From contig JAFECE010000002.1 of the NCBI GenBank assembly GCA_018242295.1, positions 124,001-188,000 of the forward strand: DNA of 64,000 bases, written 5' to 3'. Origin of the DNA: Pseudomonadota bacterium (GTDB lineage: Bacteria > Pseudomonadota > Alphaproteobacteria > Rhizobiales > Hyphomicrobiaceae). A program made the position numbers and the translations under genes. Positions within the stretch are counted from its first letter, which is position 1, and each line of letters begins with the position of its first letter. This document shows positions 1 through 64,000 of this stretch, in pieces. The notes below the pieces were generated by a model, which saw only the letters and a list, made by a program, of their open reading frames with translations, did not search any database and was not told the origin of the DNA.

Positions 1-1
1 G

Positions 2-1831
2 TCGGCGCTCTTCGGAAACTACGCGACGGGCGGTGCCATCAACTTCCGCACGTTTCCCGGTGGCACGATCGATGGCGTCGAGTATGGCATCGACGTCGGA
101 AGCTTCAATTACCTCAACAACTACGCAATCGGCGGCAAGCGCGGCGAGAACTGGGAAGCGTCGGTCTTCACCAGCGATGTGCGCGGCGACGGCTATTTCG
201 GCTATAGCGCCTTTAATACGCAGACCGTCAACGCACTCATGACGTGGAAGCCGTCCACGACGGACACCTTCACTTTCAAGTTCATCAACAACACCATCGA
301 CACGGAACTGCCCTTCCGCCTGTCGCTCAATCAATTCAAGCAGAACCCGTTCCAAAAGGGCTGTGCGACGGCAGCAAATGCGGCGCCAGGTTGCGCGATA
401 ACTATTTTCTCTGCGACCGGCAATACGGCTCTGGTCAATAATGCTCTTCAGCCTGGAGCAGTCCGGCAGACCGCCGAACAGGCTGGAGCCAACCGGGACG
501 ACCGCCGTACCATTGGAGGCTTCCGCTGGGAGCATGCCTTCGATGCCGCGACGACCGGACAAGTTCAGGTTGTCGTCGATGATCGCAACATCAGCCAGCC
601 GACCGGCGCGACGAGCGCGATCGGCGATTATCTGTCCTATAACGTCAGTACGGGCCTGACTAACCGATCATTCTTCGCCGGACTGCCAACTCTCTCTTAT
701 CTCGGCGCCTATTGGAGCTATCTGCCCGTCGATGGCAAAACCTACAACGTCGCGCCCGGAGGCAACGCGCGATTGGGATTGCTGCAATCCGAAACCACGG
801 GATCGACGACGAACTTCGGTGTGCGGGCGCGCGAGGAAGTTCGCGTCGCGACCGATGTCGCGGTCGTAGCGGGCGCCACCGTCGAGCGAACGAATCTCGA
901 CGGTGGGCAAACGAGCTACAAGTACACCACCAGCGGTGCTCCGGCGCTCGTAATGCCCGTAACGCTCGTATCGGCCGAACGTCAGATGACAAACGTCGCG
1001 CCCGAACTCGGCGTTCTCTATACGCCGAGCCGCGAATGGCAATGGCGTGCTCGCGTCGCCAGCGGTTACGGTACGCCTCAATTCTCCAACCTGTTCGTGA
1101 ATTCCCAAGGACAGCCCGGCAACAACACGGATCTCAAATCGCAAACCAACGTCGGCTTCGACGTCGGCGGCGACTGGACGCCCGCACCCGGCCTGACCTT
1201 GAGTGTGACGGGATTCTACGAGTTCTTCAGAAACGAGATCGTATCGCAAGCGCCTGCGGTCAATAGCGGCTCTTCATTCAGTTTCAATGCTCCGGCGTCC
1301 GAACACCGCGGCGTGGAAGTGGCCGCAGATTTCGCTCTTGCCGACGGTCTGAGATTGACAGCGTCCTACATCCGCAACGATCAAATTTACACCGATTATT
1401 CCGAGCAAATCTCGGGTGCGGGCCTCGCCAGTCGCGACGGAAACAAAATTCCAGGCGTCTCGCCGAACGAGTTCACGACCCGGCTGAGTTATGATTTCAC
1501 GCATGGACCGTTCAAGGGCATCGGTGCCTTCGCCGAATACGAATGGCACGACGGTTTCTTCATGGAGAACGCCAATCTTCTGAAGGCGCCGGGATATGAG
1601 CTGGTCAATGTCAACATTCACCATAATGTTGAATTCAGCAGCGGGCCTGTACGATCGCTGATGACTTACTTCGAGATACGGAACCTTTTCGACGAAACGT
1701 ACATCGCATCGGCGAACAACATCACCGATAGAAACGGCTCGACGGCAGTCACCTTGGCTGACACGGGTACCAACTCGATCTATGCCGGTGCTCCCCGCAC
1801 GTACTTCGGCGGAATGAAAGTGAGGTTTTGA
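2..1831 (+). CDS. TonB-dependent receptor, 3' part (5' end outside window)
   Basis: The reading frame is already open at base 2 and reads through a typical plug-domain segment (GNYATGGAINFRT), so the true start lies upstream of the window. The rest resembles an outer-membrane beta-barrel: many alternating aromatic/polar strands, a late EIRNLFDETYIAS box and a C-terminal Phe (KVRF) expected for BAM recognition. Such receptors import large or scarce ligands using TonB energy. The substrate cannot be read from the sequence. The Asp-box protein gene begins 3 nt downstream, so the two are probably co-transcribed and the receptor may work with those secreted proteins. Confidence 0.9.
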   Translation, partial: SALFGNYATGGAINFRTFPGGTIDGVEYGIDVGSFNYLNNYAIGGKRGENWEASVFTSDVRGDGYFGYSAFNTQTVNALMTWKPSTTDTFTFKFINNTIDTELPFRLSLNQFKQNPFQKGCATAANAAPGCAITIFSATGNTALVNNALQPGAVRQTAEQAGANRDDRRTIGGFRWEHAFDAATTGQVQVVVDDRNISQPTGATSAIGDYLSYNVSTGLTNRSFFAGLPTLSYLGAYWSYLPVDGKTYNVAPGGNARLGLLQSETTGSTTNFGVRAREEVRVATDVAVVAGATVERTNLDGGQTSYKYTTSGAPALVMPVTLVSAERQMTNVAPELGVLYTPSREWQWRARVASGYGTPQFSNLFVNSQGQPGNNTDLKSQTNVGFDVGGDWTPAPGLTLSVTGFYEFFRNEIVSQAPAVNSGSSFSFNAPASEHRGVEVAADFALADGLRLTASYIRNDQIYTDYSEQISGAGLASRDGNKIPGVSPNEFTTRLSYDFTHGPFKGIGAFAEYEWHDGFFMENANLLKAPGYELVNVNIHHNVEFSSGPVRSLMTYFEIRNLFDETYIASANNITDRNGSTAVTLADTGTNSIYAGAPRTYFGGMKVRF

Positions 1832-1834
1832 GCC

Positions 1835-3064
1835 ATGCGGAAAAAGCTTCAAGCCGCAACACTGTTTTTTGCGTCATGCGTTCTCGGAACCGGCTCTGCG
1901 TTTCCGCACGACGACATGAAGCAGATGCACCATTCGCCGCCGGCAACCGCCTGCAATACGACAGCGCTCGCGTGCGCCAGCGTCGCGACAGGCGCCTTTG
2001 GTCCCGATGGAAAATTATGGGTGATATGGAGCGCGGGCGGACGCGTGTCGGTTGCGAGTTCGACCGATCTCGGCAAAACATTCGCCGATCCTGTCACGCT
2101 CCCAAAAACCGAATTGCAGCTCGACGAAGGACCGGACGCTCGCCCAAAGATCGCAATCGGAAATGCGGGGCAGGTCGTCGTCACCTATGCCTCGCGCGAC
2201 GAGAAGTATAACGGCCACGCGTTTATCGTCCGCTCCAGCGACAACGGAAAGACATTCGGCGCCTTGCAGCCGATTACGTCGGGCTCGCCGAGCCAGCGCT
2301 TCGAGACGGCGGCGCTCGATCAGGATGGGCGCGTGTTTGTCGCCTGGATAGACAAGCGCAACACAGCGCAGGCGAAGAAGGATGGCAAACCCTATGCCGG
2401 GGCAGCACTCGCCTTCGCCTGGGACGACATGCCGGGCGGGTCGATTCAGGCAGCAAAGATCGCGCGCGACAATACCTGCGAGTGCTGCCGCATCGGTGTT
2501 GCCTTTGCGGGGCCAGGAAGGCCTGTCGTTATCTTTCGGAATATTTTCGAAGGCGGCATTCGCGACCATGCCACCATCACGTTTACGAACGAGAAGACGC
2601 CGGGTCCGCTCTACCGCGTCAGCGACGACGATGCGAAGATCGACGCCTGTCCGCACCAGGGCCCGAGCCTCGCGATAGGTCCGGATGGCGTCTACCATGC
2701 GACCTGGTTTGCGCTGGGCCGAAAATTGAAGGGCCTCTACTACGCGCATTCCGAAGACGGCGGAAAAACATTTTCGACGCCGATGCGGCTTGGCGATCCC
2801 GACGCGCAGACATCGCGACCCTATGTTCTGGCGGCGCACGGCGTCGTCTATCTCGCCTACAAATCTTTTAACGGTGCGATGACGACCGTCGATGTGATGA
2901 CGTCACGCGATTCCGGAAAGACGTGGAGCACGCCGCGCTCCGTGGCGATGACGCACGATACGTCAGACCATCCGCTGCTGATCGTAGGCCCGGCGGGCGC
3001 CTATCTGTCCTGGCAGACACTCCAGGAGGGCTACCGGCTCATCCCATTGGAATCACAACCATGA
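1835..3064 (+). CDS. Secreted Asp-box (sialidase/BNR-fold) protein
   Basis: The 409-residue product has a signal peptide (hydrophobic stretch ending near ...GTGSAFPHD) and four Asp boxes of the form S-x-D-x-G-K-T-F/W (SSTDLGKTF, SSDNGKTF, SEDGGKTF, SRDSGKTW), the hallmark of a beta-propeller of the sialidase superfamily. It has an unusual CECC cluster around residue 215 and a His/Met-rich N-terminus (DDMKQMHH), which could bind a metal; that is inference. Sialidase activity should not be assumed, because Asp boxes are structural. It sits between a TonB receptor and a thioredoxin-like gene, overlapping the latter by 4 nt (ATGA). Confidence 0.8.
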   Translation: MRKKLQAATLFFASCVLGTGSAFPHDDMKQMHHSPPATACNTTALACASVATGAFGPDGKLWVIWSAGGRVSVASSTDLGKTFADPVTLPKTELQLDEGPDARPKIAIGNAGQVVVTYASRDEKYNGHAFIVRSSDNGKTFGALQPITSGSPSQRFETAALDQDGRVFVAWIDKRNTAQAKKDGKPYAGAALAFAWDDMPGGSIQAAKIARDNTCECCRIGVAFAGPGRPVVIFRNIFEGGIRDHATITFTNEKTPGPLYRVSDDDAKIDACPHQGPSLAIGPDGVYHATWFALGRKLKGLYYAHSEDGGKTFSTPMRLGDPDAQTSRPYVLAAHGVVYLAYKSFNGAMTTVDVMTSRDSGKTWSTPRSVAMTHDTSDHPLLIVGPAGAYLSWQTLQEGYRLIPLESQP

Positions 3065-3561
3065 GGCTCGCTTCGATAATCGTCGCGTCGATTGTCGCCG
3101 TCTTGCCGCTAGCGGCGCCGGCGTTAAGCGGGGAGGGACCGAGTCCGTTCGAGGCGGCAACGCTGAACGAGATCCGCGACGCCCATAAAGGGGGCCCATT
3201 GATCATCCACTTCTGGGGACTGACCTGTAGCAACTGCATGGCAGAGCTGAGCGGCTGGGGGGCGTTCGCGCGTGCGCATCCGGATGCCACCGTCGTTCTT
3301 GTCAACTGGGATCAGCGCGGTGCTCGACCCGAGCAAATCGGTCCGACGCTTCGTAAGGCGGGACTTAGCTCCGTGCCGAGCTATGCTCTCGGAAAGGGAT
3401 TCGAGGAAAAGCTGAGGTTCGCCGTCAGCCCCGATTGGATGGGCGAGCTGCCCTATACGCGGCTCATCGCCGGCGACGGAACGGTGACAGCATTCTCCGG
3501 CGCGGCTGATTTTGCAGAACTGGGCTCGTGGCTCGCGAAGAAAAATCAGGCATCCAGATAA
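3061..3561 (+). CDS. Secreted thioredoxin-like (TlpA-type) protein
   Basis: The start is placed at the ATG overlapping the previous stop (ATGA), which gives 166 residues and an N-terminal signal peptide (MRLASIIVASIVAVLPLAAPALS). A thioredoxin fold is indicated by HFWGLTCSNC near residues 46-55, where CSNC is the redox pair. The usual Trp directly before the first Cys is displaced (W-G-L-T-C instead of W-C), and the cis-Pro region follows at VPSYALGKG. The family acts in the periplasm on disulfides of cytochromes or metal proteins. Co-location with a CECC-containing secreted protein suggests it keeps that partner reduced; this is inferred. Confidence 0.8.
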   Translation: MRLASIIVASIVAVLPLAAPALSGEGPSPFEAATLNEIRDAHKGGPLIIHFWGLTCSNCMAELSGWGAFARAHPDATVVLVNWDQRGARPEQIGPTLRKAGLSSVPSYALGKGFEEKLRFAVSPDWMGELPYTRLIAGDGTVTAFSGAADFAELGSWLAKKNQASR

Positions 3562-3806
3562 CTTGCCGACCGAATTGAGGGCGATTCGCGGGACGGCCCG
3601 ATCACGCACGCACCTCGGTTTTAGACCGGCGGCATTTTCAAATCGCCTGCAAAAACAACGCATTTCTGCCGCTCGTCAAAACATTCAGGACGAACGGAGT
3701 TCGCTAAACGCGAGAAAACGAGGAGCAACTTGCCAGCGGGCGATTTGACGCGGATGATGATAGGCGTTTCACGATTCGTGAGCGTGCTGACAGGGAGAAA
3801 TAAAAA

Positions 3807-4061
3807 ATGGATCCCCAAGCATTGATTGTCTGGCTGATAATCGGCGCCGTTGCCGGTTGGCTGGCCGGGCTAATAATGAGTGGTGGTGGCTTCGGCTTGG
3901 TCGGAGATATCATCGTCGGTATCATCGGAGCGTTTATCGCCGGCTGGCTGTTTCCGTTCCTCGGTATTCGCCTGGGTGGCGGCATCGTCGGCGAGGTCAT
4001 TGCCGCGGCCATTGGAGCGATAATATTGCTGTTTGTCGCGCGCCTCGTTCGACGAGCGTAG
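3807..4061 (+). CDS. GlsB/YeaQ/YmgE-family small membrane protein
   Basis: This 84-residue protein is almost entirely hydrophobic and glycine-rich (IIGAVAGWLAGLIMSGGGFG, then GDIIVGIIGAFIAGWLF), with three predicted membrane segments and an RR-rich C-terminus. That pattern and length match the transglycosylase-associated/GlsB family, stress-induced inner-membrane proteins of unknown biochemical role. An AGGGAG ribosome-binding site lies 10-15 nt upstream of the ATG. It is monocistronic: 245 bp separate it from the previous gene and the following 400 bp hold no gene. Confidence 0.85.
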   Translation: MDPQALIVWLIIGAVAGWLAGLIMSGGGFGLVGDIIVGIIGAFIAGWLFPFLGIRLGGGIVGEVIAAAIGAIILLFVARLVRRA

Positions 4062-4470
4062 CGACGCGGATCTAATGTAATTCCGGACGGGCTGTTGACG
4101 GCGACGTTGGCGGCCCGTTTTCGCGAGCGCTTAGACATGTTCTTTGCCTGTAGAAGAACTGGCATCACAACATTGCATCCCGTGTCGAACCTACATACGG
4201 CTCGATCGGCATTTACGGGTGAACTTCAAGCGCCACTGGACCGGAGGCCTCACTGGCCTGAGGAACGCGTCGATCCAGGCCGGCTTTCGATTTTTGAAGA
4301 TCTACCGCATGTGGCGGTCGACCAATGCGAAGGCCGGTCCGGAAAAATTTGGCCACCTAACAGGGGCAGAGCCCGCAAATCCAGGCGCGGAACGGTCGTT
4401 TCGTGCCCGTGCCTGCGTTGAAGAGGGGTCTTTCATACGCCGGCCATTTCCGCGTATAGACTGCGCGGAG
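4062..4470. other. Intergenic stretch before tRNA-Arg, no gene recognised
   Basis: No reading frame here has a convincing start, ribosome site or recognisable family. The longest forward frame (4144 onward) runs into the tRNA and is therefore not credible. The segment should contain the promoter of the tRNA gene. Confidence 0.5.
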
Positions 4471-4547
4471 GATCCCGTAGCTCAGTTGGATAGAGCATCT
4501 GCCTTCTAAGCAGAGGGTCGCAGGTTCGAATCCTGCCGGGATCGCCA
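4471..4547 (+). tRNA. tRNA-Arg (anticodon TCT)
   Basis: A full cloverleaf can be drawn. The acceptor stem is GATCCCG (4471-4477) with CGGGATC (4537-4543), the D-stem GCTC/GAGC, the anticodon stem TCTGC/GCAGA around loop CTTCTAA, and the T-stem GCAGG/CCTGC with loop TTCGAAT. Discriminator G and an encoded CCA follow (4545-4547). The anticodon is TCT at 4505-4507. Its 3' half is the integration target of the island that begins here: a diverged copy of the last 47 nt recurs at 32938-32984. Confidence 0.97.
4500..4547 (+). other. Left attachment site (3' end of tRNA-Arg)
   Basis: The anticodon arm, T-arm and 3' acceptor strand of the tRNA are repeated, with four substitutions, at 32938-32984. 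Tyrosine recombinases commonly use the 3' half of a tRNA gene as attB, and an integrase remnant begins immediately to the right. The intact tRNA is therefore the left boundary (attL) of a genomic island. Confidence 0.85.
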
Positions 4548-4550
4548 AGT

Positions 4551-5142
4551 ATTTATAAGCGCTTCGGCCTTTTTCAGGGCTTCGTGGAGCGCGTAGGCTT
4601 CCTCGCGCGTCGCGGGCTTTGTCGTTCCTTTGCCGTAGTCGAGCTCGACGCCGCCGAACGGATTGGCTGCCGGCACAACGGCCGGATAAAGCCGCTGGAC
4701 GGTGTCCCATGCGCGCGCCATTCGGATCATGCAGATGTTGGCTTGCCGAATGCGACGTTTAACACGGACGCCCTTCTGAAGCGCGAGATACAACTTGTCC
4801 GCGGCTAATGCTGAGATGGACGAAGAGGGGAGGCTGCCGACCCGTGCGCCGGTCTTGGTTTTGTGCTCGAGAACGAGTTCGAAGGCGCGCTCGTATTCAC
4901 CCTGAGAACGCGCAGAAACCTTCTCCCATGCCCGGCTGCGCTTGTAGCGTTCAACGAGTGCCGAGCGCTTCACGGCGTATCGTGAAGCCAGCCTGATAAT
5001 CTCTTTTGTGCGGTGACCAGTAGTACGCGATACTTCCATCCCGGAGCCGCTTGGCCAGAAGATATCTTGGCCAGTTGGCTGGTTTTTTCATCGCGCCTCG
5101 GAGCACATCCGCAGCGTCCGTCGGAGATTGATTCTTCTTCAC
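4551..5142 (-). pseudogene. Tyrosine-recombinase (phage-type integrase) remnant
   Basis: Two overlapping minus-strand frames together give the N-terminal half of an integrase. From 5142 the first encodes the arm-type DNA-binding region (YLLAKRLRDGSIAYYWSPHK...AGFTIRREALG). A frame change near 4950-4985 leads to the core-binding domain (ERYKRSRAWEKVSARSQGEY...TREEAYALHEALKKAEAL). The frame then runs straight into the tRNA, so the catalytic domain with its R, H-x-x-R and Tyr residues is absent. The gene is thus both frameshifted and 3'-deleted. Its position beside the tRNA identifies it as the integrase of the island. A separate C-terminal integrase scrap lies at 33001. Confidence 0.85.
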
Positions 5143-5150
5143 CGGTATCG

Positions 5151-5351
5151 CTAATCATTCTTACTCTTCCAATAGTCAGCAAGCTTCTGAAAACGGGCAG
5201 AGCGCTCCTCGAAGTCCCGCGCGTGTTCCTTTGAGATATCGACACCGTTCTCGAAGATCTTTGTGGTGCCAGAAATCAGCTTTTCGCCAAGATCTCTCAT
5301 AAAGCCTATACCGTCTTCCAACCACGCAATGCGCTCATCATGCTTTCCCAT
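5151..5351 (-). CDS. Small hypothetical helical protein
   Basis: The ATG at 5351 is preceded by GGAG eight bases upstream and gives 66 residues (MGKHDERIAWLEDGIGF...). A TTG at 5363 in the same frame is a weaker alternative. The product is charged, predicted helical (GVDISKEHARDFEERSARFQKLADYWKSK) and has no signal peptide or membrane segment. It lies immediately upstream of the integrase remnant on the same strand. I do not recognise a family. Confidence 0.5.
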   Translation of the reverse strand: MGKHDERIAWLEDGIGFMRDLGEKLISGTTKIFENGVDISKEHARDFEERSARFQKLADYWKSKND

Positions 5352-5414
5352 TGAAATCTCCAAATCTCACGGCGATCTCCCGCGAACTCGCTGTCGCGCG
5401 GCAGTCTTCCTAGA

Positions 5415-6362
5415 TCACAATCTTCCATCCAGGGCCTTCATTTCGGATTCCGACGGCCTCAATAACTGAAACAACTTGGCAATGCCGTTCTCGTCCCCGC
5501 CGTAGGCCTTGATGCAGTCCGCCGCCAAGGGTTCGCTCCCAATCGGATTGCTGAAGCTCTCGCGGGAGATTCCTGCGGGCAATCGAGCCGAGATGATCGC
5601 CAGGGCGGCAATCCGACTTCCGGACAGCGGTTGCCAGGCACCGATGTTCGCGTCCGTTCCGTCCGCAAATCTCAACCGATAGACAAGCGTGTTGCCCTCC
5701 TTCGGCAAGACCGGACAACCGGTGACGACAGTCATCGCATTCGGAATCGGATCTACGAGACCGCGTGAGAAGGGCAGGACGGGACGATCCGTTACCGCGC
5801 TATCCGTTGCAAAAGAAATGTGAGCCGGGAACATCAAGCCGAGCGCGGCCGTCAGTCCGAGCATGGCGAAGAAGGCAAACCGAAGATCTCGAACGATCCC
5901 TGCGCCCAGCCGATCTAGAAACTCGCCAGCGCTGGCGGCCCCACACGTGTGCCGATTGATCATCGCGCGCCAGGTCCAGTCGGTTACGGCCTTGTTTTTT
6001 GCCGGCTCGTGGATGAGGTCGACCGCCCAGCCGTTGCGGGCATTTTCGCTTCCACGCCGCCAAGTAATCGAGCCGCACAGCCAGCCGCCTGCTAACAGCA
6101 TAGCGAATAAAAGGCCCAACGACTCCGCTCCGATATCGCTGTCGTACAGAAGGGCGTTCGCCGATCTTGCTGCTTCTCGTCCGGCAACGTCGACATAGCG
6201 AGACCAGGTCGCGATCGCGGCCACCGCCAGCGCAATAGAGAATAGAATGATCGTGAGGTGCGTAAGGGTGTGAAAGCGAGGTGGGCGACGAGCCCCGATA
6301 TCCGCGTGGAATTCTGTGGGAACACCAAGTTGAGCGAGACGAAGGGCGGCGTCAGTCGACAT
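5415..6362 (-). CDS. Hypothetical membrane protein
   Basis: From the ATG at 6362 this encodes 315 residues. Three hydrophobic segments are visible: LTIILFSIALAVAAIATW, LLFAMLLAGGWLCGS and FFAMLGLTAALGLMF. A C-terminal region of about 120 residues is probably extracytoplasmic (VVTGCPVLPKEGNTLVYRLRF...). An upstream extension to 6428 is possible but lacks a better start. No catalytic motif or family was recognised. It is island cargo, on the same strand as the integrase remnant. Confidence 0.6.
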   Translation of the reverse strand: MSTDAALRLAQLGVPTEFHADIGARRPPRFHTLTHLTIILFSIALAVAAIATWSRYVDVAGREAARSANALLYDSDIGAESLGLLFAMLLAGGWLCGSITWRRGSENARNGWAVDLIHEPAKNKAVTDWTWRAMINRHTCGAASAGEFLDRLGAGIVRDLRFAFFAMLGLTAALGLMFPAHISFATDSAVTDRPVLPFSRGLVDPIPNAMTVVTGCPVLPKEGNTLVYRLRFADGTDANIGAWQPLSGSRIAALAIISARLPAGISRESFSNPIGSEPLAADCIKAYGGDENGIAKLFQLLRPSESEMKALDGRL

Positions 6363-6379
6363 AAATGAAGCGCTCCGAT

Positions 6380-6514
6380 CTAGCGCTCGCAAACGGTATG
6401 TGAATCCCGCGCCATCGCATCCTGCCATTTAGGGCCCAGCGTTTCTCTTGCCGAGGCGGCATTGCTGCCCGCTGGATCGCCTTTCTTGAACATGTTTACG
6501 ACGAAGGATTGCAT
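6380..6514 (-). CDS. Possible tiny ORF upstream of the membrane protein
   Basis: A 44-codon frame (MQSFVVNMFKKGDPAGSNAA...) ends 17 bp before the start of the membrane-protein gene on the same strand. It has a plausible amino-acid composition but no clear ribosome-binding site. It could equally be a chance frame. Confidence 0.25.
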   Translation of the reverse strand: MQSFVVNMFKKGDPAGSNAASARETLGPKWQDAMARDSHTVCER

Positions 6515-7173
6515 AGGCGAAGCAATTCAGATCGTCGTCAAGCGGGTTCGTCAATAAAGCGCCGTGTATTCCGTCCGTGAACGTTGATTAGTTTTTCGTC
6601 GTTGCTTGGCCGATGCAACGCGCCTCGAGCGTGGGGTAGACAAGCACTGAGGACATCGACCTTCCGATCCGGTGACCGTTGGCTTTCCGCCGAAAAAGCT
6701 AAGAGACGGAAATCCGCCCGAAAGCTGTTCTTCGCTGTATTCCTTGCTGCAAACGGGCGCGCGCGGTCCACCGGTTGAGAGGTGCTGGAACGGTTTCGGA
6801 TCAGGAATACGGGCGCTTGCGGGCTGGCCAGTTTGATTTCTTTGATTTCCAGGCACGCGTTGCGTTGGTTCCGAACCCTAACGAGATCGGACAGCCCAAC
6901 GTCGGACTGGAACCGTTCGAAGCAGACCGTATCGGACTGGATGAATGAGTGGCGCCGGATTGGAATAATTCCGCCGCCGATCCGAACCGGACGTTCCAAG
7001 GCAACTATCGCTATCTGACTTCAAGGAGACCCTCGTCGCTAAACGCGGAGAGGGTCTTTTGCCTTTCGATCGTTGTTCCGCGGCGCCGCTAAAGTATTCC
7101 TCTCGCTACAACCGAGCAGTCATCAGGTGTTGACGTTTTCCAATTCGAAGCCGACCGCCAGCCGACAGGGTCA
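6515..7173. other. Degraded stretch with gene fragments
   Basis: No intact gene is seen. Bases 6769-6828 closely match the 3' end of the intact PLDc_N/SHOCT-like gene at 26119-26178 (shared peptide AGTVSDQEYGRLRA), so a fragment of a related gene lies here. Its frame continues into an unrelated tail (ARVALVPNPNEIGQPN...) ending at a TGA near 6947. This looks like a chimera produced by deletion, followed by a terminator-like hairpin. Confidence 0.55.
7027..7060 (+). terminator. Rho-independent terminator-like hairpin
   Basis: An 8-bp stem AGACCCTC/GAGGGTCT (7027-7034 with 7050-7057) is followed by a short T run. It lies about 80 bp after the end of the chimeric remnant frame, so it may be the surviving terminator of the lost gene. 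Confidence 0.6.
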
Positions 7174-8376
7174 TTATTCAGGATAAGACTTTTCGCTGTA
7201 AGGGTGAGCGCCAGCCGGCGAGGCCGGACGCGGTTCGTTGAATAGGATGAACCCCAATACGTTGCCGGGATCCGACGAAGCGTCAGTGCGATAGGCTGCC
7301 AATTTGCCACTTACCGCCGTGACATATTCCGCAACGACCTCTCCGAACATATTTCGCTGCACGGCGATCGTCTGACTAGCTTTGACTTCATCATCGAGCC
7401 TTGCATGAAATTCGACCAAGCCGCCCTGCGACGCGATGATAGGAAAAGCGGCGTTGCCGATGATCATGTTCGCGTCCGCTGCAGTCCGACCAATCGGCCC
7501 GCTGACTACCCCATAATGTTTGAGCACGTTCAATGTTCCTTCGACAAACAGGGCGATCATATCCCTATCAAGAACGCGGGCGGCGCCAACTTCGGGTGTG
7601 AAGCACGGGATGCCCGCATCCACAAACGCATTGTGCAACACCCCGGGATAAGCCGGGTCATCCCACATCAACCCCACGGGATAAAGGTCTGTCATAGTCT
7701 TCACATCAGGGATGCGGCGATCGCCGATGAGAAAGGCCGCAACTTCCAAGCCGGTCGTCCCAGTATGGAAGTCAATCGCGAAGTCAGAGTTCGGTCTCAA
7801 AAGGCGATTGAACAAGAGGCTGGCGTGGCGGCTCGTGGCACTCGCGCCGTTCTCGTCTCCCGGCCACTCCCGGTTCATGTCAATGAGATCTGCGCCGCGT
7901 CCCGAATTGGGCCACCGACGCTGCATGCTTTCTACCGCAGGGCGCGCAATGTCTAAGACTGCCATGACCGTTCCGGACATCTGTGCGGGATCGAGCCGCT
8001 CCATCACAGTTTGGACGGTGTGGATCGAACTCATCTCGTCGCCGTGAACACCGCTGGTTAGAGTAAAGCGCTTGCCGGGTCGGCTCCCCTTCGCAACGAC
8101 GACTGAAACATGCCAGTGCTGACCGCTGGTCGCCTGCACGCCCTGAAAATAGAGAAAGTGCCTTTGGCCCGGTGTAAGGTCGTCGACATTCAGTCGACTG
8201 ACGACCTTCTTCCCCTGGAGAATCTCGCCAGTGTAAGCGGTCGCTGTCTCCGAGCTGCGTATCCCAGCGTTGTCTTGTGACGCCGCGGCGTCAGATTCGG
8301 TGGCGAGCGCAGAGGTACCAACCGCGGCAATCGAAGTGGTCATGAAATCGCGACGATCGATCTTGTTGGACCACAT
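7174..8376 (-). CDS. Exported M14-family (AstE/aspartoacylase-like) hydrolase
   Basis: The ATG at 8376 has an AAGGGA site about nine bases upstream and gives 400 residues with a Tat-like leader (DRRDFMTTSIAAVGTSALA). A zinc-carboxypeptidase-type metal site is visible: SGVHGDEMSS supplies the first His and Glu, and DFHTGTTG the later His. FTPEVGAAR fits the catalytic-Glu region. This is the layout of succinylglutamate desuccinylase/aspartoacylase-type amidohydrolases, which cleave N-acyl amino acids or related amides. The Tat leader implies action in the periplasm. The substrate is unknown and the gene stands alone. Confidence 0.8.
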   Translation of the reverse strand: MWSNKIDRRDFMTTSIAAVGTSALATESDAAASQDNAGIRSSETATAYTGEILQGKKVVSRLNVDDLTPGQRHFLYFQGVQATSGQHWHVSVVVAKGSRPGKRFTLTSGVHGDEMSSIHTVQTVMERLDPAQMSGTVMAVLDIARPAVESMQRRWPNSGRGADLIDMNREWPGDENGASATSRHASLLFNRLLRPNSDFAIDFHTGTTGLEVAAFLIGDRRIPDVKTMTDLYPVGLMWDDPAYPGVLHNAFVDAGIPCFTPEVGAARVLDRDMIALFVEGTLNVLKHYGVVSGPIGRTAADANMIIGNAAFPIIASQGGLVEFHARLDDEVKASQTIAVQRNMFGEVVAEYVTAVSGKLAAYRTDASSDPGNVLGFILFNEPRPASPAGAHPYSEKSYPE

Positions 8377-8606
8377 GACAAAGTCCCTTCGAATGATCCG
8401 ATAGCCCAAACGGCGGACTGTTTTTGTGTGGGCAGCAACAGAGCAGCTGTGGACAACGGGCGTCAAACAGTTCTGCCGGGTAGGCGTTGCCAAGCTTAAC
8501 CAGTCGTGAATCGAGCGGCCCGATGAGGCTCGCATGCGTCAAGGGAGCCACTCCAATTGTTGCGTTTTTTGCAGAACGAATAACAGTCGAGGAACGGCGA
8601 CTGACG

Positions 8607-8816
8607 TTAGCGCCTGAGCTGGGGGAATATGCCGTGGATCTCCTGGATCGCGTTTTCGAGTTGAGCGATGATTTTGAGAGCACTTGAACGCATCGCAAAG
8701 ATGCTGGGACTAGGAAAATTTGCCGTGTCGGTCAAAAACTTTCTCCGGATCTCTATCTCGCGAGAATTGTCAACGAGAGCTTGCTTCGCAACTTCCAGTT
8801 CTTTGTCGTCGGTCAT
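8607..8816 (-). CDS. Small hypothetical protein
   Basis: The frame gives 69 residues from an ATG (MTDDKELEVAKQALVDNS...), hydrophilic and mostly helical, with no membrane segment. No strong ribosome-binding site is seen. Length and composition are compatible with a real small gene, but I recognise no family. Confidence 0.45.
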   Translation of the reverse strand: MTDDKELEVAKQALVDNSREIEIRRKFLTDTANFPSPSIFAMRSSALKIIAQLENAIQEIHGIFPQLRR

Positions 8817-9497
8817 GGCTTGTCCACGCGTTACAAAATAGAACAGCCGAGCGTCTAAATTCGCCTCACGAATGCAGCGCTCGTGCTGCGGTTTCGCTTC
8901 CTCAAATGCTCTTCGCCTTCGCTATGCTGATTTTTCAACCTCCCGTTTTTAACAACGTAGACTGACAAAACCAGTTCCAGAGATTTGTTGCACCAGAGTA
9001 AAAAAAATTGACTTGAACGACGGCGGCGAAATCGAGTATCGCGGAAAAGGGAGATTTGGATCGGCAAGCAATCTACGGGCCTGCCTGATGTCGCCGTACG
9101 ACCCAAAACTCTATCCCACCGAAGCCGAGATTGATCGCGCGTTTCATCAGATCCCGACGGACGATGCCCACGACGCCGCGATTTACAGTTGGAACGGCGG
9201 CGATCTGACAAAGGCCCTTGGCGCTCTCCTCTGTTGCCAGTCGGCACCTTTTCTTCCTGCAAACGGAAGATCTGGGATGCTGGTGGCTTGTGCAGGACGC
9301 GGGCGCTCCTCAAAAGTAGAAAGGTAAGGTCATCCTTCGATGGGCTTTTGGTGACAAGACAGCATCGGGAGGAATAACCCATATAGCGCCACGTTATATT
9401 CGTCTTCGCTACTCGCTCGTAAGCCTGTAGTAGCTCGAAACAATAAGAAAGCTGGCCGAGCTGGCCTCTGGGCCGGCCCAGACTTGGGGGGAGTGGG
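8817..9497. other. Stretch without a convincing gene
   Basis: Only short frames are present. One forward frame from a TTG at 9013 to 9327 encodes 104 residues (SPYDPKLYPTEAEIDRAF...), but it lacks a clear ribosome site and a recognisable family. I regard it as possible at best. Confidence 0.35.
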
Positions 9498-11396
9498 GTG
9501 TTTTCCGTTTTGCGTCCGCAGTCTCACGCAGTTCTATTGCTGCTCGCCGCCACGTGCTTGAGCACGCCCGCCGCTCACGCGGGTAAAAAGCACTCCTCAA
9601 CGATCTCCAAGCAAACAGCCCAAACATTCGCACCGGTGATGGCGGTCGTCAGTCTAAACGGCCAGCGGGTATCATTCTATGACGCGCATGGATCGTCGCT
9701 GCGCGCACCGGTTTCGAGCGGCCAGAAAGGGCTCGATACTCCAGCTGGCGTTTATGCTGTCTTGGAGAAAGACATCGATCATCACTCCAACGTCTACGAT
9801 GACGCCGCGATGCCGTTCATGCAACGCATCACTTGGACGGGGCTCGCGCTACATGCTGGCGTCCTACCTGGTCATCCGGCCTCTCATGGATGCGTGCGGA
9901 TGCCGTATTCCTTCGCTGAAAGCATCTTTCCCCAGACTCAGGTAGGGATGCGGGTCGTGATCTCACCTGATGATTTCGCTCCCGTACCCATCACTCATCC
10001 CTTTCTTTCACAATTGGCGCCGCCGGCACCGGAAGCGGCAGCGCTCACCACGAAGGTCGCAGCGGCCAATATTCCGGATCGTGTCGTCACCGATACGACA
10101 AGTAATGCTCTCTTGGCGGCTCATGACAGCATGCTCAAAAGCGTGAAAACCATCGCCGCAGCTGCACAACTTACCGCGAAGAAGGCATCGGATCGGGCCA
10201 CCGCACTGAAGGCGGCATTCGTTAGCGAAACCACTGCCCATGCGCGCGCTGCCGAACAACTGCGCGCAGCTATGCTTGAACGCCGATTGGCCAGCGACCA
10301 ACTTGCTCGGGCATCCGGCGCACTGAGCGTCGTGCAAAGTGTGACCTCAGCGGCTTCAGGCCGCGATGCGGTGGCGCGGGCGATAGCCGCTTCGCACAAA
10401 GCGGCCGAGGCGATTGAGGAGGCGCGGACAAGCGCCGATGCAGCGGCAGCGCGATTGAACAGTGCTGAAGCCGACTTGCAGGCGACGGCCGACAAGTCCC
10501 TTCCACGCAAAGAAGCGAGACGTGTTCTCTCAAAGCGGAAGCAAGAGTTGGTTACCGCAGAGAGGCGGCTACGCGCCGCCATTTCCGAGAAGCACGAGGC
10601 GAACGCGCGCATTGCGGACGCCGAACGGAAGGCATTCACTTCCGGCCGCTCGCGTTCGCTCAAGCAATTGGAAGAAACCAAAGATCGAGCGCAGAAGCGC
10701 AGTGCTGTAGCAGCCACGACCTACGCGAGCGCGGACACTCGTTTCCAAGATGCGATGAGGCGCCTCGCAGAAGCCCGGGCAAGCTACAGCGCGGCGGAGG
10801 CCGCCAGAACCGAATCTGTGACTGCTGCGGCGGTCGCGCTCGGCCGGACGCGGCCTGTCTCTCTCTTCGTCAGCCTGAAAACGCGCCGCCTCTACGTTCG
10901 GCAGGCTTTCGAACCGGTCTTGGAACTTCCAATTACAATTGAAGCTCCGCAGATGCCGATCGGCACTCACGTGTTCACGGCAGTGGGGTTTGATGACCAA
11001 AACGGAACATTGCGCTGGACGGCCGTTTCAGTGGGACGGAAGGATAGCCCGGATCATCGGCCAAAGCTGATGCCAGACTTAGATACGAATGCAACGCCGA
11101 CAAATTCCCGCGATGCTTCGGCAGTCCTTGATCGACTGTCGATGCCGCCCGAGATCGTCGTGCGATATTCTGGCTTCGTGTGGCCTGGTTCCTCGATAAT
11201 CGTATCCGACGAACAGTTGAGTAGCGAAACGGGATCCGGGACTGATTTTATCGTGGTGATGAGCAGCGAACCCCAAGGTGGGTTGAAGTCCCGCAAATCC
11301 GAGGTCGCGGCGGCGCGCCGGAAGCGAGCCGCAGACGTTGACAAACGAAACGATCGCTATCAGCCAGAACAATCCTCGTTCTTTTCGTTCTGGTGA
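9498..11396 (+). CDS. L,D-transpeptidase with coiled coil and second YkuD-like domain
   Basis: The GTG start follows a GGGGGGAG ribosome site. The 632-residue protein has a signal peptide (VLLLLAATCLSTPAAHA). Next comes an N-terminal YkuD domain with catalytic signature H119...S129-H-G-C132-V-R. An Ala-rich, charged coiled-coil region follows at about residues 190-450. The C-terminal domain (LFVSLKTRRLYVRQAFEPVL...MPIGTHVFTAVGF) resembles a YkuD fold without the SHGC motif. L,D-transpeptidases make 3-3 peptidoglycan cross-links or attach proteins to the wall in the periplasm. The degenerate second domain may bind the wall. The gene is convergent with the ClpP-fold/NlpC fusion. Confidence 0.85.
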   Translation: MFSVLRPQSHAVLLLLAATCLSTPAAHAGKKHSSTISKQTAQTFAPVMAVVSLNGQRVSFYDAHGSSLRAPVSSGQKGLDTPAGVYAVLEKDIDHHSNVYDDAAMPFMQRITWTGLALHAGVLPGHPASHGCVRMPYSFAESIFPQTQVGMRVVISPDDFAPVPITHPFLSQLAPPAPEAAALTTKVAAANIPDRVVTDTTSNALLAAHDSMLKSVKTIAAAAQLTAKKASDRATALKAAFVSETTAHARAAEQLRAAMLERRLASDQLARASGALSVVQSVTSAASGRDAVARAIAASHKAAEAIEEARTSADAAAARLNSAEADLQATADKSLPRKEARRVLSKRKQELVTAERRLRAAISEKHEANARIADAERKAFTSGRSRSLKQLEETKDRAQKRSAVAATTYASADTRFQDAMRRLAEARASYSAAEAARTESVTAAAVALGRTRPVSLFVSLKTRRLYVRQAFEPVLELPITIEAPQMPIGTHVFTAVGFDDQNGTLRWTAVSVGRKDSPDHRPKLMPDLDTNATPTNSRDASAVLDRLSMPPEIVVRYSGFVWPGSSIIVSDEQLSSETGSGTDFIVVMSSEPQGGLKSRKSEVAAARRKRAADVDKRNDRYQPEQSSFFSFW

Positions 11397-11438
11397 CTGG
11401 GTTGGGACGCCACACGCGCAGCGTCAAGATCTGCTCCT

Positions 11439-12668
11439 TCAATCGAGACTGTGGGCGTAATACTCGATTTCATTGTCGCGCCACGCGGCTGGATGGCCGG
11501 AAAAACCCTTCTTTATGCTGACGACATTGTAATTGTGCTCGCCGGCCTGGACAATGTCGGGGCCCTCTGCGGCAATGGCTTCGGTGCTCTTGGTGCTGGG
11601 CCGAACGATGGCAATGTGGCCTGGCTTATCGTCATGATGATTGTGATAGGCGGCGACGACGAGCTTGCCGGCATTGGCAGCGTTCTGAGCCTCGAACCCG
11701 TCCTTGAGCTGACGCCAGCCTTGTGCCGGACCTTCACTCGCTAGCCATTCGCTCTGTGCGTTGGCGAGAAGCTTTTGTCCGTGTTCAGGTGGTCGGAGAA
11801 TGTAGACGCCCAATTGCTTTGCCGCCGATGCTACGAAGGCACTGCAGTGCGTATGCTTGCCCTCGGTTTTTTCAGGCACTCCGGTCGGGTCGCCAGTCTC
11901 CCAATTGATGTGCTGGCCGGCGGGCCAGTGCTTCTCGACTTCAAAGCTATCGAGCTTTTCGGCGAGCCGCTTTCCTGCGGCGGAGATGTCATGCTCCGAC
12001 GGCGCATGGATCTGCCGTGAATTTTCATCGGCTAGCGGCCTCTGCACCAAGTTTTCGTTCTCGGCGAGCAGTTGGGCGCCAGATTTCCAGACGTCGGTGC
12101 CTACCGCCTCCATCTTGACTCTCTGAATCCAGTTTTGATTGACCCCCGCCGGCCTCCAGTACTTGTCCACGATCCGGAGCCATCCGTCCCTATCGAGCCC
12201 GATGAGCCGGTGATGCGCGTCATTGTGTGCGATTTCGTGAAAAAGCCAGAGGCTTGCAGGAGCCGCAAACCGCTTTTCTCCCTGCACGTAAATGAAAACG
12301 CACATTGATGCGCATTGCGCGCCGGCCTTTACCCCCGTGTACAGCTTTGTCGTCTTCTTGATTTCCTGGAGAACGGCGATGGCACGCTCACCATATTTTA
12401 CCGATCCGCCGGGAGAGTTCAGGATCAAATAGACGGACGTGATTTGACCCCGGTATTCATCGTAAGCAGCCTCGAGTTTTGGAGCCATCGTTTCGTCGGT
12501 GGGTCCTTTCCACGACATCAGCAACATGCCCGGATGCTTTTCCGAAGGGCGAACGTGCAATATGCCGGATTTTTCCGGTGCAGCTGTCGCGTCGGTCACC
12601 CCCAGGGCCAGGATCGATGTAAAACAGATCATCAAGGCACCTAAGCCGCCTGCCAGCGAACCATGCAT
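11439..12668 (-). CDS. Secreted ClpP-fold serine protease / NlpC-like fusion
   Basis: The ATG at 12668 follows an AGGGAGGA site and gives 409 residues beginning with a signal peptide (LMICFTSILALGVTDATAA). Residues about 35-200 carry ClpP-fold landmarks: LNSPGGSV, the nucleophile region QCASMCVF (Ser121) and WLFHEIAH (His144). Residues about 270-400 look like an NlpC/P60- or CHAP-type cysteine hydrolase with HCSAF (Cys275) and GHIAIVRP (His351). The product is therefore a predicted exported enzyme with two hydrolase domains, one serine-type and one cysteine-type. Peptidoglycan peptides are the likely target of the second domain. The neighbouring convergent L,D-transpeptidase supports a cell-wall role; this is inferred. 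Confidence 0.7.
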   Translation of the reverse strand: MHGSLAGGLGALMICFTSILALGVTDATAAPEKSGILHVRPSEKHPGMLLMSWKGPTDETMAPKLEAAYDEYRGQITSVYLILNSPGGSVKYGERAIAVLQEIKKTTKLYTGVKAGAQCASMCVFIYVQGEKRFAAPASLWLFHEIAHNDAHHRLIGLDRDGWLRIVDKYWRPAGVNQNWIQRVKMEAVGTDVWKSGAQLLAENENLVQRPLADENSRQIHAPSEHDISAAGKRLAEKLDSFEVEKHWPAGQHINWETGDPTGVPEKTEGKHTHCSAFVASAAKQLGVYILRPPEHGQKLLANAQSEWLASEGPAQGWRQLKDGFEAQNAANAGKLVVAAYHNHHDDKPGHIAIVRPSTKSTEAIAAEGPDIVQAGEHNYNVVSIKKGFSGHPAAWRDNEIEYYAHSLD

Positions 12669-12881
12669 ATCCGATCCTCCCTCGGGTAAACTCATCTCCT
12701 TTTTATGACCTGAAATCGAGGAAGGAGACTGTTCCCTTCGATACAGGTCGGGAGCATTGTCTCCGGCTTTTTTCATGCAGACGGCGTCAGGATGTTTGGA
12801 ACAGAACAGATGCAATCCGGTGCTGCTCACCGCACAACGGCGCTAGCAGCTCTTGCACTTCAGACTCGTGCAATCTCGGCC

Positions 12882-13127
12882 TCACCGCGTCGCAACGATC
12901 GCGGACTTGGGCCCGTAAAGGTAACGGAGCGTAGCTCGTATGGTGGACGGATTGGTTCTGAATGGTACGAAGATTTCTTGCCGGCGTCCCGAGGTGTCCT
13001 TGAAACTGCAGTGCAGCGCATGGCGAAGAATCGATGAGGGTGCGATCTCCAGCGTGTCGATGCCGAGACTGTTGGCAGCCTGACGAACAAGTTTTTCGTA
13101 TTGGATGACCTTCGGGGCGTTGTCCAT
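12882..13127 (-). CDS. Small hypothetical protein
   Basis: The ATG at 13127 has GGGAG eight bases upstream and gives 81 residues (MDNAPKVIQYEKLVRQAANS...RATLRYLYGPKSAIVATR). It has no signal peptide or membrane segment. It lies 213 bp upstream of the secreted fusion gene on the same strand, so co-transcription is possible. Family not recognised. Confidence 0.5.
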   Translation of the reverse strand: MDNAPKVIQYEKLVRQAANSLGIDTLEIAPSSILRHALHCSFKDTSGRRQEIFVPFRTNPSTIRATLRYLYGPKSAIVATR

Positions 13128-13312
13128 GTCCGAACTCCCATGTGCCAAAAAAGGACGACAGGTGGCAGGGAGCAAAACTCAAGCCACTAGCTTAGGAGGG
13201 CGGGTTCGCGGAGTGGATACTTTTAAATGTGCGAATGGAAAATGACGCGAGTTCCTCAAAATCGAACTCCGAGATTTTGCCGGCCGTATACGCCACGGTC
13301 CCCTGAGTATCG

Positions 13313-13974
13313 TCACCGCTGATGAGGGACCGCCAGCGCGTTGTTGATGGCCGTCGGCGCCATGAGCGCGTTGCCGTACCGGAGCATGAAGCTATTTGCG
13401 GGCATCGATGGAAAGACCGACGGGGCTTCTCTCACGGCTTGGCGGGCGATTGATGTGCCCCAGGCCTGCTGCAGGCCGCTCCGTTCGAAGGCCGCGCGGC
13501 CGAGCGGGCCGAAGGCGTCGAAGAACTTGGCGAACAGCTGATTGCCGAGCCCAGCTAGGCTCGTCGCCGTGCCTGACGGGTTCGGGTCTTTCCAGCTGAT
13601 GCGATCGAGCTCGTTCAGGAAGCGGCGGATCACAGCCCTATCGGCTGGCGAAAAGATCGTGTTGAAGAGCGTCGCCTGTCGTGAAATCACCTGTGGCGAG
13701 AGGAACTCGCCGTTCTTTCCTTGCGTCAGCTTCGAGAGGTACGCCATCTTGATGCTATTCCACACTTGGCCGTCGGCGCCTGGCGACGCGCCATATTTCT
13801 GCATGCCCCTGCGAATGAGGTTCAGCGCTTCGATCGTGCCGGCCGGGATCTGAGAGTTGGGCGACGGAATGAGTGCGTCGACGATACGCTCCAGCGTGTC
13901 GGCGTTCTGTGCGATCCTTGTGGGGTGTCGATGTTCTTGTCGCGGCGGCTTTTCCCTTGTCGATCGTCTGTTCT
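13313..13974 (-). pseudogene. 5'-truncated hypothetical gene remnant
   Basis: The frame ends at 13313 and stays open up to about 13974, where a stop precedes it. It encodes coherent protein sequence (LERIVDALIPSPNSQIPAGT..., AFERSGLQQAWGTSIAR...). An ATG at 13804 exists in frame, but the protein-like sequence continues upstream of it without a start. The 5' end overlaps in another frame with the 3' part of the TetR-type gene. I read this as a gene that lost its 5' end when it was joined to the TetR remnant. Family not recognised. Confidence 0.5.
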
Positions 13975-14378
13975 AACCACGCCAGTTGCACTGAAAGCAG
14001 GTCTGCCTGACGTTCCGAGAGAAACCCGCGGGTGCGCAATTTTTCGCGCTCTATCGCATTGTGCAGGGGCATTTGCCCGTTGGCGGGATCGCGAAAGATT
14101 TGGCTAAAGGCAGATAACTTGGCCACGGACGGTATGCATCTCTTCGCTATGTCGTCCAGCGCGGCGGTGAGTTTCGAAAGGTAAGCGTCCACTACGGCGT
14201 TGCAGAGATCCTCCCGCGTGCGGAAGTGTCCCTGGATACTGGAAACCCTCATGCCAATGCGGTCGGAAAGGCGCGCGAGCGTGAATGCTTCAAACCCGTT
14301 CGCACGAATCATGCGCTCCCCTTCCGCGAGCAGATATCCCCCCACGTCCATTCGAATCCCATTTTTTGCCCGCCGCAC
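13755..14378 (-). pseudogene. TetR/AcrR-family regulator with replaced C-terminus
   Basis: The first 150 or so residues are a recognisable TetR-type repressor: a DNA-binding helix-turn-helix (AFTLARLSDRIGMRVSSIQGHFRTREDL) and an effector domain ending in the typical WLEQTIDKGKAAA helix. After about base 13935 the frame becomes arginine-rich, low-complexity sequence that shadows the neighbouring remnant, so the native C-terminus seems lost. Start candidates are 14378 and the ATG at 14351. It is divergent from the isochorismatase-like gene, the usual layout for a TetR repressor and its target. Confidence 0.6.
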
Positions 14379-14728
14379 CTCGCCATCCCCGTTCCTGCGC
14401 GCTTTTGAAATGCGACTTGCGTTTGTCGCACATTGCGATTAAGTTGACCGGTCGGTACACACAGGTGGACTTATTGATACAAACGGCTCTTGGGTTCTCG
14501 GGAGTCGGACTACTTGAGCCGCAATCAGCACACGACGACGTCAGGTTGCGCCCAACACGCCTGATGTTCAGGTGGGGCCGAAGTCTTTCGCGATCCGGTT
14601 TTTCACGAGGCCCGGTTGCGAAGCTTCGGCTCCGCCATTTGGATACCGCGACGCGCCTTCCTGTTTTTGGAGGGCGCTTGGCGCCGCAGTTAGCGAAGCG
14701 GCCGCCCGCGCAAAGGGAGATTGGTTCG
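14379..14728. promoter_or_regulatory. Divergent intergenic region, TetR remnant / isochorismatase-like gene
   Basis: This stretch separates the TetR-type remnant from the forward hydrolase gene. Near 14452 it contains GACCGGTCGGT, of the kind often bound by TetR/AcrR repressors, but it is not a full palindrome. No gene is recognised in it. Confidence 0.3.
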
Positions 14729-15397
14729 TTGCTCTGGCTGCAACTTGACAACACGAAAGTGCAGGAGAACCGGATCGGCTTCGGTTCGAAATCCGCCTTG
14801 GTGCTCGTTGACTGCATTGAGGCGTATACGAACCGTACGTCGCCCTTCTATGCCAACGGTGCCGCGTCGGCGGCGCGAGAGGCGGTAGCCCTTCTCACCG
14901 CCGCCAGGGCGGCGCAGATTCCCGTTTTTCATGTCGCGACTAGGTTTCTACCGCCCGACGTCACCGACGGTGCGATCTGGGCGAAGAAAATGACGGCACT
15001 GGAACTCTTGCAGGCCGGCAATCCACTGAGCGGTTTTTGCCAGGAAGTCGCCCCGATCAGCAGAGAGACAGTTATCTCCAAACAGGTTTCGAGCGCGTTT
15101 TTTGGCACCAACCTCGCTTTCGCGCTTCGTGCGCGCGGGGTCGATACCGTCGTGCTCGCGGGTGCATCGACGAGTGGAAGCATTCGGGCTACAGCGGTTG
15201 ACGGATTTCAATACGGCTTTCGCGTCATGGTCGTGAGGGAGTGCGTCGGGGACTGCGGTCATGGTCCGCACGATGCAAGCCTGCACGATATAGACAGGAA
15301 TTATGGGGATGTGATTTTAAAGAGAGATGCCCTCGATGCCTTTACGGTGCGCGCAGGCGCCCTGGAACGTAACCACGAAGACCGAATTGATCCGTAG
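14729..15397 (+). CDS. Isochorismatase-like hydrolase lacking the catalytic Cys
   Basis: The likely start is a TTG at 14729 with AGGGAGA about nine bases upstream, giving 222 residues. The fold is clear: GFGSKSALVLVDCIEAY has the conserved Asp, ISKQVSSAFFGT the conserved Lys, and ASTSGSIRATAVDG is the nucleophile loop. Overall it resembles N-carbamoylsarcosine amidase-type members (MVVRECVGDCGHGPHDASL). In the family the loop reads TSGC, but here codon 15179-15181 is AGC (Ser), one base from TGC. The catalytic Cys is therefore missing, so amidohydrolase activity is doubtful. It could be a decayed or repurposed enzyme. Confidence 0.75.
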   Translation: MLWLQLDNTKVQENRIGFGSKSALVLVDCIEAYTNRTSPFYANGAASAAREAVALLTAARAAQIPVFHVATRFLPPDVTDGAIWAKKMTALELLQAGNPLSGFCQEVAPISRETVISKQVSSAFFGTNLAFALRARGVDTVVLAGASTSGSIRATAVDGFQYGFRVMVVRECVGDCGHGPHDASLHDIDRNYGDVILKRDALDAFTVRAGALERNHEDRIDP

Positions 15398-15497
15398 ATT
15401 TCCAACAGATAGCCACCTGAAAACGTGTGTCTGAAACGCGATAATGGCGTCATCTGTTTTGAAGCATAGCCGGCTCGCTGATGACACGAGGTGCACG

Positions 15498-15531
15498 ACA
15501 AAAAGGAAGCCCGGCTTAGTGGGCCGGGCTT
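15498..15531 (-). terminator. Terminator of the ribB/monooxygenase operon
   Basis: Bases 15507-15515 and 15523-15531 form a perfect 9-bp stem (AAGCCCGGC/GCCGGGCTT) with a 7-base loop. Read on the minus strand, the hairpin is followed by CCTTTTTG. It lies about 120 bp beyond the stop of the last minus-strand gene (15651), as expected for the operon's intrinsic terminator. Confidence 0.8.
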
Positions 15532-15650
15532 AAGTTACGAGGAACGTTATGGTGGATCGTCTTTAGAAGTGAGACTTATTCGTGCGCAGGCATGGTTCCG
15601 TGCCCCTTGAGAGCTAGGACAATCGGCCGGAAGAGTGGATCACCTGATAT

Positions 15651-16343
15651 TCAAAAATCTCTTCCACTTGCCTCATCGCGGAGCCTGTAGGCAACAATAT
15701 CGGAAATAAAACCAATCTTCATGTCGTGCTGCCGAGCGAAATTGCGAAATTCTGAAAGAGTATTGAGTAGGCCGTCCGCATCCATAACTTCGCAAAGAAC
15801 GCTAGAGGCGTTTAGTCCAGCAATTTGCGCAATGTCTATGGCAGCCTCAGCGCGCCCAGCGTTCTCCAGCATCCCGCCCTGCGCCGCAATGAGCGCAAAT
15901 AGATGGCCTGGTGTAACAATATCGCCTGGTTTGCTGTCCTGATCTATTGCAACCGATATTGTATGAGCACGATCCCTCCACGGAACCCCAGTCATTTCTG
16001 CGTCCTTCGCCTTGATGGAGAGAGTGAATGGTGCTTGCAAATAATATCGTTCCCTCTCAGCCATAGTCTTGAGACGAAGGTGGTCAATTCGTTCATTCTT
16101 GAGAGCCAACAAAATAAGACCGTGCACAGATCGGGACATCCACCGCAGAATGGAGCTGGAGGCGAATTGCGCAGGAATGACGACATCGGCTGTGCCCATA
16201 TTGGCGTAATCATCCACGAGAACGAAGCAGCGCCCCGCTCGGGCCTCCTCAATCAACTCTTCAATTGAATTGATCCCCCGGAAGCGAGGCCATTTGGGTT
16301 GATCCGTGAGAACCTTGAAACAATTCTTCGCGTGGAGAGACAC
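15651..16343 (-). CDS. Divergent RibB paralogue with degraded active site
   Basis: The GTG at 16343 follows GGGGGA and gives 230 residues. It aligns by eye along its length with the neighbouring canonical RibB: VIPAQF/VIPAEF, DRAHTISVAI/DRAHTIAVAI, VTPGHLFAL/RTPGHVFPL, AGLNASSVLCEV/AGLNPSGVICEI. However, the acidic catalytic loop DDEDRENEGDL is replaced by DDYANMGTADV (about residues 44-54), and GHTEAAVD is replaced by GRAEAAID. DHBP synthase needs those acids and that His, so the protein is unlikely to make 3,4-dihydroxybutanone phosphate. The frame is intact, which suggests a retained non-enzymatic or altered role. Confidence 0.8.
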   Translation of the reverse strand: MSLHAKNCFKVLTDQPKWPRFRGINSIEELIEEARAGRCFVLVDDYANMGTADVVIPAQFASSSILRWMSRSVHGLILLALKNERIDHLRLKTMAERERYYLQAPFTLSIKAKDAEMTGVPWRDRAHTISVAIDQDSKPGDIVTPGHLFALIAAQGGMLENAGRAEAAIDIAQIAGLNASSVLCEVMDADGLLNTLSEFRNFARQHDMKIGFISDIVAYRLRDEASGRDF

Positions 16344-16597
16344 TGCTTTTCCCCCGATTTACCCACCCGCAATGCGCGGCTGCGCAGGTGACCAGGTATG
16401 TTGAATGGTGTCGGCGCGAGGTCTTATCTCGTTTGCCCGTTGAAACCGGCATTCGTCCAACGTTTGCACCCTCTGGGTTAATTCGTCCGTCAAGAGAGTT
16501 TCATGTTGTAAAGCGATAGAAATCACGCGCGTTTTGCAAACGCGACAAAGAGATTTATCGCTCGATTGATAGCCACAGCAGGATCGGGCTATTGCTT

Positions 16598-17311
16598 TCA
16601 AGGTTCTGAGTCGGCATGTGCCAGTGAAAGGCCGCAACTATCGGTTTGACTTCCCATTAGCGTGCGGCGATAGGCGATCAGATTTGCAATTGTTCCGATC
16701 TTCATGTTGTGGCGTTGCGAAAATCGCACGAGGTCTTCCAACCTCGCCATTGTTCCATCGTCATTGATTATCTCACAAATTACACCGGACGGATTTAGGC
16801 CAGCAAGCCGTGCAACGTCGACAGCCGCTTCAGTATGTCCGGGACGAGCCAGCGTTCCACCTGCGAGAGAGCAAAGCGGGAAAACATGGCCAGGAGTCCT
16901 TATTTCATCCCATTTGACATCCAAACGTATCGCGACTGCAATTGTGTGGGCGCGATCTGACGGAGATATCCCCGTAGTGACGCCTTCGGCGGCCTCAATA
17001 GAAACCGTGAATGCCGTATCGTATCGTGACCTGTTTCGAGTTGGCATGGGAGGCAATCCGAGATGGTCCACTTGCTGCTGCGTCAACGCTAAGCAAATCA
17101 AACCCCTTCCATGGCGTGCCATAAAATTAATTGCATTGGCGTTTGCGAACTCAGCCGGGATAACGAGATCGCCTTCATTTTCCCGATCCTCATCGTCAAT
17201 TAAAATGAACATCCGTCCATTTTTTGCCTCGTCGATTATCTCCTCAGCACTGCTGATGTGAGGTTCCAAAACAGAAGGGTCGTTGGCATAGGCTTTTTGA
17301 TTATGACCCAT
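16598..17311 (-). CDS. ribB: 3,4-dihydroxy-2-butanone 4-phosphate synthase (RibB)
   Basis: RibB converts ribulose 5-phosphate to 3,4-dihydroxy-2-butanone 4-phosphate plus formate, feeding riboflavin synthesis in the cytoplasm. The 237 residues show the family signature DDEDRENEGDL (39-49), DRAHTIAVAI, RTPGHVFPL and GHTEAAVD. No GTP cyclohydrolase II (RibA) domain follows, so it is a stand-alone RibB. It lies downstream of two FMN-dependent monooxygenase genes on the same strand, suggesting that it boosts flavin supply for them. A 254-bp gap separates it from the degenerate paralogue. I saw no FMN riboswitch upstream. Confidence 0.92.
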   Translation of the reverse strand: MGHNQKAYANDPSVLEPHISSAEEIIDEAKNGRMFILIDDEDRENEGDLVIPAEFANANAINFMARHGRGLICLALTQQQVDHLGLPPMPTRNRSRYDTAFTVSIEAAEGVTTGISPSDRAHTIAVAIRLDVKWDEIRTPGHVFPLCSLAGGTLARPGHTEAAVDVARLAGLNPSGVICEIINDDGTMARLEDLVRFSQRHNMKIGTIANLIAYRRTLMGSQTDSCGLSLAHADSEP

Positions 17312-17345
17312 CGGAAGAGCCCTCTTATGTGATAAGCGGCGTCCG

Positions 17346-17382
17346 TCCGGAGTGACCTCGATTATGCCGCGGTCACTCCGGA
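17346..17382 (-). promoter_or_regulatory. Strong intercistronic hairpin upstream of ribB
   Basis: A perfect 12-bp inverted repeat (TCCGGAGTGACC/GGTCACTCCGGA, loop 13) sits between the DszA-like gene (stop at 17406) and ribB. On the coding strand no T run follows it, so it may act as an mRNA stabiliser, an attenuator or a protein-binding operator rather than a plain terminator. Confidence 0.6.
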
Positions 17383-17405
17383 TCTATTTTGCTACGGTTG
17401 GCCCA

Positions 17406-18740
17406 CTAGGCCTCCAAAAGGTTATCTCTCAGCGTCGAGCCGGAATATCGAGTCCGGAGGCGGCCACGGCGCTGCAGTTCAGGAGTGACCAAATTCGCGA
17501 AGTCTTCAAAACATCCTGGCGTATAGGTTGCGGCCAGCATGAAACCATCCGCGCCGCCTTCGTCCATGTAATATTCCATTTGATCGACGATATCTTTCGG
17601 CGTTCCGATCGCGCGAGGCATGCCCATTCCTTGAGCGTAGATCAAGGCGGCTTCTCCCACTGTTACAGGAAGCTTACCTGCGGGATCTTTGGCGTAGAGA
17701 ATTGATTCAAAGAGTCCCTGAATGCCCGGCACTTCAATATTTTGGACATTGTCGGTTAGTTTCATCTTGGAGAAATCCAGACCGAAATGGCCTGAAATCC
17801 ATGCGAGCGCACCCTCAAGCGGGATATGAGACATGATGCGCTCGTATTTTTCCTGCGCTTCCGATCGCGTCTCGGCCACAACCGTCTGGAGTCCGTAAAT
17901 GTACTTTACGCTGCCCCTTGCACGATTGAACTTCGTGTCCAAGCGCTCGTTCAAGTCATCAGCGTATTCGCGCATACGCTCGACGTTTGGATGTACGGCG
18001 AAAATGGCCTCTGCGTGCTTGGCGGCAAAGTCACGGCCTCTGCCCGAAGAGCCTGCCTGCCACAGAACTGGACGCCTCTGAGGCGAGGGAGCGCAGAAAT
18101 GTCTGCCGTGGCATTTGAAGTACTTCCCGTCGTGGGCAACGAGATTGACCTTGGATGGATCGGCGTAAACACCTGACGCCTTATCCGCGACTATGGCATC
18201 GTCGCTCCAAGAATCCCAGAGCTTGTAGCAAACCTCCAAATACTCTTCCATTTTTTCGTAGCGTTCGTTTCGCGGGGTCATGTCCTCATGACCGTAGGCT
18301 TCCCATTCGCTTTTCGAATACGAACTAACGACGTTCCATGCGGCGCGGCCCTCGGTCAAATGGTCGAGGCTCGATAGCAATCTGCTCATGGCGTAGGGAT
18401 GCGTGAACATCGTCGAGAGGGTGACGCCAACGCCGAGGTGCTTCGTTGCGCCGCTGATAATGGTGGCGATCGTCGAAGGCTCGTGAGTTGGACACTGGAC
18501 AGCATATTTTACTGTCGCATCGGAGCTATTTTGGAAAGTCGAGTAAGGGGCGAGCTCGTCGGCGATGAACATGGCATCAAAAAAGCCGCGCTCCATCGTT
18601 TGCGCCATATGACGCCAATACTGCGGCTTTGAGAAATCGTAATTGATCTTGTCCTGAGGATTGCGCCACATTCCTGTCGCATGGCTATTTACACCGTGCT
18701 GAATAAATCCGAGCAGATGAGCTTTCTTTTTTGATGACAT
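17406..18740 (-). CDS. LLM-class FMNH2-dependent monooxygenase, NtaA/SnaA/DszA family
   Basis: The ATG at 18740 has AGGA upstream and gives 444 residues. Family landmarks run the whole length: HATGMWRNP near the N-terminus, ERGFFDAMFIAD, SSLDHLTEGRAAWNVVSSY, LWDSWSDDAIVADKASGVYADP, VLWQAGSSGRGRDFAAKHAEAIF and a C-terminal RTRYSGSTLRDNL. These match two-component monooxygenases such as DszA, NtaA and EmoA, which use reduced flavin and oxygen to cleave C-S or C-N bonds. The closest remembered layout is DszA-like. With a second LLM enzyme and sulfite dehydrogenase genes nearby, an organosulfur substrate is likely but not proven. No flavin reductase gene lies in the window. Confidence 0.85.
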   Translation of the reverse strand: MSSKKKAHLLGFIQHGVNSHATGMWRNPQDKINYDFSKPQYWRHMAQTMERGFFDAMFIADELAPYSTFQNSSDATVKYAVQCPTHEPSTIATIISGATKHLGVGVTLSTMFTHPYAMSRLLSSLDHLTEGRAAWNVVSSYSKSEWEAYGHEDMTPRNERYEKMEEYLEVCYKLWDSWSDDAIVADKASGVYADPSKVNLVAHDGKYFKCHGRHFCAPSPQRRPVLWQAGSSGRGRDFAAKHAEAIFAVHPNVERMREYADDLNERLDTKFNRARGSVKYIYGLQTVVAETRSEAQEKYERIMSHIPLEGALAWISGHFGLDFSKMKLTDNVQNIEVPGIQGLFESILYAKDPAGKLPVTVGEAALIYAQGMGMPRAIGTPKDIVDQMEYYMDEGGADGFMLAATYTPGCFEDFANLVTPELQRRGRLRTRYSGSTLRDNLLEA

Positions 18741-18759
18741 TGACGATTCCTACCCTTGG

Positions 18760-19896
18760 TTAGTTATGGATCGATGAGAGTTCATGATTTTTAGTGGGGG
18801 TCGCTCCGGCCCAATTGGTTTTTAGCGGCCTTATTACTCGCTTCATGAACGGACCTGCATCTCGCATCGGGTCATCGAATTGGCAGACGATTCGTTCGAT
18901 GCCCATTTCGGCTAGAAGGGGAATGCGATTTCTGATTTCATCGAAACTGCCAATGAGCCCCAATTCAAAACCGGCATTGGAATCGATCATCTGCTCTTCG
19001 CTAAGTTGCGACCAAGCGGCTGCGCCGGATTGATCCATCACCCCGCGAAAGAACTCGATGATTTCCGCATTTTTGTTTTCCATTACGGACTTGACGCGAT
19101 CTCGCGCTTGCTCGCTCGTCTCGGCGGCTACAACATATGCATTCACCGCGAATTTGACGGTTCTTCCCCGGTGATTTGCCGCTTGGCGAACAGCTTGAAT
19201 GTGCTTTCTTAGATCCGCGTCATTCATGCCATTGAGAAAGAGGCAGTCGCCCCATTCGGCTGCTAGTTCAATGGCGCGATCCGAATGTCCGGCGATCCAC
19301 ACCTCTGGCATGGACGCTTCGTCGAGTCCGTATGTCGGGTGGCTATCCGACTTAGACGTTGTGTGAGACGACCCACCATTTGGCGCCGTTTCCGGATTTG
19401 AATTGGCCGCCGGCCGGAATAAGCCAAAAATTGACCTGAGAAACGCGTCGGCGCGATCATATCGGCGCTGATGGTCGAGCCATTGGACGCCAGATAATTC
19501 GAACTCTGTTTTCCACCATCCGCAAACGATGTTTAAAGCGAGTCTTCGACGCCCAATCTTGGAAAGGGTGTCAAGCATTCTTGCGACCAAGAAGGGGGAC
19601 CTGAACCCGGGCTTGATCGCGCCACATAGGCCGATCCTATTTGTCGTCGCCGCGATTGCGGCCATGATGCTCCAAGCATCCGCCACGCCTTCAGCCGGCC
19701 CATGAATGCAGTTGAGAAGGTTTTCGGATGCGTACAGGAAGTCAAAGCCCATAGCCTCGGCCTGCTGTGCGATTGCCAAGCAGGCGGGTACGTCTGGTCC
19801 GGCCTGATCCTTCACGCGCAACCAGCCGCCATAGACGGGAAGCCAAATTCCGAATTCGACTTGATCGGGGCGTACTGCGCGCCAAGTATTGTCCAT
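18760..19896 (-). CDS. LLM-class monooxygenase, SsuD/SfnG-like
   Basis: The ATG at 19896, with AAGG upstream, gives 378 residues. The protein begins like a bacterial luciferase-fold enzyme (VEFGIWLPVYGGW) and contains AEAMGFDFLYASENL, ATTNRIGLCGAIKPGF and the diagnostic LNIVCGWWKTEFELSGVQWLDHQRRYDRADAFLRSI block. That block resembles SfnG (dimethyl sulfone monooxygenase) and SsuD (alkanesulfonate monooxygenase). Such enzymes use FMNH2 and O2 to release sulfite or a sulfinate. It is the first gene of the minus-strand operon, 19 bp before the DszA-like gene. The exact substrate is not decidable from sequence. Confidence 0.82.
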   Translation of the reverse strand: MDNTWRAVRPDQVEFGIWLPVYGGWLRVKDQAGPDVPACLAIAQQAEAMGFDFLYASENLLNCIHGPAEGVADAWSIMAAIAATTNRIGLCGAIKPGFRSPFLVARMLDTLSKIGRRRLALNIVCGWWKTEFELSGVQWLDHQRRYDRADAFLRSIFGLFRPAANSNPETAPNGGSSHTTSKSDSHPTYGLDEASMPEVWIAGHSDRAIELAAEWGDCLFLNGMNDADLRKHIQAVRQAANHRGRTVKFAVNAYVVAAETSEQARDRVKSVMENKNAEIIEFFRGVMDQSGAAAWSQLSEEQMIDSNAGFELGLIGSFDEIRNRIPLLAEMGIERIVCQFDDPMRDAGPFMKRVIRPLKTNWAGATPTKNHELSSIHN

Positions 19897-20303
19897 AAAT
19901 ATTCTGCCTTATATTTCTTATTATTCTGATGGAGAAAGTATAATCGCGATGAGCGAAGGTATTATAAGGACAAATTTTTTCATGATGCTGTCTGCGTCGG
20001 TTAGATCGTTTCGCTATATTTGGAACTCATCTTGAGCTAAACGTAATCTATTCGACATGAAAACGGAGTCAAGCCGGAAAAATATGAAAAAACAATCACT
20101 TAAGTTGGATTGCAGTAGTTGGATTGATGCTTGGCGATCTTTTGAATAAATTGTTCTTATGTTGGCCAAGTTGCGTTGATGTGCTTTGATCCGGGGGCAA
20201 GCTTCCTCGTCGAGGGCTTCCCTGCTCCGGGAGGGGAAAATCGCAGTTGCTTTGCGCGTTGGCCGGGGCGCGGCGCCAACAGCTCTCTTGATAGAAGGTG
20301 GGC
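19897..20303. promoter_or_regulatory. AT-rich divergent promoter region (LLM operon / LysR gene)
   Basis: This gene-free region lies between the divergent first monooxygenase gene and the LysR gene, the standard place for LysR binding. It is visibly richer in A and T than its surroundings. It contains a direct repeat of AGTTGGATTG at 20103-20112 and 20117-20126 and a loose ATTAT-N15-ATAAT inverted repeat at 19920-19944, both candidate operator elements. Confidence 0.5.
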
Positions 20304-21200
20304 ATGACGCTTGAGCAGATGAAAATCTTCCGAGAAGCCGCCCGCTTCGGTAGCTTTACAGTCGCAGCCGATCATCTCGGTTTGACGCAGTCGGCTGTAA
20401 GCATGTCGATTAAGAAGATCGAGGAGCGAAACAATATCGTCCTGTTCGAAAGGGCAGGTAAGGGGCTCGTGTTGACTGATGCCGGTCAGTTTCTGTTTAG
20501 AGAAGTGTCGCGCAATCTCGCTAATCTCGATCTCCTCTCCCGCCGCTTGAAAGATTTTGAGACGGGTAGCAAGGAACCGGCTGCCGTGGCCTGCACTCAA
20601 CACGTCTATAACTTTTGGATGCCGGGAATCGTCTCGGAACCTGGCAAGGTTTTCCGCTCATCAGTGGATTTGATCGTCGGCGCAGCCGATGACGTAACGG
20701 CTTGGGTTATGCGCGGAACCGTCGACATGGGCCTCACCGAGAGGCAACCCTGCCACCCATTGTTCGAACATGCCAATGTCTTCAACGACCGGATCATTCT
20801 CGTTGCTGCTTCCGACAAAGCCCAGACGGTTCCCGATAATGTCGGTTTCGGCGACCTTGAAAAATATGGCCCGGTTATTTGGGCACTCGATGATCATGAC
20901 CGAGTGATAGGACAAGCGCTTAGCGATGCGGGAGTTGATCCAAGTCAATTGCAGCACTCCGCACTTCGTTTTGAAACTGTGGAAGCAGTATTGTGTTCGC
21001 TAAGATACGGCCGGGCGATTGGATTTGTGTCGGAGGCAGCTGCTAGCTCCGCGATTGCTGCCAACCATTTGAGGAGAGTAGGAGAGCTTGAAATTGAATT
21101 GAAGTACTATCTGTTTTGTAAAAAGGGGTACGATATCGCGAATATCGCAAAGCGAGTGTCAATTGCTGCGATGGATATGACTGGTAGAAGGCCGGGTTAG
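20304..21200 (+). CDS. LysR-family transcriptional regulator
   Basis: The ATG at 20304 follows AGAAGG by six bases and gives 298 residues. The N-terminal winged helix-turn-helix is typical (MKIFREAARFGSFTVAADHLGLTQSAVSMSIKKIEERNNIVLFER), and a periplasmic-binding-like effector domain follows. LysR regulators usually control a divergent operon and respond to a substrate or intermediate. Here the divergent unit is the monooxygenase-ribB operon. The CysB/Cbl branch senses sulfur compounds, but I cannot place this protein in that branch by eye. Confidence 0.9.
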   Translation: MTLEQMKIFREAARFGSFTVAADHLGLTQSAVSMSIKKIEERNNIVLFERAGKGLVLTDAGQFLFREVSRNLANLDLLSRRLKDFETGSKEPAAVACTQHVYNFWMPGIVSEPGKVFRSSVDLIVGAADDVTAWVMRGTVDMGLTERQPCHPLFEHANVFNDRIILVAASDKAQTVPDNVGFGDLEKYGPVIWALDDHDRVIGQALSDAGVDPSQLQHSALRFETVEAVLCSLRYGRAIGFVSEAAASSAIAANHLRRVGELEIELKYYLFCKKGYDIANIAKRVSIAAMDMTGRRPG

Positions 21201-21532
21201 TTCTAGCGATTGAGTCGTTATGCTTTTGCCCTTCGAAGCCTATTTCAAAATTCTGGACGAAGAAAAGGGATGGCATTATCGGCGAAAACGCCGGTTGGCC
21301 AAGCCATTGAAACCGACGAGAACGGTTTAATAGAATTTAGGTCTACGTCGACTTCAACGGTGAACTGGCCGTGCAACCGATCAGCGTGAAGCTTTGTAAG
21401 TTCGCTTGCACGGGAGGCCACAAGGAGCCCTATGGCCTCTCACGCAGCGCGGTGAAGTTGAGCCTGGTGTCGCCGAGACCTGAACGGCACGAAGATGTAC
21501 AGCTATTCAAGCCCATCTCAACTGTGCGGTCC
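21201..21532. other. Gap between convergent genes
   Basis: The stretch holds short open frames around 21340-21590 without a start signal or recognised family. It lies between the convergent ends of the LysR and YeiH genes. No terminator hairpin was identified with confidence. Confidence 0.4.
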
Positions 21533-22600
21533 TCAAGCAACGAGCTTGATGAGAGCCAAGCTGAAGCCGGCGATGAACAGCGATGAAATGGCGCCAAGCA
21601 GGAGTGGCTTTAAGCCTTTTGCCTTGAGCTTCATGATGTCCGTTTCGAGTCCCATCGCGGCGAGCGCTATGGATAACAGAAACGTCGTCACTGGCACGAT
21701 GATGTTCTTCACGTCTGGCGGAACGACGATCACGCTATTCACCGCGACGAGTGCGATGAAGCCGACAACGAACCATGGCATCGGAGCCTTGGCCTTGACG
21801 CTTGCGCCGTCGCTGTGATGCTGCAAGGAGTTCCGCGCTGCCAGCAAGCCGAGAGTAATGACGACGGGCGCCAGCAGCATCACGCGACTGAGCTTCGCGA
21901 TCGTGCCGTATTCTCCCGAGGCTTGGCCGTACTGGAAGGATGCGGCGACGACCTGAGCTATCTCATGGATCGATGCGCCGGCCCAGAGCCCGAAGCCGTG
22001 GGTATCCAAGTGGAGAAAGGCTGGAAGCAAGGGATAAATGAACATCGATATCGAGCCAAAGATGGTTACGCAGGCGACGGCGTAGGCCACATCTTCGTCG
22101 TGACCCTTCGTGACTGTATTCGTCGCGATGACGGCGGATGCGCCACAAATCGATGTGCCAGCGGCGATGAGCTGCGTCAGCTTACGGTCGACCCCCATGA
22201 CAGGGCCCAACCAACTCGTGAAAACGAATGTGGCTATCAATGTCGCGACGATGATCGCAAATCCGATCGGTCCCACCTCGACGATCTGCTGCGCCGTCAG
22301 CTGGAAACCGAGAAGAATAATGGCGAACCGCAGGATGCGCCGAAGCGAGAAGGTTACGCCCTCCTTGGCGCGTCGCGGTGTGCCAACGATGTTGTGGAAA
22401 GCAATACCCAGGACAATGGCGAGGATCATGGGGCTGAATGTTCCGACCCCGGGTAATGCGCGAAGAGCAAAGGCAAGCGCTGCGATCGTGGCAGTAAGAA
22501 AAAGTCCGGGCCACACGCCTTGACCAAAGCTCCACGCGGTTGATCGATCTTGAAAATCGGTTGTGGAAGCGGATTCACTGGTCTGCGAGGCGTCCTGCAT
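21533..22600 (-). CDS. YeiH-family (UPF0324) putative sulfate/sulfite exporter
   Basis: The ATG at 22600 has AGGAG seven bases upstream and gives 355 residues with about ten hydrophobic segments. Family landmarks are visible: [14 protein letters not shown], the [36 protein letters not shown] block, and [14 protein letters not shown]. YeiH proteins are polytopic inner-membrane proteins often annotated as sulfate exporters. Biochemical evidence for the family is limited. Lying between an organosulfur operon and a sulfite dehydrogenase, it plausibly exports sulfite released by the monooxygenases to periplasmic SorAB. It is divergent from sorA. Confidence 0.85.
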
Positions 22601-23273
22601 TGCATTCTCCTATCTGGCGCGCCGCAGCATCCGGTCCTTCTTCTCCACATTCCAACGCAAAAATTTTCTGGTTCTGATCGGGTTTTCTGATGATTTGGAG
22701 ACTGATGAATTGCGCGACGAAGCTGCAAATACCGATGACGACGGTCGTGACGACCGGCCACCCCCGCGCTGGATTATGATGCTACGAGAAAGGCGCGCTT
22801 AGCGGCCAGATGCGCAAACGGCTCTGACAACAGAACTACATCGCGATACGAGCATGAGGTCTGCCACGTGCGCTCAGGGCTCGTCCTTCGGATGAACATC
22901 GCTTTGTGGTGACGGTCGAGAGCGCGTTGGAACACTGCGCCTCACAGCCATCTTCGATAACTCTGTAAAAAAGGGCAGATGCACTTTCGCCAGTATTTCG
23001 TGCCGCAGCAGCGCTCCTCGATCACCTCGGACTCGAATTTACAATGACGCGCCTTCTGTCCTATGCACATCGGTTCCTGAACCAAGTAAGAGCCTGCGCA
23101 TCCTCTTCAAAATTATCTAAACGTCAGCAAGGCTCTTCGGCTCACAGAGTCAAATTTTCGCTCTGTCATAAACGCAGCCGATCGGAACGTTCGGAAAGTT
23201 CTGTTGGACGGTCGCTCCGATCGCCTTTCTCATGGACAAAAGGCATTTCCATGCTTTCTATTGGAGATCATCC
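22601..23273. other. Long divergent intergenic region (yeiH-like / sorA)
   Basis: There are 673 bp without an intact gene between two divergent sulfur genes. On the minus strand around 22610-22770 an open frame without a start codon encodes a hydrophobic stretch (VVTTVVIGICSFVAQFISLQ), perhaps a decayed small membrane protein. Promoters for both neighbours must lie here. Confidence 0.4.
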
Positions 23274-24506
23274 ATGGGTCCATCGGATACCAGAAGCAGG
23301 ATCTTGACGCGCCGGGCTTTGCTGGGGCAAGCCGCTTTCAGCGGGACAGCTTTCATCGCGGCCCCTTTACGGGCGAGCACGATCAACCTGCCTTTTTTGA
23401 ACGGCAGCAGAGAAATGACCGGTGCTTTTCCGCAGAAAGGAGAGATGGTTCTGCAGCGGACAAGAGCGCCCTTGCTGGAGACGCCATGGGAGACATTCGA
23501 TAAAGATGTCTTCACGCCCAACGATAAGTTTTACGTCCGCTGGCACTGGGGAGGCATCCCAGAAACAGTCGACGCCAACACATTCCGTCTCAGGGTGCAT
23601 GGAAACGTCGAACGCCAACTTGCGCTCTCGCTTGCCGATCTCATGCACAAACTGCCACGGGTTGAGCTTGCAGCCGTCAATCAGTGTTCGGGGAATTCCC
23701 GAGGCTTCTTCGCTCCACGCGTACCAGGCGCGCAATGGGGAAATGGCGCCATGGGCAACGCGAAATGGGCGGGCTTTCGCCTGAAGGATCTTCTCGATTT
23801 GGCCGGCGTAAAGGCCGGAAGCGTGCAGGTGCGTTTTGCCGGGCTCGAGCAGCCGGTCGTCGATGACGCTCCGCCATTCTTGAAGTCGCTTGCCATCGAT
23901 CATGCGAGAGATGGCGAGGTTATGGTTGCCTACGCCATGAATGGACAAGCGCTCCCGTTCCTCAATGGCTTTCCGTTACGCTTGGTCGTCCCAGGGTGGT
24001 ACGCAACCTATTGGGTAAAGATGCTGGCGGACATCGACGTGCTTGATAAGCCTGACGAGAATTTCTGGACTAAGAAGGCTTACCTCATTCCGGATACGCC
24101 GCGGGCCGATATCCTGCCTGGGATAACGGACGTGAAAATGGTGCCGATCAACCGCATGGTCCCTCGCTCTTTTGTAACCAATCTCAGCTCGGGCGAACGC
24201 ATAAAGGCTTCGGGGCGGAATGATGTACGCGGAATTGCGTTCGGAGGAGATTGCGGCGTTGCAAAGGTCGAGATATCCGTCGACAGCGGAGCCAATTGGC
24301 AGCTTGCAGAGCTTGGCCCCGATGAGGGTAAGTATGGCTTCCGGCGATGGACCGCGAAATTCACCTCACCGGCTGTTGGCCAACGATTAAGTCTCAAGAC
24401 TCGTTGCGTGAATGCAAATGGCTTGGCCCAGCCTGACAAACCAAACTGGAATGCCTCAGGCTTCATGCGCAACGTCATCGAGACAGTGGACCTTGTGACC
24501 GTTTGA
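23274..24506 (+). CDS. sorA: Sulfite dehydrogenase, molybdopterin subunit (SorA-like)
   Basis: The ATG at 23274 follows TTGGAG and gives 410 residues with a Tat leader (RILTRRALLGQAAF), so the enzyme is exported folded to the periplasm. The sulfite-oxidase fold is shown by YVRWHWGG, the molybdenum-ligand region AAVNQCSGNSRGFF (Cys138), WAGFRLKDLL, NGFPLRLVVPGWYATYWVKML and a C-terminal dimerisation domain (VEISVDSGANWQLAEL...RRWTAKF). It oxidises sulfite to sulfate and passes electrons to a c-type cytochrome encoded 9 bp downstream. SoxC is the main alternative, but the single-heme partner and absence of other sox sulfur genes favour SorA. Confidence 0.87.
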   Translation: MGPSDTRSRILTRRALLGQAAFSGTAFIAAPLRASTINLPFLNGSREMTGAFPQKGEMVLQRTRAPLLETPWETFDKDVFTPNDKFYVRWHWGGIPETVDANTFRLRVHGNVERQLALSLADLMHKLPRVELAAVNQCSGNSRGFFAPRVPGAQWGNGAMGNAKWAGFRLKDLLDLAGVKAGSVQVRFAGLEQPVVDDAPPFLKSLAIDHARDGEVMVAYAMNGQALPFLNGFPLRLVVPGWYATYWVKMLADIDVLDKPDENFWTKKAYLIPDTPRADILPGITDVKMVPINRMVPRSFVTNLSSGERIKASGRNDVRGIAFGGDCGVAKVEISVDSGANWQLAELGPDEGKYGFRRWTAKFTSPAVGQRLSLKTRCVNANGLAQPDKPNWNASGFMRNVIETVDLVTV

Positions 24507-24515
24507 GGAGAATCC

Positions 24516-24845
24516 ATGCGATCTTACGTTCAAATCACCGGCATCGTGGTCACCGCGCTGCTGACTGGAACTGCACTGGCGCACGATTCGGCTCCTCTTA
24601 AATCGGAAAACTTTGATCTGCCCGTCGGCGACCGACAATTCACGGGACCAGGCTCGGAGGTTGCGAACAACAATTGTCTAACCTGTCATTCGGCAGGAAT
24701 GGTGACGGTCCAGGCCCCCCTCTCGAAAGAGGTTTGGGAGGGAATCGTGAAGAAGATGATCAAAGTGTATAAGGCGCCCGTTGCTGACGGTGATGTTGCA
24801 GCCATTGTTGACTATCTGAGCAACAATCCGGCGGCCAGCAAATAA
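24516..24845 (+). CDS. sorB: Sulfite dehydrogenase cytochrome c subunit (SorB-like)
   Basis: An AGGAG site precedes the ATG. The 109-residue product has a signal peptide (VVTALLTGTALA) and one heme-binding CLTCH motif (Cys54, Cys57, His58). Likely axial Met residues lie in the VKKMIKVYKAP segment. The length and position directly behind the molybdenum subunit match SorB, the mono-heme electron acceptor of SorA in the periplasm. Electrons would continue to a soluble cytochrome and a terminal oxidase. The gap to sorA is 9 bp, so they are one transcript. Confidence 0.88.
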   Translation: MRSYVQITGIVVTALLTGTALAHDSAPLKSENFDLPVGDRQFTGPGSEVANNNCLTCHSAGMVTVQAPLSKEVWEGIVKKMIKVYKAPVADGDVAAIVDYLSNNPAASK

Positions 24846-25455
24846 GTTGTTCCGCTAAACTCGCCGGTCACAGGATGAAGCGACTCGCCAGACTCGGGAG
24901 ATGAATCGCTCTCGTGCACGTGGTGCATGGTTTCCGGCGAATGCCCCGAAATCTCCGTATCAATCTGTTGATTGGCGGTAACGCGTTTTGAGGGTGGTTG
25001 TCGCCCTTTTAAGGGCTATTTTTGCGAATCAGTCGGTGCCGCGATAGCAGGTGATCGGATGCAGCTTTGTCCCTGGACGCGGAGAAAGTGGCATCTTTTA
25101 CACTGAAGATGCGATCGCTTATCCGCCAAATGCACCCATCGCCGTCGGCGTGCCGCAGCCAATAGCGTGAAGTTCCCGGATTTCCGCCGGCACGCTTTGC
25201 GATGGCCTTCATGATTTAAGCGACTGCGAAGGGTCTTCAAGACAACTCCCGCATGTTGCAAGTCCCCCTTCAACCAGGAAACAGCCGAAGTATTGTCGCC
25301 GATTTTGCGCTGTAGGTTCACGCTTTGCTTACGCAATATTACGATTTTTCATCGTCCTTGGGACATTGGCTGTCCTTATCAAAGTCGAGCTTCTAAACCT
25401 TAGTCAGTCGGCTTCGCACAGTGGGCACGCGATTTTAAGCGAGCTTGGAGAAGCT
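24846..25455. other. Gene-free stretch after sorB
   Basis: No convincing gene is present in about 600 bp. The stretch contains one clear terminator hairpin at 25003-25023 and, at its right end, the promoter and ribosome site of the next small secreted-protein gene. Confidence 0.45.
25003..25023 (+). terminator. Rho-independent terminator after sorAB
   Basis: GCCCTT/AAGGGC forms a tight stem (25003-25016), followed by TATTTTT. It lies about 160 bp downstream of sorB with no gene between. Confidence 0.75.
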
Positions 25456-25773
25456 ATGAGGAAACCTATTCTCGCCTGCGTTTCTGCTTTGCTCGTTTCA
25501 TTAAGCGGACCGGTATCGGCAGAACAAATCATTCCCCCTTCGCTCGGTAGCAAGCCGCTGGTCGAGCAAGCACAGTGGCGCGGGCATCCTGGTTTTCGCC
25601 GCGGCTGGAATCGTGGGTGGCGAGGAAATCGTTGGCACGGTGGCTGGCGTCGAGGCTGGCGGCCAGGCGTCGCAATCGTTGGAACCTGCGTTGCGGTTCG
25701 CAACTCGTGCGCGGCGCGATGGGGTTGGGGTGGGCCGAATTGGCGTCGCTGTGTCTGGCGGCGCGGATGCTGA
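25456..25773 (+). CDS. Small secreted Trp/Arg/Gly-rich protein
   Basis: The ATG at 25456 has GGAG upstream and gives 105 residues. A signal peptide (ILACVSALLVSLSGPVSA) is followed by a mature region dominated by Trp, Arg and Gly (GHPGFRRGWNRGWRGNRWHGG). It ends with several Cys, and its last four residues are RRGC. The composition is distinctive but points to no enzymatic role. Basic, aromatic, Cys-containing secreted proteins of this kind are common and uncharacterised in Hyphomicrobiales. Confidence 0.65.
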   Translation: MRKPILACVSALLVSLSGPVSAEQIIPPSLGSKPLVEQAQWRGHPGFRRGWNRGWRGNRWHGGWRRGWRPGVAIVGTCVAVRNSCAARWGWGGPNWRRCVWRRGC

Positions 25774-25808
25774 TTCAAATTAAAATATAAGCGTTCTGGA
25801 GACCGACA

Positions 25809-26189
25809 ATGCTGTTCAATGAAGGCTTCACATTCCGCAATTTTCTGGTCGATGCTTTTACGATCTTCATGTTCTTTATCTTGATATGGCTGCTAATAAC
25901 CGTCTTCGCTGATCTGTTTAGCCGTCGGGATATTTCCGGCTTCGCCAAAGTAATATGGACAATCGTGCTCATTGTATTTCCGTACCTCGGCGTCTTCGCT
26001 TACATCCTTACGCAGTCCAATGGCATGTACGAACGACGCGTAGAACAGGCCCAGCAGGTGCGAGATGATTTACGAAAGGCCGTAGGCTTTAGCGTTGCCG
26101 ATGAGCTTGAAAAACTCAACCGGTTGAGAGCTGCTGGAACGGTTTCAGATCAGGAATACGGGCGCTTGCGGGCTCGTTTGGTAACGTAA
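25809..26189 (+). CDS. Small membrane protein with PLDc_N-like and SHOCT-like regions
   Basis: A GGAG site precedes the ATG. The 126 residues contain two membrane segments (FTIFMFFILIWLLITVFADLF and VIWTIVLIVFPYLGVFAYIL). The hydrophilic tail ends in a SHOCT-like motif (ELEKLNRLRAAGTVSDQEYGRLRARL), a short C-terminal helix-turn pattern seen in many small membrane proteins. This organisation is common in phospholipase D N-terminal-like membrane proteins of unknown function. A nearly identical copy of its last 60 bp occurs in a remnant at 6769-6828. Confidence 0.75.
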   Translation: MLFNEGFTFRNFLVDAFTIFMFFILIWLLITVFADLFSRRDISGFAKVIWTIVLIVFPYLGVFAYILTQSNGMYERRVEQAQQVRDDLRKAVGFSVADELEKLNRLRAAGTVSDQEYGRLRARLVT

Positions 26190-26190
26190 G

Positions 26191-26394
26191 TTAGCTTGCT
26201 TCCTCACCGTTCCGTCGCTGGTGTTGCGCCGAGCCCTTTGGCATCTGAGCCAGGCTTTGGCGAACCTCACGCAGGATTGAGTTAAGCGAGCGGGCTTTTT
26301 CGAGGCTTTCTTTCGTCCGCAGACCGTGTGAATAGCGGCCATTGCGCTCGCCTCGCGGCGCGCCGGCATAGGCACCGTGAAACCGGCAGACAGC
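26191..26394 (-). pseudogene. Remnant of a small HGxxxGAPxGxRN-type conserved protein
   Basis: The minus frame reads CRFHGAYAGAPRGERNGRYSHGLRTKESLEKARSL... and ends at 26191. This resembles a common short alphaproteobacterial protein with a Cys/His-containing N-terminus and a GAPxGxRN box. A stop codon (26395-26397) lies directly upstream in frame and no start codon remains, so the N-terminus is lost or frameshifted. It is convergent with the preceding membrane-protein gene, with one base between them. Confidence 0.5.
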
Positions 26395-26512
26395 TTACTT
26401 TCACAGTACAGAGCACGGCGCTGTTGACGGCCTAAGCTATCTCCGTGGTGTTTCCCGAAGACAGGATATCGCGGCGCACATAGTGCACAGCATGCGCGTC
26501 TTGAGTTATTCG

Positions 26513-26650
26513 CCCGCCCCGGTGCCAAGAAATTGGTTTAAGCCGAAAAGGCCGCCGCTACGGGCGGGCGCCCGCAAACGCATGGGTTATATTCGGTTTT
26601 CTCTGCGGGAAATAATTGTGACAGTAGAATATCCACATATTTCTGTTTTG
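26513..26650. repeat. Diverged direct repeat, copy 1
   Basis: The unit begins CCCGCCCCGGTGCCAAGAAA and reads through TTTAAGCCGAAAAGGCCGCC to a GCGGGAAATAATTG segment. It matches the unit at 26866 in order and spacing, with scattered substitutions, strongest over the first 70 bp. Confidence 0.6.
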
Positions 26651-26865
26651 GAGAAAACTGCATTGATCGAGTCGAGTATTACGATATGCGCGGGTTTCGG
26701 CGCCTCGTCCGTCGAGACCTAAGCCGTTTCGTGATGAGGGGCACGGCAGCCGATGTGCGGTGTCTGTGCGGCTGCGTTTCGCCTAGACGAGACTGAAATG
26801 TGTGCCGCGATAAGGGCGCGAGTCTCGCCATACCGACGGTTGTGAAAATCCCTCCCACGGACGCC

Positions 26866-27000
26866 CGCCCCGGCCCCAAGGAACTGGTTTAAGCTGAAAA
26901 AGCCGCCGCTATGGGCGAGCCCCCGCAGGAATGTCAGACGATCTTTCCGGTAGGAAATAGTTACCCAAGCCGCAAGCTTCCTCACATATTTTCTGCTCGA
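26866..27000. repeat. Diverged direct repeat, copy 2
   Basis: This is the second copy of the unit at 26513, about 353 bp downstream in the same orientation. It begins CCCGCCCCGGCCCCAAGGAA and continues with TTTAAGCTGAAAAAGCCGCC, ending around a TAGGAAATAGTTAC segment. It may be a local duplication or an insertion-type repeat. Confidence 0.6.
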
Positions 27001-27475
27001 CGGCTGTTCCGTAGGGAACAATCTAGACGGGGGAGAACGAAGCGCGACGATGGCACACGATCATAAGCGCGAGTTTTACGGCGATCGCCACGAGCTACTT
27101 AATAAGTGCTAGAGGGGAGCGAGCTTGATGCTCCGCTACTCACGCTTGTACTTTTCTCGCAACCTGATCCTCTCGCTCGGTGAGATCAATAAGCTGGTTG
27201 GCTTGGCGACGGAGTTCGTCAGCGACCATAGGTGGCTGCGTCCGAAGCATTGAGGCAACGCTGAATTGGCTGCTGCGACTGCCAGCGTCGCCGCATTCGC
27301 TGCACGATCTGCAACGCCTGGATCATTCACATCATGCGCGAGCCCTATTCAATCGAGAATGATGAGTTGGGCAGACCTCGGGATTGGGAAGGGCATCAAC
27401 CCAAACCTGCTTCGGTCTCGAGCCGAACCTTCGTAACAGCATGGCAACCGCTCGGCGAGGGTTCAGATAGCATCG

Positions 27476-28483
27476 TCATTGCGGGGTGAGGGTGATGGTC
27501 AGCGTATCCGCATAGCTGCCGGCGGCAAGCGGTTGAGCATTGAGTTGCGGTGTGATCGAAACTCCTAAGCTTCCCGTTGGCGTATTGCCCGTAGTCAATG
27601 CGGTTGCCCCGGTTTCCGGCCCGCTCGCGGTCGGCACGGTCGCCGTGTTAAGCGAGGCGGTAGCACCCGAAAATGTGGCTGACGCTGCGTAGTCGATTAG
27701 CCGCTGTAATCCACTACCGCTACCGGCTGTAGTAACCGCGCCATTTTGCGATGTCATCTGCACATTTGCAGGGGTGTTACAAAAAGCATTCGGATAAGAC
27801 CGGTTGATGGGCGCCGTGTTTACGCTGCCGTTTGCGGTAATTGGAATCGTAGCCGTGTCGGCCGCAGGATGGTTTGTCCCGCCAATTGTACAAGATTTGG
27901 CGACCGCACCAGTCACAGTGAACGCTTGGCTGGATACCTTCGTCTGAAGGATGCCGGCCAGGGTGCTTGTAAAAATATCAAGTGTGATGTTGTCGATATA
28001 GCTGCCCGCCTGCTGGAGCAGGCTTGGCTGAGACTGCGCCCAAACTGTCACCGCGACACTGAAGTTGCTGACCGATAGAACGGAGGCGGGGAAAGTAAAT
28101 GGCAATACATTCGAGGCGGAAGGTATTCCGCCGCCGGTATAGAGCAACGTGTTGCCACCGCTGCTTGACGTTTGCAGGGTATAGGGCAGAGTGGCCGTTC
28201 CGCCTCCTGAAAGTAACATGGAAGCCGGTAGCGATGACCGATTGAACGAAATTGCCGCTGCGCACCCACCTGCCAAATCGCCGAGAGCCGCGAGAAAAGT
28301 TCCACTGATCGTAATGCTTATAGGCTGCGCAACCGGCGGCGTTGGTGGCGCGTAAGTTCCAGTACTGGCGCTCAGCGGCGTCGCGCTCGCCGATAGAATC
28401 GAGCAAACGGCATTCGCATGGTTCGAACACAAACCACCGAAGGCGGCGGCCAACAACAATACAGCGGCGATACGTGAGGACAT
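27476..28483 (-). CDS. Fimbrial tip adhesin, spore-coat-U (SCPU) type, CsuE-like
   Basis: The 335-residue product has a signal peptide (VLLLAAAFGGLCSNHANA) and two SCPU-type pilin domains. The second ends with the typical SYADTLTITLTPQ donor-type strand, and KSCTIGG marks its N-terminal beta strand. Two-domain SCPU proteins at the end of archaic chaperone-usher operons are tip adhesins, as CsuE in Acinetobacter. Its ATG overlaps the usher stop by one base (TAATG), so translation is coupled. It would be exported and assembled through the usher on the cell surface. Confidence 0.8.
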   Translation of the reverse strand: MSSRIAAVLLLAAAFGGLCSNHANAVCSILSASATPLSASTGTYAPPTPPVAQPISITISGTFLAALGDLAGGCAAAISFNRSSLPASMLLSGGGTATLPYTLQTSSSGGNTLLYTGGGIPSASNVLPFTFPASVLSVSNFSVAVTVWAQSQPSLLQQAGSYIDNITLDIFTSTLAGILQTKVSSQAFTVTGAVAKSCTIGGTNHPAADTATIPITANGSVNTAPINRSYPNAFCNTPANVQMTSQNGAVTTAGSGSGLQRLIDYAASATFSGATASLNTATVPTASGPETGATALTTGNTPTGSLGVSITPQLNAQPLAAGSYADTLTITLTPQ

Positions 28484-31194
28484 TATGGCGCCTCCGCCGG
28501 ATGCAGCGTGCCGGCCTTGAACAGGCCTCCCACATTTGCGGGAATATCCAATACGAATCGTGTCGGAGCGCCATCAGTCGCCATTTCGAGGATCCAGCGC
28601 CCCGGTGCCAATCCGTCGGCGCCGAACCTGCCTGACGCATTTGTGAAAACAGCAACTGTCTTATCGGCATGCTCAGCGTTACGCGCGGTGCCCGTCAGCA
28701 AGGCCACGGGCTCACCGTCAGTGAATTGTAGCGTTCCATAGGCGGAAACGGAATAGTCCGATCCGACTTCCAATGCGTAGCTGCCCTTCAACGGCGCGAA
28801 GGTGTCAAATGAGGCCGCGCCCAAGCTGTACCCGACAGGCAAGTCATCAACATCGATATGTATCGTCGAGGGCGCATAAGCAGGCAGATCCGTCACTATT
28901 GCCGGCCCCCATCCATCGGCGACGGCGCGAACATTTTCACCACTGCCGACAGTAACGGTATTGCCGGCAATGCTCTCATGTGGATAGACAATCGCGAATG
29001 CATCTCCTGTTATTGGCGCACCAATTGCGAAATGCCCATCGGCAAAGGCGATCGACGTTCCGACTTGCAGCGAGGTTCGCTGTTGGCTAGGCCTGGGGCG
29101 AAAATCGGAAATGGAAACTCCGTCGAACCCAGAATTTTGAATAAGTCGAACTTGGGCACGATTGCCGTAGTAACCGACCACGCCGTCGACCGACGCGCGA
29201 TCGTCGAACTTGTTATGTTGCACGTTCACGCTCGTATCCCAGCGGCCAATGCCGTTACCAGACGTACGATACGCAGACACGTCTGATTGCTCGTCAAGTG
29301 TATCAAATCCAGCGCTGATATTGGTTTGCTCATCCGGACGCCCAAACAGTCGGACACCTACGCGGAACTCGCATCCCTTAGGTTCTCGAGGATCGAGATT
29401 CGAAAGATAGGATTCGTTCGAAACGCCGAGGGTTAAGCTCCCTGACAATGCCGCCGTCAACGATCGTGAGAACGTAGCGTCAACGCCGTAGCGATCACTT
29501 GACGCGAGAAACGCGCTTCCGAACTGCTCGTCATTGACGAACTGATAGCGTCCGGAAATCGATCCCATCGTGCCGTATCCGACAGGGGCGGAATAGGTCG
29601 CGTTGAGGTTCAGCCAATAATCCCATTGCGGAAAAATGATGCCAGTCTCCACGGCGTTGATTTCGCCGGCAGTGCGGAAACCCGGGCTTCGATATTCCGC
29701 AGCAAGATGGAAGCTCTCGCCACCCCCATCGGTGAAACCACGAAAATTTATGGCGGACCAGTCAATACCTGCCGCTATTCCGGCGCCAGCGTCGCCCACA
29801 GACGCTGCCCCGCGCACTCCTATCAGCCCCCAAGCAAAATCCGTCAAGATTCCCGCACCGCCCATCAGCACATTGGTATCGGCCTGAAGATCGAGTTCTC
29901 CCGTCAGATCGTCACGCAATCCGTACCGATAGAATCCGCCGGCCATAGAGAGATCGGGGAGATAGTCACGTGCCTCGTCTCGCAGGTATGACGGCACGCC
30001 CGCCGTAAGGCCCCATTCGCTTTTTCCGAATGCGAGAAGGTTCATATCAAAGAAGGACGTAAAGGAAAGGTGTTGCTGCTTTCCAGTGTCATCGGTGATG
30101 TTAATGTCGACATCATTTGCACCGGTCACCAGGGGCAAGTCGCGGATATTATATGTGCCAGGACGCAACTGTATCCGCTGCTGCACGATACCGTTGATGC
30201 GGATTTCGACATCGGATGGCCTGTTGATAAGAAATGAACCCCCGCCCGTGGGCGCGAACGTATTCGCAGGGCTCAACTTGCGGCCTGATTTCTCGATCGA
30301 TACGCCTAGTAAATTTGGTGTGTTTTGAAAGCTGGCTCCCAGCGGCTCGACATCGCCGGCTTCCATGCGGATGCGGTCTTCTGGCATATCGTAGACGAGA
30401 CGCGATATCTGCCGCTTGAACCCTGGCGAATGCGTATAAGAACAGAGCGCTCTCACCGGACAAACGTTGACGTCGACGTCGCCTGCCAATACCCCTGAGT
30501 TCTCGAACACGAAGTTGCCGGCACGAAAGGCAGAATCGAATTCAAGGTGCGCACCTGTCGCCGAACCAAAATTCGCATCGGAAGTGTGCATTTCCCATTG
30601 ATGATCGATGCTGGCAAAGAGGTTGATGTAGCCGGATAGCTTAGCGGGAGGTGCCAATACCGAACTCTGCGGGGATTGATGATTTCCGGAAAGAAAAATA
30701 TCGGATGACGCCCGCAGCTCGGCTGGCGCGGAAAATGTGAGCTCCTGCAAGGCCGGATCAAATCGAATATCGAAGCCAGCGGCTGCAAACATCAAGAGTG
30801 GAACGAATGGCGTGCCGGTCCCAACAGCCTCTAAGCGCTGACGAGCGGCCGCATTCAAACTCGTTGCAAGCATTTGGACAAGCGCGGCTCGACTGACCAA
30901 AATTGAGTCGTCCGCATTGATCCGGATCGGTATGTCGCCGAGCTCTCGACCGTTGTCTTTCATAGGGACATTCGTATCGATTGGCCTGCCGGTCGTATTC
31001 AAACGGTTCGAAACAGGCGAGGCATACTCCACGCTCGACACTGGCGATGCGTACCCCGGCCCGGAAAGTGCCATCACGAAAATCACAAGGGGCACGATCA
31101 GCCAACGCAGCCGCGGAAAAAGTGCGCCGATTGGAAAATGGCATCGACCGGCACCAAGCTCGCGACCTTGGCTCTCTCGTCCGCACTGTGCCAT
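28483..31194 (-). CDS. Outer-membrane fimbrial usher (FimD/PapC family, CsuD-like)
   Basis: The usher is about 900 residues and the start is uncertain: the ATG at 31194 is used, and a TTG at 31236 overlapping the chaperone gene is the alternative. It has a signal segment (LIVPLVIFVMALSGPGYA), an N-terminal chaperone-binding domain (DIPIRINADDSILVSRAALVQML) and a long beta-barrel. GGGSFLINRPSDVEIRINGIVQQRIQLRPGTYNIRDLPLVTGANDVDI is the family core, followed by the C-terminal domains. Ushers form the pore through which chaperone-bound subunits are polymerised. Confidence 0.88.
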   Translation of the reverse strand: MAQCGRESQGRELGAGRCHFPIGALFPRLRWLIVPLVIFVMALSGPGYASPVSSVEYASPVSNRLNTTGRPIDTNVPMKDNGRELGDIPIRINADDSILVSRAALVQMLATSLNAAARQRLEAVGTGTPFVPLLMFAAAGFDIRFDPALQELTFSAPAELRASSDIFLSGNHQSPQSSVLAPPAKLSGYINLFASIDHQWEMHTSDANFGSATGAHLEFDSAFRAGNFVFENSGVLAGDVDVNVCPVRALCSYTHSPGFKRQISRLVYDMPEDRIRMEAGDVEPLGASFQNTPNLLGVSIEKSGRKLSPANTFAPTGGGSFLINRPSDVEIRINGIVQQRIQLRPGTYNIRDLPLVTGANDVDINITDDTGKQQHLSFTSFFDMNLLAFGKSEWGLTAGVPSYLRDEARDYLPDLSMAGGFYRYGLRDDLTGELDLQADTNVLMGGAGILTDFAWGLIGVRGAASVGDAGAGIAAGIDWSAINFRGFTDGGGESFHLAAEYRSPGFRTAGEINAVETGIIFPQWDYWLNLNATYSAPVGYGTMGSISGRYQFVNDEQFGSAFLASSDRYGVDATFSRSLTAALSGSLTLGVSNESYLSNLDPREPKGCEFRVGVRLFGRPDEQTNISAGFDTLDEQSDVSAYRTSGNGIGRWDTSVNVQHNKFDDRASVDGVVGYYGNRAQVRLIQNSGFDGVSISDFRPRPSQQRTSLQVGTSIAFADGHFAIGAPITGDAFAIVYPHESIAGNTVTVGSGENVRAVADGWGPAIVTDLPAYAPSTIHIDVDDLPVGYSLGAASFDTFAPLKGSYALEVGSDYSVSAYGTLQFTDGEPVALLTGTARNAEHADKTVAVFTNASGRFGADGLAPGRWILEMATDGAPTRFVLDIPANVGGLFKAGTLHPAEAP

Positions 31195-31213
31195 CGTGGT
31201 CAAAGCATATCGC

Positions 31214-31948
31214 CTAGGGCTTTGGCCTGTATTCAAGGCTCGATCGAACCAACGTCACGTTAGGCGGCAATGTCACCGGCAGTACGAATTGACGTCGATG
31301 CCCCGGCTGCACTAGCCCGATGCCGAAAGTCTGCGCGAGTTCGCCGCTCGAAAGAGATGCCGACCAATCGCCGCTTGACATCTGCACGGTTGATTGCGGA
31401 AACAGCGCATGGACGTTGGTCGGATTGAACACCGTGAGCGTTGGATGTCGCCGCCCATTCGCATCCGTCACCACGCTCGTCTTCACGACTTCAAGCGCCG
31501 GTGTGCCGCGCGGTGGCGCAACATTGACCATTACGCCCATGCCGAAAACCACCTGCACGCTTCTCGCCTGCTTCGGCAGCTTCACAGGAATCTGGTTGAC
31601 GTAGACGAGAAACGTCTCGCTTTTTTCAAGCAAAGGCTCGCCAAGCCATTGGATGCGAAAATTCTGCGTGGCGCCCGGCGGAATAAGGGCCTGTGGAGGC
31701 ATGATCAGGAATTCATCGCCTGCTGGACTTGCCTTCGGAACTCCCGCTTCGTCCAACGTTGCTTTCTTTACGACAAGTTCAACAGCGAGTGCGCCCGCAC
31801 CATCATTGACGACGGCGATCGCCCCGCGGCTGCTCCGGCCCGTAGACGTCATTTCAATTTGAGTGGGCGTCACGGTCATCGCATCGGCCGCGTGCGCGAT
31901 CAATTGGCAGAAAAACAGCACAATGAGCATCGTGCGAGGAAGCACCAT
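31214..31948 (-). CDS. Periplasmic fimbrial chaperone (CsuC-like)
   Basis: The ATG at 31948, behind a GGAGAGG-type site, gives 244 residues with a signal peptide (MLIVLFFCQLIAHAADA). The two-domain PapD-like chaperone fold is indicated by an early MTVTPTQIEM strand, FRIQWLGEPLLEKSETFLVYVNQIPVKLP in the first domain, and VNVAPPRGTPALEV. Chaperones of this type stabilise pilin subunits in the periplasm by donor-strand complementation. The gene lies between pilin and usher, the usual archaic-family order. Its stop is 19 bp from the usher ATG at 31194. Confidence 0.85.
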   Translation of the reverse strand: MVLPRTMLIVLFFCQLIAHAADAMTVTPTQIEMTSTGRSSRGAIAVVNDGAGALAVELVVKKATLDEAGVPKASPAGDEFLIMPPQALIPPGATQNFRIQWLGEPLLEKSETFLVYVNQIPVKLPKQARSVQVVFGMGVMVNVAPPRGTPALEVVKTSVVTDANGRRHPTLTVFNPTNVHALFPQSTVQMSSGDWSASLSSGELAQTFGIGLVQPGHRRQFVLPVTLPPNVTLVRSSLEYRPKP

Positions 31949-32007
31949 GGTGGGCCTCTCCGAAATGGTTTTTGTTTTTTGTGAACGCAAAGCCCTGTGT
32001 GGGGCTG

Positions 32008-32559
32008 TTACTGTGGGGTAAGAAGGACGAAAAGCGAGTCGGAGTAATTGCCGCCGATGAGCGGTTGAGAATTTGCTTCGGGGGTTATCGTAACGTTGAG
32101 ATTGCCGGAGCCGGCCGACACGGGTTCAGCGATGCCCGTTTCCTGTCCGGTAGCCGTGGGAATTGTTGCCGTATCGATCGTCGCCGTTTGTCCGTTCCAA
32201 GTCGCTGCGGCCTGATAGTTGATGATATTGGCGAAGCCGCTCCCGGTCGCAGCGTTTTTGACTGCTCCCTGGGTGGATCGCAACTGAAGCGTCGCGGGCC
32301 CATTACAGACGACGTTGACATAGGGGGCGTTGGCAGGGGTAATTGGAGAAACGATCACATTGCCCGATGCATTGACGCCGATCGTCGCCGTATCGATAAC
32401 GCCGGTCGACGCGCCGTTGATAGTGCATGAACTTTGAACAGTCGCTGAAATTTGGATTTCTTGCTGAGCGGCCTGTGCCAGGGCGCCGGCTGTAAATTTG
32501 CTGAAACAGATCAGTCCAAGAACAATTCTTTTTCCATTAATCATGGCGAGCCAATTCAT
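32008..32559 (-). CDS. Spore-coat-U domain major pilin (CsuA/B-like)
   Basis: The likely start is the ATG at 32559 (183 residues); 32583 and 32544 are alternatives. A signal peptide (IVLGLICFSKFTAGALA) precedes a single SCPU domain with SSCTINGAS near the N-terminus and a final NYSDSLFVLLTPQ strand, the same pattern as the adhesin's second domain. It is the first gene of the fimbrial operon and the only single-domain pilin. The Acinetobacter csu operon has several minor subunits, so this is a reduced version. Confidence 0.82.
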   Translation of the reverse strand: MNWLAMINGKRIVLGLICFSKFTAGALAQAAQQEIQISATVQSSCTINGASTGVIDTATIGVNASGNVIVSPITPANAPYVNVVCNGPATLQLRSTQGAVKNAATGSGFANIINYQAAATWNGQTATIDTATIPTATGQETGIAEPVSAGSGNLNVTITPEANSQPLIGGNYSDSLFVLLTPQ

Positions 32560-32937
32560 TTCTGCTGAAATTTGCACCCACACGCATCGGGACCACCGGG
32601 CACAATAGTTTCAGGGCAGGGTTAATGCGCGATTAATACATAGAAGAATTCGAATATATTGATGACATCCGCCCGGTTATTCATAAAGTCTATTGCTTCC
32701 GCGCATTAGCGCTCGGGCTGATCGAGGCTTTCGCCTCGCTCGTCGTTCTGTACCTACCTCAGCATGCGGCGCGCCAGGGAGGGCTTGCCAATTGCCGGCT
32801 TGGCGCAGTTCCGGCCGCTGTTATCTTCGTACTGGGCTGTCAACTCGTTCCGACGTCGGAGCTAAGATATCGAATCTTCGTGCCGCGAACGCACCGTGAA
32901 TCGTCAGAATGGGAATTGAATTGGCGCTCTCCCCGTG
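32560..32937. other. Gap between fimbrial operon and right attachment site
   Basis: No gene is recognised. The fimbrial operon promoter should lie at the left end, where sequence just upstream of the pilin gene is AT-rich (about 32620-32690). Confidence 0.45.
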
Positions 32938-32984
32938 TGCCTTCTAAGCAGGGGGGCGGAGGTTCGAATCCTGCCTGGATCGCC
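32938..32984 (+). other. Right attachment site: degraded 3' copy of tRNA-Arg
   Basis: These 47 bases match bases 4500-4546 of the tRNA-Arg gene with four substitutions (at 32952, 32956, 32959 and 32976). The copy begins within the anticodon stem and lacks the 5' half, so it cannot be a tRNA gene. Two of the changes break T-stem or acceptor pairs. It is the attR-type scar of an element integrated at the tRNA. Confidence 0.85.
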
Positions 32985-33000
32985 GTTTTTCGACAATGAC

Positions 33001-33240
33001 CTAAGCATCGTTTTCCGGCTCCCGTGTCGCACTTTCTGAGGCCTGCGTCTCACTTTTTTGTTCGACGACTGTTCCCGGTGCTTCGAGGCAAGCTATCGCG
33101 GAAGCCGCCGGCTTTTTCTGCTGGGCGCGACGCGTGTATTTTCTGACCATAGCCGGCGTCGAACGTCCGGCGACCAGCGTGATTTCGGCGTCGGAACTTC
33201 CAGTCACGGCGACTTCAGTCGCGCGCGATCGAGCATGATG
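33001..33240 (-). pseudogene. C-terminal integrase (tyrosine recombinase) remnant
   Basis: The frame ending at 33001 encodes TGSSDAEITLVAGRSTPAMVRKYTRRAQQKK..., the typical C-terminus of a phage-type integrase: a SDAEI box and the Tyr-containing AMVRKYTR helix. Upstream of about 33240 the similarity stops, and the remaining four-fifths of the gene are missing. It points toward the tRNA-3' copy 16 bp away, in the same relation that the left integrase stump has to the intact tRNA. It is probably the integrase of an older element at the same site. Confidence 0.65.
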
Positions 33241-33453
33241 AGTTGGCCAGACTGCGTGATTAGGAGGGGCATCAAGAGGACAGATGTCCGATTTCTGAAG
33301 CTAAGTTCGCGGTGCAATGTTGAGCGAACGCAGCTGCGAGAAAGCCAAGCTGACCAAAGGCCGAGTGCAGGCTATCTTTAGCCTTGGCAGGATGTGCCCG
33401 TACTCGTTTCTTCGGGTCGTCGCCGCGACGCGTTGCGAATTGGAGGAGCTTTC

Positions 33454-33642
33454 ATGCTGGGTAAAGTGTCGATGGTCGCCGGTGCATTGAGCGTGCTGGT
33501 CATGTCCGCTGCTCCGATCGTAGCGAAGGAGAAAGCGAAGAAAGAACCGGCCAAGCCACATATCTATTCGCAAGTAGAATGCACGGGCATGAAAAAAATG
33601 CATTGGGATGATGCAACGCAGACGTGTCAGAAAAACAAGTAA
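33454..33642 (+). CDS. Small secreted protein
   Basis: The ATG at 33454 is preceded by GGAGGAG and gives 62 residues. A signal peptide (MVAGALSVLVMSAAPIVA) is followed by a Lys-rich linker and a tail with two Cys (VECTGMKKMHWDDATQTCQ) that could form a disulfide. No family was recognised. Confidence 0.6.
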   Translation: MLGKVSMVAGALSVLVMSAAPIVAKEKAKKEPAKPHIYSQVECTGMKKMHWDDATQTCQKNK

Positions 33643-33691
33643 CGTTGACCTGTCGGCGCTGGTCCCGATCCAACTAATAGATGGGGATGGC

Positions 33692-34075
33692 CTAGTCGCC
33701 ACGTGCGGCGGCTAGGCAGCGCGCGCGTGAGTTCAGTCGGCTGATTTCGAAAGCTTCGCCCACCGTGCGTGAGGCCAGGGCGACATTACCGATCACACCG
33801 GCGTGCCTCAGCTCGTACTGCGCACCAAACTTCAGTCCGAATTGCGGATCGGACAGGCGGCAGGCGCAGATTTCCAACAGCTCGAGATAGCGGAGGAGCG
33901 GCACGCGCCGATCAGGATCGGTCAGATCTCGGACCTCGAGACCGGCTCGGCGCAATGCATCCTCGGCGTCGACCCCACGCGAGCTTAAGTAAGAGTCGAG
34001 ACCGTAAACGACGCTCGCCAGGTTGATGGTCGGCAGCGCGATATTCTTGGCTGGAGCGCGTCCCTTCGTTGTCAT
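33692..34075 (-). pseudogene. Truncated AraC-type regulator (N-terminal domain only)
   Basis: The 127-residue frame matches the arabinose-binding-like N-terminal domain of OruR/ArgR-type AraC regulators (ASVVYGLDSYLSSRGVDAEDALRRAGL...LLRYLELLEICACRLSDPQFGLKFGAQYELRHAGVIGNVALAS). It stops shortly after, so the C-terminal pair of helix-turn-helix motifs needed for DNA binding is absent. It is divergent from the methyltransferase gene by 114 bp, suggesting a former regulator-target pair. Confidence 0.65.
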
Positions 34076-34189
34076 TGGCGCCAACTCGCAAGCTTTTGGC
34101 GGATTATATCAAGACCGCCCGAATTTTTGCCGGCTATTCAGACCGCATAAACGATCGCTTTCGGCAACGCCATGCGAAGGGACGAGACC

Positions 34190-35263
34190 ATGACGCAACC
34201 TATACCACCGCCATTACAGCGCGACATCGAAGCCTTCATCGGCCGGGTCATCGGTGACCTGGGCGCCGCTTTTTCAGGTGTTCTGGTCAATGTCGGGCGA
34301 AAGCTTGGCCTCTATCAAGCAATGCTCGATCTCGGCACCTGCACGACGGCGGAACTCGCCGAGAAGACCGGCGTCCGGGAGCGCTATGTGCGAGAGTGGC
34401 TCGCCAACCAGGTGGCCGGCGGCTACGTTGCGTACGATCCCGAGAACCAGACTTACAGCCTGCCGCCGGCGCAAGCGATGGTACTGGCGAACGATCAAAG
34501 CCCCATTTTTATGGTGCCCGCCTTTGAGGTCGCGTCTTCGTTTTGGTTGGACGAGGACCTGATCGTCGAGACGTTCCGGTCGGGTGAAGGACTAGGCTGG
34601 CACGCCCACAACCATCGTCTGTTCTGCGGCACCGAAAGCTTTTTCCGCACCGGCTATCGCGCACATCTGGTCAACGATTGGCTGCCGGCGCTCGATGGCA
34701 TCATCGGGCGTTTGCAAAGCGGCGCCCGCGTTGCAGACATTGGCTGCGGACACGGCGCCTCCACCATTATGATGGCGCAGGCCTTCCCCAAGTCGAGCTT
34801 CTTAGGGGTCGACTATCATGATGCGTCGATCGTGACTGCCCGCAAGCGCGCCATTGAGGAAGGTGTGGCCACCAACATCGCTTTCGAGGTCATGACGGCG
34901 ACCGAGTTCCACGGCCGCGACTTCGACCTGATCTGTTTCATGGACTGCCTGCACGATCTCGGCGATCCGGTCGGTGCGCTCGCGTCCTGCCGTAGGGCGC
35001 TCAAGCCCGATGGCAAGGTGCTCTTGGTTGAGCCTTATGCAGGAGACCGATTGGAGGAAAATCTGAATCCCATCGGCCGGATGTACTACGCCGCATCCGC
35101 CATGGCGTGCACGCCAAACTCACTGTCACAGGATGTTGGGCTCGGCCTAGGTGCCCAGGCGGGCGAACAACGCCTTCGCGAAGTGGCGCGGCAAGCCGGA
35201 TATTCCAATCTGCGCCGGGCGTCGCAAACGCCCGTCAACCTGATCCTCGAACTAACCCCTTAA
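34190..35263 (+). CDS. Class I SAM-dependent methyltransferase
   Basis: The ATG at 34190 follows AGGGACGAG and gives 357 residues. The N-terminus is a winged-helix dimerisation-like region (LYQAMLDLGTCTTAELAEKTGVRERYVREWLANQVAGGYV), as in many small-molecule O/N-methyltransferases. The Rossmann SAM site is VADIGCGHGAS near residue 182, with a following acidic strand FLGVDYHDAS and the post-motif FMDCLHDLGDP. It should methylate a small molecule in the cytoplasm; the substrate is unknown. Confidence 0.8.
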   Translation: MTQPIPPPLQRDIEAFIGRVIGDLGAAFSGVLVNVGRKLGLYQAMLDLGTCTTAELAEKTGVRERYVREWLANQVAGGYVAYDPENQTYSLPPAQAMVLANDQSPIFMVPAFEVASSFWLDEDLIVETFRSGEGLGWHAHNHRLFCGTESFFRTGYRAHLVNDWLPALDGIIGRLQSGARVADIGCGHGASTIMMAQAFPKSSFLGVDYHDASIVTARKRAIEEGVATNIAFEVMTATEFHGRDFDLICFMDCLHDLGDPVGALASCRRALKPDGKVLLVEPYAGDRLEENLNPIGRMYYAASAMACTPNSLSQDVGLGLGAQAGEQRLREVARQAGYSNLRRASQTPVNLILELTP

Positions 35264-35336
35264 ATTGCACGCGGACTGTCCGATTTTCGCACCTCTTTCA
35301 ACGGTCCGACGGCCCATCAAACGACGCGAGAAGCGG

Positions 35337-35354
35337 AAGCGGCGCGCGCCGCTT
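35337..35354. terminator. Palindrome between convergent genes
   Basis: An 18-bp perfect inverted repeat (AAGCGGCGC/GCGCCGCTT) lies between the convergent methyltransferase and OmpA-fusion genes. It could act as a bidirectional transcription stop, although no strong T run follows. Confidence 0.35.
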
Positions 35355-35386
35355 TGCTCTTGCGCTGGGCAGCGGAGCCTTTTCGC

Positions 35387-36994
35387 TCAATTCACCCACA
35401 CTTCGACGCGCCGGTTGAGCTGCATACCATCGGCGGTATCATTGCACGCCGCAGGAGCGAGTTCGCTGTATCCCTTGACAGCGATTTTGCCTTGCCCTGG
35501 CAGCAGACCCACTGCCTTCATAACTTCCAGCACAGCCTTTGCGCGGTGACGCGACAAAGTCTGATTGACAGAAAACGTGCCTTTGGTGTCGGCAAAGCCC
35601 GCGAGAAGAACGGATTTGTTCTTATATGGCTCAGTCTTCAGCAGCTCTACCAATCGCTTTGCGTCGGCCATGGCCTTGCTATCGAGCTGGTAAGACCCCG
35701 ATTGGAAGCGAAATGTCACGGAGAGCCGTTCCGACGACTTAACGTCGTTGATGAAAGTATTCATCAGCACGGAATCGAAATTCTCGGGCTGGGCGTTAAG
35801 GGCGAAGGCAATACGGGCAGCCTGCGAGTCATAGCTCGCGGCCTCCGGTATCTGATCGATGAAGTCGGAGCGTTTGACGATCGGTTGGGCCTCGGGTGAA
35901 AGAGCGAACGCCAGAAGATCACGAGCGACGGGATCTCTGGGCTCCCCGTTCGTGTACAGAAAAAGACGTCTCGACAGCGGATACTCTTCCGTCTTTATAC
36001 TGAACGTCGATGGCTGCGCGATGAGGCCACAGCTGGAGACGATGTTTAACGCTTTGGCGTTTCGCTGATAGGCGATGCCTGTGAAGCCAATGCCCATTGC
36101 ATCGTGCGCGACCCAATCGGCCTGCTCGGCGTGGTTGGCCGTTCGCTTGGCGGTTGGCGTCAGTTCGAGTTTGTTTGGCTTCAATACCAGGTTGTCGAAG
36201 GTGTCGAACGTGCCGGACTCCTTCGTTGGTGCGTAGACGTTGATCTTGCCGGCCGGCTGGCCGAGCTGCGCCCAATCCGCGATTTGCCCCGAAAAGATTT
36301 TTGCAATCGCATCCTCCGGAAGCGAAATGATCGGGTTTTGCGGCGACACGAGAACGAGAAGCCCATCAAGGCCAAGCACATGCTCGCTGCCGGGTTGCCG
36401 GAAATCACCCATACCGGCGCTCATGAGCTTTTGCACCTCATCCGCCTTCACGGGGCGCGATGCCATCCCGATCTGCGCGGCCTTTTTCTCGAGGTCCGTA
36501 AAAGCTGTAGCCGAGCCGTGGCGGTGCAGAGCGATCGCACCACCGTCGTGACCATCCTGTCCGGAGACGCGAAATTCGACATCCAGCGCATCGGCGCTTA
36601 CGACTTTAGTCAGCTTTTTCTTCGCAGCGTCTGCATAGGCCTCTATCAGATTCGGCATCAGCTGGTTGCCGATCGTGTTTGATCCGCTGATGGAAATAGA
36701 TAACGGGCCAGCGGGAGCGTCAGCAGCTGGCGCCTCTGTGCGCATGGCGACGGTATCATTGGGGCAGCCGCCATCCACGCAATCAAACCGCGAAGCATCC
36801 AGCGACATTGAGCCCAAGCTGGCAGACATTATCGTGTACTTAATCTTGTCGTAGGAAACGAGCTCGCCTTTGATCTGGAAGTCACCGTTCTTTGCGCGCA
36901 AGGTCACCTCGCTCGCGAGGGCGGCGCCGGCGACAGCAATCGCCGCAATACCGGCCGCCGCAAAAATTCCCGCTCTGATCGCTCCAATCGACAT
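35387..36994 (-). CDS. Phosphate-binding (PstS-like) / OmpA-domain fusion protein
   Basis: The ATG at 36994 follows AGGGGG and gives 535 residues with a signal peptide. Residues about 95-390 resemble a PstS-like periplasmic ligand-binding domain: GPLSISISGSNTIGNQLMPNLIEAY, then EHVLGLDGLLVLVSPQNP and YAPTKESGTFDTFDNLVL. The last 120 residues are an OmpA peptidoglycan-binding domain (VTFRFQSGSYQLDSKAMADAKRLVELLK... LAGFADTKG... NQTLSRHRAKAVLEVMKA...). The protein would be a wall-anchored periplasmic solute sensor or binder. It is the last gene of a three-gene operon. Confidence 0.8.
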   Translation of the reverse strand: MSIGAIRAGIFAAAGIAAIAVAGAALASEVTLRAKNGDFQIKGELVSYDKIKYTIMSASLGSMSLDASRFDCVDGGCPNDTVAMRTEAPAADAPAGPLSISISGSNTIGNQLMPNLIEAYADAAKKKLTKVVSADALDVEFRVSGQDGHDGGAIALHRHGSATAFTDLEKKAAQIGMASRPVKADEVQKLMSAGMGDFRQPGSEHVLGLDGLLVLVSPQNPIISLPEDAIAKIFSGQIADWAQLGQPAGKINVYAPTKESGTFDTFDNLVLKPNKLELTPTAKRTANHAEQADWVAHDAMGIGFTGIAYQRNAKALNIVSSCGLIAQPSTFSIKTEEYPLSRRLFLYTNGEPRDPVARDLLAFALSPEAQPIVKRSDFIDQIPEAASYDSQAARIAFALNAQPENFDSVLMNTFINDVKSSERLSVTFRFQSGSYQLDSKAMADAKRLVELLKTEPYKNKSVLLAGFADTKGTFSVNQTLSRHRAKAVLEVMKAVGLLPGQGKIAVKGYSELAPAACNDTADGMQLNRRVEVWVN

Positions 36995-37045
36995 TTCTAC
37001 CCCCTGTACGAACTGTTCGTAGACCCCAATTCTGATAACCGGACG

Positions 37046-38380
37046 TCAGTTTGCGTTGTGAATGCGGAGGTCAGGTATGACGCCCGATTGATAGCGAGCG
37101 GCTGCGCTCAACGCGACACCACACGGCGCGGACGGAATGAGTCCATTTTGCCGGCTGATTGCCCCGTCGATAGCGCGCTCGATTATTTCGACGGAGACTT
37201 GTGCGTAACGCCCATTTCCACATGTCTCGCCGCCAGGCGCGCTGCCCCTTGTCTCATAGTCGAGGACCATTGCTATCGCTCCTCGAGCCTGTCCCTTCTT
37301 TTGCCAGAACGTGAATACCTCGGCTTTGGGACCTGCTCCCTTTCCGTCATCCGTACTTGACATGAAGCCGTGTCCGCGTCCGTCGCGCGCAACAAGTGCG
37401 GCGGATATAGCCGCGTCGCGCGGAGCTCCGCTCCAAACGTCTCCGGGCTCTCCGATGGCAGCCGCATACTCAATTGCATGCAGGTCGAGATTGACGGGCG
37501 CGTCCCAGACGATCGCGACCTTCGTGACTTCAGCAAGATCGCCCGCGGCGAGCTGCAAATGCTGCTGCTTTCCGTCGGCGAATGAAACGCTGGTTTCGGC
37601 GTCACTGCCAAGAAACATGTCGGCGATGAGTTCGGCGGCTCCTTGATCATCGAGCGTGCGCCTGATTGCGATCGGGCCGTACTGTAAGCTGACGTCCTCA
37701 CCATGGCGGCACGGCGATTGGACCGTGACCTTGGATCGCCCGCCGGGCAACGGTTGTGCCGATACGATTGGATCGGGGCACGTCAATGCGATGGCCGGAA
37801 TGTTCAGATCGGCATGCGGTGTTGGCTGATCGTTCTTCACTGGATTATGATCGGCCGGAGCCCCGTCGGTTGCAGGCTGCGCGGTGCCGGAGGTCGATAC
37901 GCTGGGTTCAGGTTTCGATGTGGCCTGCTTTTCCAGCTCCGCCTGAAGCTTTGCGCGCGCTTCATCCGCCAGTCGCTTCGACTCTTCGACTTTCTTTTGC
38001 GCCTCGGCTTCGCGGGCGAGCAGGCGGTCTTCATCTTCCTTGTGCTTCACTTCCGCTTGGTCGGATAGTCGCTGCAGCTCTTCGATTTTCTTTCGAGCCT
38101 CGGCTTCCCTGGCGGCGAGTTCTTCCTCCTCGGCTTTCAATTTGGCCGCCATTTCATCGAGTTTCTTTTGTTCTTCGGCTTTTCGGAGTTCGTCCGCATC
38201 TGCTGATGGCGCCGTGCCACTCTGTTTATCAGTGCCTTCCGGCAACCTGCGCTGATCGATGAACAACGGCTGAGACGAGGTTGCGCCAGTGTTGTCGCCC
38301 GCTATGGACGGGCTTACGGAAACGAGCGCCGCCAGCGTGGCAACACAAATCAGCTGAAACATGCCCGACGTGCTGCTCAT
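37046..38380 (-). CDS. Secreted coiled-coil protein of unknown function
   Basis: The 444-residue product has a signal peptide (LICVATLAALVSVSPSIAG). An 80-100 residue highly charged coiled coil rich in Glu, Ala and Lys follows (ADELRKAEEQKKLDEMAAKL...), then a Pro/Thr linker. The C-terminal domain of about 250 residues contains CPDPIVSAQPLPGGRSKVTVQSPCRHGEDVSLQY and may be disulfide-linked. It starts 8 bp after the upstream gene and ends 51 bp before the PstS/OmpA fusion, so all three are probably one envelope complex. No family was recognised. Confidence 0.65.
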   Translation of the reverse strand: MSSTSGMFQLICVATLAALVSVSPSIAGDNTGATSSQPLFIDQRRLPEGTDKQSGTAPSADADELRKAEEQKKLDEMAAKLKAEEEELAAREAEARKKIEELQRLSDQAEVKHKEDEDRLLAREAEAQKKVEESKRLADEARAKLQAELEKQATSKPEPSVSTSGTAQPATDGAPADHNPVKNDQPTPHADLNIPAIALTCPDPIVSAQPLPGGRSKVTVQSPCRHGEDVSLQYGPIAIRRTLDDQGAAELIADMFLGSDAETSVSFADGKQQHLQLAAGDLAEVTKVAIVWDAPVNLDLHAIEYAAAIGEPGDVWSGAPRDAAISAALVARDGRGHGFMSSTDDGKGAGPKAEVFTFWQKKGQARGAIAMVLDYETRGSAPGGETCGNGRYAQVSVEIIERAIDGAISRQNGLIPSAPCGVALSAAARYQSGVIPDLRIHNAN

Positions 38381-38387
38381 GTGACGG

Positions 38388-39401
38388 TCACCGGCTCAGT
38401 CGTTCAATCGCCTGGTCGGACAGAGGGCACCCGCCGGCGTCTTTGGCTAGCTTGTAGAGCTTCAATGCCGTTGCCTTGTTGGACGGGACGCCGGGCCCTC
38501 CTTCTTCGAGCTTCGCCAGGAAACAAAGAGCGACCGGATCTTTCTTGGCTGCGGCGAGCTCCCAGAGGGCGCGCGCCGCGGCGAAGTCAGCTGGTGATGC
38601 CTGTGGCCGCGCATAAAGTGTACCGAGCTGGGTCAATGCCCACCGGAGGCGGTCATCGGCCAAGGCATCGGCGATGCCAACCCGCAACCAAAAACGTGCC
38701 TCATCGGCATCTGTCTGACCATCGATGCCATGCAGCCTGGCGTCGGCGAGCTTAAAAGCCTGATCCGATGCGACGCCCGCGGAACTTTGTCCCCTGGGCG
38801 ATACTGCTCCTGGTTCAAGCAGATCCGGCCAGATGAGATCCGCAGGTGCCGGCGTTGCGCTGATTGCTGTAGCAACGGGCGCATTCGACGCCCCGTGGAA
38901 TGCAAATCCGAAAAGAAGTCCAGCGGCAAAAACAGCGGCGAACGTGGCGATCACTGCCGCTATTACCATTACCGGTAGCTTCTTGCCTCTTTGACGAGGA
39001 TAGGGAGTAGCCTTCGCGGAATGGGCGGCGCGTGCACGGCCCGCTTTCAGATCCGCTTCCTCGATGATTACGCGAACGGCAGTCGTCGCTGCAGTCGGGA
39101 CCAAATTTGGAGCAGCGGTGGAAGTCGGAGCCGGCCCCGACACCTTCGCACGTTGCGCCATTCTCGCTGCCAGTGTGTTCTTCAAGCTCGGAAAGTCTCG
39201 CGAAGGGCTGGAAACATTCTGGTCAGTCGCGATCGGCACACCCGGACTTTCGGAGTCGCTTGCTGCAGCGACCACTTTTGAGAGCGAAGTTGACGCTCCC
39301 TTCACGTCGGCGCTGACAGTCGAGGTCTGCTCCGAAGGCACTTCGCCGTTGGTGATACGGAGAGCGCCTTCCATCATCGAGCCGTGGGTTGTTCTACCCA
39401 T
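38388..39401 (-). CDS. Single-span membrane protein with Sel1-like repeats
   Basis: Start uncertain: the ATG at 39401 gives 337 residues. The cytoplasmic N-terminal half is Ser/Thr/Ala-rich and low in complexity. One membrane segment (VMVIAAVIATFAAVFAAGLLFGFAF) follows a basic patch (RQRGKKLP). The periplasmic C-terminal region carries helical repeats of Sel1/TPR type (ARFWLRVGIADALADDRLRWALTQLGTLYA..., AARALWELAAAKKDPVALCFLAKLEEGG). Sel1 repeats mediate protein-protein contacts, so it may anchor the two downstream products. Confidence 0.65.
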   Translation of the reverse strand: MGRTTHGSMMEGALRITNGEVPSEQTSTVSADVKGASTSLSKVVAAASDSESPGVPIATDQNVSSPSRDFPSLKNTLAARMAQRAKVSGPAPTSTAAPNLVPTAATTAVRVIIEEADLKAGRARAAHSAKATPYPRQRGKKLPVMVIAAVIATFAAVFAAGLLFGFAFHGASNAPVATAISATPAPADLIWPDLLEPGAVSPRGQSSAGVASDQAFKLADARLHGIDGQTDADEARFWLRVGIADALADDRLRWALTQLGTLYARPQASPADFAAARALWELAAAKKDPVALCFLAKLEEGGPGVPSNKATALKLYKLAKDAGGCPLSDQAIERLSR

Positions 39402-39701
39402 CACAAGCCGCACAACAGATCCCCGCGCCGCGATGAACTCTCGACATCTCTGCTCGCCGCCCGGGAAAATATCCCCTGCCACTAAACCGGTTTGAATTTT
39501 GAAAGCGCCCCGTTCCCCTCAACTTGGACTATTGGCCTCAGGAAATGTCGGTTTTATGATCCTCAATGTGAGTATAGCCGAAGGAAAGAAGTGCTCAATT
39601 CGAGACATCCACGTGACCGATGGCGCATTCGCGGCTTTCGACAGACAAACTGCATAAGCAGTGTGCTCTCAGGCGGAACCACTGGCACAAATCCGCTCCG
39701 C

Positions 39702-40184
39702 TCATTTTGGAATCGTTTTCTTCCGCGAGCTGGCGGACGTGTTCAATGCCACGGCGGCGCGGATGAGCGCCTTCAAAGCCTTTTCATCGATCCTGTCGCC
39801 CTCACGGATATCGATGGCGCGCCTGACATTTCCTTCGAGGCTGGAGTTGAAAAGACCCGAAGGATCGTCCAAGGCAGCTCCCTTGGCAAAGGTCATCTTC
39901 ACGACAGCTTTGTACGTCTCGCCGGTGCAGATAATTCCCGCGTGCTCCCACACCGGAACGCCGCGCCACTTCCATGTCTCGGTCACTTCGGAATCGGCCT
40001 GCTTGATAAGAGTCCGGAGACGCGCAAGCGTCTCGCCGCGCCAGTCATTGAGTTCCTTGATCTTCGCGTCGATCAGTTGCGCGGGAGTGTCGACTCCTTC
40101 GGCGCCTTCCTTTGCAATCCTTGCTGGCTGCTTGGACGTCCCTTTGGCCACGACCCGGCGCGCTTTGGTTGCGGGCTTGCGCAT
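39702..40184 (-). CDS. DUF1801-family protein
   Basis: The ATG at 40184, behind AAAGGGA, gives 160 residues. After a basic N-terminus (MRKPATKARRVVAKG) comes the DUF1801/YdhG-like domain: RLRTLIKQADSEVTETWKWRGVPVWEHAGIICTGETYKAVVKMTFAKGAALDDPSGLFNSSLEGNVRRAIDI. This small cytoplasmic fold is common and of unknown function. It is divergent from the next gene. Confidence 0.8.
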   Translation of the reverse strand: MRKPATKARRVVAKGTSKQPARIAKEGAEGVDTPAQLIDAKIKELNDWRGETLARLRTLIKQADSEVTETWKWRGVPVWEHAGIICTGETYKAVVKMTFAKGAALDDPSGLFNSSLEGNVRRAIDIREGDRIDEKALKALIRAAVALNTSASSRKKTIPK

Positions 40185-40332
40185 TGGTTCATCCCTTTGA
40201 ATATCTTCGCGTTGGCCGAACCGGCGTTCCGCCGTTAAGTCGTCAGAACGCCAAATGCAGGTTGCCGTTTGGCATAGTTCGGCCCCGAATGTTACATCGA
40301 TAGATAATAGCCGGAGAGAGGGGTGACGCTCC

Positions 40333-40821
40333 ATGACGGTCGAAGAAAAAGCCGACTTCATCAGTAAGGTCGAGCGCGCCTATCAAGGCGAAGTCTATGG
40401 CGAGGCGTTGTACAGCGGCATCGCGGACGCGATGCCAGACCCGGACCGGGCGAAGAAGTGGCGCATTCTGACGGAACTCGAAGTCGTCACGAAGGCCAGA
40501 ATGCGGGATCTCGTCGCCAAGCTCGGGGGCGATGCGCGCGAAAGCGACGCTTTTCGTCAGAAAGGCATCGACCAAGTTCAAAAATACGTCAGCCTGCCGT
40601 GGGACGACTTCATGAAACGCTTCAGCGGCGAACTTGATCCGATCATTCCCCGCTACGCCGCACTGGAACAGCGGTGCGCCCCCGAGGACGCCGAGACTTT
40701 GCGATTTTTGACCGAGCATGAAGTCGTGACCAGGGAATTCTGCGAACTCGAGCTGGCCGGAAGGCCCGACGTCTCAATCGATCCGGTGCGTGACCTGATT
40801 GCCAGGATGCGCGGAGCCTAG
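40333..40821 (+). CDS. Hypothetical helical, ferritin-like protein
   Basis: The 162-residue product is acidic and entirely helical by eye. It has no signal peptide and has spaced Glu/His residues (AYQGEVYGEALY, ELEVVTKARM, EHEVVTREFCELEL) reminiscent of a ferritin-like diiron bundle, although I cannot confirm ligand spacing. The closest guess is a ferritin-like/rubrerythrin-type hypothetical protein. Confidence 0.6.
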   Translation: MTVEEKADFISKVERAYQGEVYGEALYSGIADAMPDPDRAKKWRILTELEVVTKARMRDLVAKLGGDARESDAFRQKGIDQVQKYVSLPWDDFMKRFSGELDPIIPRYAALEQRCAPEDAETLRFLTEHEVVTREFCELELAGRPDVSIDPVRDLIARMRGA

Positions 40822-40962
40822 CAGGGAAACGGCGTTGGTCGTCCGCGGGGCGAGGCAATGACCGAGGTAACGTATCGGTCCCATCGTGTCGCAATTAGCA
40901 AAGTTTGCGTCTTCTGCAGCTGCACGGGAAGCGGCTCGCCCGCCTAACTAACGCATGCATCT

Positions 40963-40982
40963 CGACAAATGGCTGTTTGTCG
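40963..40982. promoter_or_regulatory. Inverted repeat upstream of soxB
   Basis: CGACAAA-N6-TTTGTCG forms a 7+7 inverted repeat centred about 40 bp before the soxB ATG. Its position, in the only gap ahead of the ten-gene betaine polycistron, makes it a candidate operator or 5'-UTR hairpin. Confidence 0.4.
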
Positions 40983-41013
40983 CCCCGTCGGACGATGCAG
41001 GTGAGGAGTATTG

Positions 41014-42267
41014 ATGAGGAAAGACTACTCTTCCTGGTCGCTTTTCACGAAGGGCCTCAGGCACAACGAAGGCTGGGATCCGGCGTGGCGGAGCGCCGAG
41101 CCGAAGCCGTCCTATGACGTTGTGATCGTCGGCGCCGGCGGCCACGGTCTTGCGACCGCCTATTACCTGGCCAAGGAACATGGGCTTCGCAACATCGCGG
41201 TCATCGAGAAGGGATATCTCGGCGGCGGCAACACCGCGCGCAACACGACGATTGTCCGCTCCAATTATCTTTGGGACGAAGCCGCCCTTCTTTACGAACA
41301 CGCGTTGAAGCTGTGGGAAGGCCTGACCGAAGACCTGAATTTCAACGTCATGTTCAGCCAGCGCGGCGTCTTCAATCTCGGCCATACGCTGCAGGACATG
41401 CGCGATATCGAGCGCCGCGTGAACGCCAACAATCTGAACGGCATCGATGCGCTCGTGCTCGATGCTGCCGAGGTGAAGCGGCGCATTCCTATTCTCAACA
41501 CGGCAAAGACGGCGCGATACCCGGTTCTTGGCGCAAGTTTCCAGCCGCGCGGCGGGATTGCCCGGCATGACGCCGTCGCATGGGGATTTGCGCGCGCGGC
41601 CAGCAAATGCGGCGTCGACATCATCGAGAACTGCGAAGTCACCGGCATGGACATCGCGAACGGCCGCATTGTCGGATTGGAGACGACGCGCGGACCGATC
41701 AAATGCGAGCGCGTCGGCTGCGTTGCTTCCGGTCACTCGTCCGTTCTCGCCAGGATGGCGGGCATTCGGATGCCGATCGAGAGCCATCCGCTGCAGGCGT
41801 TTGTCTCCGAATCCATGAAGCCTGTGCTCGATACGGTCGTCATGTCGAATGCCGTGCATGGCTATGCAAGTCAGTCCGACAAAGGCGAACTTGTCATTGG
41901 TGCGGGCATCGATCACTACACCAGCTACACGCAGCGCGGCAGCCCACACATCATCGAGCATACGGCCGCAGCGATCATCGAGCTTTTCCCGATGTTCTCG
42001 CGCGTACGCATGAACCGCCAATGGGGCGGCATCGTCGATACGACGCCCGACGCGTGCCCGATCATCAGCAAAACCAAAATCAAGGGCCTCTACTTCAACT
42101 GCGGTTGGGGAACGGGCGGTTTCAAGGCGACGCCGGGCTCCGGAAATGTCTTCGCGCATACGATCGCGAAAGACGACCCGCATCCGCTTAACCGTGCCTT
42201 CGATCTCGCACGATTCTCAACGGGACATCTCATCGATGAGCACGGCGCCGCCGGCGTCGCTCATTAA
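41014..42267 (+). CDS. soxB: Sarcosine oxidase beta subunit
   Basis: The ATG at 41014 with GAGGAG upstream gives 417 residues. The FAD-binding dinucleotide fold is at residues 35-50 ([21 protein letters not shown]). [15 protein letters not shown] matches the region around the covalent FMN site of heterotetrameric sarcosine oxidases, and [14 protein letters not shown] lies near the C-terminus. The enzyme oxidises sarcosine to glycine, with tetrahydrofolate accepting the methyl carbon. It begins a polycistron with soxD, soxA and soxG in canonical order. Confidence 0.95.
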
Positions 42268-42281
42268 TTCAGGACCTCGCG

Positions 42282-42581
42282 ATGTTTGTGTTTTTCTGCC
42301 CGCATTGCGGGGAAAACCGGGAAGAGGAAGAATTCGGCTACGGCGGCGAGGCGTTCATTCCGCGCCCGGCGACGCCGGAAACGCTCAATGACGACGCGTG
42401 GGGCGATTATCTTTTTATGCGCAAAAATCCCAAGGGCTGGCATTGGGAAATGTGGTCGCACAACACGGGCTGCCGAAAGTTCTTCGTCGTGAAGCGCAAC
42501 ACCGCGACGAATGCCATTGCCGGATCTTGGACGCTATCCGATGGCCGCAAGGCCTATGACGCGGAGGGCGGCGCAACGTGA
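42282..42581 (+). CDS. soxD: Sarcosine oxidase delta subunit
   Basis: The 99-residue protein has the family zinc motif CPHC at residues 6-9, with WSHNTGCRKFFVV later contributing His and Cys. The length is typical of SoxD. It lies 14 bp after soxB, and its stop overlaps the GTG of soxA (GTGA). Confidence 0.95.
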   Translation: MFVFFCPHCGENREEEEFGYGGEAFIPRPATPETLNDDAWGDYLFMRKNPKGWHWEMWSHNTGCRKFFVVKRNTATNAIAGSWTLSDGRKAYDAEGGAT

Positions 42582-45500
42582 CCAGTTTCCGCGTCCGGCG
42601 CCCTGGCGCGCGGATCGATTTCGAAAAGCCGCTGTCCTTCTCGTTCGATGGCCAACCTTACAGCGGTTTCGCCGGAGATACGCTGGCGTCGGCGCTGCTG
42701 GCGAACGACGTGCGCATGCTTGCGCGCAGCTTCAAGTACGGCCGTCCGCGCGGCATCGTCGGCTCCGGCCCTGAAGAGCCGAACGCGCTCATGCAGATCG
42801 AAGCGGGCGCGCATACGATTCCCAATCTCAAGGCGACGCAGGTCGAACTGTACGATGGCCTCATTGCGCGCCGCACGACAGGCTACCCGACGCTTGAGTT
42901 CGATCTGAAAAGCATTGGCGGCCTATTTTCGCGCTTCATGCCGGCGGGCTTCTACTACAAGACGTTTCAAAACCAGAAGCTCTGGCCGAAGTTCGAGCAC
43001 ATCATCCGGCAGGCCGCGGGCTACGGCAGCGCGCCGGCGGAACCCGATCCCGAAACCTACGACCACAGCCATCGCCACACGCAAGTTCTTGTCGTCGGCG
43101 GAGGCGCAAGTGGCTTGCTCGCGGCACTGGCTGCGGGGCGCGCCGGCTTGAAAGTCGTGGTGGTCGATGAGCAGAAAGAATGCGGCGGCTGGCTGCTGTC
43201 ATCGCCGCATAGCATCATCGGCGGCAAGACCGCAGACGCCTGGCTCAAAGCCGTGCTGGGCGAACTGCAAAGCATGCCGAACGTCGAGGTGCTGACGCGA
43301 ACGAGCGCTTTTGCACTCCACAACATGAATCTGGTTTTGGCTGTCGAGCAGCTGCAGGATCATCTGCCGCTCGGAGCACGCTCGGCACACCGCCCGCGCC
43401 AGCGGCTGCATCGCATCCGCGCGGAAAACGTGGTGCTCGCGACCGGCGCGATCGAGCGTCCGCTTGTGTTCGGCAACAACGATCTTCCCGGCATCATGAC
43501 CGCGTCGGCGCTGACCACATATCTCAATCGGTACGGCGTCGCCGCCGGCAAACGCGTATTGCTGCATACGAGCAACGATCACGTTTATCAAGGCGCATGT
43601 GATCTTGTCCGCGCCGGCTGCGAAGTCGTCCTCGCCGATGCGCGTGCCCGCGTAAATCCCGCTTGGGAAAAACGCGCACGCGCCGCCGGCGTCGATCTGA
43701 GGCTCGGTTACGGCATCGCCTACGCGAGGGGAGGGCGCGCCGTCAGCGGAGCGCAACTCGTGAAGCTCGATGCCGAGCGCAATGCCGTCACCGGCAAAGG
43801 TCCGAGTATCGACTGCGATGCGCTCGGAAGCTCCGGCGGCTTGTCCCCGACTGTGCATCTCTACTGCCACGACGGCGGTCGCCCGCATTGGGATGATGAA
43901 AAACTTGCCTTCGTCGTGCCTGCCACCGGGCGCGCTAAATCCCGCATCTATTGCGTTGGAGCCGTTACCGGTGAATTTGGCTTGCAACAGGCGCTGGAGC
44001 AGACGCAGCGGACGATCGGCGATCTGCTCGCGTCACTCGGCAAGCCTGCCGGCACCACGAGCGCAACCGATGTGCACACCGATGAACCGGCGAGCGTTCC
44101 GCCGCGGCGCATCTTCCGCATTCCGGACGGCATGCGCGAGGGCCACGGCAAGAAGGCCTTCGTCGACTTTCAGAACGACGTTTCGGCGGCCGACATTCAT
44201 CTGGCCGTGCGCGAGAACTATCGCTCGATCGAACACATCAAACGCTATACCGCGCTGGGCTTCGGAACGGATCAGGGCAAACTGTCGAACGTCAATGGTT
44301 TTGCCATCGCCGCCGATGCGCGCGGCATAAGCATCCCCGAAGTCGGAACGACGACGTATCGCCCCGCCTATTCGCCGGTCACGTTCGGAACGCTCGCGGG
44401 TCTCCACGCGGACGAGACGTTCGAGCCGCGGCGGTATTCCGCGATGCACGCCTGCCACGTCGCGCGCGGCGCCGAATTCGAGCCGGTCGGGCAGTGGTTG
44501 CGGCCCTGGTATTTTCCGCTGCCGGGTGAAGACATGCACGCGGCCGTGCGTCGCGAATGTCTGGCCGCGCGGCGTGGCGTTGGCATCATGGACGCTTCCA
44601 CCCTTGGCAAGATCGATCTTCGCGGCAAGGACGTGCGCGAATTTCTGGGTCGCGTCTACGCCAACGACTGGGCCAAGCTCGCACCCGGCAAATGCCGCTA
44701 CGGCTTGATGCTGGATGAGAACGGCATGGTGATGGACGACGGGGTAACGGCGTGCATCACCGACGATCATTTCGTCATGACGACGACGACGGGCGGCGCG
44801 GCCCGCGTCTTCTCCTGGCTCGAGAAATGGCACCAGACGGAATGGCCGGATCTCGACGTCTACATGACGTCGGTAACCGATCACTGGGCGACCGCTGCCA
44901 TCGTCGGACCCAAGAGCCGGCAAACCTTGGCGAAGGTCTGTAGCGATATCGACCTATCGCCGTCGGCCTTCAAATTCATGGATTGGCGCGACGGAACCGT
45001 GGCTGGCGTGCCGGCGCGCGTTTTCCGCATAAGCTTTTCTGGCGAACTCGCTTTCGAGGTCAACGTCGACGCCAACTACGGCCATCACGTCTGGGAAGCG
45101 CTGATGGACGCCGGCCGCGAGTTCGGCATCACACCCTACGGCACCGAGACCATGCATGTCCTGCGCGCTGAGAAGGGTTTCATCATCGTCGGTCAGGACA
45201 CCGACGGGTCAATGACGCCGCTCGATCTCGATATGGCTTGGGCCGTAAGCATGAAGAAGCCGTTCAGCTTTATCGGCAAGCGTTCGTTCGCGCGCAGCGA
45301 TACCGCTGGTCCCAATCGCAAACAGCTCGTTGGGCTGCTGACGGAAGATCCGGAAATCGTGCTCGCCGAAGGTGCGCAAATCATCGAGCGGACCGACATC
45401 GCGCCGCCCGTTCCGATGCTTGGTCACGTAACGTCGAGCTACTACAGCCCCGAACTGGATCGCTCCATCGCACTCGCCGTGGTCCGCGATGGCATCAACC

Positions 45501-45628
45501 GCCGAAGCGACGAGGGCCGCAAAACCGGACGCGACGTTCTTTATGCCCACGCCGGCGGCAAAGCACACAAGGTCAGACTCGTATCGCCCGTTTTCATCGA
45601 TCCCAAGGGAGAGCGGCAGAATGTCTGA
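42578..45628 (+). CDS. soxA: Sarcosine oxidase alpha subunit
   Basis: The 1016-residue subunit starts at a GTG. An N-terminal ferredoxin-like region (FSFDGQPYSGFAGDTLASALLAN) is followed by an NAD-binding Rossmann fold (VLVVGGGASGLLAALAAGRAG, about residue 170) and a second dinucleotide fold. The C-terminal half is a GcvT-like folate-binding aminomethyltransferase domain (GIMDASTLGKIDLRGKDVREFL...GFIIVGQDTDGSMTPLDLDMAW). The folate domain captures the C1 unit as 5,10-methylene-THF. It overlaps soxG by 8 bp. Confidence 0.95.
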   Translation: MTSFRVRRPGARIDFEKPLSFSFDGQPYSGFAGDTLASALLANDVRMLARSFKYGRPRGIVGSGPEEPNALMQIEAGAHTIPNLKATQVELYDGLIARRTTGYPTLEFDLKSIGGLFSRFMPAGFYYKTFQNQKLWPKFEHIIRQAAGYGSAPAEPDPETYDHSHRHTQVLVVGGGASGLLAALAAGRAGLKVVVVDEQKECGGWLLSSPHSIIGGKTADAWLKAVLGELQSMPNVEVLTRTSAFALHNMNLVLAVEQLQDHLPLGARSAHRPRQRLHRIRAENVVLATGAIERPLVFGNNDLPGIMTASALTTYLNRYGVAAGKRVLLHTSNDHVYQGACDLVRAGCEVVLADARARVNPAWEKRARAAGVDLRLGYGIAYARGGRAVSGAQLVKLDAERNAVTGKGPSIDCDALGSSGGLSPTVHLYCHDGGRPHWDDEKLAFVVPATGRAKSRIYCVGAVTGEFGLQQALEQTQRTIGDLLASLGKPAGTTSATDVHTDEPASVPPRRIFRIPDGMREGHGKKAFVDFQNDVSAADIHLAVRENYRSIEHIKRYTALGFGTDQGKLSNVNGFAIAADARGISIPEVGTTTYRPAYSPVTFGTLAGLHADETFEPRRYSAMHACHVARGAEFEPVGQWLRPWYFPLPGEDMHAAVRRECLAARRGVGIMDASTLGKIDLRGKDVREFLGRVYANDWAKLAPGKCRYGLMLDENGMVMDDGVTACITDDHFVMTTTTGGAARVFSWLEKWHQTEWPDLDVYMTSVTDHWATAAIVGPKSRQTLAKVCSDIDLSPSAFKFMDWRDGTVAGVPARVFRISFSGELAFEVNVDANYGHHVWEALMDAGREFGITPYGTETMHVLRAEKGFIIVGQDTDGSMTPLDLDMAWAVSMKKPFSFIGKRSFARSDTAGPNRKQLVGLLTEDPEIVLAEGAQIIERTDIAPPVPMLGHVTSSYYSPELDRSIALAVVRDGINRRSDEGRKTGRDVLYAHAGGKAHKVRLVSPVFIDPKGERQNV

Positions 45629-46271
45629 GCCGGTCATGCGATCGCCCCTCCATTCATTCGGACTTGCAAGTCAGGCAAAGCCGATCGACGGCAGTAGCGG
45701 CGTCTGGGCAAACGAGATACCGCACATCGGCTACATCAGCCTTCGAGGCGATGGGCGCGATCAGGCGTTCGTAAGCGCCGCATCGAAAGCGCTCGGCATT
45801 CCGCTCCCCATTGAGCCCTGCACGCTTGCGACTTCGGAAAGCGTGAAGGTTTTGTGGTTGTCGCCGGACGAGTGGATGATCGTATCCGCTCCCGGTCAAG
45901 CAAACGCATTGTGCTCGCGTTTGGAGCTGGCGTTGGCGGGCGTTCGGAACCAGGTCGTCGATAATTCAGGCGGCTACACGCAAATTTTCCTCGGAGGCAC
46001 GCACGCCCTCGACGTTCTTCGGCATGTCAGCGTCTATGATTTCGAAAGCTTGCAGCCGGGCCGCGTCGCCGGCACGACGTTAGGAAAATCCTCGGTCTAC
46101 GCATTCCGGCAAGGCAACGGTTATCGCCTGATCGTGCGCCGGAGCTTCGCCGACTACATTTGGCGCTATCTCGTACGCGCCGCCAACCCTTACGGATTAG
46201 GCATCGCCGATGTTCCTGTCGACAATCTTGTCGGGACGAGCACCGCCAGCGTGAACGTGGCTGCAGGCTGA
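45621..46271 (+). CDS. soxG: Sarcosine oxidase gamma subunit
   Basis: The ATG at 45621 has AAGGGAG upstream and gives 216 residues. The subunit is recognised by its GcvT-like small fold (VLWLSPDEWMIVSAPGQAN, DNSGGYTQIFLGGTHALDVLRHVSVYDF) and by its position directly after soxA, overlapping by 8 bp. It completes the heterotetramer. Confidence 0.92.
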   Translation: MSEPVMRSPLHSFGLASQAKPIDGSSGVWANEIPHIGYISLRGDGRDQAFVSAASKALGIPLPIEPCTLATSESVKVLWLSPDEWMIVSAPGQANALCSRLELALAGVRNQVVDNSGGYTQIFLGGTHALDVLRHVSVYDFESLQPGRVAGTTLGKSSVYAFRQGNGYRLIVRRSFADYIWRYLVRAANPYGLGIADVPVDNLVGTSTASVNVAAG

Positions 46272-46281
46272 GGATCAGGCG

Positions 46282-48345
46282 ATGCGCTATTCGCACATCT
46301 TCACGCCGCTCACGCTCAACCAACTGACGCTGCCGAACCGCATCTACTCGACGGCCCACGCCGAAGTCTACGCGGACGCGGGCGGCATGCCGGGCGATCG
46401 CTACATTCGCTACTACGAGGAGAAGGCCAAGGGCGGCCTCGGCATGGCGATCTGCGGCGGCTCGAGTCCCGTATCGATCGACGTTCCGCAAGGTGCGTGG
46501 CGCCCCGTCAACCTCACGACGGACCGCGTGATCGAACCGATGGCGCGGCTCGCGGATACCGTCCACCGCCACGGCATGAAGATCATGATCCAGGCGACGC
46601 ATATGGGCCGCCGTTCGGCCTATGCGGGTGATCCGTGGCCGCATCTCGTATCGCCGTCGGGTGTTCGCGAATTCGTCCATCGCGGCAACGCCAAGGCCAT
46701 TGAAATCGAGGATATAGCGCGCATCATCGCGGACTTCGCGGCCGCCGCCAAACGCGTTCAGGCGTCGGGATTCGATGGCATCGAAATTTCCGCCGCGCAT
46801 CAGCAACTCATCGATCAGTTCTGGTCGCCGCGCACCAACATGCGCACCGACGAATGGGGCGGCAGCCTCGAAAACCGCATGCGTTTCGGCCTCGAAGTTC
46901 TGAAGGCGGTACGCGAAGCGGTCGGTCGCGACTTCTGCGTCGGGCTGCGGATGTGCGCCGACGAATTCCACGACGACGGCCTCGATCACGAAGTGCTGAA
47001 GGAAATCGCGCAGCGCCTGTCGGAGACCGGCATGATCGATTTCATCAGCGTCATCGGGTCGGGTGCAGACACGCACAACACGCTGGCGAATTGCATGCCG
47101 CCAATGGCGCTGCCGCCTGAACCATTCGTGCATCTCGCCGCCGGGATCAAGTCGGTCGTCAACGTGCCGATACTTCACGCGCAGGGCATCCGCGATATCA
47201 CGCAGGCGGAACGCATACTCGCGAACGGCTTCGTCGATATGGTCGGCATGACACGTGCGCACATCGCCGATCCGCACATCATGAAGAAGGTCCGCGAAGG
47301 CCGCGAAGACCAAATCCGCCAGTGCGTCGGTGCCAACTACTGTATTGATCGCATGTATTCGGGTTCCGATACGCTCTGCGTCCAGAACCCGGCGACATCA
47401 CGCGAAGCGACGATGCCTCATGTCATCACGCAAACGAAGGGCGCGAAGCGGCGCGTCGTCGTTGTCGGTGGCGGTCCGGCCGGCCTCGAAGCGGCACGCG
47501 TGTCGCGATCGCGCGGACACGACGTCATTCTGTTCGAGCGGAGCTCAGCGGTCGGTGGCCAGATCAATCTCGCTGCGAAGGCACCGCAACGCGAGCAGAT
47601 GGCTGGCATCGTCCGCTGGTTCGATCTCGAAACGAAGCGCCTCGGCGTCGACCGGCGCCTAGAAACGGACGCGACGCCAGAAATGGTGTTGAGCGAGCGG
47701 CCGGATATCGTCGTGCTCGCGACGGGCGGCCGGAGCTTCTCCGATCAGGTTGCGAATTGGGGCGCGAAGGACGGACTCTCCATCAGCTCGTGGGATATCC
47801 TGTCGGAGAAGGTCGCGCCGGCGGAAAACGTGCTCGTCTACGACGGCATCAGCGCCCATGCGGGGTTCGGCACCGCCGATTTCCTCGCCAGCCGCGGCTG
47901 CACCGTAGAGATCGTCACGCCCGACACCAAGGTTTCCGACGACGTCGGTGGCACGACGTTTCCGATTTTCTATCGGCGCCTCTATTCGCAAGGCATCATC
48001 CCGACCCCTAACCATTGGCTCGATCGTGTCTACGCCGAAGGCAACAAGAAGATCGCCGTGCTGCGCAATGAATACACGGATGAGCTTGAAGAACGCGTCG
48101 TCGATCAAGTCGTCATTGAAAACGGTATCACGCCGAACACGGAACTCTATACCTCGCTGAAAGACCGCTCGCTCAATCGCGGGCAGGTGGATCTCAAATC
48201 GCTGTACGCCGCCGAACCGCAACCGGCGCTTCAGGAAGCAACCGGCGAAGGACGCTTTCTGCTGTTTCGCGTTGGCGACTGCGTTTCGATGCACAACATC
48301 CACGCCGCCATCTATGACTCGCTCCGGCTGTGTAAGGATTTCTGA
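46282..48345 (+). CDS. dgcA: Dimethylglycine demethylase flavoprotein DgcA
   Basis: The 687-residue protein has an N-terminal old-yellow-enzyme TIM barrel (FTPLTLNQLTLPNRIYSTAH..., SPRTNMRTDEWGGSLENRMRFGLEVL). After an Fe-S segment (CVGANYCIDRMYSGSDTLCVQNP) comes a C-terminal FAD/NAD-binding domain (RRVVVVGGGPAGLEAARVSRSRGHDV). Size and layout match DgcA of Pseudomonas and the related stachydrine demethylases, not a 2,4-dienoyl-CoA reductase, given the neighbours. It demethylates dimethylglycine to sarcosine and passes electrons to DgcB and the ETF. Confidence 0.9.
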   Translation: MRYSHIFTPLTLNQLTLPNRIYSTAHAEVYADAGGMPGDRYIRYYEEKAKGGLGMAICGGSSPVSIDVPQGAWRPVNLTTDRVIEPMARLADTVHRHGMKIMIQATHMGRRSAYAGDPWPHLVSPSGVREFVHRGNAKAIEIEDIARIIADFAAAAKRVQASGFDGIEISAAHQQLIDQFWSPRTNMRTDEWGGSLENRMRFGLEVLKAVREAVGRDFCVGLRMCADEFHDDGLDHEVLKEIAQRLSETGMIDFISVIGSGADTHNTLANCMPPMALPPEPFVHLAAGIKSVVNVPILHAQGIRDITQAERILANGFVDMVGMTRAHIADPHIMKKVREGREDQIRQCVGANYCIDRMYSGSDTLCVQNPATSREATMPHVITQTKGAKRRVVVVGGGPAGLEAARVSRSRGHDVILFERSSAVGGQINLAAKAPQREQMAGIVRWFDLETKRLGVDRRLETDATPEMVLSERPDIVVLATGGRSFSDQVANWGAKDGLSISSWDILSEKVAPAENVLVYDGISAHAGFGTADFLASRGCTVEIVTPDTKVSDDVGGTTFPIFYRRLYSQGIIPTPNHWLDRVYAEGNKKIAVLRNEYTDELEERVVDQVVIENGITPNTELYTSLKDRSLNRGQVDLKSLYAAEPQPALQEATGEGRFLLFRVGDCVSMHNIHAAIYDSLRLCKDF

Positions 48346-48347
48346 TC

Positions 48348-50228
48348 GTGTGGGTCGCGCCAGCCGTTACGGTGCTCTTTTGGGTTTCGGTCGCGACACT
48401 CGCGATGGGCCTTGCGCGCCGCTCGGCCCTGTGGCGAGCGGGGAGGGAGGCGCCCTTCGCGTGGTCGGAGCTGCTGGCCGTGCCGAAACGCTACTTCATC
48501 GATTTGCATCATGTCGTCGCGCGCGATCCCTACATCGCGAAGACCCATATCGCGACGGCAGGCGGGGCGATTGCGGCGCTGGTTCTCGTGGCGCTCAACT
48601 ACGGCCTCGTGATTTATGCGCGCCTCCTCGATTGGGGAATCCTGCTCGCCGCAGCCGTCATGCTAGCAGGCACGTACTTCGTTTGGGCCCGGCGGCGCGA
48701 GTCACCTCAGCGACTCTCGCGCGGCGCCTGGAACCGCCTGCCGCATTCGCTCGCGGCATTCGCGATCGGCCTCGCAATTCTTGTGATGGCCCCACCACAA
48801 GCGCTGTCGCTGGCCATCGCCGTGTTTGCGCTGTTGTTGCTGTTGGCCGGTTCGGCGGAGCTTACTCTCGGCATCGGCGCCGGCTCTCCAATGAAGCATG
48901 CGGTCGCCGGGCTTTTGCATTTGGCGTTCCATCCAAGGCCTGAGCGCTTCTCCGGCGGGCGATCGACCGCGTTGGCGCCACTGGCTCTGGCGAACCGCGA
49001 TTTCGGCGTGGCGAAACCCGCCGATTTTCTCTGGACCGAGTTGTTGAGCTTCGATGCCTGCGTCGAATGCGGAAAGTGTGAGCAATCGTGCCCGGCCTTC
49101 GCTGCACGCCAGCCCCTCAATCCAAAGAAACTCATTCAGGATCTCGTCGCCGGATTATCGAGTTCGAGCGATGTCGCCTATGCGGGAAGACCCTATCCCG
49201 GCATCTCGATCGGCGCGCATCGGGGATCGCCCGACCAACCGATTGTCCCGAAGCTCATCGAAGCCGAAACGGTCTGGTCGTGCACTACATGCCGCGCCTG
49301 CGTTGAAGAATGCCCGATGCTGATCGAGCACGTCGATGCCATTGTCGGTATGCGCCGCAGCCTAAACCTCACGCAAGGCGACGTGCCGGGAACCGCTCCC
49401 GAAACGCTGAGCAATCTCCGCGAAACGGGAACGCAAGGCGGATACGCGAAGTCGGCACGATACAACTGGGCCATCGATCTCGACGTGCCGGAGGCGCAAC
49501 CGGGGAAGCCTGTCGATCTATTGCTCTTCGCCGGGGAAGGCGCATTCGACATGCGCTACCAGCGAACGCTTCGGGCGCTTGTGAAAAGTCTGAAGGCAGC
49601 GCGCGTCGATTTCGCAATCCTTGGGCCACGCGAATGCGATACCGGCGACACCGCGCGCCGTCTCGGTGACGAGGCGACTTTTCAAGCATTGGCGAGGCAA
49701 AATATCGCGATACTGGCGGCGCTCAATTTCAAGCGCATTGTCACGTCCGATCCGCACGTGCTGCACAGTCTGCGCAACGAATATCCGGCGTTCGGCGGCA
49801 ATTACACCGTCATTCATCACACGGCGCTGCTCGCCGAGCTGGCATCGCAAGGCAAACTGAAGCTCGGAAAGACGACGGAAACGCGTACGCTGACCTATCA
49901 CGATCCCTGCTACCTCGGCCGCTACAACGGCGAGACGCAAGCGCCGCGTGACCTGCTGCGCAATCTCGGCATCGAGGTGCACGAGATGCAGCGTTCGGGT
50001 CTCCGCGCTAGGTGCTGCGGCGGCGGGGGCGGCGCGCCGCTGACGGACATTCCCGGCAAGCAACGCATCCCTGATATTCGCATGGCCGACGCGCGCGAAG
50101 TCGGTGCCGATGTCATTGCCGTCGCCTGTCCTCAATGCACCGCCATGCTCGAAGGCGTTGCGGGCGCGCGCGCCGAAATCCTCGACATCGCGGAACTGGT
50201 GGCCTCGTCTTTGGAGGCGCAACAATGA
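48348..50228 (+). CDS. dgcB: Dimethylglycine demethylase iron-sulfur subunit DgcB
   Basis: The 626-residue protein starts at a GTG 2 bp after dgcA. The first 200 residues contain several membrane segments (VTVLFWVSVATLAMGLA, IAALVLVALNYGLVIYARL, LAAAVMLAGTYFVW). Two 4Fe-4S motifs follow near residues 238 (CVECGKCEQSC) and 311 (CTTCRACVEEC). The C-terminus holds CCG-type domains (YHDPCYLGRYN..., RARCCGGGGGAP). This layout is that of membrane-bound heterodisulfide-reductase-like oxidoreductases. It likely links DgcA and the ETF to the quinone pool. Confidence 0.9.
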   Translation: MWVAPAVTVLFWVSVATLAMGLARRSALWRAGREAPFAWSELLAVPKRYFIDLHHVVARDPYIAKTHIATAGGAIAALVLVALNYGLVIYARLLDWGILLAAAVMLAGTYFVWARRRESPQRLSRGAWNRLPHSLAAFAIGLAILVMAPPQALSLAIAVFALLLLLAGSAELTLGIGAGSPMKHAVAGLLHLAFHPRPERFSGGRSTALAPLALANRDFGVAKPADFLWTELLSFDACVECGKCEQSCPAFAARQPLNPKKLIQDLVAGLSSSSDVAYAGRPYPGISIGAHRGSPDQPIVPKLIEAETVWSCTTCRACVEECPMLIEHVDAIVGMRRSLNLTQGDVPGTAPETLSNLRETGTQGGYAKSARYNWAIDLDVPEAQPGKPVDLLLFAGEGAFDMRYQRTLRALVKSLKAARVDFAILGPRECDTGDTARRLGDEATFQALARQNIAILAALNFKRIVTSDPHVLHSLRNEYPAFGGNYTVIHHTALLAELASQGKLKLGKTTETRTLTYHDPCYLGRYNGETQAPRDLLRNLGIEVHEMQRSGLRARCCGGGGGAPLTDIPGKQRIPDIRMADAREVGADVIAVACPQCTAMLEGVAGARAEILDIAELVASSLEAQQ

Positions 50229-51349
50229 GCGGTGTGAAGCGCATCGATCCGCGCCGGCCGTATTGCCTGTCGCCTTCGGGGCTGCGCCGCATCGTCCTTG
50301 GAGAAAGCGGTGGCGCTGGATTCCAATTCGGCGCAATGGCGCGTCCGCACAAGAAAGTTAAGCCGCGGCGCACGCACGAGCCCGCCAAGCATTGGCACAT
50401 GGCCATCGCCCATTCCAATCGCGGCAGGCTCGATGACCACGCCCGCGAAGCCGTTGCGGCGTCGGCTATCCTTGCCACACCGGAAATCGGCGTCATCGCC
50501 GTCATCCTCGGCGACTTGCACGAGGACATAGCGGCATTGGGTGCCGATAGGATCGTGGTCATTCCGGAGCTGGATGCGGCGAGATTTCAGCCGCAGCGCG
50601 AAGAGGCCGTGATTCAGGCACTGTTGGATGAATACCAACCGGCACAGGTCTTGATGCCCGACAACATGCTCGGCGACGGAGATCTTGGACGCCGCTTGAT
50701 CGCAAAACACGAGCGCGCAGCGGCCGCGACGCATGTGGTGGAGCTAGATCGACAACACGTCTCTGTCCGATGGAACAGCGGCACTATTTTTGCGAAGTCC
50801 ATTCTCCCACGCTTCGTGCTCCTGACACCAGGAACGGTCGATATCGAACTTCCATTCGTCGGTGCGGGAGAGCAAACGGCGCCGCCGCAAATTTCGAGCG
50901 TCACCGAAGTTTGCCGGGACCTCGGGCTCGAGCCAACTGAGATGTCGGATATCGCGCTCGAAGAGGCCGACTTCATCGTCTCGGCAGGGAATGGCGTGCG
51001 CAATGTCGAAACGATCGACACGCTTGCCCGAACGCTCGGTGCCGCCGTGGGCGCTAGCCGCGTGGCCGTCGATGAAGGGAAGCTTCCGCGCGACAAGCAG
51101 ATCGGCGCATCAGGAAAAACGGTCAGCGCGACAACCTATTTCGCGATCGGAATTTCGGGAGCCGTTCAGCATCTGCAAGGCATCAAGAGCTGCCGCCACG
51201 TTATCGCCATCAATCGCGACGCCGGCGCGCCGATCGTCAAGCGAGCGGATCTAACCGTCATCGGCGATGCCGAAGAACTTATGCAGGCTCTGATAACGCG
51301 CGTGGAGCAGGCGCGCAACCAGGGCGAAGCCGGCGAGGTCGAACGATGA
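50225..51349 (+). CDS. Electron transfer flavoprotein alpha subunit (betaine-pathway type)
   Basis: The ATG at 50225 overlaps the dgcB stop (ATGA) and gives 374 residues. The C-terminal FAD domain of ETF-alpha is clear: DFIVSAGNGVRNVETIDTLARTLGAAVGASRVAVDEGKLPRDKQIGASGKTVSATTYFAIGISGAVQHLQGIKSCRHVIAINRDAGAPI. The longer N-terminus (ARPHKKVKPRRTHEPAKHWHM) is typical of the dedicated dgc-linked ETF. It carries electrons from demethylation to the membrane. Confidence 0.9.
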   Translation: MSGVKRIDPRRPYCLSPSGLRRIVLGESGGAGFQFGAMARPHKKVKPRRTHEPAKHWHMAIAHSNRGRLDDHAREAVAASAILATPEIGVIAVILGDLHEDIAALGADRIVVIPELDAARFQPQREEAVIQALLDEYQPAQVLMPDNMLGDGDLGRRLIAKHERAAAATHVVELDRQHVSVRWNSGTIFAKSILPRFVLLTPGTVDIELPFVGAGEQTAPPQISSVTEVCRDLGLEPTEMSDIALEEADFIVSAGNGVRNVETIDTLARTLGAAVGASRVAVDEGKLPRDKQIGASGKTVSATTYFAIGISGAVQHLQGIKSCRHVIAINRDAGAPIVKRADLTVIGDAEELMQALITRVEQARNQGEAGEVER

Positions 51350-52131
51350 GAGACACGTTCACAGTCGCGGCTTTGGCTTCGGCGGGACGGCATCCTGTAA
51401 GCGGCGCGCCACGCGCTTGCCGTGCTGACGCCGTTGCGATGGCATTAGGCCGCCGGATTGCCGGTGACGCCCTTCGCGTTGTTCACGCTGGCACTGCGGA
51501 AGAGCAGTCGCTTCAGGACTATTTGGCGCTTGGCGCTGGAACGATTGAGGTTCTGCCTGTCGATCCATCCACGGATGCAGCACCAGCGCTTGCCGACTAT
51601 TTGCGGAATGTCGATATCATCCTCACGGGCGGCAACGCGGAATTCGGCCGAGGCAGCGGGCTGTTGCCATACGCGCTCGCAGAAGCGCTCAAGCGTCCGG
51701 TTATCGCCAACGCCCTCGATGTGAACGTTGAAAGAAACGCCGACGCGGATTGGAGCATTGAAATCCGTCAGTTCCTGCCAAAGGGTCAGCGGCGTCGGAT
51801 CGCCTGTCCGTTGCCGCTCGTCGTTTCCGTACATCCGCGTGCCCCGGTTGAACTCAAATATGCCTATGCGCGGCGTATGTCGGGCCGTATCGATGTTGCT
51901 CCAGATCAGGGAATGGTCGCGCCCCTGCTGCAGCCGGAATGGTCGGTCGAAATCGCGTCACGCCGCCCGGTGCGGCTCAAGGCTCAAGACGGAAAATCAG
52001 CCCACGCGCGTATGCAATCCGCCATCGTTTCTGAGGCGAAAGGCGGCGTTGTCGCTTTTGAGGGGACAACCGTCGATAAAGCACAAGTGATGCTGAACTA
52101 TCTGAGAGAACATCGGCTCGTCGATTTCTAG
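51346..52131 (+). CDS. Electron transfer flavoprotein beta subunit (betaine-pathway type)
   Basis: The 261-residue protein overlaps the alpha subunit by 4 bp (ATGA). The ETF-beta fold is shown by ACRADAVAMALGRRIAGDALRVVHAG, DYLRNVDIILTGGNAEFGRGSGLLPYALAEAL and the following VIANALDVNVE. It is shorter and more divergent than housekeeping EtfB, as usual for this cluster. Confidence 0.88.
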   Translation: MRDTFTVAALASAGRHPVSGAPRACRADAVAMALGRRIAGDALRVVHAGTAEEQSLQDYLALGAGTIEVLPVDPSTDAAPALADYLRNVDIILTGGNAEFGRGSGLLPYALAEALKRPVIANALDVNVERNADADWSIEIRQFLPKGQRRRIACPLPLVVSVHPRAPVELKYAYARRMSGRIDVAPDQGMVAPLLQPEWSVEIASRRPVRLKAQDGKSAHARMQSAIVSEAKGGVVAFEGTTVDKAQVMLNYLREHRLVDF

Positions 52132-52156
52132 CATGCCCGTGCGAAGGGAGAATCAC

Positions 52157-53437
52157 ATGCAAGTATCTAATGAATTGCGGGCGATGATCGCACGCCGCCG
52201 TCCCGGCTATAGCCTCGAGGCGCTGTTTTACCGGAACAAAGAGATCTTCAACCTCGATATGGATGTCATCTTCGGACGCCACTGGATCTTTGTCGGCGTC
52301 GAGCCTGATATTCCGGAGCCAGGCGATTATTTCACGGTGCCGCTCGCCCGCGCGTCGGTCGTCGTCGTGCGTGACGACGACATGACGGTTCGCGCCTTTC
52401 ACAATGTCTGCCGTCATCGCGGCGCGCGCCTTTGCGACGGTGATAAAGGCAGCGTCGGCAATGTCGTCTGCCCCTACCATCAGTGGACATACGATCTGAC
52501 AGGTAAGCTCATCCACACCGAGCATATGGGTGATGATTTCGATCGCAGCCAGTTCGGCCTGAAGACGGTGCATGTGGGGAATATCGCGGGCCTTATTTTC
52601 ATCTGCCTCGCCGACGAACCGCCCGCCGATTTCGAGCAGATGCGTCAGGAGATGGAGCCCTACATTCTTCCGCATCAGATCAGCAACTGTAAGATCGCCT
52701 ACGAGGAAGATCTCATTGAGAACGGCAATTGGAAGTTCACGATGGAGAACAATCGTGAGTGCTACCATTGCAAGGCGAACCACCCCGAGCTGACCGTCTC
52801 GCTCTACGAATTCGGATTTGGCTACCAGCCGTCGCCGGAAAACGCCGAGGAGGTTCAGGCATTCAGGGATCTGATCGTTCGCGAGACCACGCGATGGGAG
52901 TCCTGCGGACTTCCCTCCGTCGAACGCGAGTTTCTCGACAGCCGCGTGACGGCCTATCGCACCCAGAGGCTGCCGCTCGATAAGGCCGGAGAGTCGCAGA
53001 CGATGAACAGCAAGGTCGCCTGCCAGAAGCTGCTCGGTGATCTCACGCAGCGGAACCTCGGCGGCCTCTCATTCTGGACGCAGCCGAATTCCTGGCATCA
53101 TTTCATGAGCGATCACATCGTGACGTTCAGCGTGCTGCCGATCGATCCCGAGCGCACGCTTCTGAGAACGAAGTGGCTTGTTCACAAGGACGCTGTGGAA
53201 GGCCGCGATTACGATCCGAAAGAATTGAGCGAAGTCTGGCACGCGACGAACAAGCAGGATGGCGCGCTCGTCGAACGCACGCAGGTGGGTTCCCAAAGCT
53301 CTGCCTATCTGCCCGGTCCCTATTCGCCGTACACCGAGGAACTGGTCGAGAAATTCATGTCCTGGTACTTCAAGCGGCTCCGAGCGGAAACGGGACACGA
53401 AACCGCAATCGTCAGCCCATTCGCTGCGAGCGCCTGA
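52157..53437 (+). CDS. gbcA: Glycine betaine monooxygenase, Rieske oxygenase subunit GbcA
   Basis: The ATG at 52157 has AAGGGAG nine bases upstream and gives 426 residues; an in-frame ATG at 52133 is less likely. The Rieske motif is CRHRGARL (about residue 86) with CPYHQW (about 106). The mononuclear iron site is in ENNRECYHCKANHPELT. It is similar in size and layout to GbcA, which with GbcB oxidatively removes one methyl from glycine betaine, giving dimethylglycine and formaldehyde. Immediately downstream is the reductase gene. Confidence 0.92.
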   Translation: MQVSNELRAMIARRRPGYSLEALFYRNKEIFNLDMDVIFGRHWIFVGVEPDIPEPGDYFTVPLARASVVVVRDDDMTVRAFHNVCRHRGARLCDGDKGSVGNVVCPYHQWTYDLTGKLIHTEHMGDDFDRSQFGLKTVHVGNIAGLIFICLADEPPADFEQMRQEMEPYILPHQISNCKIAYEEDLIENGNWKFTMENNRECYHCKANHPELTVSLYEFGFGYQPSPENAEEVQAFRDLIVRETTRWESCGLPSVEREFLDSRVTAYRTQRLPLDKAGESQTMNSKVACQKLLGDLTQRNLGGLSFWTQPNSWHHFMSDHIVTFSVLPIDPERTLLRTKWLVHKDAVEGRDYDPKELSEVWHATNKQDGALVERTQVGSQSSAYLPGPYSPYTEELVEKFMSWYFKRLRAETGHETAIVSPFAASA

Positions 53438-53443
53438 TCCATC

Positions 53444-54559
53444 ATGAGTAACGCAGATCGGCCGGGCCGTCTGGGGCCGGAACTTTGGGACGTGACGCCC
53501 GGCAAATGGAACGCCGACGAGGACGATACGCTGGTTTGCGCGCACGTCCGGCAGGAGACGCACGACGTGAAGAGCTTTCTCTTCCGCACGGAGACGCCGC
53601 GTCTCTTCCGCTTCCGGCCTGGGCAGTTCATCACGCTTGAGCTTGCGATCGACGGCGAGGTGATCAACCGCTGCTACACGATATCGTCCCCGCCGACGCG
53701 CCCCGACACGCTGTCGATCACGGTGAAACGGCACCCCGGCGGCAAGGTTTCGAATTGGCTGCACGACAATATGAGACCCGGCGCCAAGATAAAAGCGCTC
53801 GGCCCTTCCGGCGACTTCAGCTGCACGCTGCACCCGGGCCCAAAATATCTGTTTCTATCAGGCGGCTCGGGCGTGACGCCGCTAATGTCCATGGCGCGGA
53901 CGCTTTACGAACTCGGCGACGATCATGACGTCGTCTTCGCGCATAGCGCGCGCTCGCCGCGCGATATCATCTTTCGGCACGAGCTGGCGATGATGGCGCA
54001 TGGCACGAGCAATTTCAGAACGGCGTTCGTGTGCGAAAAAATCGCCGATGCCCGCGACTGGAGCGCGCCGACGGGTTACCTCTCGTTGCCGCTCCTGAAG
54101 TCGATCGTTCCGGATCTCGCGGCGCGCGAAATCTTCTGCTGTGGGCCGGAAGCTTATATGGCGAACGTCCGGGCAATGCTGCGCGAAGCCGCCTTCGACA
54201 TGACGCACTATCACGAGGAAAGCTTTTCGTTCGAGCGGCAAGGCGTGCCGTTGCCGGAGCCGGAAGCCGCTGCTCCGGGGGCCGCTGCACCTGTGGAAAC
54301 GTTCAAGATCGAGTTTACCCGCTCGGGCCGCACGATCGAATGCCGTCCCGATCAATTCATCCTCGATGCGGCAAAAGCAGCCGGAATGCGCCTGCCGTTT
54401 TCGTGCAGTAAAGGTGTCTGCGGCACCTGCAAAAGCAAGAAGCTTTCAGGTCAGGTGGAGATGAAGCACGGCGGCGGGATCCGCCAGCGCGAGATCGACG
54501 CCGGCATGATCTTGATTTGCTGCAGTAAGCCGCTCGAAAATGTCACCATCGAAAAATAG
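53444..54559 (+). CDS. gbcB: Glycine betaine monooxygenase reductase GbcB
   Basis: The 371-residue flavin-iron-sulfur reductase contains the FAD motif RCYTISSPP (about residue 77) and the NAD site YLFLSGGSGVTPLMSMART. A C-terminal plant-type 2Fe-2S cluster follows (CSKGVCGTCKSKK, with the last Cys in LICCSKP). It transfers electrons from NADH to the Rieske subunit. It is the last gene of the polycistron, which ends 26 bp before the convergent transporter operon. Confidence 0.92.
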   Translation: MSNADRPGRLGPELWDVTPGKWNADEDDTLVCAHVRQETHDVKSFLFRTETPRLFRFRPGQFITLELAIDGEVINRCYTISSPPTRPDTLSITVKRHPGGKVSNWLHDNMRPGAKIKALGPSGDFSCTLHPGPKYLFLSGGSGVTPLMSMARTLYELGDDHDVVFAHSARSPRDIIFRHELAMMAHGTSNFRTAFVCEKIADARDWSAPTGYLSLPLLKSIVPDLAAREIFCCGPEAYMANVRAMLREAAFDMTHYHEESFSFERQGVPLPEPEAAAPGAAAPVETFKIEFTRSGRTIECRPDQFILDAAKAAGMRLPFSCSKGVCGTCKSKKLSGQVEMKHGGGIRQREIDAGMILICCSKPLENVTIEK

Positions 54560-54584
54560 CGAGCGGATGAGCGCGACGCAGCGC

Positions 54585-55775
54585 TCAATCCTTGCGTCGC
54601 AAGATGGCCTGCAGCACGTCGCGAATGCCGATTGCGCCGACGAAGCGATCGTCGTCGTCGAAGAGCGCTACGGGTGAGGTGCCCGACTTGTGCATGGCGA
54701 GAATGACAGTCTTGAGGCTCGTGCCGGGTCTCGCCCAATAGACGGGTGAAGAGTCTTCGCCGACGTGCTTTTCGCATTCGCCGCACGTCACCCAGGCAGC
54801 CTGGCGGCCATTGCATTCGGCCGCCTGCACTTTGCCTGCGGCATCGATTTTGAATCGCGTCGTCTTTCGCCGGTCAAGCCAGATCCAGTCATCGGCCGTA
54901 CGCTCGAGGTCGCGCATGTCGCGCATGACGTTCCACGCCGTCAGCACCGACAGCGGATTAACATTGGCGATGAAATCGCGCACGTAATCGTCGGCAGGCT
55001 GCAGCACGATCTCTTCCGGCGAGCCCGATTGTACGATCCGCCCGCCTTCCATGATGGTGATGCGATTGCCGATCTTCAGCGCCTCTTCGAGGTCATGACT
55101 GACGAAAATGATTGTTTTCTTGATCGACTTCTGCAGTTGCAAAAGCTCGTCCTGCAGCTTCGTGCGGATCAGCGGATCGAGCGCCGAGAACGGCTCGTCC
55201 ATCAGCAGGATTGGTGCATCGGTCGCAAACGCACGCGCAAGCCCGACGCGTTGCTGCATGCCGCCCGAAAGCTCATGCACATACTTCTCGGCCCAGCTGT
55301 CGAGACCGACGAGATTGAGCTGCCGGTCGACGCGCTCCTTGAGTTCCGCCTGCGGAACGCCAGCAAGCTCGAGTCCAAGCCCAACATTTTCCCGGACCGT
55401 TCGCCACGGGAGCAGGGCGAACTGCTGAAAGACCATCGCGACCTGCTTTTGGCGCATGTGGCGAAGCGTCGTCGCATCGCACGAAGCGATATCCACCATC
55501 CGGTCGCCATCCTTCACGAGGACAGCACCGCGCGACACCTTGTTGAGACCGTTGACGGCGCGCAATAACGTGGATTTGCCGGAACCCGAAAGTCCCATGA
55601 GGACGGAAATTTCGCCCTCGTTCACGGTGAGATTGGCGCCGGCCGCGCCGAGCACGGCTCCCGTTTTTGCGAGAATTTGCGCGCGCATTGCCCCCGCGTC
55701 GACCATGGCCAGGGTCTTCGCGACGTCTTTGCCGAAGATGATATCGACGTTCTGGAAATCAACTGCGACCGTCAT
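54585..55775 (-). CDS. Choline/betaine ABC transporter ATP-binding protein
   Basis: The 396-residue ATPase has Walker A (GLSGSGKSTLLRAV), signature LSGGMQQRVGLARA, Walker B (ILLMDEPFSALD) and the switch His (FVSHDLEEAL). The C-terminal 110 residues contain a CBS-like regulatory region (TSLKTVILAMHKSGTSPVALFDDDDRFVGAIGIRDVL), as in ProV/OpuA/ChoV proteins that respond to ionic strength. Its ATG overlaps the permease stop by 4 bp. It energises uptake of a quaternary amine, choline by context. Confidence 0.92.
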   Translation of the reverse strand: MTVAVDFQNVDIIFGKDVAKTLAMVDAGAMRAQILAKTGAVLGAAGANLTVNEGEISVLMGLSGSGKSTLLRAVNGLNKVSRGAVLVKDGDRMVDIASCDATTLRHMRQKQVAMVFQQFALLPWRTVRENVGLGLELAGVPQAELKERVDRQLNLVGLDSWAEKYVHELSGGMQQRVGLARAFATDAPILLMDEPFSALDPLIRTKLQDELLQLQKSIKKTIIFVSHDLEEALKIGNRITIMEGGRIVQSGSPEEIVLQPADDYVRDFIANVNPLSVLTAWNVMRDMRDLERTADDWIWLDRRKTTRFKIDAAGKVQAAECNGRQAAWVTCGECEKHVGEDSSPVYWARPGTSLKTVILAMHKSGTSPVALFDDDDRFVGAIGIRDVLQAILRRKD

Positions 55776-56626
55776 TTGCGAGCTCCGGCTTGCACGGAGA
55801 GGGCGCGGTCGAGGATGATGGCGAGGATAACGAGCGCCAGACCGGCTTCAATGCCGAGCGGAATGTTTCGGTTGGCGAGCGCACGGTTGACCGGATTGCC
55901 GAGGCTCGGCGCTCCGATCAGCGTCGCGAAGACGACCATCGACAGCGAAAGCATGATGCATTGCGTCAGACCCGCCATGATTGAGGGCAGGGCCGCGGGC
56001 AATTCCACCTTCCACAACAGCTGCCGCTTCGTCGCGCCGAAGCTCTCGCCCGCTTCGAGCATCGGCTTCGGGATCGAGGTCAGCCCGAGATACGTCATGC
56101 GCACTGGTGCGGGCATCGCGAAGATGATCGTCACGATCAGAGCCGGCGCCGCGCCGAGACCGAACAGAATGAGGATGGGAATGAGATAGACGAACGTCGG
56201 CATCGTCTGCATCAGGTCGAGCAGCGGCTGCGCCACCCGCCAGACGCGGGGATTATGCGCCGCCCATATGCCAAGCGGCACGCCGATCGCCATCGAGAGA
56301 GCGGTGGCCGCGACGACCAGCACCAGCGTTTGAACCGTTTCTTTCCAGAGCCCTTGATTGAGGATGAAAAGGAAACCAATCAGCACGCCAATGGCCAGCG
56401 GCTTCGATCGTTTGAGCCAGTAGGCAAACCCGGCGAGGACGACAGCGAGAACGATAGGAGGCACTTGCAAGAGCAGAGCGGAAGTCCCGTCGACGACCGT
56501 TCCGAGAACTCCGGAAACGGCATCGAACAGCCACTGGAAATAATCCGTCACGAAATCGAAGACGGATTTTCCCAACTGGCCTATGGGAATTTTCCAGGCG
56601 GTTATCAGCTTCGATAGGGGGTCCAT
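55772..56626 (-). CDS. Choline/betaine ABC transporter permease
   Basis: The ATG at 56626 gives 284 residues (a GTG at 56632 adds two). There are six or so membrane segments plus the permease coupling loop (ESFGATKRQLLWKVELPAALPSIMAGLTQCIMLSLSMVVFATLIGAP), the EAA-type loop. It belongs to the ProW/OpuAB/ChoW family. A 13-bp tandem duplication containing the ribosome-site sequence AGGGAACGTGGCG lies directly upstream. Confidence 0.9.
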   Translation of the reverse strand: MDPLSKLITAWKIPIGQLGKSVFDFVTDYFQWLFDAVSGVLGTVVDGTSALLLQVPPIVLAVVLAGFAYWLKRSKPLAIGVLIGFLFILNQGLWKETVQTLVLVVAATALSMAIGVPLGIWAAHNPRVWRVAQPLLDLMQTMPTFVYLIPILILFGLGAAPALIVTIIFAMPAPVRMTYLGLTSIPKPMLEAGESFGATKRQLLWKVELPAALPSIMAGLTQCIMLSLSMVVFATLIGAPSLGNPVNRALANRNIPLGIEAGLALVILAIILDRALSVQAGARK

Positions 56627-56676
56627 CGCCACGTTCCCTCGCCACGTTCCCTAGACTGAAGCTCATCTCCGCAGAA

Positions 56677-56699
56677 GACGGCCGCCGGATGCGGCCGTC
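56677..56699 (-). promoter_or_regulatory. Intercistronic hairpin after the binding-protein gene
   Basis: GACGGCCGC/GCGGCCGTC forms a perfect 9-bp stem with a 5-base loop in the 103-bp gap between the binding-protein and permease genes. No T run follows on the coding strand. Such hairpins protect the upstream mRNA, allowing more binding protein than permease. Confidence 0.65.
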
Positions 56700-56729
56700 C
56701 AGCTCTGCGCCGGATGGTGTCGATCGAGG

Positions 56730-57653
56730 CTATTTGAGTGCGGCGCTCACGGCAGCCGCAGCGTCGCCGCCATCGAATGTCGTGACGCCTTGAAGCCAGG
56801 GCTTAGCAGCATCGGGGTTGGCCTTCAGCCACGAAAGCGCCGTTGCCTTTGGATCGGCGCCGCTCTTCAGAACGGGTCCCATCATCGCTCCTTCCATCGC
56901 GAGATTGAACTTGAGGTTGCTCAAGAACTTGCCGACGTTCGGGCACTCTTTCTCGTAGCCTGCGCGCACATTGGTGCTGACCGTTGCCGCGCCAAAGCCG
57001 GAATCGCCCATTCCGTCGAGATAAGCGATCTTCATCTCGCCCATGACCGGATGCGGCGTCCAGCCGAGGAACACGATCCACTCGTTCTTCTTCATTGCTT
57101 TTTCGGCTTGGGTCAGCATGCCCGCTTCCGAGCTTTCGACCAGCTCGAAGCCCTGCAGGTTGTTTTCCGGCTTGGCGATCATTCCGCTGATGATGCGATT
57201 GCCGTCGTTGCCCGCTTCGATGCCGTAGATCTTGCCGCCGAATTTTTCCTTTTGCGCCCCGAGGTCTTTGAGGCTTTTCACACCCGCATCTGCAACATAT
57301 TGCGGGACGACGAGGCCGTAACCTGCATCGTCAAGATTGACGCCGATCGTCTCGACGGACTTGTCGTCCGTGTAGGGTTTGATGTCGGCCGTCATGCTCG
57401 GCATCCAGTTGCCGAGGAAGACGTCGATGTCCTTGTTCTTCAATGATGCATACGTGACCGGAACCGACAGCGTTTTCACTTCGGGCTCGTAGCCGAGAGC
57501 CTCGAGAAGGTTCTGAGCTGTAGCGGTCGTGACTTGAATGTCCGTCCAACCGACATCGGCGAAGCGGACTTTCTTGCAGCTCGCACTGTCTGCGTGGGCC
57601 GAGGTGGCGGCCAGACTCAGGGCAAGGGCGACCCCCATCGCGATGCGTGTCAT
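56730..57653 (-). CDS. Choline ABC transporter substrate-binding protein (ChoX-type)
   Basis: The 307-residue protein has a signal peptide (MGVALALSLAATSAHA) and the OpuAC/ChoX fold. Landmarks include KKVRFADVGWTDIQVTTATAQNLLEALGYEPEVKTLSVPVTYASLKNKDIDVFLGNWMPSMTADIKPY and the aromatic-rich ligand region WIVFLGWTPHPVMGEMKIAYL. Quaternary-amine-binding proteins cage the ammonium with aromatic residues. The DVGWTDI start favours choline over glycine betaine, and the betBA genes nearby agree. It is first in the transporter operon. Confidence 0.9.
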   Translation of the reverse strand: MTRIAMGVALALSLAATSAHADSASCKKVRFADVGWTDIQVTTATAQNLLEALGYEPEVKTLSVPVTYASLKNKDIDVFLGNWMPSMTADIKPYTDDKSVETIGVNLDDAGYGLVVPQYVADAGVKSLKDLGAQKEKFGGKIYGIEAGNDGNRIISGMIAKPENNLQGFELVESSEAGMLTQAEKAMKKNEWIVFLGWTPHPVMGEMKIAYLDGMGDSGFGAATVSTNVRAGYEKECPNVGKFLSNLKFNLAMEGAMMGPVLKSGADPKATALSWLKANPDAAKPWLQGVTTFDGGDAAAAVSAALK

Positions 57654-57938
57654 GACAACTCCTGTTGTTGGCAGTACCGGGTGCTAATGACAACAGTCCG
57701 CCTGACGAGATCTGAGCAAGAGGCGAAGATCCTCTTGTGTTGGCAGTCCGTTGAAGGCGTTACCTGACCGGGTAACCTCATTAGCTAATCACGGCCATTC
57801 GCGATCGATTTTACAATTGCGACGCGATTCTGCGTTTACGCGCCGAACTCACGTACTCCTTTCACTTTCAAAGTTGTTTTGGTGCTGGCGGTTCGCAACA
57901 GGCGGGCCTCCCCCAAAATCGCAGACTGATTGCCGAAC
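57654..57938. promoter_or_regulatory. Transporter promoter region
   Basis: This gap upstream of the transporter operon contains an inverted repeat GTTACC-N6-GGTAAC at 57759-57776 and a directly repeated TGTTGGCAGT at about 57665 and 57738. Both are candidate binding sites for the adjacent AraC-type regulator. Confidence 0.45.
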
Positions 57939-58979
57939 TCAAATCGACGGCAGTCTCGCGCGGCTCGTATCGCGTCGCAGCGAAGGCGTCGTCTTGAAAT
58001 CCTGCTCGGATTTTTGCGGCGCACGCTCACTGCGCGGTGTACGCCCATAAAGGGCGCGATACGACTTGCTGAAGTGGCACGTCGATTGGAAACCGCAGGA
58101 AACGGAAATCTGGGTGATGGACATCTGCGACTGGAGCAGCAGTTCGCGGGCGCGCCGCAGGCGAAGCTGCAAATAATACTTTGTCGGCGTCGTATGCAGC
58201 GTTTCCTGGAACATGCGTTGCACCTGGCGCAGCGAAAGTCCTGCGAGGCTCGCAAGTTCGACCGCGCTCAACGGTTCCTCAAAATTGGCTTCCATGAGCG
58301 CGGCGATGTCGACGAGGGCGCCGTGGTTAAATCCTAGGCGCGCTGCCACCGGAATGTGCTGGCGATCATACCCGTCGCGCACGCGCTCGAGAATGAACTG
58401 ATTGGAAATCTCCGCGACCAAGGTCTTGCCGAAGCTGCTGCGCACGAGAGCGAGCATCATGTCGATGGGTGCGATCCCGCCCGTACACGTCATCCGGTCG
58501 CGATCGATCACGAACAGCTCTTCCTGGAACTTCACTCGCGAGTGAAATTCGCGCAGGCCGGCCATGTTTTCCCAATGAATCGTGCATTTATAGCCGTCGA
58601 GAAGCCCGGACTTTACCAGTGCGAACGTGCCGGTACAAAGGCCACCCAGCACCACTCCGTCATGCGCGATGCGGCGGAGCAGATTGACCACCTTGTCGTT
58701 GACGAAATTCGCGACATTGGTGCCGCCGCAGACAAGAACCATGTCGAGATTGCCGGCAGCGTCATAAGTGACGGCATCGGCATACGACATCCCATTGCTC
58801 GAAGGCACAGGCCGGCCATCGGTCGTGATAATGGTCCAGGAGTAATGGGTCTGGCCGCTTAGCCGGTTGGCCATCCGGAGAACTTCGATCGCGCTCGAAA
58901 CCGCGATCATAGTGTATTCGTCCAGCGTCAGGAATCCGATCCTGCGGATCGTACTCAGCTTCGTTGAAACGTCGTTCAC
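57939..58979 (-). CDS. gbdR: GlxA-family AraC-type regulator (GbdR-like)
   Basis: The chosen start is a GTG at 58979 with GGAG nine bases upstream, giving 346 residues; upstream in-frame codons reach 59066. The N-terminal DJ-1/PfpI-like domain (RRIGFLTLDEYTMIAVSSAIEVLRMAN... VLGGLCTGTFALVKSGLLDG) is followed by a C-terminal AraC domain with two helix-turn-helix motifs (LSAVELASLAGLSLRQVQRMFQ, ITQISVSCGFQSTCHFSKSYRALYG). This is the architecture of GbdR, the activator of betaine catabolism that senses glycine betaine and dimethylglycine. Its position among the transporter and bet genes supports that role. Confidence 0.85.
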   Translation of the reverse strand: MNDVSTKLSTIRRIGFLTLDEYTMIAVSSAIEVLRMANRLSGQTHYSWTIITTDGRPVPSSNGMSYADAVTYDAAGNLDMVLVCGGTNVANFVNDKVVNLLRRIAHDGVVLGGLCTGTFALVKSGLLDGYKCTIHWENMAGLREFHSRVKFQEELFVIDRDRMTCTGGIAPIDMMLALVRSSFGKTLVAEISNQFILERVRDGYDRQHIPVAARLGFNHGALVDIAALMEANFEEPLSAVELASLAGLSLRQVQRMFQETLHTTPTKYYLQLRLRRARELLLQSQMSITQISVSCGFQSTCHFSKSYRALYGRTPRSERAPQKSEQDFKTTPSLRRDTSRARLPSI

Positions 58980-59339
58980 GTCGCAAAGGCTCCAACGTAA
59001 AACGGTAAGGCTAGAGTCGTTCGTGATCGCTACTTGAAGGCCCTGCTGCACCCGGCAACGAAGCAAAGGCAGTGCGCACCCAGAAAAGAAATAGTATCAC
59101 TAAGTCGCATTTTGACAAGTTCAGAAGGCGCAAATCCGGGGCCATAAGGACGAAGCTGGCGAGTCTTCTTCGACTGTCGCCACCGAAGTCATTTGCGTCG
59201 TATCTGGGATAGCTTGAAAAAGGCGACACCGGCATAGGGGAAAGACGCTTTGGATGGCGGCGGCTGGATGCGCGCCGAACGATCCAGGTGGGCGAGGGCG
59301 GCTTTCTCTCCGCTGATTTCCTAGGCAATCTGAGTGTTA
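58980..59339. promoter_or_regulatory. Divergent region between gbdR and betB
   Basis: About 360 bp without a gene separate the regulator and the betBA operon, which are transcribed apart, so both promoters must lie here. No BetI-type repressor gene is adjacent, and no clear palindrome was found by eye. Confidence 0.45.
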
Positions 59340-60800
<1,461 letters not shown>

Positions 60801-60844
60801 AGTAGACAATTGGGCTCCGTTGAAAGACCGGGATCTGTCCAGAG

Positions 60845-62506
60845 ATGAGCGCTGCGGAAGAGTATGATTATATCATCGTAGGTGCGGGATCGGCCGGATG
60901 CGTGCTTGCCAACCGCCTGACGGAAGATGAGGGCACGCGCGTGCTGGTCCTAGAGGCCGGGCCACAGGACTACAGCATCTTCATTCATATGCCGTCTGCG
61001 TTCGCTTATCCGCTGGCAGGGACTAAATACAACTGGTGGTACGAGTCGGAGCCGGAGCCGTTTCTCGATAACCGCAGGATGTACTGTCCGCGCGGCCGCG
61101 TCGTCGGCGGTTCCTCATCGATCAACGGCATGATCTACATTCGCGGCCACGCGTTCGACTACAACGCGTGGGCCCGGCGTCAGGGTCTCGAAAACTGGAG
61201 CTACTTCCATTGCCTCCCGTACTTCAAGAAATCCGAGACGCGGCTCAAGGGCGGTGATGCCTATCGCGGTAGCTCCGGCCCGCTCTATGTAACGACTGCG
61301 CCCTGCACCAATCCGCTTTACGACACCTTCATCGAAGCGGGGCGCCAGGCAGGCTATCCCGTCACCAAGGATATGAACGGCGAGCAGCAGGAAGGCCTCG
61401 GCCGGATGGATATGACCGTCTACAAGGGACGGCGATGGAGCGCCGCGAAGGCACATCTTCGCCCGGCTGAGAAACGCGGCGGCGTCGTGGTCAAGGCGAA
61501 GTCTCTGGTGACGCGTGTCCTGTTCGAAGGGAAGCGTGCCGTCGGTGTCGAATTTAGCCGCGGCGGCCGCCTGCAATCGGCACGCGCGACTCGCGAAGTG
61601 ATCGTCAGCGGCGGGGCCATCAATTCACCGCAGGTCCTGATGCTGTCCGGCATCGGCAACGCCGACGAATTGAAGAAGCTCGGCATACCGGTCGTGCAGC
61701 ACTTGCCCGGCGTCGGCGAAAACCTGCAAGACCACATCGAAGCCTACGTGCAGTACGAATGCAAAGAGCCGGTTTCGATTTACAGTGCCAACAACCCGCT
61801 GGCGAAATTGAAGATCGGCATCGAGTGGATACTGACAGGCAAGGGCCTCGGCGCGACCAATCATTTTGAATCGGGCGGCTTCATCCGCAGCGACGCGGGC
61901 GTTCTTCACCCCGACCTGCAATATCATTTCTTTCCGATGGCCATCAGCTATGACGGTTCGTCAGCCGCAAAGGGCCACGGATTTCAGGCGCACATCGGCC
62001 CGATGCGCCCGACCAGTACCGGATACGTCAAACTCAAGTCCGCCGATCCGCGGCAATACCCGCGCGTGCTCTTCAACTACATGCAGACCGAGCAGGATCG
62101 CAAAGAGATGCGCGCCGGCATCCGGCTGACCCGCGAGATATTTTCTCAGCAGGCTTTCGACCGCTATCGTGGCGATGAACTCGCCCCCGGCCCAGCAAGC
62201 ACGAGCGATGCCGACATAGACGCATTCATCCGCGCCAAGGCGGAAAGTGCCTACCATCCGTCCTGCTCATGCCGCATGGGAACGGACGACATGGCGGTCG
62301 TCGACGGCCAGGGACGCGTGCACGACGTCGAGGGCTTGCGCGTCGTCGATGCCTCGATCATGCCCGACGTCGTCAGCGGCAATCTCAATGTTCCGACGAT
62401 CATGATGGCCGAGAAGCTGGCCGACGCCATTCGTGGACGGCCGCCGCTACCCCCTGAACAGGTGCCGGTTTGGGTCAATCCTGATTACCAGACCAGCCAG
62501 CGCTGA
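60845..62506 (+). CDS. betA: Choline dehydrogenase
   Basis: The 553-residue GMC oxidoreductase begins with the FAD-binding fold ([22 protein letters not shown]). It has both GMC signatures: [27 protein letters not shown] and [25 protein letters not shown]. The catalytic His region is [10 protein letters not shown], followed by [27 protein letters not shown]. This matches BetA, a membrane-associated enzyme oxidising choline to betaine aldehyde and partly onward. It is co-oriented with betB. Confidence 0.93.
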
Positions 62507-62613
62507 AAATTTTTTTGGCCGCGACCGGCGCCGGATCATTGTCGAATCCGCGCGCGTTGTGCTCTACGATGAACGCCGTATTAAGCTTACCGTCCCGGGC
62601 TCGGAGATGCGCG

Positions 62614-62808
62614 ATGCGATGGCTGCTGGTCGAGCGGAAGCCCGATGTGATTTATGCTGCTCTCCAGGATATTTACCTGGCCGCGAACGATTCCAGAACG
62701 CACGACCGCGGCCTGGCTTTGACCTTCGCAACGCGGGAAGCAGCCGAAGACCATCGCCGGCACCTGAAGCATCGCTACGATTGGGTTGTAATGAGTTCCG
62801 GCAATTGA
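62614..62808 (+). CDS. Small hypothetical protein
   Basis: The ATG at 62614 has GGAG about eight bases upstream and gives 64 residues (MRWLLVERKPDVIYAALQDI...LKHRYDWVVMSSGN). It is soluble, with mixed helix and strand. I recognise no family. Confidence 0.5.
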   Translation: MRWLLVERKPDVIYAALQDIYLAANDSRTHDRGLALTFATREAAEDHRRHLKHRYDWVVMSSGN

Positions 62809-62943
62809 CACTGCCCACGGCGCGCCCCTGGCATCGTGGTTGCGGGAACTTCGCTGGTCGCCACGCGTTCCGCCGGAACCCTTAGCGCCGAAAGTTCTTC
62901 GTGCTAATCTGTACCGAGTATTGCGTTCCCGAGGAGTCTAGCG

Positions 62944-63849
62944 ATGGCAACTGCGCGGTCCTTCTGGAAAGGGCACCTGCGCTTGGCGCTCGTTACCATT
63001 CCCATCCGATTGGTCAGCGCGACCGCATCCGAAGACAAGATCGCGCTGCATCAGGTCGATAAGAAATCCAAGCAGCGCATTCGCTATCAGAAAGTTGCAG
63101 GCGAGTCCGGAAAGGTCGTTCCCCAGTCGGACATCGTCCAAGGCTACGAGCTCGAAGACGGGAACTACGTGCTTCTCGAGCCGGAAGAGCTGGACAAACT
63201 GAAACTCACGACGCGCCACACCGTTGAGCTGACCGAATTCGTCGAGGCCTGCTCGATCGATCCTCTTTATTTCGCCAATCCGTACTACGTCCTTCCCGAC
63301 GGCGACGTCGCCGAGGAAGGGTACCGCATCATCCGCGACGCGCTCCGTGCAACGAAGAAATACGGCGTTGGTCAGCTGACGATCCGCGGCCGCGAAAACC
63401 TGATCGCGATGAAGCCGAGCGGCGATGGGCTGATGATCGAAACGCTTCGTTACGCCGGTGAAGTGCGCGACGCCGACGAGGTCTTCGATGGAATCGGCAA
63501 TGAGAAGCTTCGCCCCGAACTCGTCGACATGGCGAAGCAGCTCATCGAGGAACGCACGCGGAAGTTCAATCCCGACGATTTCAAGAACCATTATGCCGAG
63601 GCGCTGCGCAGCCTTGTGAAGGAAAAGGTTGCGGGCGGCCTCTCGACGGAGATCGCAGGCGGCGACGAACAGCCGTCGGGCGGAACGGTGATAGATTTCA
63701 TGGAAGCCTTGCGCCGTTCCACGGGAAAGGGATCGTCCGCGAAGTCTTCACCGGCAAAAGCCAAGACGGCAGCATCGCGTCAAAAGCGCGAGCCCGTGAA
63801 GCGCGCCCCTGCGAAGTCGTCGAAGCGAAAATCGAAAGCACGCGGATAA
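62944..63849 (+). CDS. ku: Ku protein, non-homologous end joining
   Basis: The 301-residue product has the bacterial Ku core: ARSFWKGHLRLALVTIPIRLVSATASEDKIALHQVDKKSKQRIRYQKV at the N-terminus, then DIVQGYELEDGNYVLLEPEEL and VGQLTIRGRENLIAMKPSGDGLMIETLRYAGEVRDADEV. A Lys/Ala-rich basic tail (KAKTAASRQKREPVKRAPAK) can bind DNA. Ku homodimers encircle broken DNA ends and recruit LigD. No ligD gene lies within the window, so the partner is elsewhere. An ATG at 62944 is preceded by GAGG. Confidence 0.95.
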   Translation: MATARSFWKGHLRLALVTIPIRLVSATASEDKIALHQVDKKSKQRIRYQKVAGESGKVVPQSDIVQGYELEDGNYVLLEPEELDKLKLTTRHTVELTEFVEACSIDPLYFANPYYVLPDGDVAEEGYRIIRDALRATKKYGVGQLTIRGRENLIAMKPSGDGLMIETLRYAGEVRDADEVFDGIGNEKLRPELVDMAKQLIEERTRKFNPDDFKNHYAEALRSLVKEKVAGGLSTEIAGGDEQPSGGTVIDFMEALRRSTGKGSSAKSSPAKAKTAASRQKREPVKRAPAKSSKRKSKARG

Positions 63850-63852
63850 TGC

Positions 63853-63869
63853 GTCTCGCGGCGCGAGAC
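63853..63869. terminator. Hairpin just after ku
   Basis: GTCTCGC-GGC-GCGAGAC forms a perfect 7-bp stem 4 bp past the ku stop. No T run follows, so it is a weak terminator candidate. Confidence 0.4.
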
Positions 63870-63926
63870 TCGTGCTAATCTTACCGCATCGCGAAGTTCA
63901 CTCGCCGCTCATATTGGTGGACGTGC

Positions 63927-64000
63927 ATGAACGCCGCGAATCCTCTCACGAAATGTGAGCGAAGGAAGCGTTGTTGCCTGGTTGCGTTTGGCAATTTCAG
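63927..64000 (+). CDS. Possible start of a gene running off the window
   Basis: An ATG at 63927 opens a frame (MNAANPLTKCERRKRC...) without a stop before the window edge. Too little is present to judge whether it is real. Confidence 0.2.
   Translation, partial: MNAANPLTKCERRKRCCLVAFGNF

Follow-up and report, generated by a model that had tools for sequence, protein, structure and literature searches.

DmoA is known from Hyphomicrobium sulfonivorans and SfnG from Pseudomonas. In Hyphomicrobium, dmoA and dmoB are reported to be adjacent (PMC13352529), and the DmoB gene is described as uncharacterized (PMC9259527). Two further papers place the Bacillus subtilis flavokinase gene ribR within a transcription unit for sulfur uptake and degradation (PMC7693651) and describe CmoO and CmoJ as a sequential flavoenzyme pair for S-alkylcysteine salvage (PMC10863075). 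The locus described here resembles these systems in combining two flavoenzymes that would act in sequence with a flavin gene inside a probable sulfur unit, but it carries a DHBP synthase in place of the flavokinase (PMC7693651, PMC10863075). The first-pass annotation of this DNA, which did not recognize the system as described, was thus too strong on that point. Among the literature matches listed we found no description of rib genes in dmoA/sfnG clusters, and a link between sfnG and ribB was absent from the papers examined for it; a different paper contains dmoA as well as riboflavin terms but mentions them apart. We take CmoO and CmoJ to be the YtmO and YtnJ of the ribR unit, and the LLM2 protein introduced below is distantly related to YtnJ (229 bits).

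The window, a stretch of 64,000 nucleotides on contig C4 of a bacterium of the order Hyphomicrobiales, contains the following features.

15507-15531, minus strand: intrinsic-terminator-like hairpin 3' of RibB*, with a 9-bp stem and a T tail
15651-16343, minus strand: RibB*, 230 aa, RibB homolog without the expected metal ligands, open frame
16598-17311, minus strand: RibB, 237 aa, stand-alone DHBP synthase domain with complete catalytic residues
17406-18740, minus strand: LLM2, 444 aa, NtaA/DmoA-family FMN monooxygenase
18760-19896, minus strand: LLM1, 378 aa, SfnG-like FMNH2-dependent monooxygenase, first gene of the operon
19897-20297: divergent intergenic region between LysR and LLM1, AT-rich toward LLM1 as read from the sequence
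20298-21200, plus strand: LysR, likely regulator of the operon
21533-22600, minus strand: YeiH-type exporter, a neighbor judged to lie outside the operon
23232-24506, plus strand: SorA sulfite dehydrogenase, a neighbor judged to lie outside the operon
24516-24845, plus strand: SorB c-type cytochrome, a neighbor

Open reading frames and family profiles agreed with the earlier view of LLM1, LLM2, RibB, and a degenerate RibB* as one minus-strand operon (intergenic gaps of 19, 94, and 254 nt). The terminator assigned to it corresponds to the hairpin at 15531-15507(-), which has 7 G-C pairs in its stem; only position and quality favor it, as the terminator scan overall gave no excess (12 found versus 13.0 expected). 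The divergent LysR, YeiH, and SorAB genes were present beside the operon as annotated, LysR with an alternative ATG start 6 nt inside its frame. This regulator was 40-47% identical to LysRs divergent from LLM1/LLM2 operons and 26% identical to the single YeiH-linked LysR compared; it is therefore of the LLM-operon type and likely regulates the operon. A search for FMN riboswitches at Rfam gathering scores found none, either in the window or in eight related loci. An isochorismatase-like ORF of the window occurred in none of 12 related loci, and a TetR-like ORF had no match in the single related-loci search that included it.

The description of LLM1 as SfnG-like holds in that SfnG (TIGR04021) was its best NCBIfam match, although the score of 181 bits lay below the cut-off of 383, and the genuine SfnG proteins of the host's contig C9 and of the related locus L013 scored 564 and 549 bits, respectively. 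LLM1 was rejected as SfnG proper because it fails this cut-off. SfnG was the best solved relative by sequence and also the best fold match; Foldseek on an AF2 model (pLDDT 68) built from the window protein and 9 of its 11 orthologs returned SfnG (8t0u) at an E-value of 2.3e-19, with RutA close at 1.7e-18. LLM2 scored above the TIGR03860 NtaA/DmoA cut-off (475.6 versus 279.7 bits) and belongs to that family. It had been called a DszA-like LLM monooxygenase; the enzyme class stood, whereas a specifically DszA-like protein was rejected, since LadA (353 bits) and DmoA (6ak1, 341 bits) were nearer among solved chains than DszA (278 bits). LadA is an alkane enzyme, and by score LLM2 lies at least as near to it as to DmoA. 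The superfamily that holds LLM1 and LLM2 also includes C-N enzymes (NtaA, EDTA monooxygenase, and RutA) and riboflavin lyase.

Orthologs of LLM1 (59-77% identical) were found in 11 named loci, two of which (L016 and L023) were short, and all 11 also encoded LLM2, the best copy per locus being 73-83% identical. A small protein accompanied them in 11/11 loci, an SSS Na+ symporter in 10/11, and LysR and a flavin reductase in 9/11 each; these counts include own-locus query matches for the small protein of L015, L022, and L023 (the last 33-43% identical to four others), the symporter of L013, and the reductase of L014. This LysR/LLM1/SSS/small protein/LLM2/flavin reductase operon, present in Ancylobacter, Bradyrhizobium, Hansschlegelia, Chelatococcus, and others, shares orthologous LysR, LLM1, and LLM2 with the window, but the window lacks the symporter, small protein, and reductase and has RibB plus RibB*. 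We found no published account of the operon in the literature searched, and its substrate is directly testable. The annotation had proposed LLM-LLM-ribB-ribB* with LysR, YeiH, and SorAB as the arrangement to look for in other genomes; the LLM pair and mostly LysR recurred, whereas YeiH, SorA, and SorB were found in 0/12 related LLM loci. At E ≤1e-150, LLM2 was present in one of 103 family genomes, this one, and the GC3 of 0.47-0.61 falls short of the 0.73-0.77 that nine genes lying between 41 and 64 kb have; together these data point to acquisition of the operon.

Elsewhere in the host genome, contig C9 carries a dimethyl sulfide (DMS)/sulfone cluster of DmoA, an MsuE-type protein, SfnG, RibBA, a flavin reductase, RibF, SoxC, and RibA, in which SfnG, SoxC, and RibF exceeded their NCBIfam cut-offs. 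The same type of gene set occurred in three relatives, in one of them in part, and without DmoA in one more, and such clusters supply flavin-reductase candidates near DmoA. The window operon shares with them both LLM size classes, a RibB-family gene, a nearby sulfite dehydrogenase, and a related RibB lineage. It is not itself a cluster with genuine SfnG, flavin reductase, and RibBA. Its LLM1 shares just 28% identity with the SfnG of C9, its LLM2 is 40% identical to the C9 DmoA (which matched 6ak1 with 919 bits), and genes for a reductase, RibF, or RibA were not found next to the operon. The reported lack of a flavin reductase in the window was confirmed for the two families searched, PF01613 and PF03358; their matches lay on contigs C5, C7, and C9 and on C2, C3, C5, C7, and C9, respectively, and none on C4. 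Closest to the window LLM1 (77%) was locus L013, which has its genuine SfnG, two RibBA genes nearby, and an MsuE-like reductase scoring below the cut-off (152 versus 212 bits). The pairing of two LLM kinds with a flavin-precursor gene in an organosulfur setting, as first proposed, recurs in L013, C9, and the C9-type relatives, whose RibBA proteins are the nearest to RibB and RibB*, and the link between RibB and the LLM enzymes is real.

RibB is a DHBP synthase by both score (226 bits for TIGR00506, cut-off 177) and residues, having kept all six positions corresponding to E. coli-type R37, E38, E40, D42, H153, and T154, which we take to be the active-site residues and which were mapped on chain 3lqu. 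RibB* failed on both counts, with 139 bits for TIGR00506 (170 for Pfam DHBP_synthase, above the threshold of 26) and the changes R43N, E44M, E46T, H159R, and T160A in RibB numbering; D48 was kept. Judging from these residues, RibB* should no longer perform DHBP synthase chemistry. Neither protein has a RibA-like domain, and a search for RibA-domain remnants 3' of the two genes gave matches at E <0.01 only where the RibB domains finish at their C-termini, since the query slices began too early, within that domain. We built a tree from 20 of 46 RibB places (6 of the 46 regions being shorter than 10 kb), five plasmid copies, two L013 copies, and four of this genome. RibB and RibB* fell outside a 16-row clade of RibBA without LLM neighbors (support 95/95), and RibB* lay on a very long branch (2.66) inside a 6-row clade with SfnG-cluster RibBA (support 100/99). 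The position of RibB among the non-housekeeping copies had no firm tree support; its highest identity (75%) was to the SfnG-cluster RibBA of G191. An origin of either gene as a copy of the housekeeping RibBA on C5 was rejected by these placements, which suggest that RibB*, and less certainly RibB, derived from the DMS/sulfone-cluster type of RibBA.

Of 79 near-invariant columns, 30 are changed in RibB*, among them the expected metal ligands; the frame is nonetheless open. The extent of change and the long branch would suit a decaying, functionless remnant, with RibB on the island merely by chance. When neutral decay was simulated to 54% identity, the frame stayed open in 94 of 2000 runs; this is weak evidence for decay, and indels, absent from the simulation, would lower that number. 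We consider this explanation somewhat unlikely, since 201 RibB* codons aligned to the G124 protein with no gap or stop, a purine-rich GGGGGA precedes the GTG start, and the active site of RibB is complete. Codon-position differences did not single out the RibB* branch, as the controls themselves differed at 57-62% of third positions, and an AF2 model of RibB* (pLDDT 36, from four sequences) was set aside. Both loci that have LLM1 plus RibB genes, the window and L013, contain an intact and an active-site-altered copy, the altered L013 copy (R43H, E46K) showing a milder loss than RibB*. The altered copies did not group in the tree, so the loss of the active site looks independent. RibB* might be a retained pseudo-enzyme acting as controller or partner of the adjacent active RibB, giving an organosulfur operon that tunes its own FMN supply through a catalytic/non-catalytic RibB pair, and the LLM1/LLM2/SSS operon would encode a so far undescribed pathway in which two monooxygenases act on an organosulfur compound co-transported with Na+; we regard this full proposal as doubtful.

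The interpretation that we favor, and to which we give an even chance, is that of an acquired, LysR-controlled operon for two FMNH2-dependent monooxygenases, re-equipped with RibB and RibB*, having a probable organosulfur substrate and served by a reductase in trans. LLM1 and LLM2 would act in sequence, as two-component enzymes, on a small and probably sulfur-containing compound. Because two-component monooxygenases consume FMNH2 as a substrate, flavin supply may limit them, and RibB would make DHBP and so increase the supply of riboflavin and FMN when the operon is expressed, although the genome holds two further RibB(A) frames and RibB need not be limiting. RibB and RibB* would stand in place of the symporter and reductase usual in related operons, and FMNH2 may be supplied by reductases encoded at other sites of the genome, e.g., the reductase of MsuE type and the flavin reductase in the C9 cluster. 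That dedicated rib genes occur both in the window operon and within DMS/sulfone clusters suggests local budgeting for flavin by bacteria.

For an organosulfur substrate we counted the identity of LLM2 to the C9 DmoA, SfnG as the best solved relative of LLM1, the L013 setting, and the ancestry of RibB and RibB*; against it we counted the position of LLM1 below the SfnG cut-off and its low identity to the C9 SfnG, the nearly equal fold match to RutA, the closeness of LLM2 to LadA, the C-N enzymes of the superfamily, and the related loci. The first-pass annotation had named homologous operons consistently lacking sulfur genes as evidence against its reading, and this is mostly what we observed, none of the sulfur genes searched for being found in 10/11 LLM1 loci, with L013 the exception. 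Named sulfur genes were likewise missing from five plasmid loci with an accessory ribB that were examined out of 298 records, among which L024, L025, and L028 have LLM genes in view, L024, L027, and L028 have flavin reductases, and L026 has neither. These absences, and the presence of NtaA, LadA, RutA, and RcaE in the same families, would fit an amine, N-heterocycle, aminopolycarboxylate, or alkane substrate, imported by SSS in the relatives, with RibB meeting a general flavin demand. Such a substrate is possible, if tending to the unlikely, given that RibB and RibB* have their ancestry near DMS/sulfone-cluster RibBA, that L013 combines SfnG with an MsuE-like reductase, and that SfnG is the best structural match of LLM1.

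The annotation had also joined YeiH and SorAB to the operon, as a single route from an organosulfur compound to sulfate that would have been gained and retained as a block. The genes are adjacent in the window, and SorA (527 versus 600 bits) and SorB (75 versus 93) are the best family matches, though below NCBIfam cut-offs, as is YeiH for TIGR00698 (215 versus 232.6; PF03601, 288 against Pfam's 24.5). A YeiH and SorA pairing recurs on C9, where YeiH scored 111 bits (below the cut-off) and SorA 684 (above), and in congener G346, where distant relatives (32% and 50%) lie within about 2.5 kb; C9 and its relatives, moreover, couple SfnG with the SoxC sulfite dehydrogenase. The C9 pair adjoins a Rieske oxygenase with Cys-His pairs 26 residues apart, a spacing that we take to be typical of methanesulfonate monooxygenase. 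YeiH and SorAB were nevertheless rejected as operon parts, being missing from all 12 related LLM loci and, for SorA, set elsewhere in congeners: in four with SorA 72-75% identical, SorAB lies beside what we read as OxyR/Ahp-like and amidase-like genes, with YeiH on another contig, 1.6 Mb off, or not found. The operon ends at its own hairpin, LysR is unlike the one YeiH-linked LysR compared, neither YeiH nor SorA continues the operon co-directionally, and GC3 differs somewhat (YeiH 0.70, SorA 0.63, LLM1/LLM2 0.58/0.61), so that we judge the single pathway improbable. Under the two-monooxygenase reading that we favor, any sulfite released could be exported or oxidized by general systems of the host (SorAB and YeiH of the window, and SorAB and SoxC of C9) and not by dedicated parts. 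Relatives of SorA and YeiH were present in 7/22 and 10/22 genus genomes, respectively, this one included.

ORF calling reproduced the minus-strand order LLM1-LLM2-RibB-RibB* (19896 to 15651) and the surroundings described in the first-pass annotation:

18760–19896 (−), LLM1, SfnG-like FMNH2-dependent monooxygenase
17406–18740 (−), LLM2, NtaA/DmoA-family FMN monooxygenase
16598–17311 (−), RibB, stand-alone DHBP synthase domain
15651–16343 (−), RibB*, degenerate RibB homolog
20298–21200 (+), LysR regulator
21533–22600 (−), YeiH-type exporter
23232–24506 (+), SorA
24516–24845 (+), SorB

Profile searches placed LLM2 clearly within the NtaA/DmoA subfamily and identified LLM1 as SfnG-like, with a score well under the SfnG cut-off; the RibB model was passed by RibB and not by RibB*, which Pfam's broader domain model accepted. 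The region's best hairpin-plus-T-tract (15531–15507) lies directly past RibB*. In line with the earlier remark that no flavin reductase is encoded here, neither of the two reductase families searched was found on the window's contig. Reductase supply in trans fits PMC13352529, in which a single reductase serves the entire DMS pathway. An isochorismatase-family hydrolase (PF00857; 14285–15397) converges on the operon and has a TetR-like ORF nearby (13755–14378, −); searches of related LLM loci found neither.

A single LLM1 scan of named genomes returned 11 loci (59–77% identity) from a Beijerinckiaceae MAG, Hansschlegelia, Bradyrhizobium (two), Ancylobacter (three), a Xanthobacteraceae strain, Chelatococcus, a Pseudoxanthobacter MAG, and a Burkholderiales MAG. 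In flanks of up to 10 kb, LLM1 was accompanied by LLM2 and by a small protein of ∼100 residues (cross-checked among six copies) in all 11 loci, by an SSS sodium symporter in 10, and by a divergent LysR and a flavin reductase in 9 each. On these counts, LysR/LLM1/LLM2 together with transporter and reductase form a conserved unit. The window copy is unusual by the same measure, lacking the transporter and reductase and possessing RibB and RibB*; RibB genes occur in one of the 11 loci (L013). A Pararhizobium plasmid locus (L012) has the symporter, the small protein, and two LLM2-type genes without LLM1. No account of an LLM1/SSS/LLM2 operon was found in the literature searched, among the matches listed. 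The small protein adjoins the symporter, appears membrane-like by reading of its sequence, and may be a symporter subunit; the L014 copy had no Pfam or NCBIfam match and the L012 copy no Pfam match. Its copies include:

L014, 9669–9980
L015, 13177–13464
L022, 9612–9917
L012, 10290–10631

The proposal that YeiH and SorAB belong to the same module was not borne out. SorA, SorB, YeiH, and the window's isochorismatase were absent from all 12 loci (the 11 LLM1 loci plus L012). Relatives of SorA and YeiH occur in 7 and 10, respectively, of 22 genomes of the genus, the host included. Four congeners (G334, G339, G340, and G345) have SorA at 72–75% identity; their SorAB genes adjoin OxyR/Ahp-like genes and an amidase-like gene (named by reading of translations), and YeiH in these genomes either sits at a distance (1.6 Mb, or a separate contig) or was not found, the completeness of G345 being 85%. 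The G334 YeiH has its own LysR, likewise named by reading. The window LysR shares 40–47% identity with the LysRs of nine LLM operons versus 26% with that YeiH-linked regulator and is thus of the LLM-operon type. Given these settings and identities, we judge YeiH and SorAB to be neighbors of the operon rather than members. Evidence against this reading comes from contig C9 of the host, which pairs a second, more distant YeiH with SorAB, and from G346, where relatives of these C9 genes lie ∼2.5 kb apart.

L048 (host contig C9, 72001–92000), 6932–16988: second YeiH, SorAB, and a Rieske oxygenase

The oxygenase has two Cys-His pairs spaced 26 residues apart, which we take to be a mark of methanesulfonate monooxygenase, a name that no family model searched confirmed. 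A TauE-like exporter was also read in this set.

RibB occurs four times in the host genome: twice in the window, once as a 407-codon frame on C9, and once as a 507-codon frame on C5. The C9 copy belongs to a sulfur and flavin gene cluster:

L049 (host contig C9, 104001–118000), 956–12175: DmoA, MsuE-type reductase, SfnG, RibBA, flavin reductase, RibF, SoxC sulfite dehydrogenase, cytochrome c, RibA

Its DmoA scored 919 bits against the solved DmoA 6ak1, and its MsuE-type reductase 187 bits, under the cut-off of 212. Among 297 genomes of the order, LLM genes lie near RibB in 5 of all 46 places outside the host (E ≤ 1e-78). Relatives of every C9 cluster gene compared (cytochrome c, named by reading, was not part of the comparison) occur in L094 and L096, from the host's genus, and L095, from its family; L093, from another family, has the set without DmoA and RibF. 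The fifth, L108 (G277 contig C5, 259001–275000), combines LLM and flavin reductase genes in a cluster of another type. There (7317–11914), RibB is flanked by two flavin-reductase-like genes and adjoins two NtaA-type LLM genes, without SfnG. An Azospirillum oryzae plasmid (L024, 4119–9752) has the row LLM, enoyl-CoA hydratase, AMP-binding protein, ribB, flavin reductase.

A tree of 31 RibB domains united 16 copies without LLM neighbors (15 of the 46 places plus host C5) in one clade (support 95/95). RibB* clusters with five SfnG-cluster RibBA proteins (100/99); its branch is very long, so its exact position is uncertain, and plain identity agrees with the grouping (54% to G124). RibB and the SfnG-cluster RibBA of G191 share 75% identity, but the RibB branch is not resolved against plasmid copies.

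RibB* differs at 30 of the 79 columns that are conserved in 29 or more of the 30 other RibB domains; the next most changed row differs at 12 of 83. Its substitutions include E44M and E46T in the acidic loop and H159R, positions that are presumably metal ligands. L013, the other LLM1 locus with RibB, likewise combines an intact copy with an altered one, its changes being milder (R43H, E46K); a copy on a Sphingobium plasmid carries R43H by itself. RibB* aligns with the G124 protein over 201 codons with no gap or stop. The frame stayed open in 94 of 2000 runs of a neutral simulation without indels; by itself, therefore, the open frame speaks only mildly for the gene being used.

LLM1 had SfnG as its top match by sequence and fold, with RutA a close second in the fold search (model pLDDT 68). 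LLM2 scored 353 bits with LadA, 341 with DmoA, 281 with hexachlorobenzene dehalogenase, and 278 with DszA. The neighbors of LLM1 in L013 include a true SfnG and a reductase resembling MsuE. These matches, the L013 setting, and the RibB ancestry favor an organosulfur substrate, as predicted from sequence. Given the low identities and the absence of the searched sulfur genes from 10 of the 11 LLM1 loci, a C–N or other substrate is a plausible alternative. Published work covers the SfnG/MsuC/MsuD pathway and MsuE (PMC8234197), the CmoO/CmoJ pair (PMC10863075), a Bacillus subtilis sulfur unit containing ribR (PMC7693651), and the uncharacterized DmoB of Hyphomicrobium (PMC9259527); passages of PMC8399692, PMC11354265, and PMC4342826 contain nothing on a link between rib genes and sfnG/dmoA. 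Among the matches listed, the literature searched yielded no description of rib genes within dmoA/sfnG clusters.

LLM1 was detected at E ≤ 1e-60 in 4 of 297 genomes of the order, the host included; of the 103 genomes of the family, the host alone had LLM2 at E ≤ 1e-150. Third-position G+C is 0.47–0.61 in the operon versus 0.73–0.77 in nine genes at 41–64 kb. This rarity and low G+C indicate that the operon was most likely acquired. Third-position G+C is mostly below the latter range at 1–40 kb, and an island edge near 41 kb is possible. A tRNA-Arg (tct) region (4471–5039) is a possible integration site remnant; the tRNA gene is overlapped on the opposite strand by an ORF of 177 aa that had no Pfam match. 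Glycine betaine/choline/sarcosine degradation genes were read at 41011–62506. A chaperone-usher-like pilus cluster occupies 27476–32583, with an usher (PF00577, weak match) and, by reading, chaperone-like and spore-coat-like secreted ORFs.
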